A program made the translations under genes and the position numbers. The notes under the pieces are model-generated. The model saw nothing but the letters and a program-made list of their open reading frames with translations, was not told the origin of the DNA and did no database searches. From positions 62,001-126,000 of the forward strand of contig NZ_JANHDO010000006.1 in NCBI RefSeq assembly GCF_024494575.1: DNA of 64,000 nt, in the 5' to 3' direction. Positions within the stretch are counted from its first letter, which is position 1; each line of letters begins with the position of its first letter. Below are positions 1 to 64,000 of this stretch, piece by piece. This DNA comes from Halorubrum salinum. GTDB taxonomy: Archaea; Halobacteriota; Halobacteria; Halobacteriales; Haloferacaceae.

Positions 1-12
1 ACGAATAGCATA

Positions 13-1089
13 GTGAAGCATAACGAATTCGTTGACAGGCCCCGGTTGGTGGGAGCTAGTATTCTCGCAGTACTCTCCCTCGTTGGCCCCGTTGTTGGGA
101 TTCGTACGCTGCTCAGTAGTGCCTCTTCGTCGGTGGTATTCGTCGGAGTCGGAACGCTCTTTCCGCCGTTCGTCACGGCCGTCCTTCTGGTCTATACCTC
201 TCGATATTACAACCATCGGTACGGAGACACATTACTCATCACGAGTTCGACTGGGAGCGTCCTGTTGGCAATGTTGTTTGCACTTACAGCGGCGAGCATC
301 ATTTGGGGACAGCAAACGCTTGGTGTGACGATGATCGATCCACTGATCCTCATCACTGAGATGATGTTAGGTGGTGCGCTGTTCGGGCTTATCTACGGGC
401 ATTACTACGGACTGTCTCTTACCCAACGACGTCAGTTACAGCAAAAAACACAGCAGTTACAACAGCAAAACGAGCGTCTTGACGAATTTACCTCGATGGT
501 CTCTCATGACCTACGGAATCCGCTGAATGTTGCGCAGGGACGGCTCGAATTATTCCAGCGAGACGGAGATCGTGCCCATCTTGCACAGATGAAAGACGCA
601 CACAATCGAATGGAGGCCCTGATCAGGAATATTCACGAGTTGACACAGACGCAGCAAATCACTGTCGATCGGCAACCCATCGAAATTGAGTCAGTCGTCA
701 ATCAAAGCTGGGACCATGTCGAAACGGATGAGGGGACGCTTGTTACGAATCTCGACGGAGTAATCGCTGCCGATACCGGGCAGCTCCAACGGCTGTTTGA
801 AAATTTGTTTCGGAATGCAGTTGAGCATGGTGGGGAAACTGTAACGATAACCGTAGGTGAGCTTGAAAATGGATTCTACGTGGAGGACGACGGCCCGGGT
901 ATCCCCGAGGAAGATCGTGATGATGTCTTCAAGAGTGGGTTCTCAACAGCGGCTGACAACACCGGCTTTGGGCTTGCCATCGTCGCCAATATCGCTCACG
1001 CCCACGATTGGACAGTTTCCGTTGCTGAAAGTGTTAATGGAGGAGCACGGATTCTGGTGACCGATGTTGAGTGGATAACCCGATCATAG
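13..1089 (+). CDS. Membrane sensor histidine kinase
   Basis: Probable two-component sensor kinase at the cytoplasmic membrane. Residues 1-135 hold about four hydrophobic segments, followed by a Gln-rich coiled coil (about 138-157). The HisKA box is SHDLRNPLN with the phospho-accepting His at about residue 165. The catalytic ATPase domain shows an N box (LFRNAVEHG), a G1 box (DDGPGIP) and a G2 box (GFGLAI). The start chosen is GTG at 13. No in-frame stop precedes it in the window, so the true start could lie upstream of the window edge. No response regulator is adjacent. The second kinase at 1445 has a very similar catalytic core but a PAS-type sensor instead of a membrane sensor. The signal sensed is unknown. 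Confidence 0.85.
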   Translation: MKHNEFVDRPRLVGASILAVLSLVGPVVGIRTLLSSASSSVVFVGVGTLFPPFVTAVLLVYTSRYYNHRYGDTLLITSSTGSVLLAMLFALTAASIIWGQQTLGVTMIDPLILITEMMLGGALFGLIYGHYYGLSLTQRRQLQQKTQQLQQQNERLDEFTSMVSHDLRNPLNVAQGRLELFQRDGDRAHLAQMKDAHNRMEALIRNIHELTQTQQITVDRQPIEIESVVNQSWDHVETDEGTLVTNLDGVIAADTGQLQRLFENLFRNAVEHGGETVTITVGELENGFYVEDDGPGIPEEDRDDVFKSGFSTAADNTGFGLAIVANIAHAHDWTVSVAESVNGGARILVTDVEWITRS

Positions 1090-1444
1090 CCACAGAAGCA
1101 ATAAGTGCCGGCCATCGTGACAGGATCCGCGTATATCAGCTCCTTTCTGTTCGCTGATCCAGGCACTCTCCTGGCGGACTCAGAAAGGGCGAGGGCGTCT
1201 CGGCCGTCCCCCGACCCCGCAAGCACCGCAGCCACGAGGCGCGCAGCGGCGTCCTCGCGAGCGCAGCGAACGAGGGCCACCGAGACGGAATCTCGCGCGG
1301 TCGCGGGACGTCGAGCGGCCGAGGGCTTCCAAAGTCGGTAACTCACGTATCATACGTTTCGTCCTACTAGGCTAGGCCAGAGAGATCAATACCGTGGTAC
1401 GTAGTAGTACAATCATTTTCACTCAGTGATTTGAATGGTTTCGT
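1090..1444. other. Intergenic, GC-rich segment
   Basis: A gene-free stretch between the two kinases. Its centre (about 1180-1325) is unusually GC-rich, with alternating GCG/CGAG words including GCGAGCGCAGCGAACGAGG. This word type is frequent in haloarchaeal non-coding DNA. Open frames across it have no protein-like composition (long Ala/Arg/Ser runs), so no gene is called. I see no clear promoter for the kinase that follows. Confidence 0.5.
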
Positions 1445-2830
1445 ATGAGCGAGGATAGGCTAGAGAACGGACAGCATTCGACTATCCTCGATACTGTCCC
1501 TGATATGGTGTATGTGTTGGATTCTGAACTTCACTTTACGTTCGTCAACGGGGCAATGGCAGACGTCACTGGATACGACCGCGAGGAATTGCTCGGAGCA
1601 CACGCCTCACGCCTCTTCGATGAAGCCGCCATCGAGGGAGGAACGTGGAACCGCGACCAGCTTGAGGCGGGAGAGATCGAATTTGGCTACACAGAAACGG
1701 AACTACAAACCGCCGATAATGAGCACATCCCCTGTGAAATTCGGTGCCAGCTCCTCCCAGAGCATGATGACACTGACCTAGGAGCAGGGACCGCAGGTGT
1801 GATCCGGGATATTTCCGAGCACAAAGAACGGGAACGAGATCTACAGGTCCGATCAACAGCGATGGAGGCCTCCATCGACGGGATGGCAATACTCGACACT
1901 AATGAGGAATACGCGTTTGTGAACCAGGCGCACGCTGATATCTACGGCTACGAGACACCGGATGCGTTCCTCGGTGAGACGTGGCGGATGTGCTACACTG
2001 ACGACGAGACCACCCGATTCGAAGAAACTGTGATGCCGGCCTTGTTCGACGAGCATAGCTGGCGAGGCGAAGCGGTCGGCATTCGCAAGGATGGGAGTAC
2101 GTTCCCCCAAGAACTCTCCTTGAGTTTTACCGACGATGGGCGGATCATCTGTGTCGTACGCGATATCACTGAGCGCAAGCACGATGAACGCGAACTCCAG
2201 CGAAAAAATGAGCAGTTGGATGAGTTTGCTCGCGTCGTCAGTCACGATCTCCGGAACCCATTAAATGTCGTCCAAGGACGCTTGGAGCTGGCTCAAGACG
2301 AGTGCGAGAGTGACCATCTCGATGATGCAGCGACCGCACTCGACCGCTGTCAAACGTTGCTTGAGGATCTACTGACGCTCGCCCGCGAGGGGGGCCGTGT
2401 TGGCGAGGTTAGCCCCGTCAATCTCGCGGCCGTGACCGAGGAGTGCTGGAACTCTGTCGAGAACGCAGATGCGACGCTCGTCGTTGAGACAGAACAGACG
2501 ATCCACGCGGATCGGAGCCGGCTCAAACAACTCCTCGAGAATCTCATTCGAAATGCCTTGGAGCACGGTTACGGGGACGTGACGGTGAGAGTAGCTGAGC
2601 GGGATGATGGCTTCTATGTTGCTGATGACGGACCCGGGATTCCGGCCGAGAAACGCACTCAGGTGTTCAAGCCAGGGTACTCGACTACGACCGATGGAAC
2701 GGGCTTTGGCCTCAATATTGTCCAGGAAATTGCCGACGCCCACGGATGGGAGGTCGCCATCACACCGAGTGCGGACGGTGGCGCCCGGTTCGAATTTGCT
2801 GGCGTTACGACCGGCTCTGACGGTGAGTAG
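1445..2830 (+). CDS. PAS-domain sensor histidine kinase
   Basis: Soluble two-component sensor kinase of 461 residues. Two PAS domains are visible: about 12-125, ending in the PAC-like stretch GVIRDISEHKERE, and about 135-250, ending VVRDITERKHDER. HisKA follows with SHDLRNPLN (His at about 267). The ATPase domain has LIRNALEHG, DDGPGIP and GFGLNI boxes. There is no membrane segment, so the signal should be intracellular. PAS domains bind small ligands, haem or flavin, but the sequence does not show which. No response regulator or HalX gene is next to it. The peroxiredoxin at 2994 lies downstream on the same strand but has its own promoter. Confidence 0.88.
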   Translation: MSEDRLENGQHSTILDTVPDMVYVLDSELHFTFVNGAMADVTGYDREELLGAHASRLFDEAAIEGGTWNRDQLEAGEIEFGYTETELQTADNEHIPCEIRCQLLPEHDDTDLGAGTAGVIRDISEHKERERDLQVRSTAMEASIDGMAILDTNEEYAFVNQAHADIYGYETPDAFLGETWRMCYTDDETTRFEETVMPALFDEHSWRGEAVGIRKDGSTFPQELSLSFTDDGRIICVVRDITERKHDERELQRKNEQLDEFARVVSHDLRNPLNVVQGRLELAQDECESDHLDDAATALDRCQTLLEDLLTLAREGGRVGEVSPVNLAAVTEECWNSVENADATLVVETEQTIHADRSRLKQLLENLIRNALEHGYGDVTVRVAERDDGFYVADDGPGIPAEKRTQVFKPGYSTTTDGTGFGLNIVQEIADAHGWEVAITPSADGGARFEFAGVTTGSDGE

Positions 2831-2969
2831 GGTATCCTGACACAGGCTCACCGATGGGTGAAATCTCGCTGTTGTTCGGTGGCCCATAAGCTAGTGAGTT
2901 GTCGGGATGACTGTCTCGACCTTCACTAAACGCTGAACAAGACGGCACGAAATACTTCAGTATGTAACA

Positions 2970-2978
2970 ATATAATAG
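2970..2978 (+). promoter_or_regulatory. TATA box of the peroxiredoxin at 2994
   Basis: ATATAATAG lies 16-24 bases before the ATG at 2994, close to the usual archaeal spacing for a leaderless or near-leaderless transcript. It supports independent transcription of the gene and the chosen start. Confidence 0.5.
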
Positions 2979-2993
2979 TTGTGAGCGACTCTC

Positions 2994-3548
2994 ATGGTTA
3001 CGAAAGGCGATTCTGCCCCCACGTTCACTCTCCCTGGGGTCGTTGATGACACGGTCGAGACGTTCAGCCTCGCGGACGCAACTGACCAGGATCGGGCTGT
3101 GCTCCTCCTGTTCTATCCATTCGATTTCAGCCCGGTCTGTACCAACGAACTGTGCGCGATCCGCGACGCTGAATGGTTTGAATTCACGCCCCAGCTCGAC
3201 GTGTGGGCAGCATCAGGGGATAGTACGTATTCACACCAAGCATTTGGTGCGGAGTACGGATTGAATTTCCCCTTACTCAGCGACAGCGATGGGAGTGTTG
3301 CTGCCGCATACGATGTCTGTTATGATGAGTGGGAGAATCACGAGTCTGTCCCACAACGGGCCGTGTTCCTAATTGACTCTACACAAACGGTTCGATACGC
3401 ATGGTCGACGGATGATGCCCTCGAAAAGCCCGATTTCTTCCCGGTCAAGGAGGCGCTTGACCGGCTGGCTACCGAACAGGATGCCGTCGACGATACGGAT
3501 ATCGAGCTTGCCATCGAATACGAGGAATCTCTTGGCCAGACTTCGTAG
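2994..3548 (+). CDS. Bcp-like peroxiredoxin (paralogue 1)
   Basis: Thiol peroxidase of the AhpC/TSA superfamily, 184 residues, which reduces hydroperoxides. The thioredoxin fold carries the motif P-x-x-x-S-x-x-C in YPFDFSPVC. The peroxidatic Cys is followed five residues later by a second Cys (CTNELC), the arrangement of atypical two-Cys Bcp-type enzymes. Further family signatures are the GDSTYSHQAF segment and FPLLSD. The C-terminal tail (about 150-184) is acidic. It is closely related to the minus-strand copy at 5498-6058 and less so to the one at 4008. Electron donor and substrate are not evident. A T-rich stretch (GATTTTTTCG) shortly after the stop may end the transcript. Confidence 0.87.
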   Translation: MVTKGDSAPTFTLPGVVDDTVETFSLADATDQDRAVLLLFYPFDFSPVCTNELCAIRDAEWFEFTPQLDVWAASGDSTYSHQAFGAEYGLNFPLLSDSDGSVAAAYDVCYDEWENHESVPQRAVFLIDSTQTVRYAWSTDDALEKPDFFPVKEALDRLATEQDAVDDTDIELAIEYEESLGQTS

Positions 3549-4007
3549 ATAGCCGGGTGGATTTTTTCGAAACAGATCATGTACACCTCAAGATCAGATA
3601 CCCAGCAGGTCCCAATCCACTTTGCTACAGGGGGCACATAGCTATAGCCGGTCTCCCAGCCGAGTCACTTTCTCCCGTATTGTATCAGTACAGTATGCGT
3701 GTTGGCGACGAAGTGACTATCCGGTCTCAATTAGAATCCAGGTGAGCTCTCATGCCGCCATGCTGTCGCATCGTGCTGTCGACGACCACCGCCTGCTGTA
3801 CTCGTGAGTGGCTGTCAGTTCGTGGGAGATACAATTCACTATTAGATGATCAAAACTATAATTAAATGAATGTTTGATTGGTGTAATAATCGTGGCAACT
3901 GTATAAGGAATTGCTATGGTAATGCTTTGTCCACAGCCAAATTGCCAGATTCAATATCCCCGCCACCGGATATATTAATAATCGGGAGGGTAACATACAA
4001 TACAATA
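3549..4007. other. Intergenic region with promoter of the next gene
   Basis: This 459-base gap has no convincing gene. It becomes AT-rich from about 3830. A TATA-like element ATATATTAATA at 3970-3980 lies 28-38 bases before the ATG at 4008. That supports starting the next gene there, not at an in-frame ATG 138 bases further upstream whose extra N-terminus does not look like part of a peroxiredoxin. Confidence 0.5.
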
Positions 4008-4496
4008 ATGGTAAACGTCGGGGATACGGTGTCTGATTTCTCAGCAGAAGCTGCCCAAGGAGATGAAATCCGTGAACTTACACTCTCTGAGTACGCTGAC
4101 GGACGGCCGACAGCGTTTGTCTTCTACGTTCACGACTTCAGTCCGGTCTGTAAGAGCCAAATGTGTGAAGTGAATGGTACTGAGTTTCTTACATTTAATG
4201 ATAGCGTTCGGGTTCTGGGGATCTCCACAGATGGCCCGTACAGTCACCTGAAATTCATCGAAGAGAACGGGCTGTCGTATCCGCTCATTCACGATGCTGA
4301 CAAAGACATCTATGAGATGTTCGGGATGCTCGCAGAAACTGAAAATGGACGTCGACGGCCAAAACGCGGAGTTGTGCTTATTGATGCTAATCGGACCATC
4401 CGTTACTGGTGGCAAGCTGACGACAATTGGGATGAGTGGCGAACAGATCCAATCGCGGATCTGTCGGATGTTCTCAACGAACTTGGGGTAGTGTAA
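4008..4496 (+). CDS. Peroxiredoxin-like protein (paralogue 2, divergent)
   Basis: AhpC/TSA-superfamily protein of 162 residues. It begins VNVGDTVSDFSAEA and has the redox segment HDFSPVCKSQMC with the two-Cys spacing of Bcp. The first Pro of the P-x-x-x-S-x-x-C motif is Val here (YVHDFSPVC), and the residue after the peroxidatic Cys is Lys rather than Thr, so activity may differ from its two neighbours. GISTDGPYSHLKF and YPLIHD are typical fold signatures. The start is supported by the TATA element at 3970-3980. A small gene follows 16 bases downstream on the same strand and may be co-transcribed. Confidence 0.82.
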   Translation: MVNVGDTVSDFSAEAAQGDEIRELTLSEYADGRPTAFVFYVHDFSPVCKSQMCEVNGTEFLTFNDSVRVLGISTDGPYSHLKFIEENGLSYPLIHDADKDIYEMFGMLAETENGRRRPKRGVVLIDANRTIRYWWQADDNWDEWRTDPIADLSDVLNELGVV

Positions 4497-4512
4497 CTGC
4501 CGAGCAGCTTCC

Positions 4513-4818
4513 GTGAATATGCTTGACACACTTCTTGATAATGAGGGTGGGCCTGTCACGCTTAGCTACGCGGATAATACACATGATGACGCGACGATCA
4601 ATCAACTTCAGATCCAAGATGGGGCGGTCGCAGCGGAGCTTACTATTGCGGGGCGATTGTTCTGTACCCTTCGGACAGGATCTGATGGAGAGTCGACACT
4701 CGATTGTTATCACGATTCGGAACAATTGAGTCAGATGCAGTCTGATAGAAGCGAACCTGTAGGACCCCGGCAGCCGGATCGGCGTGTCGTCGAAATTACT
4801 GGTGCGAACGGCGACTGA
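4513..4818 (+). CDS. Hypothetical protein
   Basis: An acidic 101-residue protein that I do not recognise. Start is GTG at 4513, with an alternative ATG two codons later at 4519. The first 65 residues alternate short hydrophobic and polar stretches consistent with beta structure (VTLSYADN, AAELTIAGRLFCTL). The C-terminal third is polar and Pro/Arg-rich. It lies 16 bases after the divergent peroxiredoxin and 3 bases before the next membrane gene, suggesting one operon 4008-5082. Confidence 0.55.
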   Translation: MNMLDTLLDNEGGPVTLSYADNTHDDATINQLQIQDGAVAAELTIAGRLFCTLRTGSDGESTLDCYHDSEQLSQMQSDRSEPVGPRQPDRRVVEITGANGD

Positions 4819-4821
4819 TCT

Positions 4822-5082
4822 ATGGGAAGCGACGACAAGGAGTCCAGAAGCAGGGTAATGGAGATCTCCCCGACGCGTGTGGTACTGAATGCGATCCGTA
4901 GCGTCACGGCGCTACTCTCAACCGCTGCGGTTATCGGGCTCTTGGGGCTGTATCCTGGTGGTGAGCCGGTTGTCGCACCCGCGAACTACAAGTTTGTCTA
5001 CCTGCTTGCGGCGTTTGCTTTTGTTGCTGGCTACCGGCCGCTAATACTTGCGTACAGAATTCAGCGCCATCGGGTTGAATAG
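4822..5082 (+). CDS. Small membrane protein
   Basis: An 86-residue protein with a polar N-terminus (about 1-22) and two hydrophobic helices: about 25-45 (VTALLSTAAVIGLLGLY) and about 58-75 (VYLLAAFAFVAGY). A basic tail ends it. It begins 3 bases after the previous stop, so it is likely co-transcribed. No family is recognised. It might anchor or regulate products of the peroxiredoxin operon, but that is only a guess from position. Confidence 0.6.
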   Translation: MGSDDKESRSRVMEISPTRVVLNAIRSVTALLSTAAVIGLLGLYPGGEPVVAPANYKFVYLLAAFAFVAGYRPLILAYRIQRHRVE

Positions 5083-5169
5083 CTAGTTGAACACGAAATG
5101 AGTCATGATTGCTGACACCCTCACTAACGGTGGGAGTTACAGCGAACTGTTACAGAGGGAGCGAATTAG

Positions 5170-5460
5170 GTGAATGATAATACTCAACTGCCTTCACCGC
5201 ATTATGACGCGTACCGCACAGTCATGGCGTTACGTGATTTAATTCCCGGACTAACTTCTTTCGACAAAACACGTGCCAGAAATTTTGAGCGCTGTCTCTC
5301 AGAATCATCTGGCGTCAAAATCATCGATACCAAACAGACTGGTAGTGCGTTCCAGGCAACAGTCCTGCTTGCGAAGGAATCTTCGCTCAACGACAACCTC
5401 CGCAGAATGATAAACACCAGCCACGTACAGGTGGTGGACCTTTCCACTGAGGGTGGTTAG
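5170..5460 (+). CDS. Hypothetical protein
   Basis: A 96-residue protein starting at GTG 5170. It looks like a compact alpha/beta fold with a central helix (KTRARNFERCLSES) and strands VKIIDTK, FQATVLLA and VQVVDLS. No family was recognised and no signal or membrane segment is present. It ends 38 bases before the convergent peroxiredoxin gene. Confidence 0.55.
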   Translation: MNDNTQLPSPHYDAYRTVMALRDLIPGLTSFDKTRARNFERCLSESSGVKIIDTKQTGSAFQATVLLAKESSLNDNLRRMINTSHVQVVDLSTEGG

Positions 5461-5497
5461 ACGTATATTGAATTCTACGTCCAGTAATCAGCAGGTG

Positions 5498-6058
5498 TCA
5501 ATCTAGCTGTTCAATATCGTACTCATCATAATCTGGATCAAGCGAGTCCGTACTAGCGTCAGTCTCGAGTTCGCCAGATGCAATCGCTTCATCAAGCGCT
5601 TCTTTTAGAGGCCACAACTCAGGGGCTACATATGCATCCTCATTAGTCCACACATACCGCAGCCGTTGTTGGGGATCAACGAGGAACACGCCGCGTTTGG
5701 GGATACTCCGGTGTCCTTCCCACTCTTCATATCGGACGTTGTACAATTCAGCGACGGATCGGTCCGTATCTGAGAGAAGCGGGAAGTTGAGGCCATACTG
5801 TGCAGCGAACGCCTTGTGTGCATACGATGTATCCCCTGAAACCCCCCACGGAAGTACATTCGGCGTAAACTCAAAAAATTCCGAATCGCGAATTGCACAC
5901 ATTTCTGGTGTACAAACCGGACTAAAATCGGCTGGATAAAAAAACAATATCACATAGTTGCCAGCGTTCGTCGCTTCAGTCAGGTGAAATTCCTCTTTTT
6001 CGCCCTCTCGGATCCCAGGCAAACTGAAATCAGGGGCAGTGTCTCCAAGTTGTAACAT
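5498..6058 (-). CDS. Bcp-like peroxiredoxin (paralogue 3)
   Basis: Thiol peroxidase of 186 residues, Bcp-like. YPADFSPVC gives the P-x-x-x-S-x-x-C active site and CTPEMC the second Cys. GDTSYAHKAF and NFPLLSDTD match the copy at 2994 closely, so these two are recent paralogues. The tail (about 160-186) is strongly acidic. Start ATG at 6058 is supported by a TATA-like element at 6080-6088 on the same strand (read as CTTTATATT). It is convergent with the small gene ending at 5460. Confidence 0.87.
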   Translation of the reverse strand: MLQLGDTAPDFSLPGIREGEKEEFHLTEATNAGNYVILFFYPADFSPVCTPEMCAIRDSEFFEFTPNVLPWGVSGDTSYAHKAFAAQYGLNFPLLSDTDRSVAELYNVRYEEWEGHRSIPKRGVFLVDPQQRLRYVWTNEDAYVAPELWPLKEALDEAIASGELETDASTDSLDPDYDEYDIEQLD

Positions 6059-6382
6059 ACCTAATAGACACAGGAGATCAATATAAAGGCTGTGTCGGAG
6101 ACCATCTGTTAGATGTCGATCGGTGACCCTATACCGGTTTCATCACCCCCTAAAGACGGATGTATTCACCTTGCAGTCTGTATAAGACAGACAGGAATGG
6201 TCCGCTGACCATCGGCAAACGAGCCTTGGGCACGCTTTCGAAACCGCTGTCCGAGGCGGGCTGGACTGGCACAGCCCGAAACGCAGAGCATCGTCTGCCG
6301 CGATGATGAACCTGCGCACCTGTTCAGTGCCGTGGGTCCTCCCCCAGGAGGGGACCCCCACGGCTGTAGCCGTGAGCGGATG
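6059..6382. other. Intergenic region, possible mobile-element remnant
   Basis: No convincing gene is visible. The segment holds the promoter of the minus-strand peroxiredoxin (TATA at 6080-6088). Towards its right end are two inverted repeats: an imperfect one at about 6332-6360 (GTGGGTCC against GGACCCCCAC) and a perfect one at 6359-6374. Hairpins of this sequence type often sit at the ends of haloarchaeal IS200/IS605-type elements, but no transposase is present. Confidence 0.4.
6359..6374. repeat. Perfect inverted repeat (hairpin)
   Basis: CACGGCT-gt-AGCCGTG, a 7-base stem with a 2-base loop, lies 8 bases beyond the stop codon of the metalloprotease gene. It could be a 3' RNA structure or a leftover end of an IS200/IS605-like element. 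Confidence 0.55.
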
Positions 6383-8485
6383 TCACTGCTTGCGGACAAG
6401 TACGATGATGAGACTCACGATTGCAAGTAGTGTGACTCCGACTCCGAACCCAGGGCTCTCCGTCGACGTCGTTTCCGAATCGGGGGTGGGCGGTGCCGCT
6501 GGCGCGATCGTTACCGTCGCTTGCTGTCCCCCAAGTCGGTATATGTGTTCGCCCGCCTCTTCGACAGTCGCGTTGTAGCTAATTGTGCGCTCCTCGTTTG
6601 GGGCGAGCTGGACTCGTTGTGTCGCGAGTGGTTTTCCGTTTTGATAGAGTGTGAAATTTCCTGCTGCTGGGTAGGTGTGGTCGTTCTGTATCGTCGCGAT
6701 AATCTCGACTGCATAGGTGGCTGGCCCTGTCGTCGTGGTCTCCTGGGCTGTAATCGACGTGACAGTCGGCTGTGCGGGCATTCGAACACTCACGGCAACG
6801 TGACTCCCTCCAACGGCTACACGGTATTCACCTGCCGTAGCGAAGGTATGAGAGAACGTCAGCGTCGTTGTCGCACCCGGTGCGAGACGACCTTGCTGGC
6901 GATCCGTCTGCTTCCCATTCACCTGCACTCGCGCATCATATTCGCCCGCTGTCCCACCTGTATTTGACGCTGTGACCTCGAAGCTAAGGGTTTCGCCAGT
7001 TGCGAGTCTAATCGGCCGATCCATACCGGCGGCCTCTGTCCGGTACGGACCACTCACACGGTAGCTTGCTGTATTCTCTGGATCGGAAAGCGTGTACCCG
7101 ATGCGTGCCGGTGTGGCACCGAACACCTGCTCGTGTGTCTGTTGATCCCACGTCGAAGGAATCTCTCGAGTCGACGTGTACCGGTCGGTCAGCGTTACTG
7201 TGTCGTCGCCGCCGATTTGGCGTACCATCTCGCGGAACTCTGATCCGGTCACAGGCGCATTCTGGGTGTTCATCCGGCTGAGTACATCCTGCAGTGACTG
7301 TGTCTGTGCGGTCGTCTGCCGCGTCTGTCGATCCAGTTCCCCCGCGACTAATGCACCCTTCGTGTAGGGGGCGATCGTGTCCCACGTTGTCGGGTCAGCG
7401 AGGACTGCTGATCTGTCCGGCGTTCGTGTCCCAAGGGCTAATCGATCCCGAAATGCCTGGAACCCGATTCGATCCTGTTGGAGCGTCAACAACGCCGCGT
7501 AATACGTTGCACTCGCTTCGGTGAACCAGCGCACGTCAGTACTGGCAGTGTAGCCCTGGCGGGTGTGGACGTACTCGTGGAGCCAGGTGTTATCCGCCGT
7601 ATCGAGGCGTTCGCTATCACGGACCCAGACGTCCGAATCACCGGTCTGGAGGCCACGGACGCCCCAGCGAGTCGATTCGGTCGGGGCAGCAATCATAAAA
7701 ACAGTCTCGTCACGATCGCCGACCTGCAAGGTGTGTGAGGCCGCTGCCATCGAATCCAGGATACGCGTCGGTGATTCGGCAAGCTCGGCCCGTGCAGGGA
7801 TGATCAATCTGAAGGTCTGCCCGTTGGCTGTCCGGGTGACTTCGCGGTGCTCACCCAGATACGCCATCGAATCACCGACGGCGCCGGGGCCGGCGGTTGT
7901 CGTCTCGCGGGACAGTCCGACGGTTCCGCCCCCAGTCCAGCTCCATCCCGTCGCTGTTGCCGGCACACGCATCAGTGCCCAATCACCACGATCGACAAAC
8001 GTGTAGTCACCATTCCCCGCGATGGGGCCCGTGAAGTCTAGCGTCTCGTTGACTGACAACCGGTACGTGAGGGTCGGGGTGGCTGTCTGTCGATCCCAGC
8101 GATACTCTCTGCCATCACGCTGTATGAAGCCGTCCGTCGCCGTAACGGTTGCCCGCGGAGGCACTCGAGTTTGGACGTCTACGACATCGGTAGGCACCGA
8201 ATACTGGAGTGTGACGACGATTTCACCCGGCATTTCTGGCGTCCGTTCTAACTCTTGGGTGAGTTCTATCGTTCGGGCTGTGGCTGAGGAGGTAGCTTGG
8301 GACGCTTCTAGCGGAACCGTCGAAATCGAATTGTTAGATGCGAGTGGTCGCTCCTGACTGGTTGAACCGACAGCTGCTGCTGCCGGTGGACACGCGCTCA
8401 GAACAAGGACTCCGACAAGGAGGTATATCGACGTCCGACGTTTCAAATTACAGTCCTTGTGCACAGACAGTCCTTTCGATAGCAA
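6383..8485 (-). CDS. Secreted PGF-CTERM metalloprotease-like protein
   Basis: A 700-residue exported protein. The N-terminus has basic residues, then a hydrophobic stretch (about 20-38, YLLVGVLVLSAC) typical of a Sec signal. LSAC could also act as a lipobox. The extracellular part contains HEYVH (about 303-307) and WFTEA with Glu at about 323. This HExxH...E arrangement of gluzincin peptidases suggests a zinc protease related to M1-like families. Beta-rich, Ig-like regions follow (about 450-640). The C-terminus has a Thr/Ser-rich linker, PGFG, a hydrophobic helix and RKQ, which is a PGF-CTERM signal processed by archaeosortase to lipid-anchor surface proteins. The substrate is unknown. Flanks are non-coding on both sides. 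Confidence 0.72.
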   Translation of the reverse strand: MLSKGLSVHKDCNLKRRTSIYLLVGVLVLSACPPAAAAVGSTSQERPLASNNSISTVPLEASQATSSATARTIELTQELERTPEMPGEIVVTLQYSVPTDVVDVQTRVPPRATVTATDGFIQRDGREYRWDRQTATPTLTYRLSVNETLDFTGPIAGNGDYTFVDRGDWALMRVPATATGWSWTGGGTVGLSRETTTAGPGAVGDSMAYLGEHREVTRTANGQTFRLIIPARAELAESPTRILDSMAAASHTLQVGDRDETVFMIAAPTESTRWGVRGLQTGDSDVWVRDSERLDTADNTWLHEYVHTRQGYTASTDVRWFTEASATYYAALLTLQQDRIGFQAFRDRLALGTRTPDRSAVLADPTTWDTIAPYTKGALVAGELDRQTRQTTAQTQSLQDVLSRMNTQNAPVTGSEFREMVRQIGGDDTVTLTDRYTSTREIPSTWDQQTHEQVFGATPARIGYTLSDPENTASYRVSGPYRTEAAGMDRPIRLATGETLSFEVTASNTGGTAGEYDARVQVNGKQTDRQQGRLAPGATTTLTFSHTFATAGEYRVAVGGSHVAVSVRMPAQPTVTSITAQETTTTGPATYAVEIIATIQNDHTYPAAGNFTLYQNGKPLATQRVQLAPNEERTISYNATVEEAGEHIYRLGGQQATVTIAPAAPPTPDSETTSTESPGFGVGVTLLAIVSLIIVLVRKQ

Positions 8486-8625
8486 TTCCTTAAATCCTAG
8501 TCGTGCTCATAGAGAGACCGGATTACAAGGTCAGACATTCCATCGCAGACGTCTCTGGTCCATCATATAATGGTCGACGGTCTCACGCGAGAGGTTCCCC
8601 TCGTCCAGAGAGGCGGCCGCTCGCG

Positions 8626-8883
8626 CTACTGAGGTGGGATGTTGGCCGGCTTGTCGATGACTTCGACGCCATCTTGGGTGATGGAGAGATGAATCCCCTC
8701 CACAGTAACCCGGACGTCGATCGCGCTGGCAGATGACTCGACTAGTTGGTCGAGTGCCTCAACGTCGATAGAATCGTAGAGCTGATACGAATCGCGCCCC
8801 AGCCCGTTGGCTTCGAGTGTCTCGACGAGTTCGACAAGGAGATCTGAGGATGCACCTGAGTTACCTGAGCTGGAGTGGTCCAT
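8626..8883 (-). CDS. HalOD1 output domain protein
   Basis: An 85-residue protein resembling the halobacterial output domain HalOD1. A helix LLVELVETLEANG is followed by LYDSIDVEALDQLVES, and then strands IDVRVTVEGIHLSI and GVEVID. HalOD1 occurs alone or in haloarchaeal signalling proteins, and its role is undefined. The start chosen is ATG at 8883 because a TATA-like TTTTAATT lies about 33-40 bases upstream (8915-8923). A longer in-frame start at 8940 would place the promoter inside the gene. Confidence 0.7.
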   Translation of the reverse strand: MDHSSSGNSGASSDLLVELVETLEANGLGRDSYQLYDSIDVEALDQLVESSASAIDVRVTVEGIHLSITQDGVEVIDKPANIPPQ

Positions 8884-9290
8884 GCTGCGTTTAATTAGTA
8901 GGTCGGCCCACAAGCAATTAAAACTGTGCAAGTGCGGCAAGCCGACTGTAGCGGTCGCTGGAGGTCAAAAGATCGGGCAGTGCTCACATCTGAGAACGGT
9001 ACCGGACGTTCCTCTTACCGCTAGAAACACACTCTCGGTCTGTTAACCAACCGTGTTCGCTGTCGTTGTTGGTTACTATCCTGTTTGTATTGGAGCGGTG
9101 GTGTGGCGCTAATCCGTGAGAGCTGTGTCTCGGTTGTGGCTGCGCGCGCAGCGACCGCGGAGCGAGCACGGAGCGGTGGGTGGGGTGGTGGGACGTGGCT
9201 GGATGGTGCGGACACACCGATCAGTGGGTCCCGCTGCGACGATCGGCCATCCACCACAGCGATCGCATGACAAAAAAGGGTGATGTTGGC
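8884..9290. other. Intergenic region
   Basis: No gene is supported in these 407 bases. The left part holds the HalOD1 promoter. A GC-rich stretch (about 9140-9190) has GCGCGCAGCGACCGCGGAGCG-like words similar to the segment at 1180-1325 and a run of GGTGGG words. Open frames here have low-complexity composition. Confidence 0.45.
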
Positions 9291-9611
9291 CTACCTGTCC
9301 CACCACCGGTCGCGCTCGGGGAATCCGACCCGGGCGCGCCGCGTCAGCGCCACCGACACGCGGCCCGCGTACCAGCTTGTGTTCGCGTTGGCCAGCCGGA
9401 CGCGCTCACCTTCATCGATGCGTGGCTGGTCCGATTTTCGCCAGATGGTCACTTTGATCTGGCCGGTGTCATCCGCGAGCAGCCCGACTTGGCTGATGGC
9501 CAAACTTGTGGGCTCCCAGTCGTCGACCCACTCGCCAGCGATGCTCACGGGGCCGCATTCGACGTCGCCGACTGCCTCGATTGGAATGCTGGTTCCGGGC
9601 GCCGTTTGCAC
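9291..9611 (-). CDS. OB-fold single-strand DNA-binding (RPA-like) protein
   Basis: A protein of about 106 residues resembling one OB domain of haloarchaeal RPA/SSB proteins. Signatures are VSIAGEWVDDWEP, QVGLLADDTGQIKVTIW and YAGRVSVAL, and it ends FPERDRWWDR. It would bind single-stranded DNA or RNA. It is much shorter than replication RPA, so it is either a mini-SSB or a domain copy. The start is uncertain. GTG at 9611 fits the domain. GTG at 9662 is also in frame but would lie almost on top of the divergent Lrp promoter. Confidence 0.68.
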   Translation of the reverse strand: MQTAPGTSIPIEAVGDVECGPVSIAGEWVDDWEPTSLAISQVGLLADDTGQIKVTIWRKSDQPRIDEGERVRLANANTSWYAGRVSVALTRRARVGFPERDRWWDR

Positions 9612-9662
9612 CCCGATGGCGCTGGGGTGCCGTTGCTGAAATATTGTGACAGTAACTAACAC

Positions 9663-9669
9663 TCTTATA
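9663..9669 (+). promoter_or_regulatory. TATA box of the Lrp gene
   Basis: TCTTATA at 9663-9669 lies 25-31 bases before the GTG at 9694. This is the normal archaeal distance for leaderless transcription and the reason for choosing that start over the in-frame GTG at 9646. Confidence 0.5.
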
Positions 9670-9693
9670 GGTGGTTCAAATAGAGACGTATCA

Positions 9694-10149
9694 GTGACGT
9701 ACGACAATCTCGACACAGAGCTAGTGAATGCACTACTTGGAAACGGGCGGCAGAGTTTGCGGAGTCTCGCCGAGCAGCTTGATGTCTCTGTGACGACCAT
9801 TTCGAATCACCTAGACGATCTGGAGGAAGCCGGGGCCATTACGGGGTATACACCGATTGTCAACTACGGGCGACTCGGCTATGACGTGACCGCTATTCTC
9901 CAGCTTAAAGTTGAGGGGCCGGGGCTCCCAGATATTACGGAGACACTGCACAACGAATCGCAGACCGTGAGCGTCTACGAAACGACCGGGGACTACGACA
10001 TCATCGCGATTGGGAAATTCCGGGATACAGAAGATATGAACGACCAGATCAAGCGGATCGTGGCCGATGCAGACGTCCAGGAATCGAATACAAGCGTTGT
10101 GTTGAATGCGGTGAAAGAATACGAGCAATTCAGCGTTGCTAACGACTAG
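9694..10149 (+). CDS. Lrp/AsnC family transcriptional regulator
   Basis: A typical haloarchaeal Lrp protein of 151 residues. It has an N-terminal helix-turn-helix ([20 protein letters not shown], then [19 protein letters not shown]) and a C-terminal RAM ligand-binding domain (about 60-145) with [16 protein letters not shown]. Family members form dimers and higher oligomers and respond to amino acids or other small effectors. GTG at 9694 is chosen from the TATA box at 9663-9669. It is divergent from the OB-fold gene. Its effector and targets are unknown. Confidence 0.87.
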
Positions 10150-10214
10150 GGTAGTGAGGTAGCAGTTCTCGCAGCCGCGTGGTTGCCAACCAATTGACAT
10201 TCTCCCCGCCTGAA

Positions 10215-11575
10215 CAGTAGTTGCCGAATCAAATCTTGCTCCGTACTAACCACGCCGTTGAGTTTGCGCATTTCACGATCGTAGTGGATTTCGCGGTGAC
10301 AGATGTAGTGAGAGAGCGAGGGAACGCCGCGCTAGCGGCGTTCCCGAGCGATGCCTCTCCGCGATAAGGCGTACTCACCGGTTATCCCGGTCAGATCCGA
10401 GGTGGACTCAGCCGTAGTCTGTCGAGAGAACGAATCTGCGGAAAATCCGCGTTGAGATCAGCGGTGTCTCTGGGACTGTTTCAGCTGAAGCTAACACGTT
10501 GGCTAGCACCCACAGATTGTACAACGAGACCGCGAACAGAAAGTAGAACAGTCGCACCGAGAACGTCGGCGACGACGTTCTCGGGAGGAAATCGCCGAGC
10601 TGTCGATATGACGTTTCGATCCCCCAGCGGCGGCGAAATGCCGCCGCGTACGCGTTCGCTGTCGACGAATCTACGTCCAAACTCGTCACAAACCAGACGT
10701 GCTCGTCTTCGCTTGTGCGGTGCGGAACCGCGAAGACTGAGACATCTACTGATGCCGTTGGTTTGCGATTTCGCTGCATCGTGTACTCGTCAGCAACCGT
10801 CTCAGCGCCGGCGCTGAGACGGTCTTTCATTCCACTACTCGGCCGTGCACGTACGATATAATCGACATCCTGCCGTTCTAACTCTGCGACAACGTGGACT
10901 TGGTAGAATCCACGGTCGAGGTAGACGTGTCGAATAGAGACGTACTGTTTAGCTGTCTCGAGCAAGGAGCGAACGGCGTCGCGCTTGGCGCGAAAGCCGT
11001 TCGCGTCCATCGGGACCACCGCAAGCGTAAATCGCGTGCGAGGAGCGACGATACACAGTGTTGCGAAACAAAACGCTTTGTTCGTTCCGAGATCTGGATA
11101 CGTGGTTAGGACGTGTTCAGTATCGGCAGAGCCGTAGAAGCGCCACTCGTGGAGATCGATGGCAACATCGACGAACGCAGGAAGTCGGCGTTGAGACCGA
11201 AGGACTTCGAACAGTCGATCTCGGACGCCATCGAACTGGTCCGTGATGGCGTCTGCTGAGAGATTACGCAAGTGATACAGCAACGATTTAGCGAGCGAAT
11301 TACGCGCAGTAGCGGTGATATCGACGTGTTCGTCACGATCAAGCTGGAGCGTTTTCCCACCCGTATTTGCGAACTCCTGATCAAAAGCAATCCGAGAGAG
11401 GATTTCTTGGAAATCCTCTCTCGTGTACTTGCCACACGGTTTCACGCCGAATTCGAGCGCTGGAAACAGCAGCGTCGACGCGGCACGGCAGACCTGTTTC
11501 GCCTCAGCTGTCTGGACCATCTGTTGACCAACACAGCCTAGCGTGAAGAGTCTCAGTCAGGTTCGGCAACTACTG
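10215..11575 (-). mobile_element. Complete ISH3-like insertion sequence
   Basis: A 1361-bp element bounded by perfect 14-bp terminal inverted repeats (CAGTAGTTGCCGAA at 10215-10228, its complement at 11562-11575). It is flanked by a 4-bp direct repeat TGAA (10211-10214 and 11576-11579), which I read as the target-site duplication. It carries one transposase gene on the minus strand. Intact ends and target duplication suggest a fairly recent insertion, between the Lrp gene and the winged-helix gene. Confidence 0.85.
10408..11520 (-). CDS. IS transposase (ISH3/IS4-like DDE)
   Basis: A 370-residue DDE transposase. Recognisable blocks are LLYHLRNLSADA, the first catalytic Asp region (FVDVAIDLHEWRFYG), the second (HVYLDRGFY), and the C-terminal RRWGIETSYRQL block containing the catalytic Glu in a Y/R/E-type signature. 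These resemble the ISH3 group of archaeal elements (related to IS4), though the protein is slightly shorter than the ISH3 proteins I recall. It appears full-length with no frameshift and sits entirely within the inverted repeats at 10215 and 11575. Confidence 0.85.
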   Translation of the reverse strand: MVQTAEAKQVCRAASTLLFPALEFGVKPCGKYTREDFQEILSRIAFDQEFANTGGKTLQLDRDEHVDITATARNSLAKSLLYHLRNLSADAITDQFDGVRDRLFEVLRSQRRLPAFVDVAIDLHEWRFYGSADTEHVLTTYPDLGTNKAFCFATLCIVAPRTRFTLAVVPMDANGFRAKRDAVRSLLETAKQYVSIRHVYLDRGFYQVHVVAELERQDVDYIVRARPSSGMKDRLSAGAETVADEYTMQRNRKPTASVDVSVFAVPHRTSEDEHVWFVTSLDVDSSTANAYAAAFRRRWGIETSYRQLGDFLPRTSSPTFSVRLFYFLFAVSLYNLWVLANVLASAETVPETPLISTRIFRRFVLSTDYG

Positions 11576-11667
11576 TGAAGGGCGAGAATTCTCGACCGCG
11601 TTGGGATATTAACGTTCACGGTTAGAAATCTACTCTGGGACGACAAGAGATAGATTATATTGGCTGG

Positions 11668-11680
11668 GAAAATATTATAT
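11668..11680 (+). promoter_or_regulatory. TATA box of the winged-helix gene at 11704
   Basis: An AT-rich element (AAATATTATATTT) lies 24-36 bases before ATG 11704 and fits an archaeal TATA box for a leaderless transcript. The IS ends about 90 bases upstream, so this promoter was not disrupted. Confidence 0.5.
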
Positions 11681-11703
11681 TTCTTCGCCACGTCGTGGTG
11701 GAC

Positions 11704-12243
11704 ATGGCGGACTCTCGCGATGGAGAAGACGAACCAGCATATGTCTCGCGGTGGAAGGACGCAACAACGGGATTCGACCGAGTGCGGTCGGTTTCGTCGT
11801 CTATTGAGGAGCCTCGGACAGCGGGCTGGATCGCTGATGAAGCACATGTCTCTGAGCCGACGACGCGGAACCATCTCGAACGTCTCGTCGACCTCGGTGT
11901 GCTCGTCACCGACGAGTCAGCACGAGGCAAGACGTACTATCCGGACCCGATCTACACGCGCCTGACTGCGATACAGGAGCTCGTCGCAGAGAACTCCGAA
12001 GCTGACCTCACGCAACAGGCAACAGCCATCCAAGCAGATCTCGAGTCCTGGAAAGCGGCGTATGATGTCGAGTCACCGCGGTCGCTTCGTGCATCCGTCA
12101 CGGGAGACGTCTCGGTCGACGACGCCCAACAGCGGCTGCGTATCGCGGCCGATTGGGAGTCCGCACAGTACCAACTCTCGCTGCTTCGGGATGCGATCGA
12201 TCACTACGAGACGTATACTGCCCGTCCACCGGCATCCGCATGA
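11704..12243 (+). CDS. Winged helix-turn-helix protein
   Basis: A 179-residue probable DNA-binding protein. The wHTH (about 25-80) reads TAGWIADEAHVSEPTTRNHLERLVDLGVLVT with a wing near YYPDP. The C-terminal part is a helical domain (ELVAEN to the end). It resembles plasmid-borne haloarchaeal wHTH regulators. ATG 11704 fits the TATA box better than the in-frame GTG at 11695. Its stop overlaps the start of the next gene by 4 bases (ATGA), indicating translational coupling. The pair may form a regulator/partner unit. The target is unknown. Confidence 0.72.
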   Translation: MADSRDGEDEPAYVSRWKDATTGFDRVRSVSSSIEEPRTAGWIADEAHVSEPTTRNHLERLVDLGVLVTDESARGKTYYPDPIYTRLTAIQELVAENSEADLTQQATAIQADLESWKAAYDVESPRSLRASVTGDVSVDDAQQRLRIAADWESAQYQLSLLRDAIDHYETYTARPPASA

Positions 12244-12800
12244 CCAGCGCGGGCGACGATGATGACGGAAGTGAGCAGCCGACCGTCGATAATGCGTTCG
12301 GCCGCCAGCCACAGCGGCCGGATGGCGGGTGGGAGTCGCCGCAGGAAGCCGTTGAGAAGCGTCACCGGATTCTGCGCTCGCTGCGCGAGCAACTCGAACA
12401 CCATCCAGCCATCAATTCCGCGTGGGGGAGCCCGGACGGTCAGTATGCTGAAATTGAGGCGGACGTCGACCCAGCACAGTTGGGGCGCGATGGTGAATCG
12501 GCATCGCTACGGGTGACGTGGCAGCCGAATCCTCACCTTCCACCGGAGACGAGTCTCGACGACCGCCGTCGGACATCACTCATGTCGAACTTCAAAATCC
12601 ACTATAGCGAGGCGTCGGGATTCGACTGCGGCGTCCATCTCGAACCGAATCCCCACGTCAACGGCCACCTCCACTATCAGGAGCGGGCGTCACCAACCGA
12701 CGAGTACGACTACGACGAAGTATCGCTTGTAGCGACAGCGCCGGTCGGTGTTCTCTGGGAGGCCCTCGAACTCATCGCGGATCGGCTTCAGCAGGCCTGA
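12240..12800 (+). CDS. Hypothetical protein coupled to wHTH gene
   Basis: An acidic protein of 186 residues with no recognised family. A disordered N-terminus (about 1-30) precedes a mixed alpha/beta domain with VTWQPNPHLPPETSL, FKIHYSEASGFDCGVHLEPN and a C-terminal helix (VGVLWEALELIADRLQ). The start at the ATGA overlap is chosen over an upstream in-frame ATG. The tight coupling suggests its product works with, or is controlled by, the wHTH protein. Confidence 0.6.
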   Translation: MTSAGDDDDGSEQPTVDNAFGRQPQRPDGGWESPQEAVEKRHRILRSLREQLEHHPAINSAWGSPDGQYAEIEADVDPAQLGRDGESASLRVTWQPNPHLPPETSLDDRRRTSLMSNFKIHYSEASGFDCGVHLEPNPHVNGHLHYQERASPTDEYDYDEVSLVATAPVGVLWEALELIADRLQQA

Positions 12801-12822
12801 GTTGGGTACCGCGGTTCGAGAA

Positions 12823-12921
12823 TCAAGGAGTTCCCAGCACGAGTACTGGGCGCCCTTTCTCCGAGAGCGGGTCGGTCACCCACACGATGTCACCGCGTTC
12901 CAGATCTTCGAACGCAGTCAC
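12823..12921 (-). pseudogene. Truncated PemK/MazF-like toxin remnant
   Basis: A GTG start overlaps the stop of the MarR-like gene (GTGA). It opens a frame encoding 32 residues beginning MTAFEDLERGDIVW and ending RPVLVLGTP before a TGA at 12823-12825. This matches my recollection of the start of PemK-like proteins that follow MarR-like genes in haloarchaea, where the full protein is about 110-130 residues. Everything after the first beta hairpin is missing, and I found no continuation in the other frames. The toxin is probably dead. Confidence 0.6.
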
Positions 12922-13277
12922 TGCACGTCCTCCAACTCCTCTGTCTGGAGGTTTTCGAGCCGCTCCTCACCGTACTGATCATCCGCCCGCTCGTGGTGTC
13001 GATGCAGTTGGTAGGCAGACTGGAGCCGTTCCTCATCGTTCGTGATTGCCCAGTACGGGCGCTTGTGCCGCACGAGTCCGCGTTCCTTCAGGCGCGAGAG
13101 GAGCGCGCTGACAGCGTCGGTCTCCAAGCCAAGTCGCTCGGCGATCGTCGCCGCCTTCCACGCACGGTCATCGTGCTCGTCGAGGAACAGCACGATCCGC
13201 TCGGTATCATTCCGCTCCTCGAACTCATCGGGGTCGGCGTCCTCGAACTCATCGATATCGATGGTGCCGCTTGACAT
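12918..13277 (-). CDS. MarR-like winged-helix protein, antitoxin-like
   Basis: A 119-residue wHTH protein. An acidic N-terminus (1-25) precedes the helix-turn-helix KAATIAERLGLETDAVSALL and recognition region SRLKERGLVRHKRPYW. The C-terminus is an acidic helix (DQYGEERLENLQTEELED). Proteins like this commonly precede PemK-like genes on haloarchaeal plasmids and probably repress the operon or neutralise the toxin. Here the downstream toxin is truncated (12823-12921), so the gene is either an orphan antitoxin or an independent regulator. Confidence 0.7.
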   Translation of the reverse strand: MSSGTIDIDEFEDADPDEFEERNDTERIVLFLDEHDDRAWKAATIAERLGLETDAVSALLSRLKERGLVRHKRPYWAITNDEERLQSAYQLHRHHERADDQYGEERLENLQTEELEDVQ

Positions 13278-13360
13278 AGACTACTGTTGGAACTGTTGGG
13301 ACATAGCTGTTTGGTGTGTTTGTTATTTGGGGTAGTGAGTTTCCGTACCGAGAGATGGAA

Positions 13361-13696
13361 TCACTCCGCTGGCGCCGCGACGAGATGCTCCTCGAGGTCG
13401 CGCGTCCAGTACGTCGCGAGCCCGTCCGGACTACAACGGGCGCACAGCTGCAACGAGCCTTCCAGATGCCCCAGTTCCACGCGGAACCGGGTCAGTGCTG
13501 CGAGCGTGTCGACGACCAGCCCACAGCCGGCACAGGCGACGTGATCGCGCTCGTCGGGATCCGGCTCCGTCTGGATCGCGCAGTCGACACAGATCGGGTG
13601 GGTGACCCGCTTGTCTTGGCCCCAGGTGTGGGCCGCGCCAGTCTCGGTACCGGGCGGCGCGTCGCAGAACGCACAGCCAGTGAGCGTCTGCTGCAT
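13361..13696 (-). CDS. Small zinc-finger-like protein
   Basis: A 111-residue protein with four CxxC-type pairs: CAFC near residue 8, CVDC near 38, CAGC near 55 and CARC near 87. This suggests one or two zinc ribbons. Its ATG overlaps the stop of the upstream gene (TGATG at 13694-13698). Cys-pair proteins of this sort are common on haloarchaeal plasmids, and their function is unknown. A long open frame extends further upstream to 14164, but its composition (Arg/Pro/Gly runs) is that of a shadow frame. Confidence 0.68.
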   Translation of the reverse strand: MQQTLTGCAFCDAPPGTETGAAHTWGQDKRVTHPICVDCAIQTEPDPDERDHVACAGCGLVVDTLAALTRFRVELGHLEGSLQLCARCSPDGLATYWTRDLEEHLVAAPAE

Positions 13697-13986
13697 CACT
13701 TTCCCTCCGCGTCGGCGTCGCGGCTGGCCGTCCAGCCACGGTGGAAGACAGCTAACTGTGTCGATGAGTCGAACACGGTACCGCTCGGCTCGTGAACCAG
13801 AACTTGGTCCTCGGGAACCGCAGTGACGATGTCCGCCTCGACGAGGTTGCTGACCAGGTTCTGGGCCGTCGTGTCGTCGATGTCCGCCGTGTCGCCGCCG
13901 GCGGCGTCGCGGTCTTGGGCGAGCAGTTCTTTCTCGAACTGTTCGTAGTCGCGACTCGTGTCGTCGTGAGGATCGGGACCAGGCAT
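13696..13986 (-). CDS. Hypothetical acidic protein
   Basis: A 96-residue acidic protein translationally coupled to the zinc-finger gene that follows. The first half looks disordered and helical (YEQFEKELLAQDRD). The second half is beta-rich (VHEPSGTVFDSSTQLAVFH). No family is recognised. Together with 13361-13696 it forms a two-gene plasmid-type unit. Confidence 0.6.
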   Translation of the reverse strand: MPGPDPHDDTSRDYEQFEKELLAQDRDAAGGDTADIDDTTAQNLVSNLVEADIVTAVPEDQVLVHEPSGTVFDSSTQLAVFHRGWTASRDADAEGK

Positions 13987-14204
13987 GGTGAGTCACGCAG
14001 CGCCCGCTATTGCGCGCTGCACGCCTTCCGGCGCCGACAAACAACTCATAGCGTACAGATTCGGTACCTCCTCGGATTGCCCGGCCGCCAGGATACACTA
14101 ACTCGAGGAGTCGGGCGGAGGGTGGGGGCAAGGGAGTGGATCCACCCCCAGCGTTAACCAACACCGTGTCGGTATCGACCGAGAATGTTGGTTAAGTCTA
14201 GCTG

Positions 14205-14645
14205 CTACGGCGTTCGGAGCTCTCGAACTGGCTTCACGACGAAGATGTCTGGGCCGCTGGCTGCTCCTTCACCTGACCGCTCCGCCGCCGTCGACGCCGA
14301 CCGCGAGAGCTGGGTGATGAGCTCGTCGCGAACGGCTCGTCGAGGGATGGTGGTCTCGTGCCAGCCCATCCGGTCGTCGAAGTGCCGTTTCTGGAACTGC
14401 TCGCCGACGTCGTCGGCGGCGACGTACTGCGTCCGCGTCGACCGGCCGATCTGGTGGGCGACGAAGACGGCGCCCACGGCCTCGTGTGTGAGCTCGACGA
14501 GAGCACACTCCACGAGGGCGACGACCGACGCGTGATCCCGGTCGGTCGGAACCGTCACTTCGAGGTCTGCCCACGGCGCCTGACCGTCGGGGGTACTTGT
14601 CGCTTGATGCGCTGCTCCTCTCTTGCTGCGTTGTTCCGAAGCCAT
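14205..14645 (-). CDS. Hypothetical protein
   Basis: A 146-residue protein without a recognised family. A disordered N-terminus (about 1-25) is followed by an alpha/beta core (VALVECALVELTHEAVGAVFVAHQIG) and a Ser/Ala/Glu-rich tail. The frame is consistently acidic with haloarchaeal composition, while overlapping frames are Arg/Ser-rich, so this is the coding one. Its neighbours at 13361-13986 run in the same direction 218 bases downstream. Confidence 0.55.
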   Translation of the reverse strand: MASEQRSKRGAAHQATSTPDGQAPWADLEVTVPTDRDHASVVALVECALVELTHEAVGAVFVAHQIGRSTRTQYVAADDVGEQFQKRHFDDRMGWHETTIPRRAVRDELITQLSRSASTAAERSGEGAASGPDIFVVKPVRELRTP

Positions 14646-15247
14646 CGTCTATCGGGGGCACGTGATGCGCCCCGCCACCCCCTCGCGGGGGCAACAGACC
14701 CCACCGAAACGCACCCGTTAACCCTATGCGCTAATTCTGATACTTCCGTAGTTCCGCTACCCCTGTGACGGCCCCTCGGCCTGAGAGAGCCGGTGGCCTT
14801 CGCACATTGCATATCGCCTCTTTCTTTGGACGGAAACCGCGATATGAAAGGCGAAATAACGAGCTCAAATCGTAGAAGAACCCCGTCGGGACGATTTGAG
14901 CGCGTAGAAAGTACCTCGACGAGTTCCAGGATAATACTGTGATTTGAAAAATTGCTCGACGGCGGGGTAACAAAGGAGATTACGGACGTATCTGAATACT
15001 TTGGAACCGTTGCTTCACCGGGTCTGAATCTCTCGAGGTTCTTCGGCTTGGCACTTCGAATCTCGAAATCCCCCCTATTCCACCGGTTTCGGTCGTGTTA
15101 GGTGCTGAAAATAGCTCGACGGGAATCAGAAGTATCTGGTTCTGGTCTAAAGCCTAACTCTCGGTTATCTGAAAGACGTCTGGCTCTGTGAAATCGCTAA
15201 AATAAATTCAGATGGGGTGGTTCTTGTAGTCAATTTAAACAAGGATG
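14646..15247. other. Intergenic region
   Basis: A 602-base gap between the hypothetical gene at 14205 and the end of the STAND gene. No gene is supported. The right half (about 14830-15240) is lower in GC than the left. I see no clear inverted repeat, promoter or RNA gene. Its position before a block of plasmid genes leaves room for a replication or transfer site, but nothing in the sequence shows one. Confidence 0.4.
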
Positions 15248-18200
15248 TTAGCGTGAATCGTCTTCACTGAGGTAGCTGTCAAGAAACTCTTTATCTATCT
15301 CGTACCCGGCTGCTGCGAATCGGTTTGCGACCTTGTACGCATGGGATCCTGGTTCATCCCCTGCGTGGATGGCGTTTGTATACAGCGTCTCTCGCATCTC
15401 GTCTTTGCTTGAACGGGCAACATTGTGCCATTCTCCATCAGGGACCGCTTCAATAACAGCGTGGTAAACGGATATCGCTGCAGCAGGGTAGGTAGCTGAC
15501 TGTTCGCCTAACCATTCCTCAAAAATCCGCACATGCGGGGCTTGATGAACGAGGAAAGGAGCAGTCCGCTCCACAAGGTCCTGTTCGTCCTCCAGACTGG
15601 TTGCATCAGTGTGTTGAAGACATTGAAGGAAATATCTGAATTCTTGATGGTACTCGGCGGCATCTTCGATATCGGTTATTTCACTTTCGACTTGACCAAG
15701 TCGCCACTGCCAGAGCCCACGGATCGCGTCCCAGTGATCGTCGAGCGGGCTGTCCTCGTTATCAAGAACTTGTGAGAATGCATCGGCCACGTTTGCTGTT
15801 GTCTCCGAATGCATCATATCATAGAATTGCCGTATTAAACTCTCATCGTCGTCAAGTGATTCGTCTTCAACGACATACGCCATACCAATATGGGACGCTG
15901 TCGTCGCTGCAGTAATCCATCCCTCATCAGACTCATCTTCGGCCAGCAAATCTAATGCATGCCTGTAGAACGGCCGTAGCTCCGAGAATGCTGGTTGAAG
16001 GAGTGGGTTACCTCTAGTGTACCCGTTCCACACTGCCGAAAACAGCTGCTTCGCCTCGTTTTCATCGCCTCTTGGAAAGAGGTCGTCCAAATGTGACTGA
16101 ATCAGATCTTTATCTGCTGCCCAGAACGTCTGGAAATGCCTGCCCAAAGCCGTCCGCACCGGGACAGCGCTATCTTCAATTATCCTTGTCTGGATTGCTC
16201 CTCGGAGAGGCTCATCTAACCCATCGTCACCTAAACAATCGTTTTGATCCTTCCACCATATATAACTGACAACTGCACCGACCCCGTTTCTCCGTACTTC
16301 CTCTTCAGGGTCACCGACGCCACCTTTCCAACTATGCGGCTGTTCTTCAATTGTCTCAAGACCGACCTCCGTGAGCAAATGAACCAACAGCCCCTCAACG
16401 CGGACTAAGTACTTCCTGGGGAAATCAGTCTGGTCTGACTGGATACCCTCTCGGAGAAGCCGGACAATCGAGGTACGGCACCGAGACGGCCACTGACTGG
16501 GTTCATCTGTCACCGTCTCGCAAAACGACAGGACTGGCTGCCAGGAGAACCGCCCATCGTTCTGTAGCGCCTCAGCAAGCCCGTCCAGAACGACATCCGC
16601 GTACTGTGGCTTCGCATCTTCCAGAATACTGATTCTCTCTGCGTACGAAGCTGGCTGCTCCTTAACCAACTGAGAGAGCTGTTTGGCGAACCCCCAGTGA
16701 CTGATCTCTACCCGCTCATCATCATCGAAAGACCACGATTGGTCTTCAGACGGTTTCCAGTCCACACACATCTGTAGGACTGTTTCAGCGGACCAAGTAC
16801 GAAGCGTCTCGAGATCTTCCGGTCCTCGTTCATCCACAAAACCACCACGGACCGATGGTGTATACGGCTCGGACGCAGTCCTTTCTGGAACCCCGTATTT
16901 TTCGACTAAGAAGTCAATATACTCCTGCTGATCAGCTGAGACTTCCCCATCAAGGAGATACATGCGTTTCAATCGCCACCGCTCCACACGCTCCTGTACA
17001 ATTTCGTCTTCAGACTGCTCACGATCTGGCGCTTCGTGGGCCGCCCGGTCCTCAATCCACTGTCTATCCTGTGGCCCTTCACGGAGTACCTTGTAAACCT
17101 GATTCTGCTGGCCGTCGTCGAGAGAGGAAAACGCGGTTTCTACCAGTCTATAGAAATCATACTGGATATTATCATCGTCGTAGTTTGTCTCCTCTCCTAA
17201 CTCATCGGCAACGAGGTCTTGATATGAATCAGGGTGCTGACTGAGGAGAAACAAGCCGATACGCCGGAACGCAGGAATAGGGTCCTCTAGATATGATGTG
17301 ATCAAATCTTCCCGACTATCTTCGTTTGGATCAGCACTAACCCACTGGTTGGCAGCGAGGCTCAGATACGTGAAGAGGATATGCTTCCGTTCACCGGAAT
17401 TGTTCTCACCGTAATCAAGGTCTGGTATCGGGGTTCGGCTAGCTACTGATTCATAAACCGGCTCTCCTTCAGGATCTGTTCCGGCATCCAAGATCCTTCT
17501 TAATGCCTCATCTAATGCATTGAGGAACTCGTGGCCACACGCCTCAACAAAGATCTCACGTGTCTCCTGAAACAGCTCGTGGAGTTCATACTGTTCGAAC
17601 TGCTCGTCCTGCTGCCAGTCGAGGTCGGCATCGCGTTGTGGTGCCCGAAGTACACCGCCTAACACGGTCACTGCGGCCTCTATCTCGCCATGTTCAACCA
17701 AATGCTGGATTAGTTGTATCGCATAGAAGTCCAATTGGTGGAACGACTCTGACTCTGAGACCCACGACTCGATAATAGCAGCTGTCTCAGCCGCTGCATC
17801 CGCCGGCAGATCGCCTGCGATGCTGATTAGCCACCGTCGCGTGTTCGGATCTTCGCTGTCGAGATTAGTAATAACCTTGACCACAAAGTCCGGGTGAACG
17901 TCGATGATGCTGGACAGGTACTGCATGTGAGGGATATCTGGATCAGCGAAGACTTCTTGATCGTAGAGTTGTTCGGCCCACGATTGATCGACTTTCTCGT
18001 CGAAAAAGTACCGTGCAAGCGGCTCTCGATCCTCCAAGTTAGACAGCACCGTCGACACGACGGTTTCCGGTACATCATCTGTCGGCCACGCTTTGAGCTC
18101 GTCAAGAAGAACAGTCGCCGTATAGAACGGCAATCCATCCTCTCCTAATGCTCTTTCCAGAAAACCAGCTACGCTCTGCTGTTGCTCCTGCAACTCGATC

Positions 18201-19438
18201 AGAGCGGACAGGTGATGGGTGCAGAGCGTGGTGGACTGTGTCCCCTGTTCGAAATCAGTTTCATCAGACGCAATCTGGCCTCGAAGCTGATCTGTATAGA
18301 ACTCAAACGCTGCTACGTGGATTTCACCCGGATTCGACTCCTGGCGGAGCAAGAACTCCCTGAACTTGTCGTGGATCGCGTACCGAGTCGTCCCGTCGGG
18401 GCCGGTCCTCTTGTCTTGGACGATCACCCGCTTGTTGAAATCACGTAACAACCGGCGGACACCAACCTGGTCAAACCCGTCTTCGTCCGCCAATACAGCG
18501 CTACAAACATACTCATCTAGCTCGGTCAGCGGGGATGTCGCCTGGAGGAACCGCTCTTCATCTCCACCCAGCGCTTCCAGATACTCCACTTCAATATAGT
18601 CACGGATGTCTTCCTCAGGGACCTCGATAGCGGCGGCGGGATCCTCGATATCTGCCAAGAGGCCCAAGTAGTATGGATGGCCACTCACCCGGTCATGGAG
18701 TTTCCGTGCCGTCGCTGGTTCCATTTCAGGTACTTCGTTCATCAGGAGTTCGACGGACTGTGCCTCACTGAACGTAGAAAGTCGGATTACCGGAACTTGG
18801 CCTTTGAACTGTAGACGGCCTACTGATAGTAAGGTGACTTCCGGTCCAAGCACTTCGGCAATCTCGCTGAGAGCATCTTTTATTTTCTTCTCGTCATCGT
18901 CAACGTTGTGGATGTCATCAAGACAGATGAGTCGCTTATGACCGTCTGGAATGTAGTCAGCCATCTGATCCAGTGCTTCAATATATTGGAATCTATCTTC
19001 CGCCCACTCAGGGGGGTTTCGTGTCCATGAGACCCCGCCCCCGCCTCCGAATCCGCCAGCGCTAGCGCTTCCCGAGATACCGGTTATCTCTCGGTCGCCT
19101 TCCTTCACCGATTCTGGGATATCACCAAGGATCGTCCGGTAGATTTTCTGTGCCACCGTCTGGATACTGTGGTGAGAGCCTAACTCAACCCGTTCGGCCG
19201 AGTATTCGTCACCGAACTCGTCCTCCACCCAGTCAAGGAGAAAGGTCTTCCCAACACCTGGCTCGCCCGCAATATGAAACAGATTTTTCTCTCCGTCTAG
19301 GCGCTGAACTATCTGTTCTTGGACGCCCTCCCGTGGGACATAACTGACTGCCAAGGGTGACGAATCTGTCTCCACCTCCTGATCACCTCCGAAAAGGTCC
19401 TTGAGTTTCCTTCCGGCCCTCGTGATGAATGATCTCAT
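15248..19438 (-). CDS. Large STAND-like NTPase with helical-repeat C-terminus
   Basis: A 1396-residue protein. Residues 1-45 are a short basic then acidic lead. The NTPase has Walker A GEPGVGKT (58-65), Walker B LICLDD (170-175) and a sensor segment LLSVGR. A Gly-rich loop (about 122-137) sits between them. A winged-helix-like segment (about 300-375) follows, then roughly 1000 residues of helix-rich acidic repeats without recognised motifs. This plan fits the STAND class (NACHT/AP-ATPase relatives), in which the C-terminal repeats sense a ligand and trigger oligomerisation. Many prokaryotic members are antiviral (Avs and others). No nuclease, protease, TIR or membrane effector is evident at either end. 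It is transcribed alone. Confidence 0.72.
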   Translation of the reverse strand: MRSFITRAGRKLKDLFGGDQEVETDSSPLAVSYVPREGVQEQIVQRLDGEKNLFHIAGEPGVGKTFLLDWVEDEFGDEYSAERVELGSHHSIQTVAQKIYRTILGDIPESVKEGDREITGISGSASAGGFGGGGGVSWTRNPPEWAEDRFQYIEALDQMADYIPDGHKRLICLDDIHNVDDDEKKIKDALSEIAEVLGPEVTLLSVGRLQFKGQVPVIRLSTFSEAQSVELLMNEVPEMEPATARKLHDRVSGHPYYLGLLADIEDPAAAIEVPEEDIRDYIEVEYLEALGGDEERFLQATSPLTELDEYVCSAVLADEDGFDQVGVRRLLRDFNKRVIVQDKRTGPDGTTRYAIHDKFREFLLRQESNPGEIHVAAFEFYTDQLRGQIASDETDFEQGTQSTTLCTHHLSALIELQEQQQSVAGFLERALGEDGLPFYTATVLLDELKAWPTDDVPETVVSTVLSNLEDREPLARYFFDEKVDQSWAEQLYDQEVFADPDIPHMQYLSSIIDVHPDFVVKVITNLDSEDPNTRRWLISIAGDLPADAAAETAAIIESWVSESESFHQLDFYAIQLIQHLVEHGEIEAAVTVLGGVLRAPQRDADLDWQQDEQFEQYELHELFQETREIFVEACGHEFLNALDEALRRILDAGTDPEGEPVYESVASRTPIPDLDYGENNSGERKHILFTYLSLAANQWVSADPNEDSREDLITSYLEDPIPAFRRIGLFLLSQHPDSYQDLVADELGEETNYDDDNIQYDFYRLVETAFSSLDDGQQNQVYKVLREGPQDRQWIEDRAAHEAPDREQSEDEIVQERVERWRLKRMYLLDGEVSADQQEYIDFLVEKYGVPERTASEPYTPSVRGGFVDERGPEDLETLRTWSAETVLQMCVDWKPSEDQSWSFDDDERVEISHWGFAKQLSQLVKEQPASYAERISILEDAKPQYADVVLDGLAEALQNDGRFSWQPVLSFCETVTDEPSQWPSRCRTSIVRLLREGIQSDQTDFPRKYLVRVEGLLVHLLTEVGLETIEEQPHSWKGGVGDPEEEVRRNGVGAVVSYIWWKDQNDCLGDDGLDEPLRGAIQTRIIEDSAVPVRTALGRHFQTFWAADKDLIQSHLDDLFPRGDENEAKQLFSAVWNGYTRGNPLLQPAFSELRPFYRHALDLLAEDESDEGWITAATTASHIGMAYVVEDESLDDDESLIRQFYDMMHSETTANVADAFSQVLDNEDSPLDDHWDAIRGLWQWRLGQVESEITDIEDAAEYHQEFRYFLQCLQHTDATSLEDEQDLVERTAPFLVHQAPHVRIFEEWLGEQSATYPAAAISVYHAVIEAVPDGEWHNVARSSKDEMRETLYTNAIHAGDEPGSHAYKVANRFAAAGYEIDKEFLDSYLSEDDSR

Positions 19439-19530
19439 CCTTCCAAGTCACCAGATGCCACCCGTTTAGCACAACTGATACTAATAGGAAGGGGAGAATA
19501 GCCGTTTCTTATCTCCGACCCTGGAATCGA

Positions 19531-19538
19531 CTTTTATA
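19531..19538 (-). promoter_or_regulatory. TATA box upstream of the STAND gene
   Basis: Read on the minus strand this is TATAAAAG, about 95 bases before the ATG at 19438, predicting a leader of about 65-70 bases. A purine-rich GGAAGG directly precedes the ATG. The rest of the 19439-19694 gap shows nothing else. Confidence 0.45.
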
Positions 19539-19694
19539 GCGGTTATACCATACCTCTAGCTGTATCTGGCGTTGAGTGAGAATATGCATCACAAACGCTG
19601 GAGTTTCCAGCAGTAATTGTGTACGGGTCTATCAGCCGTTTCACGAGAAAGGGTACTATTCGATAGTATTCAAACTAAGAATGAAATCAGCAGT

Positions 19695-21218
19695 TCAGAA
19701 TTGCTCAGTAGGCGCTGATTCCTCCTCCTCAACCTGTTCGTACATCTCGTCCGGGAACGGGAGACTACCCCAGATCGAATAGGGACACTGGTCCTGGCCG
19801 ATGCAGTAGCGCTGCAGATCGTCGTTGTCGCAGTTCATCGGCAACGGCGTGTCGCCGTCGATCGTGTTCGAGAATTCGTAGCGGACCTGGTACTCGGTCT
19901 CCTGTTCGTCGTACCACGGCCACCGAGAGAAGACGTCCTTGAGATCCGCGACGATTTCGTCGAGGCTGCTGTCCTGATACTGCGGGAGCCACATCACCAT
20001 CCGCGCGAAGTTGTAGAGGTCCTTCCTAACCGGCTTCTTCTCGTGCAGTCGCTCCTCCATATTCGCCATACAGGGGAGTTCGAAGAGGTCCTCGATCTCT
20101 CGCACCTCGATCTGTTCGGCGCCGGTCCCGGCTCGTCCGATTCGGTACGTATTGACGCGCCCGTCGCGGTCGATCGTGACTGCCGAGTGGGATTCGTGGT
20201 CGGCCAGCGTCTTCGCGAGACTGCTTGGACTCGAGATCCAATCCGTCACGGAGGATTCCCAGTCATCCTCGGCGTCGTACGCCGTAACTGCTCGATAGAG
20301 CTCTTTCGCCGTGTGGAACTCACCTTTTTGCGCTACGTCGTCGGGCGCATCACTCAGGGCCCGCCGGAGGACGCGGATCGTCCGCTCCCCACGGTCCCAG
20401 TTCCGCCAGATACGCTCGTGATGGCCGGTCTCGAGGAAGCGGTCGATCCGCTCCGTAATTGCCGACTCGTTCGTGGTTAGCCACGTCTGCTGTTCGTCGG
20501 AGAGCCCGTCTTCTTGCACCCGCAGGAGCTTCTTGAACGCCCGCTCAGCATAGTCCCGATACTTGTTGTCGAAATCACCGACCGGGACGTACAGCTTGTT
20601 GTCTTTCACTCGCGTCAGTATCTCCCCGCCATCGTCACTCTCCGTCGACGAATCGCCCTCCAGAACGAGACATTTGCGTGATGCCGCCGCCATCGGGATT
20701 TCGAGGTAGAGGCCCTCCCCGAACTCCGGCATTTCTTTGATGCCCGTACAGACCCGACCTGGATGCGGGCCATCCTCACCGGGCTCCTTGCTGTACAGCA
20801 CGTCGGCGATGTCCTGCTGGAGTGACCCATCGCCGCGGGCGCGGATGAGGGATGCGAGATTGTTGACGTACAGCTCCCGGATGTCGTAGAGCACCTGGAT
20901 GTTCCGGGGCGACGCGTGCTCGAACTTCGGGTGCTCTTTCACACAGATCGCACTCAGCGTCGCGAGCACAGCGAGCGTCCCCGGGTCGTCGACGAACGGC
21001 TCTTCGGCGGCGTCGACACGAACCTGCTCTTTGAACGCCGCCGTCCCGAACCTCTCGACGTCGTTCACGAGGTCCTCGGGCTGGTCCTCGCCGGCGACGA
21101 CGTATCGATTGTACCCACGCGTAAACAGCTGGTTGATGCGGGTCTCACCGTACTCCAGCGGGAGTGCCGCAACTCGATACGCCATTTCCTCGTCGTCGGT
21201 GGGCGTACTCGGACTCAT
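19695..21218 (-). CDS. Primase large-subunit (PriL)-like protein
   Basis: A 507-residue protein whose C-terminus resembles the iron-sulfur domain of archaeal/eukaryotic primase large subunits. Four Cys (about 383, 463, 472, 478) occur in LPCMANM, LPMNC, RYC and DQCPYS, spaced as in a 4Fe-4S PriL domain. The N-terminal 350 residues are alpha-helical and acidic without clear similarity. It ends the leftward operon. Its start overlaps the end of the PriS-like gene by 4 bases, so the two subunits are probably made together as a plasmid primase distinct from the chromosomal one. Confidence 0.68.
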   Translation of the reverse strand: MSPSTPTDDEEMAYRVAALPLEYGETRINQLFTRGYNRYVVAGEDQPEDLVNDVERFGTAAFKEQVRVDAAEEPFVDDPGTLAVLATLSAICVKEHPKFEHASPRNIQVLYDIRELYVNNLASLIRARGDGSLQQDIADVLYSKEPGEDGPHPGRVCTGIKEMPEFGEGLYLEIPMAAASRKCLVLEGDSSTESDDGGEILTRVKDNKLYVPVGDFDNKYRDYAERAFKKLLRVQEDGLSDEQQTWLTTNESAITERIDRFLETGHHERIWRNWDRGERTIRVLRRALSDAPDDVAQKGEFHTAKELYRAVTAYDAEDDWESSVTDWISSPSSLAKTLADHESHSAVTIDRDGRVNTYRIGRAGTGAEQIEVREIEDLFELPCMANMEERLHEKKPVRKDLYNFARMVMWLPQYQDSSLDEIVADLKDVFSRWPWYDEQETEYQVRYEFSNTIDGDTPLPMNCDNDDLQRYCIGQDQCPYSIWGSLPFPDEMYEQVEEEESAPTEQF

Positions 21219-22099
21219 TCGTCGATCACCTCGGGTGTCGCCGACCGAACGTCGAATGCCGGGCTCTCGATGGGTTGAACGATGCTACAGACGTCGGCGT
21301 GGAGTGAGTAGGGCAGGCGGGCGACCCGCCGGCGGTCGGCCGTCACGACGGGGTCGATGGGGATGTCGTACGTCTCGAGGAGGAGGTCGTTCAACACTTC
21401 GCGACTCTGCTCGTCGTATCGGTGTGCCGGGTCGGTATCCAGCAGGTAGACGTGGACCCCCTGCCCGCTGTACACGACCATCGTCTCCTCGGCGTCGAAA
21501 TCGTCCTCGAAGATATCCCTCAGCTCGAACCCGTACTCGATGGCGCGGTCGATGTCTTCGAAGGCGTACGGATACCCCTCGGGAGCGGCGTCGAGGATAC
21601 CCGCAGCATCGAGAAGCGCATCGTCGTCCTGATCCTCGACGTCCGCCGACACCAGCTCCTCCGCTCTGTCTCGGGCGATCTCTTTCGCGTCGATGTCGAC
21701 GAGGAGGACCCAGGGTCGTTCCCAGTGATCCAGCGCGTAGTAGACGGCGTCGGGCCGTGGGTCCGGTTTCTCCAGCACCTCCGGATCAGCAAGCGCGAAC
21801 TCGCTCCGCCCCAGCGGGTCGTTGCGAGCTGGGTGTCGAATGAACTCGACGACGTCCTCGAAGTCGTCGAACTCGGGCGTCGTTCGGTCCCCCGACGCAT
21901 CTGTTTGCCACGTATCCCGCCGGATGAAGTCCTTGGCCGGCACCTCGTCTTTGCGCACCGGGTGGGGCTCTCGGAAGGCGACGGCGTACTGTTTCGGGCC
22001 GGTCGCCGTGATAAATTCCGGCAGGTCATCCAGATAGCGGGGGAACTCCTCGGCGTAGTAGGCATAAATCTCCTCGCGGATCGCCTGTCGCCAGGTCAT
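21215..22099 (-). CDS. Archaeo-eukaryotic primase small-subunit (PriS)-like protein
   Basis: A 294-residue AEP-superfamily protein. The catalytic motifs are visible: DID at 135-137 in VLLVDIDAK (metal binding), SGQGVH at 211-216, a third acidic residue in DPVV (about 249), and RLPYSLH at 261-267. Such enzymes synthesise RNA or DNA primers. In plasmids they prime replication or the complementary strand after transfer. It overlaps the VirD4-like gene upstream by 4 bases and the PriL-like gene downstream by 4 bases. This ties primer synthesis to the conjugation-type operon. Confidence 0.83.
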   Translation of the reverse strand: MTWRQAIREEIYAYYAEEFPRYLDDLPEFITATGPKQYAVAFREPHPVRKDEVPAKDFIRRDTWQTDASGDRTTPEFDDFEDVVEFIRHPARNDPLGRSEFALADPEVLEKPDPRPDAVYYALDHWERPWVLLVDIDAKEIARDRAEELVSADVEDQDDDALLDAAGILDAAPEGYPYAFEDIDRAIEYGFELRDIFEDDFDAEETMVVYSGQGVHVYLLDTDPAHRYDEQSREVLNDLLLETYDIPIDPVVTADRRRVARLPYSLHADVCSIVQPIESPAFDVRSATPEVIDE

Positions 22100-25000
22100 T
22101 GGTTGAGTTCTTGATCGAGATTTTTGAAGCCCCGAACGGTGGTCAGGCCCGCAGCATCGAGGTCGTCGACGGCGTCTCTGATGGTCGCGAACGACCGTGC
22201 CGCCCGCCCGCTGACCCGCTCGTCGATCCGATCCGCGTCGGCAAGGCTCTCCAATACGTCGAGCGCCGTCTCGCGATTGTTGAAGGCCCAGATCGCGTCG
22301 GCGTCCACCGCGCTGAGTTTGTCATAATCCTCGACCGGGGCGTGCCGGTTGTTACTCGCGAGCTCTGCTTCGCCGGCCCAGACGAGATCGCCGTCCTCGT
22401 CGATGCCGGCCACGTCCAGTACGGTGCCGTCGTCGGTTTCGTAGTACGGTTCCATGCGAACCACGTCGTCCCGCTGCTGGAGCCAGAGCTCGAGGAGCCG
22501 GACGCCAACCTTGTGTGGCGTTTTCTCGCCGAGATCGCCCGCTCCTGGCCCCGCCTTCAATTCTCTCCCGAGGAGGTCTCGACCGTCCGGGAGGACGGTG
22601 TAGTACTTGCGCCCGGCCGCGGAGTCCGCTTCCAAGAGGTCCTGCTCCGCGAGCTGCTCCACATGGAGATCGTCGTATTCGTCCCGGAGCTGGTTCATCC
22701 TGTCCAGCAGCGTGTACTCGTCGTCCTCTCTGTTCATCACGTCGAGGACCCGATTCAGGAACCGGACGTCGTCACGGCTGAGTCCGCGTTGTCGGAGTTC
22801 GTCATCGGGGACGGGTACGCTGCTTTCCTGGACGGGCGTTGCCCCGTTCTCCGGCTGTGTTGCTTGGTCAGCAGCTGACTCCTCGTCCGTCTCGGTGGCC
22901 TGCCCGAACAGGGGGCTTATCTCTGACTCGTCTGCATCTGGGTCGCTGTCCGTCTCGACCTGGGTGGTCGACGTCGACGCGTCCTCGGTCGTCGAGTCGC
23001 TGATGAACGCGGATTGCGTCGGGTCGGTCGCTGCATCGCCGTCGGCAGCCGAGCCCGTCGACTCAGCTCCCGTACTCCCCCAGCCAGTCTCCTCTGGGGA
23101 AGTGGTCGACTCAGTCGGCTCTGTCAGCCCGTACTGGGCCTGTGTCCGCTCGACCATCCGTGGCCGGGACACGGACTCGAAATGGTCTTCCTGGGGCTCT
23201 GTGAGCGGCTGGTCGCTTTCTGGATGCCCCGGCGCAATCGGGAGCGGCTTTAACGAAAACGGCGGCGGCCCAGTCTTGCCGAACGACGGGCTCGGGAGCT
23301 GTGCGATCCACTCGCCACTTGGGAGCGTGTTGATCCGGTTGCGGAGTTCGGTCGGGCTGAGGTCCTCGTGGGCGAGCGACTCCGCAAGGTCGCGTTCGAT
23401 CGAGATGTTCCCGATGAGCTTCGTCTTGATGTTGTTCAGCACCTCGTCATAGGCCCGCTCGTTCCGATTTCGCACCTGTTCGGGGAACTGCATCACGAGC
23501 CCCATACTCAGGCCGAACGACCGGCCCTGCGGCAGGAGCTGTTCGGAGACAAGTTTCGTCGACGCGACCGGCGCCGCCTCCTCGATGATGAGGTTCGTGA
23601 GCTTCTCGTAGTCCGTCTGACCGTCGCGACGGCGCACCTGCACGGCGTCCCAGAGGTTGCTCAGAAGTAGGAGCGTGATCGCTCGCTGTGCCTCTGGCCG
23701 GAGGTCGCCGAGGTCGAAGATGATGGTTGCATCTTCATCGAGGAACTCGCGGAAGTCGAAGCGGTTGTCGACGTACTCGCCGGCGTCATTCTGCTCGGGG
23801 ACGTGGCTGAAGATCCGCCGGAGATGTGCGTCCTCTTTGAGCTTGTCGAGGCGGTTCCCGACGGCGTCCATCGAGACCTGGAACTGGTGGTTGTCCTTCG
23901 CGAAGTGGCGCGTCAGCGATTCCTCGATGTTCTGGTTGTCCGCCGAGACCGGGGGAATCGTCTGGTCGCGCTGCATCCGGAGCGCGGCGGCGAAGAGGTC
24001 GTCCAGCCCGAACACGTCACTCCCATACTCCTCGTCGAACAGCGCCTTGATCAGGTAGCTGAGGATCTCGTTCGCGACGAACGCCTGCCCGTACTGCTCG
24101 CGGCCCATAATCATCCGGAGGATGTCGTGGAAGTGGTCGACCTTGTCCTGAATCGCGTCCTCGCGGTTGCGACCAGCCTCGAGCGCAGGCCGGATGTCGA
24201 AGAAGGAGAACGCGGGGATTGTCTCCGGGACGCGGAAGTGGTAGACGTCGTCGAGGCCACTGAACCGCTCGTAGTGGCAGCGGAGGTAGTTCTCACACAT
24301 CCCGTCGCCCTTCGGGTCGACGAGGACGACGGGGCCACCAGTCGTCTCACGGAGCGAGAGCGCGTCGTTGATGATGGCCTTCGACTTCCCGCCACCAGTC
24401 GACGCGAACCGCCCGTAATGCGTCGGCAACAGGTCCGGCGGGATCCGAATGGGGTCCGGCCGTGGCTCACCGTTCTCGTCGAGCGCGTAGCCGATGGCCA
24501 TCCCGTCTTGGAACTGCTGGATCAGATCCGGATTCGGCCACGGGAGCGGGTTCCGACTCTGCTGTTCGGCTCTGGTTCCCCGCGTCCCTTCGACGGTCAG
24601 CTGTTCGGAGGAGGGGACGAGGACGAAGTTCGCGAGCTCCGTCCCACAGAGGACCAGCTCGGGGCGTGTCTTCCCTCGGCCCGTCGTCAACTCGCGATTG
24701 AGGAGGCGCTGGAGAGCGGCCCGTGCCTTCTTCTCCTTCGTCTTCTCACGGAAGCCGCTGTCCCGGAGGCGTTGTCCCTCGACCTCGTAGAACGGTCCAT
24801 CGAGAGGGTCGAACACGGGGAGGAGCGAGTCCATCCGGCCATCGAGGTCGTCGCGGGTGTCGTCGGTGGGGACGCCGACGGCCCGGATGTTGACCGTGAA
24901 CGACCGTTTGGCGTTCTTCGCGTCGATGTACTCGATCCGCTTCTGGACGGCCTCGCTGAGCTGTCGGTCGTCCTGGTCGCTCCGCTGCTCCTCGACCTCG

Positions 25001-25917
25001 AGTAACGACCCGACGACCTCCTGGAAGAACGTGTCGCGGCCGTCGACGAGGTCCTCTTTCCGCACCTCCGCATCGGACTGCCAGCTGGCACGCCGTTGGA
25101 AAACAACCTGGAAGGCGGTCGGCGCTGTCGCCTCCATCAGGTGGTCGATCAGCGCCGCCAGCGCCGCGCCCGGTTCGTCGACGGACGAGAGGTCGCCGTT
25201 CGTTTCCTCCGCTGTGAACGGCGTCAGCGAGGTCATCCAGTCCTGCTTCCGCGATCCGGAGCCACACCACCGAACCCCGAGCGGCGAGACAGCGTCTTGT
25301 GCCGGGCGAGCCAGAATCGTTCCCGCCGGTGTCATCGTCGGCTTCTCGATGGCCCGTCGCTCTTCCTCGTCGTCTGGAAGTGCATCGGGCGGCGCCAGTT
25401 CGAGGGCTGAGCCCCCGACAGTAACGTGATGATCGGGGACGCTCGTGGTTGCCGTACCGCCGTCGACAACGGGGTCTGCTTCGGTTGCCTCGGAATCCAC
25501 TGATTCCTCGTCGATATCGTACTGTTCTGCCGGGTCAAACTCGTACTGCAGCCGCCCGGCCTCGTAGTGGTCGACGAATTCCTGCGGTGTGAACTCGACT
25601 GGCTGAATGAGACGAGCGGCGACGTCGACGTCGACGCGCTCGATGTCGAACGTGGCCGGATAGATGGAGCGGAGGCGTTTCTCAACCGTATCGAGGTGGG
25701 CGTCGGCCCCGTAGAAGAACTCCACCGGGTCGTCGGGTCCATCACTGATTGCGAGGAACTCGAATCGGGGTGGTGTCTCACTGTGGAGTGGGTTCAGCTT
25801 CGCCCCGAGGCCCGACGAGCCGGGCGTGGTCAGTTTGTGGAGGCTGTCGAGGACTCGGGGGATGCTCTCCGGGTCAAGCCGCTCGGATGTCGGCGTGACG
25901 CGCAGGTACTCAGCCAT
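22096..25917 (-). CDS. VirD4/TraG-like coupling ATPase with extra C-terminal domain
   Basis: A 1273-residue ATPase of the HerA/FtsK/VirD4 class. Walker A is STGGGKS (about 506-512) and Walker B LTNLIIEEA (about 773-781), with QFPEQ in the sensor region. The N-terminal 480 residues are a haloarchaeal-specific domain. No N-terminal membrane helix is seen. After a disordered acidic linker (about 920-1040), residues 1045-1135 look like a winged-helix region. About 1136-1273 contains D (1168), E (1183) and E (1185) in a strand-rich context reminiscent of restriction-endonuclease folds. The family pumps DNA or couples substrates to a type IV secretion channel. It overlaps the VirB4-like gene by 8 bases. 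Confidence 0.78.
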   Translation of the reverse strand: MAEYLRVTPTSERLDPESIPRVLDSLHKLTTPGSSGLGAKLNPLHSETPPRFEFLAISDGPDDPVEFFYGADAHLDTVEKRLRSIYPATFDIERVDVDVAARLIQPVEFTPQEFVDHYEAGRLQYEFDPAEQYDIDEESVDSEATEADPVVDGGTATTSVPDHHVTVGGSALELAPPDALPDDEEERRAIEKPTMTPAGTILARPAQDAVSPLGVRWCGSGSRKQDWMTSLTPFTAEETNGDLSSVDEPGAALAALIDHLMEATAPTAFQVVFQRRASWQSDAEVRKEDLVDGRDTFFQEVVGSLLEVEEQRSDQDDRQLSEAVQKRIEYIDAKNAKRSFTVNIRAVGVPTDDTRDDLDGRMDSLLPVFDPLDGPFYEVEGQRLRDSGFREKTKEKKARAALQRLLNRELTTGRGKTRPELVLCGTELANFVLVPSSEQLTVEGTRGTRAEQQSRNPLPWPNPDLIQQFQDGMAIGYALDENGEPRPDPIRIPPDLLPTHYGRFASTGGGKSKAIINDALSLRETTGGPVVLVDPKGDGMCENYLRCHYERFSGLDDVYHFRVPETIPAFSFFDIRPALEAGRNREDAIQDKVDHFHDILRMIMGREQYGQAFVANEILSYLIKALFDEEYGSDVFGLDDLFAAALRMQRDQTIPPVSADNQNIEESLTRHFAKDNHQFQVSMDAVGNRLDKLKEDAHLRRIFSHVPEQNDAGEYVDNRFDFREFLDEDATIIFDLGDLRPEAQRAITLLLLSNLWDAVQVRRRDGQTDYEKLTNLIIEEAAPVASTKLVSEQLLPQGRSFGLSMGLVMQFPEQVRNRNERAYDEVLNNIKTKLIGNISIERDLAESLAHEDLSPTELRNRINTLPSGEWIAQLPSPSFGKTGPPPFSLKPLPIAPGHPESDQPLTEPQEDHFESVSRPRMVERTQAQYGLTEPTESTTSPEETGWGSTGAESTGSAADGDAATDPTQSAFISDSTTEDASTSTTQVETDSDPDADESEISPLFGQATETDEESAADQATQPENGATPVQESSVPVPDDELRQRGLSRDDVRFLNRVLDVMNREDDEYTLLDRMNQLRDEYDDLHVEQLAEQDLLEADSAAGRKYYTVLPDGRDLLGRELKAGPGAGDLGEKTPHKVGVRLLELWLQQRDDVVRMEPYYETDDGTVLDVAGIDEDGDLVWAGEAELASNNRHAPVEDYDKLSAVDADAIWAFNNRETALDVLESLADADRIDERVSGRAARSFATIRDAVDDLDAAGLTTVRGFKNLDQELNQ

Positions 25918-28144
25918 CGTTGGTGTCCTCCGTAGTCCCGCCGTCTGGCTCAGCTTCGACGGCGTCTGAGTCCTCGTTCAGTTCGCTCGTTTCGTTCGTT
26001 CCGTTCGTTGCTCGATGCTCGAGATCTTCCTGGAACTCCTCCATCTCGGTATCGACGGCTTCGTCGCCGGCGCCGGGCAGTGAGGATCGGACCTGTGAGG
26101 TCGGGTCGAAGTCGATGACCTGCTTCTCCTTGGGCATCGCTTTGACCTGGATGCCGCGCCACTCGCCGTCGACGCCCACGAGTGCCTCGGAGAAGCCGGC
26201 GTCCTCGTTGCCCGGCACGGCATCTTGGACGAACCGCATCTGTGCGTAGTTCAGGCCGAACTCGTCGGCCCACTCCTCGTCCATCCCGTCGAGGCGGTGG
26301 AACTGCTTGACCGCACACTGGTCCAGAATGGCCTCGCTCTCGGCGTGCTCGAAGAACTCGTCGACGGTCTGCGTGACCAGTCGAATCGAGAGGTCGTGAT
26401 GCCGGTGGTGGCGGAAGACTGTCTCGAGGAACGCCAAGCTCGCGGCGTCCTGCATAATGTAGCGTGCCTCGTCGATGTAGAACACGACCTCCTTCTCCGA
26501 GACTTTCGCCCGCTCGTAGACCAACGAGATGAGTAGCTGCATCGTCAGCGCCGTGCTGCTGTCGACACTGCCCTCCTGCTGGGCCAGATCGAGGTAGATG
26601 ACCTTCTCGTCACGGATATCGAAGTCGGACTCCTGGCCGAGGTTGCCGTGCCGACCGTCGTCCTCGAAGGGGCGGAGCTGGTCGAGGAGCCACGTCGCGT
26701 CCTCCTTGATCTTCCCCGCCTCCTCGTCGGATCGGACGACGAACTCCTCGGGGTCGTCAACCATGTCTTCGAAGACGTCCATCATATCCCGAATCGTCGG
26801 GCTCGGATTGTCGTGCGTGGAGATGTCGTCAGTGATGCCGTTACGCTTGTACGCTCGCTTGAGCGCGAGTTCGAGCGTCGTTCGGCGGTCACCCAGCGAG
26901 ATGCCCCGCAGCGCGAAGAAGTTCGTGAGGAAGCTCATCGCGTCGTCGAGCTTCTCGTTGAACGGGCTGGCGTCCTCGCCCATCGCGCGCTGGACGTGCT
27001 CGGGCGTCTCTCGAATCTCCAGGGGATTGAGGCCGAGCGTCCCGCCGACCGTGATGCGTTTGGCGTCGAGGGCTTCGGCGACGCCGGCCCAGTTGTTCAA
27101 CGGCTCGAGGATGATGCCGATACGGTCCTTGCTCTGCTCGATGGAGCGGATGAAATTCTGCTTCGAACTGAACGACTTCCCCGAACCGGTGTCCCCGACG
27201 GTGAACATCGCGTACCCGTTGTCCCGCGCGAACGGGTCGATGACCACGGGACTCTGGTTGTCTTTGTGAATCCCGAATTCGACGCCACCTTCCTCGAGAA
27301 TCGTCGCGTTGTGCGGCGAGGAGAGTAACGCGCCGACGGCGCCGCCGAGCGCAATCGACGTCCGCCCGAACTCGTTGTCGCCGATGGGTGCAGCGGACTG
27401 GAGGGCGAGATCCTGCCGACAGATCGCCGTCTTCGGCGTGAGGTTCGCCGGATCGTCGCGGAGCGCGCTCTTGACCTTCTGGACGGCGTCGCGGAGGTCC
27501 TCCTTCTCGTCGGCTCTGACCGTAATGAACATCCCTTGGTCGAAGACGTTCGCGCCGTTCTCGACGGCCTTGTACGTCGCTGCGGCCTCGTTGGCGCGCT
27601 CCTGCAGGTAGGCACTCCGCACGCTCTGCTCGAGGTCAGCATCCACCTGGAGGTCGTCAGCGATGTCCTGCAGTTCGTTCCGGGCCCGCTCCTGGTTCTT
27701 CGGCGTGATGTGGGCCGTTAGATCGAACTGGACGTCGGTCATCTCGAAGAGCTCGGAGAGGTAGCCGTCGTTGGGGTAGTCGGGGTAGTCAGCGATGTAC
27801 AGCGTCGTCGTCCACTGCTCGCCGACCCGTGCCGCGCGCGTTTCCCACTCGATTGCCGCTGGCGCCGTCACCGTCTTGTGTGACTCAGCGATGTCGTCGA
27901 GGAGCTGGCGTTCGGCCGCGCCCTGTTCGATGGTCTCCTCGTCGAGCAGGTCCGAGAACTCGACCTCTTCCTCGTCGTCGTCGGTGTACCAGTCCCAGAA
28001 GAGTTTCCCGCCTATCCCGACCAGTACCGCGAGCAGAATGTAGAGAGCCGCACCTTCAGCTGAGGTCGGATTCGTGAGCCACTCCGTGAGCTGGTCGACG
28101 GCTCCGCCGCCTGTTTGGAGGACGAGGTTACGCATCGTGGGCAT
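25910..28144 (-). CDS. VirB4/TraC-like conjugation ATPase
   Basis: A 744-residue ATPase. A membrane helix (about 32-50) follows the start, then a VirB4-type N-terminal region with AHITPKNQERARNEL (about 144-158). Walker A is GDTGSGKS (317-324) and Walker B FYIDEARYIM (about 565). The tail is acidic and disordered. VirB4 proteins energise assembly of type IV secretion systems. Haloarchaeal homologues sit in the same operon layout as here. It overlaps the preceding gene by 17 bases, so translation is coupled. An alternative ATG three codons in (28135) is possible. Confidence 0.87.
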   Translation of the reverse strand: MPTMRNLVLQTGGGAVDQLTEWLTNPTSAEGAALYILLAVLVGIGGKLFWDWYTDDDEEEVEFSDLLDEETIEQGAAERQLLDDIAESHKTVTAPAAIEWETRAARVGEQWTTTLYIADYPDYPNDGYLSELFEMTDVQFDLTAHITPKNQERARNELQDIADDLQVDADLEQSVRSAYLQERANEAAATYKAVENGANVFDQGMFITVRADEKEDLRDAVQKVKSALRDDPANLTPKTAICRQDLALQSAAPIGDNEFGRTSIALGGAVGALLSSPHNATILEEGGVEFGIHKDNQSPVVIDPFARDNGYAMFTVGDTGSGKSFSSKQNFIRSIEQSKDRIGIILEPLNNWAGVAEALDAKRITVGGTLGLNPLEIRETPEHVQRAMGEDASPFNEKLDDAMSFLTNFFALRGISLGDRRTTLELALKRAYKRNGITDDISTHDNPSPTIRDMMDVFEDMVDDPEEFVVRSDEEAGKIKEDATWLLDQLRPFEDDGRHGNLGQESDFDIRDEKVIYLDLAQQEGSVDSSTALTMQLLISLVYERAKVSEKEVVFYIDEARYIMQDAASLAFLETVFRHHRHHDLSIRLVTQTVDEFFEHAESEAILDQCAVKQFHRLDGMDEEWADEFGLNYAQMRFVQDAVPGNEDAGFSEALVGVDGEWRGIQVKAMPKEKQVIDFDPTSQVRSSLPGAGDEAVDTEMEEFQEDLEHRATNGTNETSELNEDSDAVEAEPDGGTTEDTNDG

Positions 28145-29249
28145 CCTCCCGGCGTGAGTGGCCGATGATGGGTTGTTCGCGAACGACGCTCTCTGCGTCG
28201 TCGTAGTCGTGTTCGCGGCCGTTCCAGAAGTCCATATTCAACACGAAGAGCTCGACCGTGCTGAGCCGCCGAGCGGACCACCCTGAGGCTTGCTGGATGA
28301 ACTCCGAGCGCACGTCGTTGACCCGGCTATCCAGCTTCTCGAACATCTGTGCGCGGCGCTCGACGTCGGTGAGGTCCTCGCGGCGAGTCACGAACGGGTT
28401 GAACAGGAACCCGATGACGGGGAACTGCGTCAGCTTCTCGGCCGGCGTCCCCTCGTCGCGGAAGCGGTCGTAGACCTCTAGTGGGGTGACCTCGACGCCG
28501 ATGTAGTACCGCACCTGCTGGATGCCCCGTTCTCGCATCTCCTTCGGCCGCGTCTCCCGATACTCCTCGAGGAGTTCCCGGAAGATCGGATTTTCTTTGA
28601 CGTCCTCGTCGTTCAGGCGGTCTTCGATGTTCTCGGTGATCTGTTCGACCGGGAACGAGCGGGTCGTCGCGTGGAGTTTGAGCTTCGCGTCCAGTTCCTT
28701 GTTGGCGAACTCCTCGCCGGCGTCTTGGAGTTGCGCCCAGTCGTCAGACATCGCGAAGTCCATGTTGCCGGGGTCGATCTCGATGAACGCCTCCATCGTC
28801 CCGTCGGCACGCTGGATCGCGCCAGCGCCCGGCCACGCCCGCTCGATGTTCGTGAGGTCCTGCGTCCGCTCGTCGGGCTTGAACGGCGTGTAGTTCGCGA
28901 GCCCGCCCCCGTTGCGCTCTGTTTCGTTGGTATTACTGTCGGCTTCCTCCGGGGCGCTGAACGTGATCTGGGGGCGCTTGACGTAGCGATAGACGTCTTT
29001 CGTCCACGTCCACGCGTTGAGGTGGTCGGGCGAGACGTAGACGATCGCGACGCCGAACCCGAACCCCCCTGCGACGAACGGGAGGGCGAGTGATTCGATG
29101 CCGGTGAGGCCGGCAATGAACAGGCCGACGATCGGGAAGGCGATGAGGACGCCAACGTCGCCTTCCTCGATGTTGAGGTAGGGGATGCGACTCTCCTCAC
29201 CGAACTGGTCCATGATTCGCCGTGCGGCTGCGTCTTGATCGGTGGACAT
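28128..29249 (-). CDS. VirB3/PrgI-like membrane component
   Basis: A 373-residue protein. Two membrane helices lie close together near the N-terminus (about 33-52, VGVLIAFPIVGLFIAGLTG, and 55-72, LALPFVAGGFGFGVAIVYV). They are followed by a long cytosolic domain resembling the N-terminal part of VirB4/TraC proteins (IEIDPGNMDFAMSDDWAQL). This is the arrangement of PrgI/VirB3 partners of VirB4 ATPases. It starts 6 bases after the VirB6-like gene and runs into the VirB4-like gene, as expected for an inner-membrane assembly module. Confidence 0.68.
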   Translation of the reverse strand: MSTDQDAAARRIMDQFGEESRIPYLNIEEGDVGVLIAFPIVGLFIAGLTGIESLALPFVAGGFGFGVAIVYVSPDHLNAWTWTKDVYRYVKRPQITFSAPEEADSNTNETERNGGGLANYTPFKPDERTQDLTNIERAWPGAGAIQRADGTMEAFIEIDPGNMDFAMSDDWAQLQDAGEEFANKELDAKLKLHATTRSFPVEQITENIEDRLNDEDVKENPIFRELLEEYRETRPKEMRERGIQQVRYYIGVEVTPLEVYDRFRDEGTPAEKLTQFPVIGFLFNPFVTRREDLTDVERRAQMFEKLDSRVNDVRSEFIQQASGWSARRLSTVELFVLNMDFWNGREHDYDDAESVVREQPIIGHSRREDAHDA

Positions 29250-29255
29250 AGATTG

Positions 29256-30317
29256 TTAGTAGCTTCCAGGGTCGTTCTCCGTCCGCCGGTAGGACGGCGT
29301 CCCGCTATCTTCGTCGCTGTTCGAACCTCGGGCCGCTGCCTTCTGGGCAACGGCGTGTCCCGCAGCGGCTTTCGGGCCCCACCGGGCGGCGGTCGTCGCG
29401 ACGCCGGCGCCGCCGATGTATGCTCCAGCAGCCACGCCGCCGATGAGAGCCGCTCCCTTGGTCGCACCGCCGAGAACTTTCGCGGTCAGCGGGGTCGCGT
29501 ACTTGAACGTCTTCCACGTGACATAGAGCGCAACGAGTGGAAGTGAAGACGCGACGAGATACTTGAGGAACGCTGTTCCCGGCGTCAACGCCCCTCCAGA
29601 GTAGAGTAAGTCGTATCCCTTGAGGACTATCGCTGCAGGCAGGGGTAGGATGGCCAACGGGACGAACCGTTTGCTGAATCCCATCGCGACATCAGAGAGG
29701 ACAGGGATATTGCCATACGCAATAGCGAACGCGATGGGCATCCCGTACAGGTAGACGTAGAGGAGAATCTGCCGGATGTAGAACAGCGCCTCCAACGCCC
29801 ACATCGAAATTCCTCCAATTAGGGCAAACAGGAGACCAAGACCGGGATTGGTAATCGACCCCGTTATGAACTGCAGCATAGCAGAGCCCAGCGAGGACAG
29901 CTCCGGCATCAGAGCAATCGTGAACCCATCGACAAGGTAGAGTGCGAGCGCTCCGATCCAGTACCAGGTAATAATCAGGAAAGCACCGACCCAGGCAGTC
30001 TTCTTGGTCTTTCGAGCCTCGTACGCACTCCCGATATTGAAGATCCGGATGGTGTGTCGACCCTGAACGCTCATCACGAGCAGCAGCAGAGCGATCAACA
30101 TGATCTCGCCGCCGATTAGCCCCTCTTGGATTGCTGGCCAAGGGGCATTACTTGGTTCTCCGAAAATGAACGTCCCGTCGGTCTGAGGAGTTGGAGTGCC
30201 AAACATCTCTTCGGTCAGGGTCTGATACCCCGACCGAAGACCGTCCATGAACAGACCGATGAACCAATCGACGACGTCTTTGATCCCCTCGAGAACGACG
30301 TCTATCAGGTCCACCAT
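29256..30317 (-). CDS. VirB6/TrbL-like multi-pass membrane protein
   Basis: A 353-residue protein with about seven hydrophobic helices, including IMLIALLLLVMSV, AFLIITWYWIGALALYLV, GLLFALIGGI, ILLYVYLYGMPIAFAIA, FVPLAILPLPAAIVL and YLVASSLPLVALYV. A Gly/Ala-rich segment (about 285-330) and a polar tail end it. An N-terminal amphipathic part precedes the helices. Topology and position next to VirB3- and VirB4-like genes indicate the channel protein VirB6/TrbL. It is followed 6 bases later by the VirB3-like gene. Confidence 0.75.
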   Translation of the reverse strand: MVDLIDVVLEGIKDVVDWFIGLFMDGLRSGYQTLTEEMFGTPTPQTDGTFIFGEPSNAPWPAIQEGLIGGEIMLIALLLLVMSVQGRHTIRIFNIGSAYEARKTKKTAWVGAFLIITWYWIGALALYLVDGFTIALMPELSSLGSAMLQFITGSITNPGLGLLFALIGGISMWALEALFYIRQILLYVYLYGMPIAFAIAYGNIPVLSDVAMGFSKRFVPLAILPLPAAIVLKGYDLLYSGGALTPGTAFLKYLVASSLPLVALYVTWKTFKYATPLTAKVLGGATKGAALIGGVAAGAYIGGAGVATTAARWGPKAAAGHAVAQKAAARGSNSDEDSGTPSYRRTENDPGSY

Positions 30318-30319
30318 CG

Positions 30320-31150
30320 TTAGGCCTCCGTGATTGAAACCTCGCAGTCACTCATTTCCATGGATCCGGAGTACTGTACATCGAAGGCTTTCGACACGTC
30401 GTCTCCACCAACTTGGGTCCGGACTGTGACAGTGAATTCGCCGCTGTTCCCGTCCGGAGAGCATCCCATTCCCTCTTCAGATTCAGAGCCAAACGGGAAC
30501 GAACTACTGAATAGGTCGACCGTTTCCTCTGGTGAGATTACCACCTGCTCGGTTTCGTACATCCCACTGCCTCGGGATTCTTCGACAGGATTTGGGACAT
30601 CACCGGAGAAAACCAACTCAACAACCGCTTCTGGCCCGCTTCCAGCGTTTTCGACGGTAACGTACGCTTCCCCGTTCTTTAGCCGATCTGTCTCGGTATC
30701 TCCGTAGACTTCATCCCACGGCTTCTCAGGATTATTCCGGTAAAGGCCGACATCTCGAATCCCAATTTCTGGCTGAATCAGTGATGAACTTTCAGCTAGC
30801 GTTTCATCACCGCTGAGAGCCACGACTGTATACTCTCCAGGCTCGTAGGAAGTTCCGATCTCGAAGGAGACCTGCTGTGACCCAGCAGCGGTTTCTCGTT
30901 GACCGAAGACCTCCCCATTTGGCTGAACGAGGTTGATCTGATCTACTCCCTCTTCCGACGAGTATTCGACGACGAGTTCTGTCCCTTCCACGGTGACTTG
31001 CTGGATAATTCCCCCTTCATCGGACGGGGTTGAATTGCCGCCACCTGGGGAATCACCGTTGTTGAGACACCCGGCCACGCTCGCCAGAGCGGCACCGGCG
31101 ACTGTTCGGAGGGCGGTCCGTCTACTGATGTGGGGATTGTTTCGAGTCAT
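30320..31150 (-). CDS. Tat-exported lipoprotein
   Basis: A 276-residue exported lipoprotein. The N-terminus has a twin-arginine motif (SRRTALR), a short hydrophobic stretch and the lipobox SVAGC (Cys at about 28). A Gly/Ser/Asn linker follows. The rest is beta-rich, Ig-like, with repeated strands (VEYSSEEGVDQINLV, YTVVALSGDETL). It would sit on the outer face of the membrane. It lies 2 bases before the VirB6-like gene and overlaps the upstream secreted-protein gene by 4 bases, so it probably belongs to the transfer apparatus, perhaps as a surface or stabilising component. Confidence 0.75.
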   Translation of the reverse strand: MTRNNPHISRRTALRTVAGAALASVAGCLNNGDSPGGGNSTPSDEGGIIQQVTVEGTELVVEYSSEEGVDQINLVQPNGEVFGQRETAAGSQQVSFEIGTSYEPGEYTVVALSGDETLAESSSLIQPEIGIRDVGLYRNNPEKPWDEVYGDTETDRLKNGEAYVTVENAGSGPEAVVELVFSGDVPNPVEESRGSGMYETEQVVISPEETVDLFSSSFPFGSESEEGMGCSPDGNSGEFTVTVRTQVGGDDVSKAFDVQYSGSMEMSDCEVSITEA

Positions 31151-32880
31151 GGGTTTTGTCCAAAGATGTCTTCTGGGCCGAGCATCCGCAGGAGTCGCTT
31201 GCCGGCGTAGAACATCACGAAGAACGGCAGCAGCTGCCAGCCGACCTCGAACACCAGCGCAAACCAGCCGTCGATTGTCCCAAGTGGATGCCAGCGCGCC
31301 GTCGCGGAATCGCTTACGTACGCGGGATTATGGCCAAGCCACGAACCCGGATGGTACCGAGCCGTGTAGATCCCCGGCTCGTCGATCGTCACGATTGCAA
31401 CGCCGGATTCGTTGGTCTCGACGCGCTGATCTGCGGCGGTGATGTACCCGTTCCGGGTGGTTCTGCCAATCGGATACTGACGGCTATTGTCGAGCGTGAT
31501 TGGAGCGCCGGTCTGATTGTCCCGTAGCTCGATTCGGAGGGTCGCCTGTGACTGGTTCTGTTCGAGGACTTTGACCGTGAGGTTGCTGCGCCGGAGCTGG
31601 CGCTCGGAGCCCCCATCCGGTTCGACAATCGAGGCGTTCACGCCACGGACTATCCCCGCAACGTGGAGCGCTTCGCGGTCGATGGTCTCCGCCCGAACGG
31701 CGACGCCGTACGTCGTCGTGTACGACTGATTGACGATGTTGATGTTGATGTTCTCGCCGATGGTGCCGACGGGCGACGGGCGGTCAGTCCCCCACGTCTC
31801 GATGAGTTCGGGGCCGTCCCGGACCGGCTCAGCACGCGGGCCGATGCGTGACGGATACGCGTGGACGTACACCGGAATCGCGTCTGACTCGACGGTGGCG
31901 CTATCCGTCCGGTTCGACCGAACGAGCGTGTCCCAGTTGGTGTTCCGAGCCGTGTAGAACCGCCAGATGCCACGGACTCGTGCCTCACCGTCCTCCGTGA
32001 GCGTATATCCCTGCCACGGCCGCGACTGGAAGATGGCCACACCGGCGTCGCCGTCGGGGTACTCCGCGTAGTAGGGATACGCCGAGAGGTCGTAGATCTC
32101 GACGGCGATCGAATCGGAGACGTTCCGTGATTCCGTCCGATAGGTGACGTCGACGTCCGTCCGGTCACCAAGGTCGGTCCTGACAGTCTTCTTCAGCCGA
32201 ACGCTAATCTCCGCTTCCAACGTGAGATTCGCACTCCAGTCGTCCTCGATCTGGTAGTCGAGAGCAGGCGTATGTGACCCGTCACGCTCGGCGATGATCT
32301 CGCCGTCCTTCTTCAACCGGACTTCTTCGATCTCGTGCTCCGTGAGCGACCACGAGATAGTCGTGTTGCCGGAGGAGCTCCCGTTGGGTACGCGAACGCG
32401 GTAATCAACGAACCCGCGCATCGTCCCATTCGGTGCGATGTAGAGTGGGGTTTCACCGGACTCGAGGTGGCCACGAGTAGAGGGCTGGACCGCGAAGATC
32501 GTTGCGTGAGCATCTTCGATGAAGACGCCGTCCTCGAGGTCCGCGTGCGGCGGATGCATGGACGTATCTGGGCCGCCGGCATCGAGGTCCTCGAAGTCGT
32601 TCCTTGTCCACGTCGCCGCGGTCGCGGGCGGGCGTTTGAACGTGACGTCGGTCCCGTTCGCGACTTGGTGGACGGCGGAGCGGTCCTCGCCGTACCGCTG
32701 GCGGTACTCCTCTTGGCTGATGTAGTTGTCCGCATCACGTGACCACAGCGTTGCCGACTCGTTTTCCGTGAGCCCGTTCCCCTCCGTACCTGGTCGTGGC
32801 GGGTCAGCGGCGACGATACCCGTGATTAGGCTCGTCGCCAGCAAGCCGGCGATGAATACAGGGAGCTTTCGTCGTATCAT
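31147..32880 (-). CDS. Secreted membrane-anchored protein of the transfer operon
   Basis: A 577-residue exported protein. A Sec signal (about 5-24, LPVFIAGLLATSLITGIVA) is followed by a long extracellular beta-rich domain with more than ten N-glycosylation sequons (NES, NGT, NTT, NLT, NVS, NRT, NQS, NAS and others). A C-terminal hydrophobic helix (about 535-560, VGWQLLPFFVMFYAG) precedes a short basic tail. No enzymatic motif is seen. Proteins of this build accompany haloarchaeal VirB4 operons and may form the external part of a mating or adhesion apparatus. That role is inferred from position. Confidence 0.68.
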   Translation of the reverse strand: MIRRKLPVFIAGLLATSLITGIVAADPPRPGTEGNGLTENESATLWSRDADNYISQEEYRQRYGEDRSAVHQVANGTDVTFKRPPATAATWTRNDFEDLDAGGPDTSMHPPHADLEDGVFIEDAHATIFAVQPSTRGHLESGETPLYIAPNGTMRGFVDYRVRVPNGSSSGNTTISWSLTEHEIEEVRLKKDGEIIAERDGSHTPALDYQIEDDWSANLTLEAEISVRLKKTVRTDLGDRTDVDVTYRTESRNVSDSIAVEIYDLSAYPYYAEYPDGDAGVAIFQSRPWQGYTLTEDGEARVRGIWRFYTARNTNWDTLVRSNRTDSATVESDAIPVYVHAYPSRIGPRAEPVRDGPELIETWGTDRPSPVGTIGENININIVNQSYTTTYGVAVRAETIDREALHVAGIVRGVNASIVEPDGGSERQLRRSNLTVKVLEQNQSQATLRIELRDNQTGAPITLDNSRQYPIGRTTRNGYITAADQRVETNESGVAIVTIDEPGIYTARYHPGSWLGHNPAYVSDSATARWHPLGTIDGWFALVFEVGWQLLPFFVMFYAGKRLLRMLGPEDIFGQNP

Positions 32881-32907
32881 CAGGGGTGTGTTGTGGGAAC
32901 CGGGTAG

Positions 32908-33327
32908 TCACCAGGGGACGAGGTCCACGCACTCTGCCAGCGGGAGACCCATTATCGACCCGGCGACGGTGTACAGTGGGCCGAGGACGACGAGGACGAC
33001 CGCAGACTTCATCGCGGAGCGCTTGTGGCGCTTAAGTCCCTTCTTCTGCTCAGGGTTGAGGGTGAACATCTCGATGAGGGAGTCAGCCTGCCAGACGATG
33101 GCGAGGCCAACGATCCCCAGCGCAGTAGTCAGCTGGAAGAATCCCTCAATCATACTCGGAAGGTTATCTGCGCTACAGACCGCGTTGTCCTGGGCGGCTA
33201 CTGGTTCCACAGCGACGAGGCTGAGGAAAACGATCGTGAGCCCCGCCTGCCGAGCGATACTTTTGTTCAACAGTGACTGATTTTCAGCGCTTTGCTCAGA
33301 GTCGGAGGGAGTCTTGTTCTCTGACAT
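32908..33327 (-). CDS. Small membrane protein, VirB2/pilin-like architecture
   Basis: A 139-residue protein. A signal-like segment (about 27-46, GLTIVFLSLVAVEPVAA) precedes two helices (about 65-85, FFQLTTALGIVGLAIVW, and 108-128, AVVLVVLGPLYTVAGSIMG). A basic cytosolic loop (KKGLKRHKRS) separates them. Two Cys (about 51 and 133) would face the same side. Signal plus two helices with a basic loop is the plan of VirB2/TraA pilins. There is no sequence motif to prove it. It is placed 27 bases upstream of the secreted protein gene, in the right operon. Confidence 0.6.
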   Translation of the reverse strand: MSENKTPSDSEQSAENQSLLNKSIARQAGLTIVFLSLVAVEPVAAQDNAVCSADNLPSMIEGFFQLTTALGIVGLAIVWQADSLIEMFTLNPEQKKGLKRHKRSAMKSAVVLVVLGPLYTVAGSIMGLPLAECVDLVPW

Positions 33328-33333
33328 CGCGAA

Positions 33334-33612
33334 TTATTCGTTTGGGGTATCTCCAGCTGGCGGCTTGCGATCCGCATCTTCCACGAGCGACTGGAGATCA
33401 GCGAAGCGGTTTGTGGTTTCAGCGATCTCTTCGAGTGTGTAGCCCTGCTCGCGGGCCCGCTCAAGGAGGTCTCGGAATTCGTCGGGATCCACGCCACGAA
33501 CGTCCATCTCTTCGCGGAGGGCACGACGATAGAGGGCTGAAGCGTTGATGTGGTCGTTCCACATCAAGTATAGGTCGTCAATCTCTTCGATGGTCACCGA
33601 TCTGGTAATCAT
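33334..33612 (-). CDS. Hypothetical helical protein, first gene of the transfer operon
   Basis: A 92-residue protein that is almost entirely helical and charged (EEIDDLYLMWNDHINASALY, DPDEFRDLLERAREQGYT). It may be a small DNA-binding or regulatory protein, but no family is recognised. It begins the leftward operon that runs to 19695, and the next gene starts 6 bases after its stop. The 221 bases upstream are AT-rich (about 33660-33760) and probably carry the operon promoter. Confidence 0.55.
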   Translation of the reverse strand: MITRSVTIEEIDDLYLMWNDHINASALYRRALREEMDVRGVDPDEFRDLLERAREQGYTLEEIAETTNRFADLQSLVEDADRKPPAGDTPNE

Positions 33613-33833
33613 ATTTGTGTGGATTTGGCCACCGACACTGTGTGTTGGCGCACGGTGGTCGATACTTCTGAGGGATTAAGTGGAAATCGTTAGTTAACTA
33701 GGATTAATCCGATATAATCCCAATTTAAACTTCAATAAACGCTAGAATAGCATCTGGTCTTAGATGGTCTCGACGGAATTACCCAACTTAGGCTTCTGAT
33801 CAATTGAGGTGACTGCCCCGATCCTCTTGGTGA

Positions 33834-34016
33834 CTACTCAATCTCCAGTATCGTTCCCTCACCCTCGTTGAGCTGTTCGCGGATTTCGTTCAACAGAGCT
33901 TTTCCTTCTTTGTGTAATTCCTCACCCTTCTCGAGCGAGACGTCATCCGTATCGAGCTGGTCGATGATCTCTTCGACCTGGTCGACTCGACGGTTGATTT
34001 CTGGGTCTTTCGCCAT
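33834..34016 (-). CDS. xseB: Exodeoxyribonuclease VII small subunit
   Basis: A 60-residue helical protein with the XseB signature: RRVDQVEEIIDQLDTDDVSL, then LEKGEELHKEGKALLNEI. XseB binds several-fold to the XseA subunit to form an exonuclease that degrades single-stranded DNA from both ends. It starts 3 bases after the stop of the XseA gene, as is normal for this pair. Confidence 0.85.
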   Translation of the reverse strand: MAKDPEINRRVDQVEEIIDQLDTDDVSLEKGEELHKEGKALLNEIREQLNEGEGTILEIE

Positions 34017-34019
34017 CGC

Positions 34020-35072
34020 TTAGAACACCCCCAACCAGAGTGCGGTAATGAGCAGTAACAGTAGGAGGAGGACGGCGATGGCGACCTTGTAGTACACCGG
34101 CGGAAGCCCCTCGGGAACAGTCGCCTCCTCGACTGCCTCGGCCAGTTCCTGCTCGTGTTCGTGCGCCTGCTCGAAGGTCTCGTAGGCGGCCTCCAGCTGT
34201 TGCTTCAGCGGCTCAACCTCGCTTGCGAGAAAGTCATTCCGAGACGTGGCGATGGACTCGCCGGCGGTGGTCGGCGTGATCGCGGCCATATCGGCCACCC
34301 AATCCGCAATCAGTCGGTCGTCAGTATGGCCGATGGCAGTCACAATCGGTGTGTTCGCGGTGAAGATCGCTTCCGCGACGCGCTCGGTGTTGAACGCTTG
34401 GAGGTTCGAATCGCTCCCGCCACCGCGGCCGACGATGATCGCGTCGACGTCCTCGGAGCGGTCCAGATGGTGAATCCCGTTCGCGATGGATGTCGGTGCC
34501 TCAGACCCTTGGACGGTCGCATCCTTCACCAGGATGTCGACGGTGGGGTCCTGCTCGTGGATCGCGCTCTGGACGTCGTAGCGAGCGTCGCCCCGGAGTG
34601 AGGTCACGACACCGACCCGCTCTGGGAACGCCGGCGGGCGCTGTTTCTGCTCGTCGTCGAACCAGCCACGCTCGTCAAGCTCGCTGCGCAGTCGCTCAAC
34701 CGCGGCCGCTTGGTCGCCGTCGCCGACGACGATCACCTCCCACGGCTTGAGGTCGATTTTCCCGCCCTCAGTCCAGTAGTCGATATCGCCTTCGAGGATG
34801 ACCTCGGTGCCGTCTTCGAGGTCGGCCTCCATCTCCCGGTAACGGTTCGCCCAGATCATACAGGGGAGCTCAGCCTCACCGTCGGTGAGCGTGAAGTAGA
34901 GCGCCGTACTGTTCTGATAGAGATCCGTAACTTCGCCAATACAGCGGACACCGCCGAGGGCAGGCGCGTCCTCGACGACCGACGCAATCCTGTCGTTCAG
35001 CTGGGACACGCTAAGGACCTCTCTCGCATCGGGTTCGACCGCCTGCCGTTCGGTATCCGGTGCCTCAGCCAT
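34020..35072 (-). CDS. xseA: Exodeoxyribonuclease VII large subunit, membrane-anchored form
   Basis: A 350-residue XseA. The N-terminal OB domain (about 20-105) contains LYFTLTDGEAELPCMIW. The catalytic domain has GVVTSLRGDARYD, IIVGRGGGSDSNLQAFN, TAIGHTDDRLIADWVAD and TPTTAGE, the usual XseA blocks. The coiled-coil part is shorter than in bacterial enzymes. The last 22 residues are a strongly hydrophobic helix (VAIAVLLLLLLLITALWL), which is not part of classical XseA and suggests a tail anchor in the membrane. ATG at 35072 is chosen. An upstream in-frame ATG (35096) adds only eight residues. Confidence 0.85.
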   Translation of the reverse strand: MAEAPDTERQAVEPDAREVLSVSQLNDRIASVVEDAPALGGVRCIGEVTDLYQNSTALYFTLTDGEAELPCMIWANRYREMEADLEDGTEVILEGDIDYWTEGGKIDLKPWEVIVVGDGDQAAAVERLRSELDERGWFDDEQKQRPPAFPERVGVVTSLRGDARYDVQSAIHEQDPTVDILVKDATVQGSEAPTSIANGIHHLDRSEDVDAIIVGRGGGSDSNLQAFNTERVAEAIFTANTPIVTAIGHTDDRLIADWVADMAAITPTTAGESIATSRNDFLASEVEPLKQQLEAAYETFEQAHEHEQELAEAVEEATVPEGLPPVYYKVAIAVLLLLLLLITALWLGVF

Positions 35073-35303
35073 ACACGTCTGGTAACCTTTGAACAAGCGC
35101 CTCCAAAAAGCTACGTCCGAGTTGGGTTAGGACATACGCGTGGTATAGACTCCAAACCCGGATGCTGCTTTGTCTATTACTCAGTACTAATTCTTGGATC
35201 CGTTGAAATACTTAAGAACTGACAGGGACGGTGTGCGAGATACAGCGCGTGAGTTCAGCGGATCAGCTTCCGTGGCTCTGAAACAGAACGAATACGCGGG
35301 CGA

Positions 35304-35441
35304 TCAGTCACCCTGCTCCGGGAGCGGGCCCATGAACTTGGAACCATATTTTCCGCCGGTGCCGAACAGGGACTGGAGCATCTCTTCGGTCGGTCCGACA
35401 GGCGCGGGCAGTAACCGGTCGCTTGGGTGCCGCGACCCCAT
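35304..35441 (-). CDS. Possible 45-residue protein
   Basis: A short frame beginning ATG at 35441 that encodes MGSRHPSDRLL, then LLPAPVGPTEEMLQSLFG, ending FMGPLPEQGD. The composition (Gly/Pro/Leu, few Arg or Ser runs) looks protein-like, and a stop precedes the start closely, so it is not a fragment of a longer open frame. No family is recognised and no TATA box is obvious. It starts on the same CATG as the plus-strand frame, so at most one of the two is likely to be real. Confidence 0.25.
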   Translation of the reverse strand: MGSRHPSDRLLPAPVGPTEEMLQSLFGTGGKYGSKFMGPLPEQGD

Positions 35442-35654
35442 GTTCACAGCGTACCTCGATCACCTCGCGGACGACGAGCGCATGGCGGAGGTGGCTCGAC
35501 GCTCGCGGCGGACCTGAACATGAACGTCCCGGACGACCCGCAGAAGGCCGACGTGATTCGGCTGCTCCTACGACTCGGACTCCGCGCCGGCGACAGCGAG
35601 GAGTACGAGCGACTTGTTGACGCGGGGGGAGAGCAGGCGAAGCGGTCGATGTAG
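35440..35654 (+). pseudogene. Possible frameshifted small gene
   Basis: Frame 1 from ATG 35440 reads MFTAYLDHLADDERMAEVARR and stops at 35515-35517. A second frame covering about 35490-35654 continues with LAADLNMNVPDDPQKADVI and RLLLRLGLRAGDSEEYERL, ending QAKRSM. Joined, they give a plausible helical protein of about 70 residues with consistent acidic composition, so one indel near 35495-35515 may separate them. Alternatively only ATG 35520 to 35654 (44 residues) is translated. Confidence 0.35.
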
Positions 35655-35702
35655 ACCCGGGTGGTGGTGAAGCCTTTTGTGCGACCACGTGCGAATCGAA
35701 GT

Positions 35703-36185
35703 ATGAGCGGTTCTGGCCTGCTGGACACAGTTTTAGCCAGTCAGCAGCGGGTTCAAGAAGCAGAGGTCGAGCGGGACGATGCCTTTCTCACATGGGTCCG
35801 CCGGTTAAATACCGAGTCGGAGGTCCTACTCAAGCGAATTAAGGCGTTGGACTTCTCCGAGGGTGAAGACCGCGATGCGTTCTACGAACTGATTGGGAAG
35901 ATGCGCGAACGATTCAAAGAACTTCGAGAGCGCGACGAAATCGGTGAGGTGCCGATAGACGTTGTGATGAAATTCGACGATCTACTCGAAGAGCTTGAGG
36001 GGACGTCTCAGCCAGCAGTTGTGGCTGTCACTACTCTCGGTTCGAAGACTCCGGCCCAGCGGGAGCGGGACAAGCGTCGGAGGAAAGAACGCGAGGAGAA
36101 ACACGAGAGGATAGCAAACGAGAGGGCCAAAGCAATCACCGATGCCCTCAGTGACGTATACGACGCGCTCCCGGACGACAAGTAG
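35703..36185 (+). CDS. Hypothetical coiled-coil protein
   Basis: A 160-residue, highly charged helical protein. Helices cover about 10-55 (LASQQRVQEAEVERDDAFLT) and 60-100 (FYELIGKMRERFKELRERDE), and a very basic stretch (AQRERDKRRRKEREEKHERI) lies near 120-140. The basic block could bind nucleic acid. ATG at 35703 is chosen over an upstream start that overlaps the preceding small frame. No family is recognised. Confidence 0.6.
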   Translation: MSGSGLLDTVLASQQRVQEAEVERDDAFLTWVRRLNTESEVLLKRIKALDFSEGEDRDAFYELIGKMRERFKELRERDEIGEVPIDVVMKFDDLLEELEGTSQPAVVAVTTLGSKTPAQRERDKRRRKEREEKHERIANERAKAITDALSDVYDALPDDK

Positions 36186-36312
36186 CCGCTTCGAACGTTA
36201 CTATTGTATAGTAACGAACGCTTGCCGCTGATCGCTGGTTGTCCCCCCGGACCGATTTACGCCGTACGGACGCGCCTACAACTACACACCGGCACGACCG
36301 GCACAACCCCCT

Positions 36313-36558
36313 ATGAGCGACCACGATACACTACAGAGAGGCGAACAGTCAGCCGACACCGGACACCTCACTTCCGCTGAGACTGACGCCCTCGACGCCG
36401 GCGAGCGACTCAGAACCTATTTTATTCTCTTTGTGCCATCCTGTCAATACTTTACTTCTCAACCCTTGTCTGCTGTGTCATTTGTTCTATTGGCGTTACA
36501 GTTGAGTTTAGTGATACGCAAGTGGTCAGACTACCATGATACCTACTATGTCTCCTGA
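36313..36558 (+). CDS. Small hypothetical membrane protein
   Basis: An 81-residue protein with a polar acidic N-terminus (1-33) and one hydrophobic segment (about 36-68, with FILFVPSC and AVSFVLLALQLSLVI). Base composition shifts to AT-rich within the second half, unlike its first half. This could mean that only the N-terminal part is ancestral. No family is known. Confidence 0.4.
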   Translation: MSDHDTLQRGEQSADTGHLTSAETDALDAGERLRTYFILFVPSCQYFTSQPLSAVSFVLLALQLSLVIRKWSDYHDTYYVS

Positions 36559-36589
36559 GATTTATTTGATAAGAGTGTAACATACGCAT

Positions 36590-37048
36590 ATGGTCTCATG
36601 GCCGGAAGAGTCGGCCTCGTTCCGCAATCTGGTGACGGGTCGTGCGGGAGCGGCGTTCGTACTATGTGCCGTGGCATCCGCAGTCGCATTGAGCGCCACA
36701 CTCCGCGGGGTCGTCAAACCGGAGGGGACTACCTCCCTGGTAATGGTCGGTGGTTTGATTCTCGCCATCCCGTTCGCGTATGTTCTACCGCGTGATTTGC
36801 TGGTGTGGGTTGTCACGAGACCCGCAATCGTAGGGTTAACAGTCATTTTTATCGCCGGATCCACTGCTGGCTTAGCAGGTTATTCAGGAACGGCCTACTT
36901 GGAAGAGTCTACATTGGGGCTCTTCGGGATTGGTGGTGGTGCTCTGTTGTTCACCGCGATCCCGGCGGCCGTGGCAGTCGCGGCGGTCATGGCTGTCCAC
37001 GGGGCTGGAGGTCGATCATCAGGACCGGACGGCTTCCCAGAGGAATAA
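36590..37048 (+). CDS. Four-helix membrane protein
   Basis: A 152-residue protein with four hydrophobic helices: about 18-37 (RAGAAFVLCAVASAVAL), 48-66 (LVMVGGLILAIPFAYVL), 78-97 (AIVGLTVIFIAGSTAGLAG) and 110-137 (LFGIGGGALLFTAIPAAVAV). A TATA-like TTTATTT at 36561-36567 lies 23-29 bases before the ATG, supporting a leaderless start. No family is recognised. Confidence 0.6.
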   Translation: MVSWPEESASFRNLVTGRAGAAFVLCAVASAVALSATLRGVVKPEGTTSLVMVGGLILAIPFAYVLPRDLLVWVVTRPAIVGLTVIFIAGSTAGLAGYSGTAYLEESTLGLFGIGGGALLFTAIPAAVAVAAVMAVHGAGGRSSGPDGFPEE

Positions 37049-37156
37049 TGCTTATCTCGATGTTTCTGGAAAGAGAGAGGTTTAACACCCGATATTATAC
37101 TTTCACCAGTACCCCGGTACCAATTTGTACTTGCCAATCATCATTTGACCACGACA

Positions 37157-37330
37157 ATGGGGTTGTTTGACAAGTTTGTAGAAAGTATCGTGGCGGTGAT
37201 CGCGGGGCTGTTGGGGTTCGGATTCCTCGTCGCTGGAGGCCAACAGGCTGCGTATGATGGCGGAATCGGCGGGACAATTATGGTCGTCATCGGGATCGTG
37301 CTACTCGTCTTTGCGGCAAAAGCGGGGTAG
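37157..37330 (+). CDS. Small two-helix membrane protein
   Basis: A 57-residue protein with two hydrophobic stretches (VAVIAGLLGFGFLVAGG and IGGTIMVVIGIVLLVFAAK) joined by a short loop containing AAYDGG. ATG at 37157 is chosen, as the longer frame would need a TTG. The pattern is typical of small haloarchaeal membrane proteins of unknown role. It is convergent with the integrase gene 22 bases away. Confidence 0.6.
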   Translation: MGLFDKFVESIVAVIAGLLGFGFLVAGGQQAAYDGGIGGTIMVVIGIVLLVFAAKAG

Positions 37331-37352
37331 AGAATAGAACAGGCGTCGACGG

Positions 37353-38654
37353 CTACCGCTCGTTCACGCGGTTGTCCGTCTGCGAGAACGCCTCAGTCGC
37401 CATGTCAGCCCGCTCGGCTGCCTCAATGTGCTGGTACGCCTCGCGAACCTGTTCCTCGCTGTTGTCGAGGTACCGCGCCGCAGCGGCGTAGCCGAACTGC
37501 CGGACGAGGACCTCCCCGACACCCCGGCGTCCGCCGTGGAGTTCGAGGTAGTCGCCGTCGAGCGAGAGGTCCAGCTCGTCGCGACGCTCGGCGAGCTCGT
37601 CGTGCGTCCAGAGTCGCTCCATGATCGACCGGGCGCCGTCGGTGGTGAGCGGCTTCGGCGCGTCGAGGTCGTGTTCGGCGGCGACGATCAGGTCGGGCGC
37701 CCCGACCCGGACGCTCTCGATCGCGTCGTCGTCGAGACCGGCATCACCCAGTCCGTCGGAGACGTGTGAGGCGAGCGACGGCCGGTGGAGCGTCGTGAAC
37801 ACCGGCCACGAGTCCGGGACGTCCAGCACCTCGGCGTACCGGCGCAGCGGGCCGATAACAGGCTCGGGGAGTGACGCCTCCTTCCACTCGCGACTCTTCC
37901 GAAACACGGTGACGCTGCTGTCCGCGAACGACACGTCACGCCAGCGGATGCCGTTGCGGCCCTCACGGTCCTCCTTCGGCGCCGAAAGGAACTCCGACCC
38001 GCGCAGGCCGGTGTAGGCGACGACGTACACGAGCGCCTGTTCGCGACAGCGCTGGTACGCCTCGAACCGCGCTTTCTGTTTGGCCTGCCACGTCTCGCTC
38101 TCCGGGTCGCCCCGGTCGGCGTGCGAAACCTCGATCGCGCCGAGAGCGTCGAACGCCTCTGAGACTCGCCGGTCGACGAACTGCGTGATCAGGTCGCGGT
38201 GGATCGGCTCCCACGCCTGTTGGTCGCCTGGACGTCGGCCGTCGTTCTCGGGGAGCGGGTCTTCGGCGTCCGACTCCCGGGCGTAGTGGCGCGGGATGTA
38301 TCCCTGTGCGTGCGCCCACCCGCACCACGAGGCCACGTGCGCGTAGTAGGTGAGGACGGTCCCGGCGGCGTACCCGGCGGTCGAGAGATACCGCGCGTAG
38401 TCCGAGAACACCGTCGTGTCGAGGTCAGCGAACCGGACGGTGTCGCCGTCGACGACGCCCGCCCACGACTCCGGCGGTGACGCGTTCGCCGAGTCGGCGG
38501 TCTCGCCGAGACACCAGCGCCGGAATCGCTGGAGCTCGCGTTCGGCGTCCGTCCGGTACGCGCCTTGCTCGCCGGCGTCGCCTTTGCCCTTGTCGGTGAG
38601 GTACTTCGTGAACGTATCGTCAATCGCGGTCTCGACGGAGCGGCGGCCCGTCAT
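37353..38654 (-). CDS. Tyrosine recombinase / integrase
   Basis: A 433-residue site-specific recombinase. An N-terminal SAM-like core-binding domain (about 15-130, ELQRFRRWCLG to SWCGWAHAQGY) precedes the catalytic domain. Catalytic signatures are YTGLRGSEFL (first Arg), LHGGRRGVGEVLVRQFG (the His-x-x-Arg block) and the nucleophile region EAYQHIEA near 405-412. A long insertion with acidic and polar residues (about 130-190) is typical of haloarchaeal plasmid integrases. It probably integrates, excises or resolves the element. No attachment site was identified nearby. Confidence 0.85.
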   Translation of the reverse strand: MTGRRSVETAIDDTFTKYLTDKGKGDAGEQGAYRTDAERELQRFRRWCLGETADSANASPPESWAGVVDGDTVRFADLDTTVFSDYARYLSTAGYAAGTVLTYYAHVASWCGWAHAQGYIPRHYARESDAEDPLPENDGRRPGDQQAWEPIHRDLITQFVDRRVSEAFDALGAIEVSHADRGDPESETWQAKQKARFEAYQRCREQALVYVVAYTGLRGSEFLSAPKEDREGRNGIRWRDVSFADSSVTVFRKSREWKEASLPEPVIGPLRRYAEVLDVPDSWPVFTTLHRPSLASHVSDGLGDAGLDDDAIESVRVGAPDLIVAAEHDLDAPKPLTTDGARSIMERLWTHDELAERRDELDLSLDGDYLELHGGRRGVGEVLVRQFGYAAAARYLDNSEEQVREAYQHIEAAERADMATEAFSQTDNRVNER

Positions 38655-39129
38655 TGGGCCTCCGTAGTGTGGGGGTTGTGCCGTCGGAACGCCCCTCCAG
38701 CAGCGCCGATCGGGCTGGAGCGCGCGTCGATAGAAGCGTCGGCCATGATTCTGATTCTGCCTCGTTTGGGGCCACGGGTGGGGGTCACTAAGAGTTTACT
38801 CTGTCTTACTCAACTAAGACAAAGTATGTTATTTTGGGCGCTATTTGGTTTTGTGAGAGTTTGTCCGGTGGTATCGGGTGCGAGAGTCATTCTTAGCGGC
38901 ATAGGCTCTTAGTAAATTGTATATCGCTATATAAACTTTCTGCGCCGGTTCAAATTGCCACCCGACCCCCCTTTTGTTCCCGTGGGAACGGCCCGCCTTC
39001 TGGCAAATTCCAGTGGTAATTATCACTTCCACACCGGTCTACCTACGCTTAAGCCACCGGCGGCCGTTGTTTCATCTGGATGTCCATTGAACACACTACA
39101 TCCCAAACCGAAGCGGAGGCGGGCGATTA
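38655..39129. other. Intergenic region between integrase and CBASS operon
   Basis: 475 bases without a supported gene. It holds a perfect 7-bp inverted repeat TGTCTTA-(6)-TAAGACA at 38802-38821 upstream of the integrase, possibly an operator. The middle (38890-38945) is AT-rich with TATATCGCTATATAAAC, a likely promoter region. No TATA box is found close to the CD-NTase ATG, so that operon probably has a leader. Confidence 0.4.
38802..38821. repeat. Inverted repeat upstream of integrase
   Basis: TGTCTTA and TAAGACA separated by CTCAAC form a perfect 7-bp dyad about 150 bases before the integrase start. It may be a regulator-binding site. There is no further evidence. Confidence 0.4.
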
Positions 39130-40059
39130 ATGGCGGTTCGGAAGTCCAAGATCCCAGACACATGGGCCAAGCGAAGGACAGCAGCAAATCAGAACTCAAA
39201 GACTGCCCGAGCGAGGATCAAGGGTGACCTGAATCGCGATCGGTCAGCTCTTGTTCAGCACACCGACATCAACGCGTTCACGATCTACACGCAGGGATCC
39301 TACAAGAACTACACCAACACGAGAGGGTCGAGCGACCTCGATCTGATTGTACAACTCCGATCCCCTTGGAGGCGGGACCTCAGCGATCTCACCGCCGAGC
39401 AGCGGGACCGGTACCACGATGAAAACTCCCCGGCTGATTACGGCTACGACGATGGCTTTCGTGATAGCGTCGTACAAGCCCTGCGGCAGTTCTATCGCGA
39501 GAACCGACTGAAGGACCCCATCGATAATTCTGGAAAGGCAATCGAGATATCGGGTCGTCACAACCCGCTTCCCATCGACGTTGACGTGGTCGCCGCCCAG
39601 GAGTACCGCATCTACCATTCCTACCCCGAGAATGGAGACCCCGAATACACAGAGGGGATGATATTCAAGCCTCTCATGAGTGACGAGTGGTGGGTCAACT
39701 TCCCGAAGGTACACTACGAGAACGGGAACGCGAAACACGACAACTTCCGCGAGACTGTGCGGATATTCAAAAACGCGAGAGGCCACTACAACGATAACCA
39801 CTGGCTCACTCTCGACACGCCCTCCTACTACATCGAGTGCCTGATTTACAATGTCCCCGACCACGTGCTAAAAACGTCTGATCTCACCGATCGGTTCGAC
39901 AGCGTACTCTCCTGGTTTGAACGGGACAGCACGGACATCACTGGCTTCGATCAGGTGTCAGAGATGGAGGCCCTGTTCGGAGATGAGAACACGCAGTGGA
40001 ACACTGACGACGCTGAGGAGTACATCGAGAAGATGCGGTCGATGTTCGACGACCTCTAA
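39130..40059 (+). CDS. CBASS cyclic-oligonucleotide synthase (CD-NTase)
   Basis: A 309-residue nucleotidyltransferase of the cGAS/DncV-like CD-NTase family. The active site is GSYKNYT (56-62) followed by SSDLDL with Asp 69 and 71, and the third acidic strand IDVDVV (Asp 150 and 152). The N-terminal helix and C-terminal helical part (about 200-300) fit the family length. On infection, such enzymes make cyclic di- or trinucleotides that activate an adjacent effector. The product cannot be read from sequence. It overlaps the effector gene by one base (TAATG), a minimal two-gene CBASS operon next to an integrase. Confidence 0.9.
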   Translation: MAVRKSKIPDTWAKRRTAANQNSKTARARIKGDLNRDRSALVQHTDINAFTIYTQGSYKNYTNTRGSSDLDLIVQLRSPWRRDLSDLTAEQRDRYHDENSPADYGYDDGFRDSVVQALRQFYRENRLKDPIDNSGKAIEISGRHNPLPIDVDVVAAQEYRIYHSYPENGDPEYTEGMIFKPLMSDEWWVNFPKVHYENGNAKHDNFRETVRIFKNARGHYNDNHWLTLDTPSYYIECLIYNVPDHVLKTSDLTDRFDSVLSWFERDSTDITGFDQVSEMEALFGDENTQWNTDDAEEYIEKMRSMFDDL

Positions 40060-40697
40060 TGCGCGGGACCCACGGGTTCTCGACCGACCGGCTGCGCCGG
40101 CGCCGTGTCACCCTTTTTGCGATCGGTGCGGCGGGTGTTCTGATAGCTAATAATCTCGGCCCATCAGTCGCCCTATTCACGGGGTACGAGATATTCACCA
40201 ACGTGACGATTTCGTTCGTACTGGCGTCAACAGCAGTATATTTCCTTGTTGCGAGAGGACTGTGGAACGTCTGGCCGATTTCGGTGGCAATAGGATCACC
40301 ACCAGATCTCAGCGGCGAGTGGACCGGCCACCTCTACACAGACACGGACGAGTACGACGACGAAGACGTGGCTGCCGTCAACGAGCTCGGACACGGCCTC
40401 GTGAAGATGGAGGCAACTCTGCGAATCAAGCAGTCGTGGGACCAGATTCTCGTCGAGCTGGTCGGCCCGAACTCGAATTCAAATAGCACGGGTGCGACCA
40501 TCCTAACCGGCAACGGACCAACCACACTAACCTATAATTACAACAATCAGGGTACCGACTTCCATGACGAGTTGGACCAACACGTTGGGACGACCACTGT
40601 TGAGTACGACCCTGAATCTGAAACACTCGAAGGGACGTACTACACGGGGCCAAATCGAGAGAATCACGGCCGTCTTGAGGTCGAACGCACTTCCTGA
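40059..40697 (+). CDS. CBASS membrane effector, Cap15-like
   Basis: A 212-residue protein. Two membrane helices (about 17-37, LFAIGAAGVLIANNL, and 46-68, VTISFVLASTAVYFLVARG) are followed by a beta-rich domain. That domain opens with DLSGEWTGHLYT and ends with LEGTYYTGPNRENHGRLEV, with strands between. This is the plan of Cap15 effectors, whose beta-barrel binds a cyclic nucleotide and whose helices then oligomerise to disrupt the membrane and stop infected cells. The start overlaps the synthase stop. No Cap2/Cap3 or HORMA/TRIP13 genes follow, so this is a type I system. Confidence 0.8.
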   Translation: MRGTHGFSTDRLRRRRVTLFAIGAAGVLIANNLGPSVALFTGYEIFTNVTISFVLASTAVYFLVARGLWNVWPISVAIGSPPDLSGEWTGHLYTDTDEYDDEDVAAVNELGHGLVKMEATLRIKQSWDQILVELVGPNSNSNSTGATILTGNGPTTLTYNYNNQGTDFHDELDQHVGTTTVEYDPESETLEGTYYTGPNRENHGRLEVERTS

Positions 40698-40934
40698 CGG
40701 CTAAACTGATTCACCGACCCGAATCATTTACACTTTCACCGATTGTCTATGGCTCACCTGGTTTAAACAACTCTCCGCGCGGTAGCCATTTCCCGAGTGC
40801 TGGATTCGTGTGCCATCCCGCGGTGGGTCGTGTCGCTGTCGGAGTCCTCTTCGGCAACGCTGGCACTCTGAGGGGGTTTGGTTACTTGGAGAATGATTCC
40901 GTTACCGGTGGTCCTGAGCTGGTTCGGCATCTAC

Positions 40935-41423
40935 TCAATCACCTCCGGTAGAGCCATAATCAAACAGTTCTGGTTCCGCATCCTTCGGCTGGTATAGAGG
41001 GTGGTTAGGGTGTCCTTCCTTCGTCCTATTCAATGCGTAGAGGTCGGTATCAAGCATTTCGACGACCTCGGGACCCCGATTGTACAACGCCCCATCCGTG
41101 CCCCACGCAACGACAGTCATGTCCACTTCCTCGCAGATCGAACGGAGGTGTTCATCGTTTTTGGGACCAATTGGGTTGTCGTATTCGCGAAGCTGCGACC
41201 GATCAGTCGCTCGGTACGCGAACAGGTTTCCTACAAGTATTGATCCGTATCCCCAGTCTTTCGCGTAGCCGAGGCAGCGCCGGATCGTGTTGTCGTCTTC
41301 GGATTCATCGGCCGTACTCGGGTTGAGCATAATGAAGCCGAGCGTTGGATTATCTCGGTCCCACGTTCGACTGAGGCGGTATCGATACACTCGGTCAGGA
41401 CTCAGCACAGCGTCACTGTCCAT
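40935..41423 (-). CDS. DUF1643 domain protein
   Basis: A 162-residue protein with DUF1643 signatures: MLNPSTADESEDDNTIRRCL, YAKDWGYGSILVGNLFAYRA, then PIGPKNDEHL. The family is widespread in phages, plasmids and bacteria, and its function is undefined. The strongly conserved Asn, Asp and Gly positions suggest an enzyme. Its ATG overlaps the end of the 44-residue gene upstream, giving a two-gene unit after the ParA operon. Confidence 0.83.
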   Translation of the reverse strand: MDSDAVLSPDRVYRYRLSRTWDRDNPTLGFIMLNPSTADESEDDNTIRRCLGYAKDWGYGSILVGNLFAYRATDRSQLREYDNPIGPKNDEHLRSICEEVDMTVVAWGTDGALYNRGPEVVEMLDTDLYALNRTKEGHPNHPLYQPKDAEPELFDYGSTGGD

Positions 41424-41547
41424 AGTCCACCTCCTGAATCGTCGCGATCGTTCCGAGTGTCGGGTACTCCCACCGGATCAGTTCGTCGTCCTCAACGTGT
41501 GGACCACAGCGTGAAGTATCGGCTGTGAAGATATTGTGGAATAGCAT
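41413..41547 (-). CDS. 44-residue protein coupled to DUF1643
   Basis: A short frame from ATG 41547: MLFHNIFTADTSRCGPHVED, then DELIRWEYPTLGTIATIQEV, ending DYGQ. Its TGA overlaps the start of the DUF1643 gene by 11 bases, a normal coupling arrangement, and its composition is protein-like. The Cys and His near residues 14 and 17 could bind metal. The start lies within the GAATAG/CTATTC repeats that follow the ParA operon. Function unknown. Confidence 0.5.
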   Translation of the reverse strand: MLFHNIFTADTSRCGPHVEDDELIRWEYPTLGTIATIQEVDYGQ

Positions 41548-41572
41548 TCTATTTTAAAATAGTATTCTATTC
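41539..41572. repeat. GAATAG/CTATTC repeat cluster after the ParA operon
   Basis: GAATAG (41539), CTATTT (41549), AAATAG (41557) and CTATTC (41567) occur within 34 bases and form an AT-rich dyad around TTTTAAAA. The same words occur upstream of parA (42942-43019). Two copies flanking a partition operon suggest binding sites for the partition protein. Confidence 0.5.
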
Positions 41573-41968
41573 AGACAATTCTGAAGAAGCAGATTCGCGG
41601 GCCTGTTCGAACCGTTCGGCCACTTCATCCACGAGATCCTCCTCCACGACAGTTCGTAGGAGGGCATCGGTCATCTCACGAACGACGATTTTCTGGTAGC
41701 CCTGCTGGTTGAGCTCCCGCTCCAATTCGTATTTCAGCCAAGAATCGAAGTCCTCAATCGTAGCCTCACGGGCGTAGAAGGGCCGCTGTTTGGCAGCCTC
41801 ATAGCTGAACGCAGTGTCGGTTATCGGGTCCCGCGGCTCGACCGAGTCCCGAGCAGAGGTCTCCTCGGTCGTCTCCGATTCAGATGCGTCATCCGTATCC
41901 TGTGGGTCGTCATCCGGTTCATCCTCGAGCGTCTCCCCAAGGTCGGCGAACGGATCGTCCTCACTCAT
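41567..41968 (-). CDS. Small partner protein of ParA
   Basis: A 133-residue protein with a long acidic disordered N-terminus (about 1-50) and a helical C-terminal domain (about 65-128) containing FDSWLKYELERELNQQGYQK and LLRTVVEEDLVDEVAERFEQ. It overlaps the end of the ParA gene by 8 bases. In plasmid partition systems the second gene encodes the centromere-binding protein, here probably a non-ParB adaptor, since no ParB box is visible. It likely recognises the nearby repeats. Confidence 0.6.
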   Translation of the reverse strand: MSEDDPFADLGETLEDEPDDDPQDTDDASESETTEETSARDSVEPRDPITDTAFSYEAAKQRPFYAREATIEDFDSWLKYELERELNQQGYQKIVVREMTDALLRTVVEEDLVDEVAERFEQARESASSELSE

Positions 41969-42917
41969 GACGGACCACCTCGCCGGCCTCGACGATGTGC
42001 GCCAACTCGTCGAAACACGTCAACTGGTCACAGGCTGGATCGTAGTCCAGCAGGGGTTTGCGTTCGCCGTAGGCCTTCGTGATGCTGGTTCGGTCCCGGA
42101 TGCCCGGTGAGGGTTTGAGATCGCCGGCGTCGACAGCCTCCCAGTCCGTGATCCGCGCGAAATTTGGGATGCGATCCTGAAGGCTATCGTGCGAGTTGAG
42201 ACGTTCGAGGAGCTGGCGATCCTGAGTTTGTTGATCGATACGGCCGCTCAACATGTTCGGAACCAGCGACAGGACGTCAACGTCCATATGCTGCCGAAGC
42301 GGAGAGATCTGTCGCTCGATGGTTCGCTCCAAGCCGGCCATCGCCTCGTTTCCAGGCGCGAGCGGAAGCACGAGATTCGCCGTCGCGACAAGCGCGTTGT
42401 CCGTGAGTCGGGACCGGTACGCCGGCGAATCCGTGACAATATAGTCGTACGTGTCTCCGAGGAGTGGGTCGACGACTTCCCGCTTGAGCAGCGCAGAGGG
42501 TTGGAACACGTCGCCCACGACGATCTCTCGCTCGACCTGCTCGAGATCCTCGCTGGAGGGGAGGATGTCGAACTCGTAGCCGGTATCATAGACGACAGAG
42601 GTCGGGTCAGCATCGTCGAAGAAGACATCACCAATGGTTTCCTCTGTGTTGTGGTATTCGTCGTCATAGCCTAATCCGACGGATGCGTGACCGTTCGGGT
42701 CAAGATCAATGAGGAGAACATCGTGATCTTGAGCAGCCAGCTGTCGGGCGAGGTTGACTGCGATCGTTGATTTGCCAACACCCCCCTTCAGCATACAAAC
42801 CGACACAGCGCGAGAATTCCCGCCGGTCTGTGCCGAGCTATATGGGCCATTTGGGCTATTTGTGCTATCTATACTATTCTTGCTATCTGAGCCATTCATA
42901 CTATTCAACAGTATCAT
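41961..42917 (-). CDS. parA: ParA/Soj-type partition ATPase
   Basis: A 318-residue P-loop ATPase. Residues 1-35 are a Ser/Asn-rich tail encoded by 9-bp repeats. The core has the deviant Walker A KGGVGKST (about 45-52), a Walker A' block IDLDPNGHAS, Walker B YIVTDSPAY and the C-terminal part ERTIERQISPL. ParA proteins bind DNA with ATP and pull plasmid copies apart via a centromere-binding partner, here probably the 41567-41968 product. A later in-frame ATG six codons in is possible. Confidence 0.87.
   Translation of the reverse strand: MILLNSMNGSDSKNSIDSTNSPNGPYSSAQTGGNSRAVSVCMLKGGVGKSTIAVNLARQLAAQDHDVLLIDLDPNGHASVGLGYDDEYHNTEETIGDVFFDDADPTSVVYDTGYEFDILPSSEDLEQVEREIVVGDVFQPSALLKREVVDPLLGDTYDYIVTDSPAYRSRLTDNALVATANLVLPLAPGNEAMAGLERTIERQISPLRQHMDVDVLSLVPNMLSGRIDQQTQDRQLLERLNSHDSLQDRIPNFARITDWEAVDAGDLKPSPGIRDRTSITKAYGERKPLLDYDPACDQLTCFDELAHIVEAGEVVRHE
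42838..42904. repeat. Eight 9-bp-spaced CTAT/CCAT units inside the parA start
   Basis: The word CYAT occurs exactly every 9 bases at 42838, 42847, 42856, 42865, 42874, 42883, 42892 and 42901. On the coding strand this gives repeated ATAG/ATGG triplet blocks that encode the Ser/Asn-rich N-terminal tail of ParA. Regular phasing close to the helical repeat is typical of centromere-like arrays bound by partition proteins. Confidence 0.65.
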
Positions 42918-42941
42918 CCCCTCACGACTTAACTCTGTGGT

Positions 42942-43019
42942 GAATAGTTTGAATAGCGTTCTATTCCTCTCGATAGAGCTATTTTAGAATAGTATTCGAT
43001 TCCTGAATAGAATAGATAG
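42942..43019. repeat. GAATAG repeat cluster upstream of parA
   Basis: GAATAG occurs at 42942, 42951, 42987, 43005 and 43010, with CTATTC at 42961 and GATAG at 42972 and 43015. The first four are spaced by multiples of 9 bases. The cluster lies directly upstream of parA and may be a combined promoter, operator and partition site. Confidence 0.6.
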
Positions 43020-43542
43020 AAGAGGGGATCTTAGGCCCAGGAAATGAGTTCTAACATTGACCGTGGCTGGAGATGCTAACGGATGTCCTAGTCCGTGCCG
43101 AACAGTACCGCGTGGACTTGTTGGCTACCCACGTACTCTGCCGACTCGTCGAACTACTGTCAGGCGTCTCGATCAGTTATCGATGCCCGGGCGTGTGGTA
43201 TGACTTACACGGCTCCACCTTGGCTGTGTTCTCGTGTAGGTCTATTTATTTATACTAGTACGGGTTTACACGGCTTTACGAGAATCACTACCTTTTGACT
43301 CTATTGGCAGTAGAGTTGTTACCTCATAACAACTTGTCTGAATAACACGATCACAATCAGAATGATTGGAATACTCTCACATAGCAGAGCAAGAAGAGGT
43401 TTCCATGAAGAATTCAGTCGTTGGAGGAAGTAGCAGAAGGAGGAAATATGTGTCGCATGAATAATAAATAAAACCATACAGTTAACACAGCTGTTATAAT
43501 CACACGGCCTTTTTATCTAAATAATATTAGTTTCCAATTATC
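43020..43542. other. Intergenic region with hairpin and promoter
   Basis: 523 bases between the ParA upstream repeats and the phosphoesterase. No supported gene. It includes a perfect 8-bp stem AGTTGTTA-(5)-TAACAACT at 43314-43334. Composition falls to AT-rich from about 43330, where the foreign phosphoesterase segment seems to begin. A TATA-like TTTTATC at 43511-43517 lies 26-32 bases before that gene's ATG. Confidence 0.45.
43314..43334. repeat. Perfect 8-bp inverted repeat
   Basis: AGTTGTTA and TAACAACT with loop CCTCA. It lies at the point where base composition changes from GC-rich to AT-rich. It could be a binding site or a recombination scar. Nothing further supports either. Confidence 0.4.
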
Positions 43543-44523
43543 ATGGTTGGTGAATTTGAAAAATATATTGAAAATGAAGTCGTCATCCTGACCCGGATTG
43601 ACGTAAATGAGCCGAAAGTAGCAAGTTTGAGAGTGCGGCGGTCAAATGGTACTACTCATCAATTTCGGTTATCAGATAACGAACCACTGAACATATGTTG
43701 GGCAGTCGGTGAAGAATATGAATTAAAAGATGTCGAGCTGCGGTCTAGATCGGATGGGGGGCATTTTTTAGCTGAGACTGACAATACATCGGTTAGAAGA
43801 GTCTCAAACGATGCCTTTGACTTCTTGGTAGTAGGTGATACCCATTTTGGATATAGAAATCGAACAACCAATGTTGATTCTCGGTATATAAATGGATATG
43901 AATTTAATGTTTTAGATCTATTAGTTGAACTATCTGATAAGTGGAATATTGATGGCATATTACACACTGGAGACTTGTTCGACCACAGAGTGGATAAATA
44001 CGGATACAATAATGTTAAAGAGAAATTTGATCAACTTGGTGATATGGATGTTGAGGTATTGTTTGTAACTGGAAATCATGATAATAAAGTAGAGAGTAGA
44101 ATTTCATCAATTTCTTCTCTTCCCAATATAAACAGACTTGATCAGACTGCTAACTGGGGGTCTATGGGTGGGTTCAATATTCTAGGACTGAATTCCAGTT
44201 CCTTCAATAATATATCCGATTTTGATTGGACAAAGTTCGAACAAAAGTATAAAGGACCGAACGTGCTCATCGCACACCCAAAGAGCATAGATATGGAGCT
44301 ATCGACATTTGATCAGCTAATAAAAGATACTAATGAGGAATGGTTTATTTTTCTTGGACATCATCACGAAGAAGGAGAAATTGATGAGAAAAATCTAAAA
44401 ATAATTTTTACTGGATTTCCAAGTAAACTAGATGATACAGGTTCTGTATGGAGAATGAGAGGAGGAAATGGGCACTGTAGAATCGTCCGTCACCGGCTCG
44501 GTAAGTGGAACAAATTATACTAA
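43543..44523 (+). CDS. Calcineurin-like metallophosphoesterase
   Basis: A 326-residue protein. A beta-rich N-terminal domain (about 1-95) is followed by a metallophosphatase domain with the classical blocks: DTHFG (about 99), GDLFDH (about 146), GNHDN (about 178), a single His in IAHPKS (about 243) and GHHHEE (about 268), all metal ligands. Such enzymes cleave phosphoester bonds in nucleotides, nucleic acids or phosphoproteins. The relation to Mre11/SbcD nucleases is only at fold level. The gene is far richer in A+T than its surroundings and in Asn/Lys/Ile codons, so it was probably acquired from another source. The start is supported by TATA at 43511. Confidence 0.83.
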   Translation: MVGEFEKYIENEVVILTRIDVNEPKVASLRVRRSNGTTHQFRLSDNEPLNICWAVGEEYELKDVELRSRSDGGHFLAETDNTSVRRVSNDAFDFLVVGDTHFGYRNRTTNVDSRYINGYEFNVLDLLVELSDKWNIDGILHTGDLFDHRVDKYGYNNVKEKFDQLGDMDVEVLFVTGNHDNKVESRISSISSLPNINRLDQTANWGSMGGFNILGLNSSSFNNISDFDWTKFEQKYKGPNVLIAHPKSIDMELSTFDQLIKDTNEEWFIFLGHHHEEGEIDEKNLKIIFTGFPSKLDDTGSVWRMRGGNGHCRIVRHRLGKWNKLY

Positions 44524-44654
44524 TTCGTATTATAAAATCGGGCTGATAACCAGATCGGGCTTACTTGGGACAGTCACTTGTAGTGATTTGTGCTATCTAC
44601 TTGTTATCCTATGCGTCCGATATCTATCAGTTTTCTACGGATATAGATCACTAC

Positions 44655-44888
44655 TCAGTCGTCCATTTCAAATAGTCCTCTTCTCAATTGCCGTTTCTCT
44701 CCCTCTGTATGCTGGTCGTAGTGTTCTTCGATAACATCGGTAGATACGTCGATCCGGTCGGACACCAGTTCCTTCGAGTGACCCTTGTTGAGCCACGCGG
44801 TAATAGCGCCGCGACGGAACGAGTGAGGCTTCACGGAGTCGGGACAGTCGGAAGCGTTCAATTTCTTCGTAGCCTCGCACGTCTCCAT
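44655..44888 (-). pseudogene. C-terminal fragment of a tyrosine recombinase
   Basis: 77 residues resembling the end of haloarchaeal plasmid/virus integrases: CPDSVKPHSFRRGAIT (the His-x-x-Arg block), WLNKGHSKELVSDRIDVSTD, and EEHYDQH with the nucleophile Tyr. The open frame continues upstream without ATG to about 44975 (with FRSGIRVFQSSEQAI and CLVEERE) before a stop, but the catalytic first Arg region and core-binding domain are absent. It is a remnant, probably marking the edge of an older insertion. Its upstream part overlaps the promoter zone of the next operon. Confidence 0.7.
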
Positions 44889-44990
44889 CTCACGCTCTTC
44901 AACAAGACAGATAGCTTGTTCACTTGACTGGAATACCCTTATTCCGCTTCGGAAGAGTAGATCGCAACAGAGATAGTTTTATGAGTTCAG

Positions 44991-47180
44991 ATGATTCCGG
45001 ATATACAAGTCAGAAGCGAGAGAAAACTAACAGCAGGCTCCGTAGCAGAAGGGGCATCGATGAGTAGGAGGAGTCTGTCTGGGACGATTCATGAAATTCC
45101 GTTTCAAGGCGGGTCGCTTGTGCCGTATCTCGTTGACCTGTATGAGCGATTGCAGGAGGACTATGATACGAAGGATATTCTCGTCCTCAAACGGCTTCCG
45201 ACTGGTATCGCAGATCTCACCCAGTCACTCGGTGATGAGTTGGATCTGATCGGTGTCCCAAACGTCCAGTCGGTCGCATTTCATGCTCGAAACTTGCTCG
45301 CCCGCGAGACATCGCTGGACATTATTTCATATGAAGAGCGTATCGAGTTTCTCGCGCTGGTCATTGACCAGCACGACTGGGATCATGAGTATTTCGAGGG
45401 ACCATCCGAGTTGGATTCTTTCGGTCGAGATGTGGGGCAAATCCTAATGGATGCCACCTGGCAAGGTGGTTTCGACATTGACGGAACGGGGGAATACGAT
45501 GATTTCCTGACCGAGTTAGCGTCTATCAACGAACGCTTCCATGATCGGCTCGACGAGCGCGGGCAAACCGAGCGGGCGAGAGTGCTCCAGAACGCGTTGG
45601 AGACGATTGAGGATCCAGATGTCTTGGCAGAGGCGCAACGCGAGTATGACGCCATCATTGTAGCTGAATTCGAGGAATTCAATTCGATTGAACGCACCTA
45701 CTTGAGCTACCTAGCTGAATCTGCAGAGCTCGTGTGTCTCGCAGAATCGGATTCGAGTATCGAGCGCGTGTGGAGCGAACCCGGTGAAAGCACAGCTGAG
45801 AGTAGCGGTCTCGAGAGTCCTACAGAACCCCTTACAACAGAGAGGGATCTAAACCAGGCACATTCAAAAATCGCTGAGCACCTTGCCACTGGAAAAGAGA
45901 TAGCTACCGACGATGAGTCTCTCGCCGACGATACGTATTTGATTCAGGAGCTAACGTTCGAGGAACAGCTCCAGACGGTCGCAAATGAAATCGAGTATCT
46001 CCGGCATAAGCATGATCTCCGGTACGACGAAATCGGCGTCTTGCTAAAGGATGCAAATGGACCGATACCGGAAGCGCGCCATGCTCTACAACATTCTGGG
46101 ATCCCTGTTGCATCCGCGACAGTGCTTGGCCTTGATCAGGACCCCTCCGTTCGAGAGCTACACGGGCTTGCGACATATATTCATGAGCAGTCGGACACGG
46201 CACAGACGCTACTGACGACTCGACTCGACATCGAACCCGATACACTGGATGCTATTGTCGAAGACGTCCGCTCAAACCAGAGCTTAGTCGGGCAACTCGA
46301 AGCGTGGATCCGGCTTACCCAACTCAAAGACCGAATCGCGAAGACCGAAGAAGAGGCGAAGGCAAAAAATCAGTTTTCGCATGTGGAGATGTTACTCGAG
46401 GTGGCCGAGTTCGTCGATGACGCTGATTATTTGGATGCGACTTGGCCCCGGTTCAACTCGATTCTTGAACGGACGGTGACGGATTACCAGACCTCGAGTC
46501 ACTCGGATGATCTTGATGTCGAAGAGGGAGGCGTGTTGGTGGACACAGTCAACGTATTGAAAAACGATCAGCGGAAGGCCGTCTTCCTCCTCAACGTCGT
46601 TGAAGGAGAATACCCAGAAGGGCTCGCACTGACCCCACTGTTCCCGACCGCCTGGCTGCGAAAGATGACTGGCTTCCCGAATGTGACGGATGTCTCTCCG
46701 GAGACGGTTACAGACACGTTCCGACCAGCAGAGATGGAAGCAGTGTCGCCACTCAACGAATACTACCGGCAATTGGACAGACGGAAACTTGCAATCGGGG
46801 CCCGATCTGCACAGGACCACCTCTATTTCTGCACCTATGAAGCGGACAGCGATACCCTTGACCGTACATACCAGCCGTCTCGGTATCTTCGGCAGATCAC
46901 TGACACCCTACAGATCCCGCAGATTGGCGAGGGTGAATACGAACGTGACGTCTACACGACTGGAAACGTGTCGCGAATTATCCTCGAACAGCCATGGGAG
47001 CAACTCGAAGCTGTCCGCGCTGCTGCATCAATTGGTGATCAAGATGTTGCGCTTGAAGATGCAGAGCAGCTCTTTGGCGCAATACAGAGCCTTATCGAAT
47101 CAGCTGAGATCGACCCGCGGTTTTCTGATGCGGTTTATCGCCAGATAGAGATGGCTCGTGGGGAGGTTGGTGACCAATGA
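44991..47180 (+). CDS. AddB-like inactive-helicase subunit
   Basis: A 729-residue protein whose layout resembles AddB/RecC-type UvrD-fold subunits without a functional P-loop. Strand IHEIPFQGGSLVPYLVDLY occupies the place of Walker A but lacks GKT. YDAIIVAEFEEFNSIERTYL matches the degenerate Walker B region. VLVDTVNVLKNDQRKAVFLL and NVVEGEYPEG match the motif V-like region, and LAIGARSAQDHLYF the motif VI-like one. The nuclease domain normally fused at the C-terminus is absent and is encoded by the next gene, which it overlaps by 4 bases. An internal ATG at 45060, better placed before the first strand, may be the true start. Confidence 0.62.
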   Translation: MIPDIQVRSERKLTAGSVAEGASMSRRSLSGTIHEIPFQGGSLVPYLVDLYERLQEDYDTKDILVLKRLPTGIADLTQSLGDELDLIGVPNVQSVAFHARNLLARETSLDIISYEERIEFLALVIDQHDWDHEYFEGPSELDSFGRDVGQILMDATWQGGFDIDGTGEYDDFLTELASINERFHDRLDERGQTERARVLQNALETIEDPDVLAEAQREYDAIIVAEFEEFNSIERTYLSYLAESAELVCLAESDSSIERVWSEPGESTAESSGLESPTEPLTTERDLNQAHSKIAEHLATGKEIATDDESLADDTYLIQELTFEEQLQTVANEIEYLRHKHDLRYDEIGVLLKDANGPIPEARHALQHSGIPVASATVLGLDQDPSVRELHGLATYIHEQSDTAQTLLTTRLDIEPDTLDAIVEDVRSNQSLVGQLEAWIRLTQLKDRIAKTEEEAKAKNQFSHVEMLLEVAEFVDDADYLDATWPRFNSILERTVTDYQTSSHSDDLDVEEGGVLVDTVNVLKNDQRKAVFLLNVVEGEYPEGLALTPLFPTAWLRKMTGFPNVTDVSPETVTDTFRPAEMEAVSPLNEYYRQLDRRKLAIGARSAQDHLYFCTYEADSDTLDRTYQPSRYLRQITDTLQIPQIGEGEYERDVYTTGNVSRIILEQPWEQLEAVRAAASIGDQDVALEDAEQLFGAIQSLIESAEIDPRFSDAVYRQIEMARGEVGDQ

Positions 47181-48076
47181 GTGCTGAAATGCTGGATTTC
47201 GATCAGATTGAGACATACCTTGCGTGTCCACAGAAGTGGGAGTATACACATGCGCTCGAAATCCGACCCGAAGAGAATACACAAAGTTTCAATCGGCGTG
47301 GAAAGCTTCTGCGAATAGCGTTACTGACCACATTCAATTCGGTTGAGGGAAGCAGTGAGGCGGCAGCACAGATGGCGATAAACTTTGTCGACCGACAGTG
47401 GGATCGGTTTACCGACGACGGGCTCTACCTGTCTGACCGGCAGGAAGAATTCGATAAGTCAGTCACAAAGCGAGCTCTGCAGACATACCTTGAGAACTAT
47501 TGGGACGATCACCTGTCATCGGCCGTCGAACATGGCACAGCAACTGGGATCCAGGTGGCCGGGAGAACAGTAAAAACGGGGGTTGACTTGCTTAGTAGGC
47601 AGAATAACGGTCACTTCGTTGTCTATGACTATGTTCCAACGCTTCGTGGCATTACGTTCTCTCACCCACAAGAGAACAAAGCAGACCAATACCTTACGCA
47701 AGAGGAGTATAGCGGTGGATATATCTCATCGATACTTCGGGCTGAGTTGGCGATTAGGGGGGTAAGTGAGGACCAAGACGTCGATACTAATGATGTGAGC
47801 TATGTCGTTGTTGGGCTTCATGAGTCAGTGACGACGACTGACGGCAGTGGTATCGATGGCGTCGCTGTGGAGCCAGAACTGCGAGATCTTACAGAGTGGC
47901 ATTCTGAATACAGTGAGTCGAATCACGAATTACTGGAAGCAACTGTGAGTAACATTACCCAAGCGGATACGACGATCCCGGAGTCATGGAGGTCTGGCCT
48001 ACTCCAATCAACCTGTCGGTACTGTGAATACAAAGACATGTGTAAACCACGCTTCAATTGGGGGGTCGAGTTCTAA
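47177..48076 (+). CDS. RecB/Cas4-like nuclease-fold protein with Fe-S cysteines
   Basis: A 299-residue protein resembling the C-terminal PD-(D/E)XK domain of AddB. It begins FDQIETYLACPQKWEY (first Cys) and ends CRYCEYKDMCKPRF, giving the 1+3 Cys pattern of iron-sulfur RecB-family nucleases. The core has VKTGVDLL and then VVYDYVP, where the usual catalytic Asp-Tyr-Lys is Asp-Tyr-Val. Loss of the Lys suggests weak or no cleavage, so the domain may act structurally. ATGA overlap upstream and TAATG overlap downstream couple it to the AddB- and AddA-like genes. Confidence 0.72.
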   Translation: MSAEMLDFDQIETYLACPQKWEYTHALEIRPEENTQSFNRRGKLLRIALLTTFNSVEGSSEAAAQMAINFVDRQWDRFTDDGLYLSDRQEEFDKSVTKRALQTYLENYWDDHLSSAVEHGTATGIQVAGRTVKTGVDLLSRQNNGHFVVYDYVPTLRGITFSHPQENKADQYLTQEEYSGGYISSILRAELAIRGVSEDQDVDTNDVSYVVVGLHESVTTTDGSGIDGVAVEPELRDLTEWHSEYSESNHELLEATVSNITQADTTIPESWRSGLLQSTCRYCEYKDMCKPRFNWGVEF

Positions 48077-51000
48077 TGTCGGAGCCAGAGTCGGATACAG
48101 ACGATATCGATCCAAAGGGGAATCAGCCAGCGGTTATCGAGTCGGACGAATCCCAAATCCGCGTAAATGCCGGGGCTGGGACCGGTAAAACCTCCACCAT
48201 GGTCTGGAAGATCGAACGCCAGATCAAAGAGCAAGGGGCGAACCCAGAACGGATCCTCGCACTGACGTTTGCGAACAAGGCGGCAACGAACGTCGAAACA
48301 CGAGTGGCTGAAGAGCTGGACTCAACGCTTGGCTACAATATCTCTTCATACACCTATCACTCGTTTTGTCATCAGCTTCTCAACGAGTACGCATACTACA
48401 CAGACCACCCACCGGATTTCGAGCTGATTACTGAGAGCACAAGTGCGACGCTCATACAGGAGATAGTACAAAAGATCGACTTCGACCTTATCGAACCGAT
48501 GACGCCAGGAAGTGACGGCACTCGAGATAACATCCTCGAAGATACACTCGATTTTATCGGCGAGATCAAACGCTCGGGCCATTCTCCTGATGATGTCGAA
48601 TCGGTGCTTCCAGCCCAGTCTGACGTGATGCGAGCACACCGGGCTGTCCAAGAGATCCAACACACTAGTGAGACACTCTGGGATCTGGATACACTCTTTG
48701 CCGATGGTGGTAGTGCAGGCCCCCGGATGAAACAATGGTTGATCGATCTTCGTAAAGAGCTACGGGCGATTATAGATGAATTCGATGGAGAATCCGAATT
48801 TTTGACTGAGATTGCAGACTATCTCTGGGAGTTCGAGGAGACAGTCGAGTATGTTCAGGAGCATCTCCGCCGAGACGGTCTGTCTGGGTCAAACGCAACG
48901 CTCGCTGCGTCACTTTTTACTGGTCATCCGAATTCGAATCGGTTCCAGGTAATCGATCAGAACCCGTTCATTCGACTCCAGGAATACGTCGATCTGTACC
49001 GGAAGGCCCACGACTTCACTGAAGCCTACCGCATCTATGAACAGTCCCTCGAAGAGCGGAACGCACTCGATTATGATGGGCTGATCCAGAGCGCTGCAGA
49101 GCTCCTCAACGACGATACCGTCGGCGATGAGATCCGAGCCGAATGGGACTACGTCTACTGTGACGAGTTTCAGGACACCCACCATGCAGAGCTCGACGTT
49201 GTTGACGCCCTTGGGCAAGATTCGGATGTGCTCGTGATCGGAGACACTGATCAGGCGATCTATGAGTGGCGAGGGACGAGCCCGGGGAATCTGGAAGATC
49301 TAACCGATATCTTCCCAGACATCACGTCGATAGATCTGAACCTTAATTTCCGCTCGTATCAGGGTATTCTGGACTTCACAGCGAATCTCGGTCACACTGA
49401 TGAACTGACGGCCCATCGTGGGCGAGGTGAGAATGAAGTTGTGAAGGTCGATGGCTACCCTGATCGGGAGGCTCAAGCTGAACAAGTCGCCTCGACCGTC
49501 TCCCATCTATTACAAGGCCGGTTCGATGAGATCGACCAGTACGAGAAAGATGAAATCGCAGTCATTGTCCGGAAGAACAGCCATGCTCGGACTGTCGCCG
49601 AACAGCTCGACGCTGAGAGTATCCCATTCTCGGTCTCCACAAATTCAGATGGTGAGCAGTCCCCTGGTGTGGAGACTGTCCTCTCCTACTTCCGACTCTT
49701 AGTTGATCACCACGACGACACGAATCTCTATCGAGTGCTCCTACATCTCTATGGCCTGCCAGAGTCCGATCTCCGGCTGCTGAGTCAGGAGGACGATGGG
49801 CTCTATGACTCACTGGTTGATGCTGATCCGAGCGATTTTGCTGCATCAGAGCGGGTAGAGCGGGCAATTTCAGACATTACCTATCTGCAGAAAGCTCGGA
49901 AAACCAGTTCGCTGAGTGGGTTTTATGAGAAGTTCCTTGACCGAACCAAGATCCAGTGGTATCTCACAGAAGATGAGCGGCAAGATCTAGCCCAACTTGA
50001 GAACAAAATCGAAGGTTACGACGACAAGGGGATTCAGTCGATGCTGACGAGTGACTTCGTTGACCACCTCGACCTACAGGAGACGATCTCTCGTGAGACG
50101 ATTGAGGGTCGTATCGAATCAGCCGAAAAAGTCGATGACAAAGTAAATCTGATGACGGTCCACGGGGCCAAGGGGCTCGATTTCGAGGTTGTGTTGATTC
50201 CTTACCTCTCGGATGATGAGTGGCCGAGCGTTCCAGGGAATCACGCTGAGATAAACTTCTGTTACGATGTCCTTCAAAAGAAGATGGACGGCAATAATGA
50301 AGACTGGCTGACTACAGATCTCGCGGACCTCCATGAAGAATGGCGGACGCTCCACGTTGCGATCACCCGAGCGAAAGAACACCTGTTCTTCTACGGAAAC
50401 AGTGGTGAACCCGATGACAATCAAGTGGCGGCTGGTGAGATCGATCAGTACCTCGGAAACGGGATTGAATGGAGCGTTAGCGGCGCAAAAATGAACCTCT
50501 GGAGTGCGCTGACGAGCAGTTTCGAGCAACTCAAAGATGAGCACCCACAGTCCGCGATCGACCTAACAGACGTCGTCAACGACCGCACTATTGAGACGAA
50601 AGAGAATATCACGTACTGGGGGAACGTGGTCGATCCCGGGGAAGCAGAATCCCAACTGCTGGATTTTGCCGGGCAGCTCCGTGCTGGCGAACTTGATCCA
50701 GTGGATCCGACGGACTTCGACCTTCGAGCGAACCCAGGCAGTGTCGACATAGAGCAGAAAATCGCGCGTGAGCACAGCCACTCCTCGCTCGAGACGTTCA
50801 AATCCTGTCCTCGCCGCCATTATCTTGACCATGTTGTGTATGCGTTCGATGATTCAGGGCTAGTAGATACTTCAGGTGACGCGGAGTCATCGGATCCGCA
50901 GATCGATTATGCAGCGGTTGGGACACTGTTCCACGACGTCGCTGAAGAGGCATATTGGCACAACTATACCGCGAAAGATGAGTGGATCAGCGCCGTTGAC

Positions 51001-51537
51001 AGACTCGGAACCCGCCGGGGGCTCTCGGATCGCGAACGGGTCCGTGCCAAAGACGGGGTCAACCGATTCTTCACTACTCCTGTGCCCGGGTGGACACAAC
51101 ATGCAGCAGAGTGGCCGTTTGTTCTTGAAGGGTATCTCGAGGATATCGGCGGTGTTGTGAAGGGGTATATTGACGGGATCTATCGGAATCCGGCTGGTGA
51201 GTTGGTGGTCCTAGATTACAAGAACACCAAAGAAAGAAAAGACGTTACAGAAAGCTACCAGTTGTTGCTCTACTTAGAGGCACTCAACGAGCGGCTTTCC
51301 GATGAGGAAGCCACACAGGCCGGCTATGTGTACGTCGGGGAGGCTGGTCCGGAAGTTGACCTATACGATTATGAGGAGCTGCTTGAGTTCCGTGATGACC
51401 TCCACGCTGACCTTCGTGCGGCAGATGTCAGCTCCTATGGAGACCCGGACAGTGGCCTCATTTGTGCGGAGTGTCTGCATCACTCGCTTGGGTGTGCCGA
51501 CCCAGGATGGGACCGACGGCCCGAAGCGAATCAGTAG
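48076..51537 (+). CDS. AddA-like UvrD helicase-nuclease
   Basis: A 1153-residue SF1 helicase fused to a RecB-type nuclease. Helicase motifs: Walker A NAGAGTGKT (about 31-39), LALTFANKAA (Ia), DEFQD (363-367), GDTDQAIYEWRG (III), NLNFRS (IV), TVHGAKGLDFEVV (V) and VAITRAKEHL (VI). The nuclease part (about 900-1153) has LETFKSCPRRHYLDH, GYIDGIYR and VVLDYKNTKE (catalytic Asp and Lys present) and a terminal ICAECLHHSLGC Cys group for an Fe-S cluster. It probably unwinds and degrades DNA ends, as AddAB/RecBCD do. It is the last gene of the operon, 64 bases from the convergent DrmB gene. Confidence 0.86.
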   Translation: MSEPESDTDDIDPKGNQPAVIESDESQIRVNAGAGTGKTSTMVWKIERQIKEQGANPERILALTFANKAATNVETRVAEELDSTLGYNISSYTYHSFCHQLLNEYAYYTDHPPDFELITESTSATLIQEIVQKIDFDLIEPMTPGSDGTRDNILEDTLDFIGEIKRSGHSPDDVESVLPAQSDVMRAHRAVQEIQHTSETLWDLDTLFADGGSAGPRMKQWLIDLRKELRAIIDEFDGESEFLTEIADYLWEFEETVEYVQEHLRRDGLSGSNATLAASLFTGHPNSNRFQVIDQNPFIRLQEYVDLYRKAHDFTEAYRIYEQSLEERNALDYDGLIQSAAELLNDDTVGDEIRAEWDYVYCDEFQDTHHAELDVVDALGQDSDVLVIGDTDQAIYEWRGTSPGNLEDLTDIFPDITSIDLNLNFRSYQGILDFTANLGHTDELTAHRGRGENEVVKVDGYPDREAQAEQVASTVSHLLQGRFDEIDQYEKDEIAVIVRKNSHARTVAEQLDAESIPFSVSTNSDGEQSPGVETVLSYFRLLVDHHDDTNLYRVLLHLYGLPESDLRLLSQEDDGLYDSLVDADPSDFAASERVERAISDITYLQKARKTSSLSGFYEKFLDRTKIQWYLTEDERQDLAQLENKIEGYDDKGIQSMLTSDFVDHLDLQETISRETIEGRIESAEKVDDKVNLMTVHGAKGLDFEVVLIPYLSDDEWPSVPGNHAEINFCYDVLQKKMDGNNEDWLTTDLADLHEEWRTLHVAITRAKEHLFFYGNSGEPDDNQVAAGEIDQYLGNGIEWSVSGAKMNLWSALTSSFEQLKDEHPQSAIDLTDVVNDRTIETKENITYWGNVVDPGEAESQLLDFAGQLRAGELDPVDPTDFDLRANPGSVDIEQKIAREHSHSSLETFKSCPRRHYLDHVVYAFDDSGLVDTSGDAESSDPQIDYAAVGTLFHDVAEEAYWHNYTAKDEWISAVDRLGTRRGLSDRERVRAKDGVNRFFTTPVPGWTQHAAEWPFVLEGYLEDIGGVVKGYIDGIYRNPAGELVVLDYKNTKERKDVTESYQLLLYLEALNERLSDEEATQAGYVYVGEAGPEVDLYDYEELLEFRDDLHADLRAADVSSYGDPDSGLICAECLHHSLGCADPGWDRRPEANQ

Positions 51538-51601
51538 AAGCCCACAACACACAATCTCATAAATCGCTATTTGACTACCGAAATTGTATCGCTACCATCT
51601 G

Positions 51602-53443
51602 TTAGAGGAATCCGTTGATTTCTTCGTTATCAAACGGCCCGCCGAACAAGACGGAGCGGCTTAGATTGTTGTTTGAATTGGCACAGGTGATGTTCGAGAG
51701 GAAGAGGCAGTCCTCGCATGCACAGTTATGATCAGTTCGGCAGATGGTGTCATAGGTACAGAACTCCGCCTCTTCGATCTGTGCCATGACATCCAGAAAT
51801 CGCTCTTCAAACAGAGTAAAAATAGATCCAAGACTGTAGTCCGTATCTGCTCGTTTATAGATCACTGTCGAGAGTGTCCTTGGGAGCAGATGCTCGACCA
51901 AACTCTCACGTCCGTATCCCGAGAGTGCCCCAATCGCGTCAATAACTGCATGCGAGTAGGTATGCAACAGCGTGTACACCGCACGTGATACGGGATCAGT
52001 TTCTGGATCGATGGTGCCGAACCGACCAGGATCCGTTACTTGCGAGAGGAACCATCTATCGAGATCATCAATCGCCAACTCGCCGGTGAAGTTCTCGCTG
52101 ACCCACTCACGCACTGCTGTCTTATCGAGTGACAACACGACGGCTTCGGCATCATTTGTTCGAGCGAAGATCTGCCCCTCAGCCCACTCACCACTACGGA
52201 ACAGATTCAGGGCCGGCGGAACCGCATCATCGTCCGGCGTTTCATCGCCGCCGAATCCGCCGGTGGGCTCCGGCGATAACCGCGTATATCCATACGTCAC
52301 GGTGGTGATTGGGAAATTCTTCACCAATCTGACTTGCGAGAGATTGCGCCGATCACGTTCGGTGATGTACTCATCAATCTGATCACTTTCGAGGTGCGTG
52401 TCGATAGCCCCTGACTGGAGCTCCTCAAACGTGTAGGAGTAGATATAGTCTGCTTCGTCGTACGAATCATTCGTGATCGAGAGGTACTCAAAGAGCTCCT
52501 CGCTCAGTTTAACCTGTTCCTGTTCGTCGAAGACGTCCCGTAAGAAGGCAGCTGTCTCGTCGCGATGTTCGGTGATATCGACTTCAAGACGCTCCTTTGC
52601 CATTTTACGAGCTTCTTCGTTTGATTCTGCTTCTCCTTGTTGGAGCAGATCCATCGCAAGATCCATCACTGTGTCGGGGTCGGGTTCACCCAGTTCAGAA
52701 TCATCGAGCAGGTAATCGCTCACGATCTCAACCTGAAACCGGTCGTTAGTATGGAGTGTGTCGAGATCCTGCCGAACGTTCACCAGCGTTTGGGTCTGAG
52801 GGTAGAAGGTCGTCGACGCTGAATGGGGGAGTGTCCGGAGATCGTTCCGATCACAGGTAGCGTTGAGGCATTTTCCGCCGTGGAAATCCTTCGTGTAGTC
52901 ACACCCGGGATTCGTGCAGCGCCAGTACGAATCCGAGAGCTTGACGCCGCTCTCTCGGAATTCCATGCCTGTACCACAGTGATCCGGGACAAGGATGTCC
53001 TGAATCTGGCCACAGGAACAGACGGCGGCGAACCGCATTTGATGATGATCGTGGAGGGCGTCGCCACAGCGCTCGCAGTTGATCGTATTTCCAGTGCCAG
53101 TAAAATCTTTAACATCATTATAGTGGAACTGATTTGCAGTTCCGCAGTTTCCACAGGCGAATACTCTCGGGAACACCTCGAAGTTCGCACTCCCTGGTTG
53201 AATGATGTCAATCGCCGTTTCGTTGAAATCCATCTGTTCCCAGTTGTCCCATTTGCTGGCGTGGCGCTTGACCCGGCGGAAGATATACTGGCTGGGAAGA
53301 TTGGGCGTGATTGGCTGCCCGCGGTCGTCATAGTCCTGATTGACGTATCCGATGAGCCCACTGAGATTCGTTTCAGAGTGATTGAACGTCGCCCCTGGGA
53401 GAAAGTCATACAGGAACTTCGACTTCTTGCGCTCCATCGTCAT
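51602..53443 (-). CDS. drmB: DrmB-like DUF1998 protein (DISARM)
   Basis: A 613-residue protein of the DrmB/DUF1998 type. The N-terminal half has zinc-binding Cys clusters (CGNCGTANQFHYND, CERCGD, CSCGQIQD, CTNPGC, CLNATC). The C-terminal DUF1998 region shows YTLLHTYSHAVIDAIGALSG and a final CACEDCLFLSN...NNNLSR block. DrmB works with the DrmA helicase in DISARM anti-phage defence, where the pair loads on incoming DNA. It overlaps the DrmA stop by one base (TAATG). An ATG two codons in is an alternative start. Confidence 0.8.
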   Translation of the reverse strand: MTMERKKSKFLYDFLPGATFNHSETNLSGLIGYVNQDYDDRGQPITPNLPSQYIFRRVKRHASKWDNWEQMDFNETAIDIIQPGSANFEVFPRVFACGNCGTANQFHYNDVKDFTGTGNTINCERCGDALHDHHQMRFAAVCSCGQIQDILVPDHCGTGMEFRESGVKLSDSYWRCTNPGCDYTKDFHGGKCLNATCDRNDLRTLPHSASTTFYPQTQTLVNVRQDLDTLHTNDRFQVEIVSDYLLDDSELGEPDPDTVMDLAMDLLQQGEAESNEEARKMAKERLEVDITEHRDETAAFLRDVFDEQEQVKLSEELFEYLSITNDSYDEADYIYSYTFEELQSGAIDTHLESDQIDEYITERDRRNLSQVRLVKNFPITTVTYGYTRLSPEPTGGFGGDETPDDDAVPPALNLFRSGEWAEGQIFARTNDAEAVVLSLDKTAVREWVSENFTGELAIDDLDRWFLSQVTDPGRFGTIDPETDPVSRAVYTLLHTYSHAVIDAIGALSGYGRESLVEHLLPRTLSTVIYKRADTDYSLGSIFTLFEERFLDVMAQIEEAEFCTYDTICRTDHNCACEDCLFLSNITCANSNNNLSRSVLFGGPFDNEEINGFL

Positions 53444-56400
53444 TATTGCTCACCCTCCGTGAGACGCTGGATGAACTCTTGATTGTTGTACTGCGGTGTG
53501 ATTTCGCCTTGTTCACCGATATCTCGGAGGTTCTGCATTGGCTCGTTCCCTTGTGGGAATTCTGGGTAGTGCATTTCGCCGAGTTTGTTTTTCCAATATC
53601 GCCAGACGTCCCGAACACGAGCTTCAACTTGGTCCTCGAAATACCGATTCACGTCCTCACCGCGGTCTAACCCATACGCTGCTTTGAGATCCGCGATGAA
53701 TGTTTCCTCGGTGATCTCGGGATACTGGTCTTCTGTCATAAGCTTGTAGAGGTGTGATGCTTTCTGGACGTTGGCGCGCTCCGTGTCGCCATCCTCGCTG
53801 ATCTCATACTTGCGGTACATTTCTGGCCGGTATCTCTGTAAGAGAATGCTGCTGAAAATTCCAGTAAATGTCCGGTCAATTCCGAACTTCGCCCATCGAT
53901 CGATCGGCACTGGCTCGACAGTTCGATCCAGATACTGGTGCATCTTTTCGAAGTACCGGAACCGGTGTTTGTCTCGCTCCTTGATCGGGTCGAAGACGTC
54001 CAAAACGAATCCAGGTGTGTCAGCTTGCCGGCCGACACGGCTACTGGATTGGATGTACTGGAACGTCTTTCGTGGATACCCGAAGAATAGCATGAGGTTG
54101 AATCGGTCGACGTCAATACCGTGGCCGATAAAACTCGTCGAGGGCACGGTATCGATACGCTCCTCGAAAGGAATGTCACCGGGGTCCTCGAGCTGTTCGA
54201 GGAATTCTGGATCTTCCGTGTCAGCAGTCAACTGTCGCTCGATAAGGGGATCTTCATATCCGTCTCGCTTGAGCTTTGGATTGACGTATTTCGCGATATT
54301 CTCCCGGTAGCGGTCTTTTCGGGTTTTGTTATTGAAGTAGACGAGCGATGTTTCATAGAGATCCAGAAGGTCTGCTTTCTCAGTCGGAGTGAGGGTGGTG
54401 ACGCCGATTGCCTCTGCTAACTCAGCTGGCGGCATAGCGCGAAGATCGCGAATCACCTCATGCATGTCTGCAACGATATCGAGGACGGCGTAGAGATGCG
54501 ACCGGTTCGACGGCATGAGCCCGAGATACTCCCGCTCGACCGTCTCTGTCAGGTGCCCATAGAAGGTTTCTCCCTGCACTGGCCCATCGTTCGGAAACCG
54601 AACTGCATCCCGTTGGAATAGATTGCGAATTTGGCGTTCATACTCGGAGATGGTCGCTGTCGATGTCACGATTTTCGGTGTCTTTCCATGGATCTGCTCA
54701 CAGAGAGACAGATACGTCGTTTCATAGTGGGATGCGAAGGTCCCCAGCTCCTCGTTTAGCAAGTGTACCTCGTCGATCAGATGTAGTGTCGGGACTGGAT
54801 CGTAGAACTCTGTAGATGTATCTTCAATCCGATCTTCACAGTCGAATAGATCCTTCTCCGAACAGGTTCCTGAATAGCCGTAACCGTGTACGGGACAATA
54901 TGTGGTGGTGTTGCCGAGGAGATTTGCAAATCGGGGCTGCATTCCCATAACGGAGATCTTGTCTAGGGACCCAAGCAGTATCGAGGGAATGTATCGGTAG
55001 ATGTCTCGGTCGACGACGTAGAGTGGGATTTGCCCGATACAGTCGTCCCCGGAACAGTGGTGGAAGACACTGTTTTTCTCTACATCATATTCGACAGTGA
55101 TCTCGCTATCACAGAGCGGGCACTCATCGAGTACCTTGCATTCTCGTTCGAGTTTCTCCTGACTCTGCTGGAACGCTTCTCTGAGGGTATCCCTGGCTGT
55201 CCCGATGGCGTTCGGTGTATCCTGTCCACCGACATAGAATCCGAGCGAGAATTCAGCACCGGTCCCATCAAACCAGGCCGGATCTCGGCGAATTTGTTCA
55301 GCGTAGAGCAGACTTTCGATGAAGCGATCTTTCTGTTGACGGCTCAGCAGCCGGAGCGGGAATCGAATCCAGGCGGTGACACCCTCGTTTTTCCCACGAA
55401 GCCGGTCATAGAACAGATTGAATAAGATGAGCCCGAGGTAGGCTTCGGTCTTTCCCCCACCTGTTGGGAACCACAAGACATCTGCCATCTCGTCATATTC
55501 TGTCTCTGCCCAGTCGTGCTCACGTTGAACGACTCCTGAGAGATTGCAGGTGACGAACACGAGCTGGAAGAGCCGCCAACCAGGGAACTCATGCTGATTT
55601 GAATTCACCTGATTCATCGCCTGGAAGGCCTTGAGAGACCGTTCATCCCGACTGAGAATCTCGATCCCATGCTTAAACCGATCAATTTCAGCATGGAATG
55701 TCTCGGCCGCAGCATCAAGCTCCTCAGCTTCTTCAGGTGTCAGATCCAGATCATCAATAATCTCAGACCGTCTCGTTGTCGTCCAGTCCTCGTAGTACGC
55801 CTCCATCCCCTCCGCAATTGCTTCGAGCGTCGGGATCGCTGCACTCCCCGTTAGATCGTCGAAGTCCGTCTCGTAGCTGTCGTTGAATTCAAATTCGTAG
55901 ACTGGCTCGGTCGGCACAGCCGTTGTCGACACTGTTGTCGGTGGTGATCCGACACCCGTTTCGATCGAACAGTTCCGTCCTTTGCCCCATACCTGCTGAT
56001 CGTATCTGTAGTCTTCCGGAACGAGATCGAACGTATAGGGTTCGAGTTCACCTTCGACCTCGATCTGTGGATTAAAGACGAACGGATCGTCGGTCGTTTC
56101 GTTGCCTGCAATTGGCCGATTAATGATTTCGACAGTAAGCTGGCCATCGGATTCTCTCGAGACGAGACCAATGTTCCATTGGTAGTGATCGGTATCGACG
56201 GTCGGAACATCCTCGGTAAGCTCTGAGAACTCCTCGGGCCCGATATCGAGAAGTTCAGGTGGGGAGAGACCGAGTTGCTCACCAACTTCCGGGGTTGGAG
56301 TTACGAGGTAGGATTGTGTCTGATCAGCGAACGCCTCGCGAACAGCATCACGCAGGCGTACTTCAACATCCTCAATCTCGCTGGGGAGGGAAAGCAACTC

Positions 56401-56847
56401 ACCCGTATACTCGAATGATACAGAGAACTTCCGGTAGAATTCCTCGGCGATTGAATAGAGCGAGTCAGCCGAGACAGCATCACGGTCTACTGACTCGATT
56501 TCGACATCTTCGCGCTCAGCGACTTCGAGTTTTGCTGCTCTGAGTCCCTGCTCACGGAGCGACTTGAACTCCTCGTAGGTAGGGAAGCTTGGATAGTAAA
56601 GGTCGAACGTGATCCTGAGTGTCCCCGTCGTTCCGGGTGTTGGTTTGCAATCTAATCCGTGAGAGACCGGCTTGGTCTTTGCCTCGAAATCCTCCTCAGA
56701 GTCTCGTCCATATTCCGGGGCAATATTCGAGACGTAGAACTTGTCCTCAGGGCGTTCGCCGACACAGTACGCAGTATTTCGTCCGCTCGCACGGTCGAGC
56801 GTCTGCGTCAGCAGGAATTGTCCGAGTTGTTGTGCTTTACTCGACAT
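53443..56847 (-). CDS. drmA: DrmA-like SF2 helicase (DISARM)
   Basis: A 1134-residue helicase. Residues 1-440 are an N-terminal region specific to DrmA-like proteins. Walker A is PTGGGKT (461-467) in VLWFPTGGGKTEAYLG, the DEVH box is at 692-695 (LIDEVHLL), motif III is TSTATI, and motif VI is QSSSRVGRQ. A Cys-rich insertion (about 570-605 and 650-670) probably binds zinc. FIGHGIDVDRFNLMLFFGYP precedes motif VI. DrmA is the motor of the DISARM system. It overlaps the gene upstream by 11 bases and DrmB downstream by one base, forming one translationally coupled operon. Confidence 0.83.
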   Translation of the reverse strand: MSSKAQQLGQFLLTQTLDRASGRNTAYCVGERPEDKFYVSNIAPEYGRDSEEDFEAKTKPVSHGLDCKPTPGTTGTLRITFDLYYPSFPTYEEFKSLREQGLRAAKLEVAEREDVEIESVDRDAVSADSLYSIAEEFYRKFSVSFEYTGELLSLPSEIEDVEVRLRDAVREAFADQTQSYLVTPTPEVGEQLGLSPPELLDIGPEEFSELTEDVPTVDTDHYQWNIGLVSRESDGQLTVEIINRPIAGNETTDDPFVFNPQIEVEGELEPYTFDLVPEDYRYDQQVWGKGRNCSIETGVGSPPTTVSTTAVPTEPVYEFEFNDSYETDFDDLTGSAAIPTLEAIAEGMEAYYEDWTTTRRSEIIDDLDLTPEEAEELDAAAETFHAEIDRFKHGIEILSRDERSLKAFQAMNQVNSNQHEFPGWRLFQLVFVTCNLSGVVQREHDWAETEYDEMADVLWFPTGGGKTEAYLGLILFNLFYDRLRGKNEGVTAWIRFPLRLLSRQQKDRFIESLLYAEQIRRDPAWFDGTGAEFSLGFYVGGQDTPNAIGTARDTLREAFQQSQEKLERECKVLDECPLCDSEITVEYDVEKNSVFHHCSGDDCIGQIPLYVVDRDIYRYIPSILLGSLDKISVMGMQPRFANLLGNTTTYCPVHGYGYSGTCSEKDLFDCEDRIEDTSTEFYDPVPTLHLIDEVHLLNEELGTFASHYETTYLSLCEQIHGKTPKIVTSTATISEYERQIRNLFQRDAVRFPNDGPVQGETFYGHLTETVEREYLGLMPSNRSHLYAVLDIVADMHEVIRDLRAMPPAELAEAIGVTTLTPTEKADLLDLYETSLVYFNNKTRKDRYRENIAKYVNPKLKRDGYEDPLIERQLTADTEDPEFLEQLEDPGDIPFEERIDTVPSTSFIGHGIDVDRFNLMLFFGYPRKTFQYIQSSSRVGRQADTPGFVLDVFDPIKERDKHRFRYFEKMHQYLDRTVEPVPIDRWAKFGIDRTFTGIFSSILLQRYRPEMYRKYEISEDGDTERANVQKASHLYKLMTEDQYPEITEETFIADLKAAYGLDRGEDVNRYFEDQVEARVRDVWRYWKNKLGEMHYPEFPQGNEPMQNLRDIGEQGEITPQYNNQEFIQRLTEGEQ

Positions 56848-59206
56848 CGATTACGTCCTCTACGATTTTTTCCATGGTGTCTGCTTCGATATCTGCATCA
56901 CTGTCGGCAACCTCATCTGGTAACGAACTATCCGTTGCAATTCCAGCTTCGACAGACCGCTTGGCTTCCTTCCCGATTTGTCGATGGAGGGTGCGGATTT
57001 CTCTAAGCGCTGAAATCGTCGGGTCAGCAAGCGAGGTTGCGCTCGGATCCAAGATTTCCAGTACAAGTCGAACATTTTCAGGGTCTCGGGGACCAAGTGT
57101 CCGGCCGGATCGCCAGCTTGCAATCGTGTCTGGAGTACTGATATCCGACCCTTTTGACTGCATCTCGCGGAGGAGCCCTTCTACGGTGTACTCGTCGTCG
57201 AGTCCCTCCTTGAGAACAGTCCGCCATCGGTCAATGGTTGATTCACACCCACGGACGCGCTCTCGATCATGGGCAGATTCAATAAAGACGTCATAGAGGT
57301 CGCCACTGGAGTCGTCCATCAGCAACACCTCGTCACCTGGCTCTAGCTCGGCGACTGGAACCCGAACGATCCCCCCTTCAGAAGTAACCGTGACGCGGCT
57401 AAGCGAAGATTGGGTCCTCGATGTTCCATCGGTAAACACTATCTTCAGTGTATTGTCTGTGTGGACTTGCCCAGTTTCGCCTGATGCCTCCCCAGTTGTC
57501 CCCGACTGAGTGCTGGCACTCTCCCCACTGAACTCCGCCTCAAGTACCTCATCCAGAAGTTCGTTTGCGTTCTTGTAATCGGGGGCTTCGTAGTTTTTTT
57601 CGCCGATACTGGCAACCGCTGATGCGTCCCTTGGGGAAGCCTCCTCAACGACTTCCTGTAGTTCCTCGTCGGCGTCTTGTGGACTCCTCTGAGCTGCCTG
57701 TGGGCTACCGGGCGTGGGGCTTCCTGCCCCTGCCCGCGCAGTGTTCTGCTCTGGCGGTTCTTTGGGCTCGTTATAATCTGTTACCTCAATCGTTGTATCG
57801 GTCTCTGCGAGTTCGCGTTCAAGCCGACGTTCGACATGATCAGCCCACATCTCGAACTGGAGAAACTCCATCGACCGTGAAGCTGGGAACGAATAGGTGT
57901 GAGATGACTGCCCCAATGGGCGTGTTATCACCGTCGGTTTGTCAGGGTCTGGGACGAGATCTGCGATCGGCATAATCTCAGTAGTATCGGGCATCGTTCC
58001 CCCCTCTGCCGCAAGGGCGTTGATGATCGCTTTCGTCTCATATTCGTTCCGGACAACGAATCGCGCTAAAGTGCCGGCCTCCTCTGCGTCGCTAATTCGT
58101 TCGAACAATGCCTCTTGCAGCGGGTGCTTCGTATTGAGTAGCTGTTGAAGATAGCTAGCTGCTTGACAGTAGTTGATAAGCAAATCAGCGGTCATCCCAT
58201 CCAGGTTTTGAGCCTTCCCCCGGAGGTTTGCAATGAGATCACCCACCGATTGGTGGTGGTAGTTGTCTTTGACCGCGTCTTCCCAATGTTGGGGGCGTAC
58301 CGGTAGCTCAGTCAGGAGGTTGAACAGCCAGCCAACCTCAACTGCGAGTCCGGGCACGTGACGGAGATCTTGTTTCATGTTCGCTAAGTCAGTCACGACA
58401 GATCGCATTTTCGGGTAGTGGACTCGCTGGAGAGCGACACGACGCTCACCCGAGGAGAGGATTTGTGCGTATTTCGAGGCGACGGATGCGTCCGTATTCT
58501 CGTTTACACGTGCGGTCGAGAGCAAAGTGTTGTCTAACTCGATGTGCCACGTGTTCGAGAGTATCGACTCAAACGCTGGTTGGGTCTCATTCACATAATA
58601 GACCACGGGAATAGAGAGTCCCTTCACATACGACTTGAGTTCCTCAAGCCGTCGACGAGGGTCACGCCACTCTTTTTTCCGAAGGTCGACGACTAGGACA
58701 CCAAGATCGCTCGGGCAGTTATCCAATTCAATCCCGTGTTTCGCGGTAAACAGGCTTGCCGAGCCAGAAACGCTGCTCACTTTATCGATCGACGTGCGGT
58801 CGAGGAGTGGTGGAGTCTTGCCGATTCCATTGCGGCGGACTTCGTCAAATAACGTCACATACCCTCGCGACAAGGATGGTAGCAGACAGAGAGACTTCCC
58901 TTGCCCGACGATCCCGTTCCTTGGAAAGCTTGGATTTTGTACTCGAAGATATCCTAGGCAGACACCGAGTAGTACCTCATTACCCGGTAGTGGATTGACA
59001 ATCGTGACGTTCTTGCCGCGGCTGATCGAAGTAAGGGCTTCCTCAATAACGGCTAGCTCGACATCACCCATGTTGAGGGGACCATCTTTTGTTCGCAGAC
59101 CGTCCTGGAACCAGCGAGCGAGTTCCGGCCGGTCCTCGCATCGCGTGGCAGTCTCTGCCAATGTCTGCATCAACGTGCTACGTACAGTCGTACCATTGAT
59201 AAGCAT
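56837..59206 (-). CDS. Large protein of the DISARM-like operon, possibly DrmE
   Basis: A 789-residue protein, first in the operon. The N-terminal 420 residues look like a degenerate RecA/helicase fold: VTIVNPLPGNEVLLGVCLGY where a P-loop would be, DLGVLVVDLRKKEW near a Walker B position, and RFVVRNEYETKAIINAL. No catalytic P-loop is present. A disordered Pro/Gly/Ala/Glu linker (about 500-600) leads to a small beta domain (VRVPVAELEPGDEVLLMDD) and a helical C-terminus with TIASWRSGRTLGPRDPENVR. Size, position before drmA and the C-terminal domain suggest DrmE, a class 2 DISARM protein of unknown activity. The assignment rests on pattern recall. Confidence 0.5.
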   Translation of the reverse strand: MLINGTTVRSTLMQTLAETATRCEDRPELARWFQDGLRTKDGPLNMGDVELAVIEEALTSISRGKNVTIVNPLPGNEVLLGVCLGYLRVQNPSFPRNGIVGQGKSLCLLPSLSRGYVTLFDEVRRNGIGKTPPLLDRTSIDKVSSVSGSASLFTAKHGIELDNCPSDLGVLVVDLRKKEWRDPRRRLEELKSYVKGLSIPVVYYVNETQPAFESILSNTWHIELDNTLLSTARVNENTDASVASKYAQILSSGERRVALQRVHYPKMRSVVTDLANMKQDLRHVPGLAVEVGWLFNLLTELPVRPQHWEDAVKDNYHHQSVGDLIANLRGKAQNLDGMTADLLINYCQAASYLQQLLNTKHPLQEALFERISDAEEAGTLARFVVRNEYETKAIINALAAEGGTMPDTTEIMPIADLVPDPDKPTVITRPLGQSSHTYSFPASRSMEFLQFEMWADHVERRLERELAETDTTIEVTDYNEPKEPPEQNTARAGAGSPTPGSPQAAQRSPQDADEELQEVVEEASPRDASAVASIGEKNYEAPDYKNANELLDEVLEAEFSGESASTQSGTTGEASGETGQVHTDNTLKIVFTDGTSRTQSSLSRVTVTSEGGIVRVPVAELEPGDEVLLMDDSSGDLYDVFIESAHDRERVRGCESTIDRWRTVLKEGLDDEYTVEGLLREMQSKGSDISTPDTIASWRSGRTLGPRDPENVRLVLEILDPSATSLADPTISALREIRTLHRQIGKEAKRSVEAGIATDSSLPDEVADSDADIEADTMEKIVEDVIDVE

Positions 59207-59218
59207 TTATCATTTCAC

Positions 59219-59231
59219 GATATCTGATATC
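59219..59231. promoter_or_regulatory. GATATC pair in the divergent promoter region
   Basis: GATATC-t-GATATC, two palindromes separated by one base, lies 12 bases before the DrmE-like start and about 90 before the CARF-like gene. It is the only dyad in the 114-base divergent region and could be an operator controlling both operons. Confidence 0.35.
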
Positions 59232-59320
59232 TAATCAGGGCGCCGGCTCACCCTCTACAGTCGAGTTATTATTATGAACTTTACGCTATCTATTTACGCC
59301 GTGGATAAAATAGTTGGACA

Positions 59321-59797
59321 ATGACCAATATCTGGATTACGTCAATGAGCACCCACCCTGAGTCGGTACTCAACCCGTTAATCGGAGCCTGTGAAGACGG
59401 GTTCGTTCCAAATTCCGTTGAGTTGTTGTCCAACCCGAGTGTTTCAGAGTATGAATCCATGATTTCGTCGCTAATGGAAGATGTGATGACTGCCTATGGC
59501 AACCACAACGGCGACGTGGCTGTTCGCCAACTGAGCAGTGAATTAGAATTTGCCGAAATTGTGGCGCACTTCCTCGATCCAATCGAGGAGGCCGGCAGGA
59601 ACGACACCGTCGCCGTCGATATTACCCCTGGTCGGAAGTTTATGTCTGCGATCGCGTTCCAGACCGGAATGAGCCATGGCGCTGATCACGTCTACTATAA
59701 TCACCTCGATTCAGACGAGTACTTCGGAAAGATATACTCCGTGATTCCTCGGACTGCAACGACTCTCATCGACTTTGCGGAGCTCCTGGACTCATGA
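59321..59797 (+). CDS. Stand-alone CARF-like ligand-sensor protein
   Basis: A 158-residue Rossmann-like protein. Strand 1 and its loop read NIWITSMSTHPESVLNPL, and the second signature is VAVDITPGRKFMSAIAFQTG (about 97-116). Together these are the two ligand-binding loops of CARF domains, which bind cyclic oligoadenylates in type III CRISPR systems. The domain stands alone, with no effector fused. Its stop overlaps the next start by 4 bases (ATGA), so sensor and nuclease are coupled. No Cas10 or CRISPR array occurs in the window. Confidence 0.6.
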   Translation: MTNIWITSMSTHPESVLNPLIGACEDGFVPNSVELLSNPSVSEYESMISSLMEDVMTAYGNHNGDVAVRQLSSELEFAEIVAHFLDPIEEAGRNDTVAVDITPGRKFMSAIAFQTGMSHGADHVYYNHLDSDEYFGKIYSVIPRTATTLIDFAELLDS

Positions 59798-60882
59798 ATA
59801 TCTCAAGACAGCATCTGATGACGGTAATCAACGGGCTGTATGATCTTGGTGAGCATTCATTTGCTGTTCAACACCCAGGTGACGACGTTGGCACGCTGTT
59901 TCGTGTTCAACTCGACCGGGAAAACCCAGTAGCGACGGTGAGCTTTACTGACACCATCGAAGCGCTTAACGAGCGAAAATCCGAAATACAAATTCAGTAT
60001 GGGGACCGCCCCGCGGACGATCTTCCAGACACACAAACGGTAATCCGCGCGCTCACGAGCGCGGGAGTCCTCGAGTTTGCGAATCAGCAGACAGTTGAGC
60101 AGTACATCGACCGACATTGCTACCCAGCTGTCGAAGCCGGTGAAGACCCCATTATGGTCGGGATTGACACCAATCTGTTCCCCTGGGAGTTTCCCCACCA
60201 GATGGGACTAGACCACGTCACTGGATCAAAAAATAGTGCAGGCCGGCAGCCTACTAACGGCTACGTGCTGTCGAATGGGGTTGTTGACGAACTTCATTGG
60301 CAGTACACCCACTTCGACACTGACGAATTGGTAGACGCCTTTGGGTCGGAGTTCGAAACACTCGCTGATCAACCTGCCGGCGCAAAGCGAGAGGGACGGC
60401 TGGGAATTCAAGTTTATCAACAGCTAATTGGTTCACGAAACGTCGACCTGATTGATAGTGAACCGGGTGACTCGAACATCATTGAGGGGTATGCTGAATA
60501 TACAGCGTCGAGTCGAAAGGAACCCTTGCTCCTCAGTAACGACCACGGCTTCGTTGACGAAGCCCACGACCACTCCCTTCTTGCGCAGCGTCTGGCATTC
60601 AAGCAGGAGGTTCCCCCCAGAACCACGGTAAGTTGGTTTGAGTTAGTCGAAACTCTATACTACCTTACAATCCTCTTCGGTGTACTCAAACTGCCGAAAG
60701 TAACGCTCTATGGTGTGTGGGAGGGCAAGCAGGATAATAATTGGCAGGCTGAGGAGGTGAACATTGACTGCCGGGGCTCGAACTCGAATATACAGACCAT
60801 TCTGGCACGCCATCGACGGATTGCCGATCAATATGATGCCGCGGTCCAGTCAGGCGATAATTTTGGCAATGTCGATAGCTGA
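59794..60882 (+). CDS. PIN-like nuclease coupled to the CARF-like protein
   Basis: A 362-residue protein. Residues 1-115 are an unassigned N-terminal domain. A PIN-like domain follows: strand IMVGIDTNLF with Asp 125, then NGVVDELHWQY with Glu 166, and LLLSNDHGFVDEA with Asp 250 and Asp/Glu 255-256, the acidic set of PIN ribonucleases. The middle (about 175-245) is an insertion. PIN domains cut RNA with divalent metals. The coupled CARF-like protein probably regulates it. A 14-bp palindrome follows the stop directly. Confidence 0.65.
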   Translation: MNISRQHLMTVINGLYDLGEHSFAVQHPGDDVGTLFRVQLDRENPVATVSFTDTIEALNERKSEIQIQYGDRPADDLPDTQTVIRALTSAGVLEFANQQTVEQYIDRHCYPAVEAGEDPIMVGIDTNLFPWEFPHQMGLDHVTGSKNSAGRQPTNGYVLSNGVVDELHWQYTHFDTDELVDAFGSEFETLADQPAGAKREGRLGIQVYQQLIGSRNVDLIDSEPGDSNIIEGYAEYTASSRKEPLLLSNDHGFVDEAHDHSLLAQRLAFKQEVPPRTTVSWFELVETLYYLTILFGVLKLPKVTLYGVWEGKQDNNWQAEEVNIDCRGSNSNIQTILARHRRIADQYDAAVQSGDNFGNVDS

Positions 60883-60896
60883 GATCCATATGGATC
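60883..60896. repeat. 14-bp perfect palindrome
   Basis: GATCCATATGGATC begins on the base after the stop codon of the PIN-like gene. It may form a 3' hairpin or be a protein-binding site. Confidence 0.5.
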
Positions 60897-61175
60897 AACG
60901 AGCTGTGGAATCGTCCCATATCTCACAAGGCGCAGAATTTTGTCGTTAGACGTGATTCACCCGGGTAGCAGCGTCTCTATAAGCGAAATCCTCAGAGGAT
61001 TATATGTTCGTCCTGTAATTCGGTCATGTTTAATTAACGGTGAAGTGTCTCCGATTCGTCGTTGCCATCACCAACTTTGAGGGGGGTAACAACCCTGCCC
61101 GCGAGAGGCTCAAGCCATGAGATTGATTCTATGACACGTTCTACTACAGGAATAGGTAAAACGAGATGGCTCTTC
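60897..61175. other. Intergenic region
   Basis: No gene is supported between the PIN-like gene and the end of the small winged-helix gene. An odd palindrome ATCCTCAGAGGAT lies near 60989-61001. Short frames have no protein-like composition. This gap separates the CARF/PIN unit from the restriction-modification unit. Confidence 0.4.
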
Positions 61176-61406
61176 CTATGAGCCTATGTCAGACTCATTA
61201 GTATCTAATTCATACAACCCTGTGTCTCCCAGATTTTGAACTAGCCTGTGTTCTTCAAGCCGTTTAAGACGTTGAGTGATATAGGATCTTGACCACTCGA
61301 TTTCAGTTTCGAGGTACGCTGATGTTACACGACCCTCTTGGAGATGAGAGAGAATCGCTTCGTCACACTCGTTGAAGCGTACCACTATTAGTTGAGGCGA
61401 TTCCAC
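61176..61406 (-). CDS. Small winged-helix protein, possible R-M controller
   Basis: A 76-residue wHTH protein starting at GTG 61406. Helices CDEAILSHLQEGRVTSAYLE and EWSRSYITQRLKRLEEHRLV make the helix-turn-helix, and a short wing follows (LGDTGLYEL). It is transcribed divergently from the methyltransferase gene 72 bases away. Small divergent DNA-binding genes often time expression of restriction-modification systems, so it may act as a controller. Many free-standing haloarchaeal wHTH proteins look similar, which keeps this uncertain. Confidence 0.62.
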   Translation of the reverse strand: MESPQLIVVRFNECDEAILSHLQEGRVTSAYLETEIEWSRSYITQRLKRLEEHRLVQNLGDTGLYELDTNESDIGS

Positions 61407-61443
61407 TGGGTATTAATATTCTTCATTTACGATATTGATTTAC

Positions 61444-61452
61444 ACTATAAAG
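61444..61452 (+). promoter_or_regulatory. TATA box of the methyltransferase gene
   Basis: ACTATAAAG at 61444-61452 is 26-34 bases before GTG 61478, the usual spacing for leaderless archaeal transcripts. A 14-codon frame from ATG 61458 ends in TAATG over the second candidate start at 61502, but it begins upstream of the predicted transcript start and is therefore probably not translated. Confidence 0.5.
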
Positions 61453-61477
61453 TAAACATGAACAGAATCAACTATGC

Positions 61478-62845
61478 GTGTTCAGAAGTAGGGTACAAGT
61501 AATGAAGCGAGATCACCGACAGACCACCCTATCTACATCTGACGGTGTGGATGATCTACAAGATATCAACTGGACGTTCGAGGGTACTGACACCCAGTAT
61601 CTCACCCACGGGCTTCACAACTATCCTGCTCGGATGGTTCCCGAAATCCCTGATACACTTCTTGGATACTACAAAAATCAGGGTGTGATCGAAGAGGGAG
61701 ATCTCGTATATGATCCATTTAGTGGGAGTGGAACAACTGCTGTGGAGGGACGACTTCACGGATTGAACGCTGAAGGAAACGATATCAATCCGTTTGCAGT
61801 GATGCTCTCTAAAGCGAAGGCGATTCCTCTAGAACGTGGGAGTCTGAGTGAAGCCAGAGATGCTTTGATTAACGGTCTATCTCAGGACTTGCGGGATGTT
61901 AGAGAGGAGTACGATCAGCTGGGTGAAGTTGATTGGCTAGAGATGCCTGAGGTTCGAGATGGATGGTTTCCTGAACCACAAATTCACGAGCTGACTGCGA
62001 TCCGAGACCGTATCGATTCAGTTGAAGATGCGTTTGGAGAGGCGTATGCACGCTTCTTTCGCATCGTTCTCTCGCATACGACCCGTAAAGTATCCTACCA
62101 GAGGAACGGAGAGTATAAGCGGTACAGGCTGTCTGAAGAAGATCGGGTCGAACACAACCCGGATGTAGAACCCATCTTCACGAAAAAGCTGAAGCAGAAC
62201 ATGAAGAAGATGCAGGACTACTCTAATCGAGTAGATCACGATCTCGATACGACTATCCACTATTCTGATTCACGAACTGCCGTGGAGGATGTTGGAGAGA
62301 ATCAGGCCGATATTGTTATCACGTCGCCGCCGTACGGAGATCATCAAACTACAGTCGCCTACGGTCAATTCTCTCAAGATCCTGCGCTTCTCACGGGGAA
62401 GGTCACTTATGATGAGATGAAGGATGTAGACAAAACGGGGCTTGGGGGACGATATGATGTTCTTGAACCTGTCTCGAACTTAGAAGAATACTCTCCTACT
62501 CTCAAAACAACCCTTGATACTCTCAGAGAGAAAGATGGGCGATCAGATGACGCCTTAGACTTCTTCCGAGATTACTATGCGGTGATGGAGCAAGTAGCGA
62601 AGATCACGAAGACAGACCAGCCTGTGGCGTGGGTCGTTGCTAATCGGACGATGAGTCGAGTGAACATTCCGACGCACCTCATTACCAGAGAACTCTGCGA
62701 ATCTCTCGAATACGAATTTGATGTTAATCTCCCAAGAGAGATTCCGACCAAGACCCTTCCATGGGAAAACGCGCCAGAGAATGTGGAAGGGACTAAGGGC
62801 AATCTGATGGCAAACGAAAATATCGTCATCCTTCGAGCGCCCTAG
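61478..62845 (+). CDS. DNA methyltransferase, m4C-type
   Basis: A 455-residue SAM-dependent DNA methylase. Motif X-like HNYPARMVPEIP is followed by motif I DPFSGSGTTAVEG (about 80-92) and, after a target-recognition-type region, motif IV VITSPPYGDH (about 285-294). TSPPY is the form found in N4-cytosine methylases. It protects sites from the endonuclease encoded at 62842-63612, since MvaI- and BcnI-type systems use m4C. GTG 61478 fits the TATA box. ATG 61502 is the alternative. Its stop overlaps the convergent endonuclease stop by 4 bases. Confidence 0.87.
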   Translation: MFRSRVQVMKRDHRQTTLSTSDGVDDLQDINWTFEGTDTQYLTHGLHNYPARMVPEIPDTLLGYYKNQGVIEEGDLVYDPFSGSGTTAVEGRLHGLNAEGNDINPFAVMLSKAKAIPLERGSLSEARDALINGLSQDLRDVREEYDQLGEVDWLEMPEVRDGWFPEPQIHELTAIRDRIDSVEDAFGEAYARFFRIVLSHTTRKVSYQRNGEYKRYRLSEEDRVEHNPDVEPIFTKKLKQNMKKMQDYSNRVDHDLDTTIHYSDSRTAVEDVGENQADIVITSPPYGDHQTTVAYGQFSQDPALLTGKVTYDEMKDVDKTGLGGRYDVLEPVSNLEEYSPTLKTTLDTLREKDGRSDDALDFFRDYYAVMEQVAKITKTDQPVAWVVANRTMSRVNIPTHLITRELCESLEYEFDVNLPREIPTKTLPWENAPENVEGTKGNLMANENIVILRAP

Positions 62846-63612
62846 AAATCAGAGAGTCCTTTTTGCGGATCCTCGGTAACAGCTGGGTCTCGACTGACCC
62901 CATCGATAAGCTGGGAACGGGTTTCAAATGCTCTATCGAGTTTGCTTGTGTCCTTGATTCTGAATGCTGTTCCGTGATTGCGTGCGCCACCCGAGTCCCG
63001 TAGGTGCATCCGCAGGTCGATATTGATGATTGACTCTCGAATTAGGTTCAGGAACTCCTCGCCGTTGAAGCCTTCCAGATAGTACCCTTCGTTATACCAG
63101 AAATACTCGTCGCCATCGATGGTTTGTGTGTCTGCTTCCACAAGAACCATCTCCGGGAATTTCTCCTCGTATGCATCTCGAAGGTAGTCGAGAGGATATG
63201 TAGCGACAATTCCGTCGTCTTCGTGTTCGATGTGGACGCCGTCTTCATCAGTGATGGTACGGAATCCTTGATTATTGAATTGATCCACGTGAAGTGTGAT
63301 CTTCAGGGCCGGTCGTCCATCATCGTCTTCATAGCCGTACTTCTCCACCAGTGATGACGCCCACAGTTCTCGGCTGCCTCGGGGCGGCTCTTTAGTGAAC
63401 AACGTCATCATACTCCCCGAGTTCCGACGAGCTGATTTCAGCTCAACACCAGCTGCATCGGGACCGGGGATATTGTTCTCTTCAATCCTGAGAAGATCTT
63501 CAAGTGTCTTCCCGATTCCCGTATTTCCTGCTCTATGGGTTTTGATGTACCCCATCGACTCAATTTCTTGAAGCCGTTCTACAAACTCCTCAAAATCGTC
63601 GTAGTCTGGCAT
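62842..63612 (-). CDS. MvaI/BcnI-family restriction endonuclease
   Basis: A 256-residue type II endonuclease. The family block NTGIGKTLEDLLRIEENNIP precedes the catalytic segment PGPDAAGVELKSAR (Asp, then Glu-x-Lys), and MMTLFTKEP follows. MvaI cuts CC^WGG and BcnI CC^SGG as monomers, nicking each strand in turn. Exact specificity here cannot be read from sequence. The gene faces the m4C methylase with a 4-base overlap of stops. This convergent arrangement would put nuclease and methylase under separate promoters. Confidence 0.87.
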   Translation of the reverse strand: MPDYDDFEEFVERLQEIESMGYIKTHRAGNTGIGKTLEDLLRIEENNIPGPDAAGVELKSARRNSGSMMTLFTKEPPRGSRELWASSLVEKYGYEDDDGRPALKITLHVDQFNNQGFRTITDEDGVHIEHEDDGIVATYPLDYLRDAYEEKFPEMVLVEADTQTIDGDEYFWYNEGYYLEGFNGEEFLNLIRESIINIDLRMHLRDSGGARNHGTAFRIKDTSKLDRAFETRSQLIDGVSRDPAVTEDPQKGLSDF

Positions 63613-64000
63613 TAAAAACGTCTAAACAAGGTTCACCGATATATGTATGCTACATGATATAAATTTATAATATGAATTTATAGTGTCTGTTATAAGCATA
63701 CATACACAAGAGAGATTGTACCGTCGCTCTTGTGTAGCACATTGTTGATTTCAGAGAGTCACTTTGATGGCGTGTTTGAGCGCTTTTCGTCCGGGTTTGC
63801 GTCGAATTCTCGTCTGAGTTGGAACGCTCTGCTCTGTTGAATCCGCAGAAACCGGCGGGATAGCGTTGCCTTTTGCGGATTCAGCAGGGCAGAATACACC
63901 ATTTCCTGAGGGTTTCAATAGAGAAAGTTGTAGCCAGCTAATTGCTTCCCACTAATGATTTCCACTCAAGCATGACCGGAATCGTGATCCTCCCCGCTGG
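63613..64000. other. Terminal region of the window
   Basis: The first 110 bases are AT-rich and probably hold the endonuclease promoter. From about 63750 the composition becomes GC-richer and an imperfect 17-bp inverted repeat is present. A minus-strand frame ending at about 63757 (codons for PVSADSTEQSVPTQTRI, then RRKPGRKALKHAIKVTL) is open for 66 residues but has no start codon in context. It may be a fragment of a gene or IS. Nothing more can be said at the window edge. Confidence 0.4.
63834..63887. repeat. 17-bp imperfect inverted repeat
   Basis: CTGTTGAATCCGCAGAA (63834-63850) and the complement of CTGCTGAATCCGCAAAA (63871-63887) match at 15 of 17 positions, including a perfect TGAATCCGCA core. 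The spacer is 20 bases. It could be an RNA hairpin or part of an IS end. Confidence 0.55.

What the first reader, a model, noticed from the sequence alone, without database searches (positions are those of the whole stretch)
44991..51537. AddAB-like helicase-nuclease with AddB split into two genes
Seen: three overlapping genes encode a UvrD-fold protein lacking GKT, a separate RecB-like domain with four Fe-S Cys, and a complete AddA-like helicase-nuclease. Known: bacterial AddB carries the first two parts in one chain. Archaea normally resect ends with HerA-NurA and Mre11-Rad50. Inferred: an imported end-processing machine, here in a defence island and convergent with DrmAB, may degrade foreign DNA.
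Basis: partly seen in the sequence, partly recalled or inferred. Interest (0 to 1): 0.62.

Follow-up and report, generated by a model that had tools for sequence, protein, structure and literature searches.

The report
Three-gene haloarchaeal AddAB-like helicase-nuclease
Salt-loving archaea widely carry a three-gene relative of the bacterial AddAB machine that unwinds and chews broken DNA ends; one branch sits in Argonaute defence operons, and this copy travels in a transferable anti-virus cassette next to DISARM.

Summary
Window 44991-51537 encodes three overlapping genes: an AddB-N-like pseudo-helicase without a P-loop, a separate RecB-like domain with four Fe-S cysteines, and an AddA-like helicase-nuclease. 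The split is not local: gene 1 was found in 140 of 391 Halobacteria genomes, and in all 60 loci read the AddB halves are separate genes in the same order. Two points were missed. (1) The AddA nuclease also has four invariant cysteines, unlike canonical AddA. (2) The separate RecB-like subunit has lost its catalytic Lys and His here and in all 23 members of the window's clade, but is intact in the sister clade, so this copy should have one active nuclease. The intact clade often sits beside defence genes, including Argonaute-PLD operons. The inactive clade is mostly chromosomal. The window copy is an exception, inside a 20.8-kb cassette shared at 99.86% identity with Halorubrum salipaludis, convergent with a DISARM that lacks DrmC. 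Gene 1 matches AddB best; the deep placement of the motor (AddA/RecB versus AdnAB or UvrD) is unresolved. Degradation of invader DNA ends is likely but inferred. No complex structure could be modelled.

The parts
44991..47180 (+). AddB-N-like subunit: UvrD-fold pseudo-helicase without P-loop (729 aa)
   Evidence: PDB profile best hit AddB 2.9e-10; hhalign best partner AddB N-half, aligned 54-406 to 19-359; no GKT in 60/60
47177..48076 (+). AddB-C-like subunit: RecB/Cas4-type PD-(D/E)XK domain, four Fe-S Cys, catalytic His and Lys lost (R..D..D-x-V)
   Evidence: PDDEXK_1 5.7e-13; three of the four Cys invariant in 60 homologues, the fourth in 59; dead in 23/23 of clade A
48076..51537 (+). AddA-like motor: SF1 helicase plus RecB nuclease with all catalytic residues (H959 D1039 D1053 K1055 Q1068 Y1072) and four Cys (917, 1136, 1139, 1146; numbering from the TTG at 48058)
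   Evidence: Pfam; these residues invariant in 58/58
43543..44523 (+). Mre11-like calcineurin phosphoesterase upstream; part of the cassette, not conserved with the operon elsewhere
   Evidence: Metallophos 2.8e-12; found in other AddAB neighbourhoods only weakly
51602..53443 (-). DrmB, convergent, 64 bp from the AddA end
   Evidence: DrmB_fam 4.7e-26
53443..56847 (-). DrmA helicase
   Evidence: DISARM_DrmAS 2.2e-115
56837..59206 (-). DrmE
   Evidence: DrmE_N 1.5e-57, DrmE_C 1.4e-50
59321..60882 (+). CARF protein plus CARF-PIN-like protein, a pair that recurs near the AddAB-like operon in 6 other loci
61478..63612 (.). N6/N4 DNA methyltransferase (+) and MvaI/BcnI-type endonuclease (-), last genes of the cassette
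43286..64000 (.). Shared 20.8-kb cassette (continues 119 bases past the window)
   Evidence: 99.86% identical to a Halorubrum salipaludis contig, no homology outside

Best explanation
A three-subunit helicase-nuclease of haloarchaea that works like AddAB or RecBCD. The motor subunit (gene 3) translocates 3'-5' on one strand from a DNA end and cuts with its C-terminal Fe-S RecB nuclease. The P-loop-less subunit (gene 1) holds and scans the other strand, as AddB or RecC does. The separate Fe-S RecB-like subunit (gene 2) completes the AddB half. In the window's clade gene 2 is catalytically dead and should act as a scaffold or DNA gate, as the dead nuclease domain of RecC does, so only one nuclease works. 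In this mobile cassette it most likely degrades linear foreign DNA opened by its neighbours (DISARM, a type II restriction enzyme). Shown by sequence: architecture, motifs, conservation, clade split, cassette. Inferred: complex formation, polarity, strand scanning, the role of gene 2, anti-invader function.
For: Same order of three separate genes with short overlaps in 60 loci. Gene 1 best matches AddB by PDB profile and by profile-profile comparison (AddB 179 > UvrD-Cas4 130 > AdnA 108 > AddA 98), and the two halves align to AddB 19-359 and 729-1032, so the gene boundary falls at the domain boundary. Motor motifs and nuclease residues invariant in 58 homologues. Gene 2 Cys kept but catalysis lost in a single change on the tree. 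Defence context of the sister clade: 21 of 37 loci against 1 of 23, Fisher p 2.5e-5. Cassette transfer.
Against: No structure: the single-sequence model failed (pLDDT 38), and homologous rows from the genome search are outside the predictor's stated rule. Gene 2 is closer to the nuclease of UvrD-Cas4 fusions than to that of AddB. Gene 1 also scores against UvrD-Cas4 fusions and PcrA. Placement of the motor with AddA/RecB is neither shown nor rejected (AU p 0.27 and 0.71). Most clade A copies are chromosomal, which favours repair.
Confidence: 0.62

Rival explanations
1. Housekeeping DNA double-strand break resection: clade A is a resident repair enzyme that makes 3' tails for RadA, and the cassette copy is a hitchhiker or repair helper.
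For: 105 of 121 Natrialbaceae genomes carry a gene 1 homologue; many clade A loci lie on 3-5 Mb chromosomes with shared neighbours such as a CBS-domain gene; only 1 of 23 clade A loci has the recurring defence genes.
Against: The window copy sits on a mobile defence cassette of low G+C shared between two species; outside Natrialbaceae the distribution is patchy.
Confidence: 0.3
2. Alternative nuclease arm of DISARM: AddAB takes the place of the missing DrmC, following DrmAB onto invading DNA ends.
For: DrmC follows DrmB in the complete haloarchaeal DISARM loci scanned; the window and G214 (L065/L141/L142) lack it and both have AddAB convergent to drmB at 64 and 37 bp, from different AddAB clades; G014 has a PLD-SNF2 helicase there. 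DrmC is dispensable and other nucleases were proposed (PMC9142583).
Against: Only two cases; the DrmA of G214 and of G014 are the closest to the window's, so islands may share ancestry; L147 lacks DrmC and has no such partner; genes are convergent, not co-transcribed.
Confidence: 0.25
3. Independent invention of an AdnAB-like machine: duplication of a UvrD-Cas4 fusion, decay of one copy's motor and splitting of its gene, with no descent from AddAB.
For: Gene 2 best matches UvrD-Cas4 C-termini; the gene 3 nuclease has Fe-S Cys as UvrD-Cas4 does and canonical AddA does not; the motor forms its own clade.
Against: Gene 1 matches AddB best, from residue 54 on; joining the motor to UvrD-Cas4 alone is borderline (AU p 0.05); a tree with AddA/RecB is as good.
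Confidence: 0.3
4. Three unrelated nucleic-acid enzymes in one operon, no common complex.
For: No interaction data exist; the order of the genes is the only link shown.
Against: Invariant order and overlaps in 60 loci across Halobacteria.
Confidence: 0.05

Closest known systems
AddAB (bacteria; also canonical copies in methanogens and a few haloarchaea, L118-L126, L131)
   Same: One active SF1 motor with C-terminal RecB nuclease; partner made of an inactive helicase fold plus an Fe-S RecB nuclease; two-part length of about 1030 aa matches AddB
   Different: AddB equivalent is two genes; Fe-S Cys also in the motor's nuclease; gene 2 nuclease dead in the window's clade; motor does not clearly fall with AddA/RecB
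AdnAB (Actinobacteria)
   Same: Two UvrD-like halves each linked to a RecB nuclease; Fe-S motif on the partner's nuclease
   Different: AdnA keeps a P-loop and is one chain; in the AdnAB read here AdnB shows no such motif
RecBCD
   Same: Partner without ATPase and with a dead nuclease domain (RecC), as in the window's clade
   Different: No RecD; Fe-S kept in the dead domain; RecC gives no profile match to gene 1 or gene 2
UvrD-Cas4 fusions (PMC5704561)
   Same: UvrD motor with Cas4-like Fe-S nuclease, defence contexts
   Different: Single protein without a pseudo-helicase partner
APAP Argonaute-PLD system (PMC11442185)
   Same: Haloarchaeal ago-PLD operons of this kind are followed by the intact-nuclease clade; the paper notes 'a helicase-encoding gene' nearby
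   Different: The paper does not identify it as a three-gene AddAB-like unit

Membership tests
AddAB | Motor subunit with SF1 helicase motifs and C-terminal RecB nuclease residues | tested here: met
   Invariant in 58/58
AddAB | AddB N-half: AddB-type helicase fold | tested here: met
   Best profile match AddB; by sequence profile only
AddAB | AddB as one chain carrying both halves | tested here: not met
   Separate genes in 60/60 loci
AddAB | Active nuclease in the AddB half | tested here: not met
   Catalytic Lys lost in the window and 23/23 of its clade; intact in the sister clade
AddAB | Fe-S cysteines in the AddB nuclease only | tested here: not met
   Four Cys in both gene 2 and gene 3; canonical AddA read here has none at the C-terminus
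AddAB | Motor within the AddA/RecB clade | tested here: inconclusive
   AU p 0.27 and 0.71, own clade at 100
AddAB | Complex formation and Chi control | not testable with these tools
   Needs biochemistry
AdnAB | P-loop in both helicase subunits | tested here: not met
   Absent in gene 1, 60/60; present in AdnA
RecBCD | RecD-type second helicase | tested here: not met
   No such gene in the operon
UvrD-Cas4 fusion | Single-chain fusion without a helicase-like partner | tested here: not met
   Conserved three-gene operon
DISARM class 2 (neighbour of the finding) | drmMII-drmE-drmA-drmB-drmC operon | tested here: not met
   drmE-A-B present; drmC and a 5mC methylase absent next to them

The most novel reading that the evidence does not exclude
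A separate, haloarchaea-specific class of helicase-nuclease with three subunits and Fe-S domains in both nucleases: a housekeeping form with one active nuclease and a defence form with two, the defence form serving as the DNA-unwinding and shredding arm of Argonaute-PLD, CARF-PIN and DrmC-less DISARM systems.
Probability: 0.3. Interest if true: 0.8.

Novelty: new variant of a known kind. Interest (0 to 1): 0.6.

Why it matters
End resection in haloarchaea is described through Mre11-Rad50 (PMC7776575). A RecBCD-type machine in most Natrialbaceae and about a third of Halobacteria, annotated only as 'DNA helicase UvrD', 'PD-(D/E)XK nuclease' and 'ATP-dependent DNA helicase', would change that picture and is testable in culturable hosts. 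It also suggests an identity for the unexplained helicase beside Argonaute-PLD operons and offers a nuclease for DISARM without DrmC. The paired clades, dead against live second nuclease, are a natural experiment on why AddAB has two nucleases and RecBCD one.

Tried and rejected
Single-sequence AlphaFold of gene 1: pLDDT 38, useless, so no fold search. 'Split is a sequencing error or a local frameshift': rejected, fixed in 60 loci. 'AddAB is tied to DISARM': weak, 2 independent cases. 'Mre11-like gene is a fourth subunit': rejected, not conserved. 'Nucleases beside the operon share an N-terminal OB domain with the Mre11-like gene': not supported (score 10 against a control maximum of 30); Argonaute and the OB-exonuclease do look related there (score 36). 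Repeats at the cassette ends: none found. My first 'PcrA' set held an AdnB fragment (L129); corrected.

Full report
WHAT IS THERE. Three + strand ORFs at 44991-47180, 47177-48076 and 48076-51537 overlap by a few bases. Gene 3 is a full SF1 helicase with a C-terminal PD-(D/E)XK domain; gene 2 is a PD-(D/E)XK domain; gene 1 has only weak UvrD signals on its own. A profile of gene 1 homologues finds B. subtilis AddB as the best chain in the PDB, E 2.9e-10, ahead of PcrA and UvrD1.

HOW WIDESPREAD. Gene 1 was found in 140 of 391 Halobacteria genomes and 51 of 86 genera. I read 60 neighbourhoods. In all of them the order is gene 1, gene 2, gene 3, and the two AddB halves are separate genes, usually with 4 or 8 base overlaps. 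The split is therefore the state of the family. Canonical AddAB with one-chain AddB exists separately in methanogens and a few haloarchaea. RefSeq calls the three genes 'DNA helicase UvrD', 'PD-(D/E)XK nuclease family protein' and 'ATP-dependent DNA helicase'.

MOTIFS. Gene 1 has no P-loop in 60 of 60. Gene 3 keeps Walker A and B, all RecB nuclease residues and four Cys (917, 1136, 1139, 1146) in 58 of 58. Gene 2 keeps its four Cys (one homologue lacks one of them) while the catalytic His and Lys are present in one group and absent in another. On a tree of gene 3 there are two clades, support 98 and 99: 23 rows including the window all have a dead gene 2, 35 rows all have D, D and K (one of them lacks the His), and one change explains this. 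Loss of catalysis with retention of the Fe-S site recalls RecC, whose nuclease-like domain is inactive (PMC1185551, listed), although RecC has no such cluster (own knowledge).

PROFILE COMPARISON. By hhalign gene 1 matches AddB (score 179, 54-406 to 19-359) better than UvrD-Cas4 fusions (130), AdnA (108), AddA (98) or AdnB (63). Gene 2 matches UvrD-Cas4 C-termini (112), then the gene 3 nuclease (98), then AddB 729-1032 (84), then AdnA (58). Gene 3 matches AddA (731), UvrD-Cas4 (670), AdnB (547), PcrA (461), RecB (277). Scores depend on profile depth, which differs between sets. In trees gene 3 is its own clade at 100; deeper placement is open: AU p is 0.05 for UvrD-Cas4 alone, and 0.27 and 0.71 for AddA/RecB. 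So it is AddAB-like in build, but formal membership fails on three tested features (one-chain AddB, active second nuclease, Fe-S on one side only).

CONTEXT. The live-gene-2 clade has recurring defence genes in 21 of 37 loci, against 1 of 23 (the window) in the dead clade, Fisher p 2.5e-5; loci share ancestry, so p is indicative only. Eight live-clade loci carry an Argonaute gene upstream, with a PLD gene usually 5 bp before gene 1; these resemble the APAP operons of PMC11442185, which mentions only a neighbouring helicase gene. Others have CARF plus CARF-PIN, an AAA-DUF4143 protein, a PLD protein and an OB-exonuclease.

THE WINDOW COPY. From 43286 to 119 bases past the window end the sequence is 99.86% identical to a Halorubrum salipaludis contig and unrelated outside. 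The block holds an Mre11-like phosphoesterase, the three genes, drmB-A-E, CARF and CARF-PIN proteins, an N-methyltransferase and an MvaI/BcnI-type nuclease. G+C of the operon is 0.53 against 0.66 in a short chromosomal stretch. It is a recently moved defence cassette.

DISARM. Complete haloarchaeal loci read here carry drmMII-E-A-B-C, with DrmC confirmed by PADLOC in the representatives scanned. The window and G214 lack DrmC and a 5mC methylase and have AddAB convergent with drmB. They are independent on the AddAB side (different clades), although G214's DrmA is the closest to the window's outside H. salipaludis (59%). In G214 AddAB also follows BREX pglZ by 16 bp. DrmC is dispensable and DrmAB was proposed to use other nucleases (PMC9142583). 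This fits a replacement nuclease, but two cases prove little.

MECHANISM. Most likely: loading on a DNA end, 3'-5' unwinding by gene 3, cutting by its Fe-S nuclease, the second strand led through gene 1 and gene 2, with gene 2 cutting only in the live clade. In the cassette the substrate would be invader DNA ends. All of this beyond the sequence facts is inference from the AddAB and RecBCD families.

LITERATURE. I found no paper in the held library that describes this three-gene unit; subscription papers and most preprints are missing, so novelty is provisional.

Noticed in passing
window 39130-40697: CBASS-like oligonucleotide cyclase followed by a 2TM effector.
   Followed up: no
window 15251-28144: Dsr1-like protein and two mad8-like proteins in a long minus-strand gene run.
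   Followed up: no
window 34023-35096: Exonuclease VII large subunit (XseA) homologue, a bacterial-type nuclease in a haloarchaeon.
   Followed up: no
L149, L150: An NgAgo-type Argonaute gene lies next to a complete DISARM operon in two genomes.
   Followed up: no
L131: Canonical one-chain AddAB next to brxA on Natrinema pellirubrum plasmid pNATPE02.
   Followed up: no
L062, L064, L068, L069: AddAB-like operon with a convergent OB-fold plus DEDD-type exonuclease, with an AAA-DUF4143 gene and mostly a PLD gene nearby; the OB part resembles the Argonaute N-terminus.
   Followed up: partly
window 43240-43286 and G198:C3:81450-81498: The sequences just outside the left cassette end look alike in the two genomes (GGGTTT..CGG..C/TACGA), perhaps a plasmid site used for recombination.
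   Followed up: no
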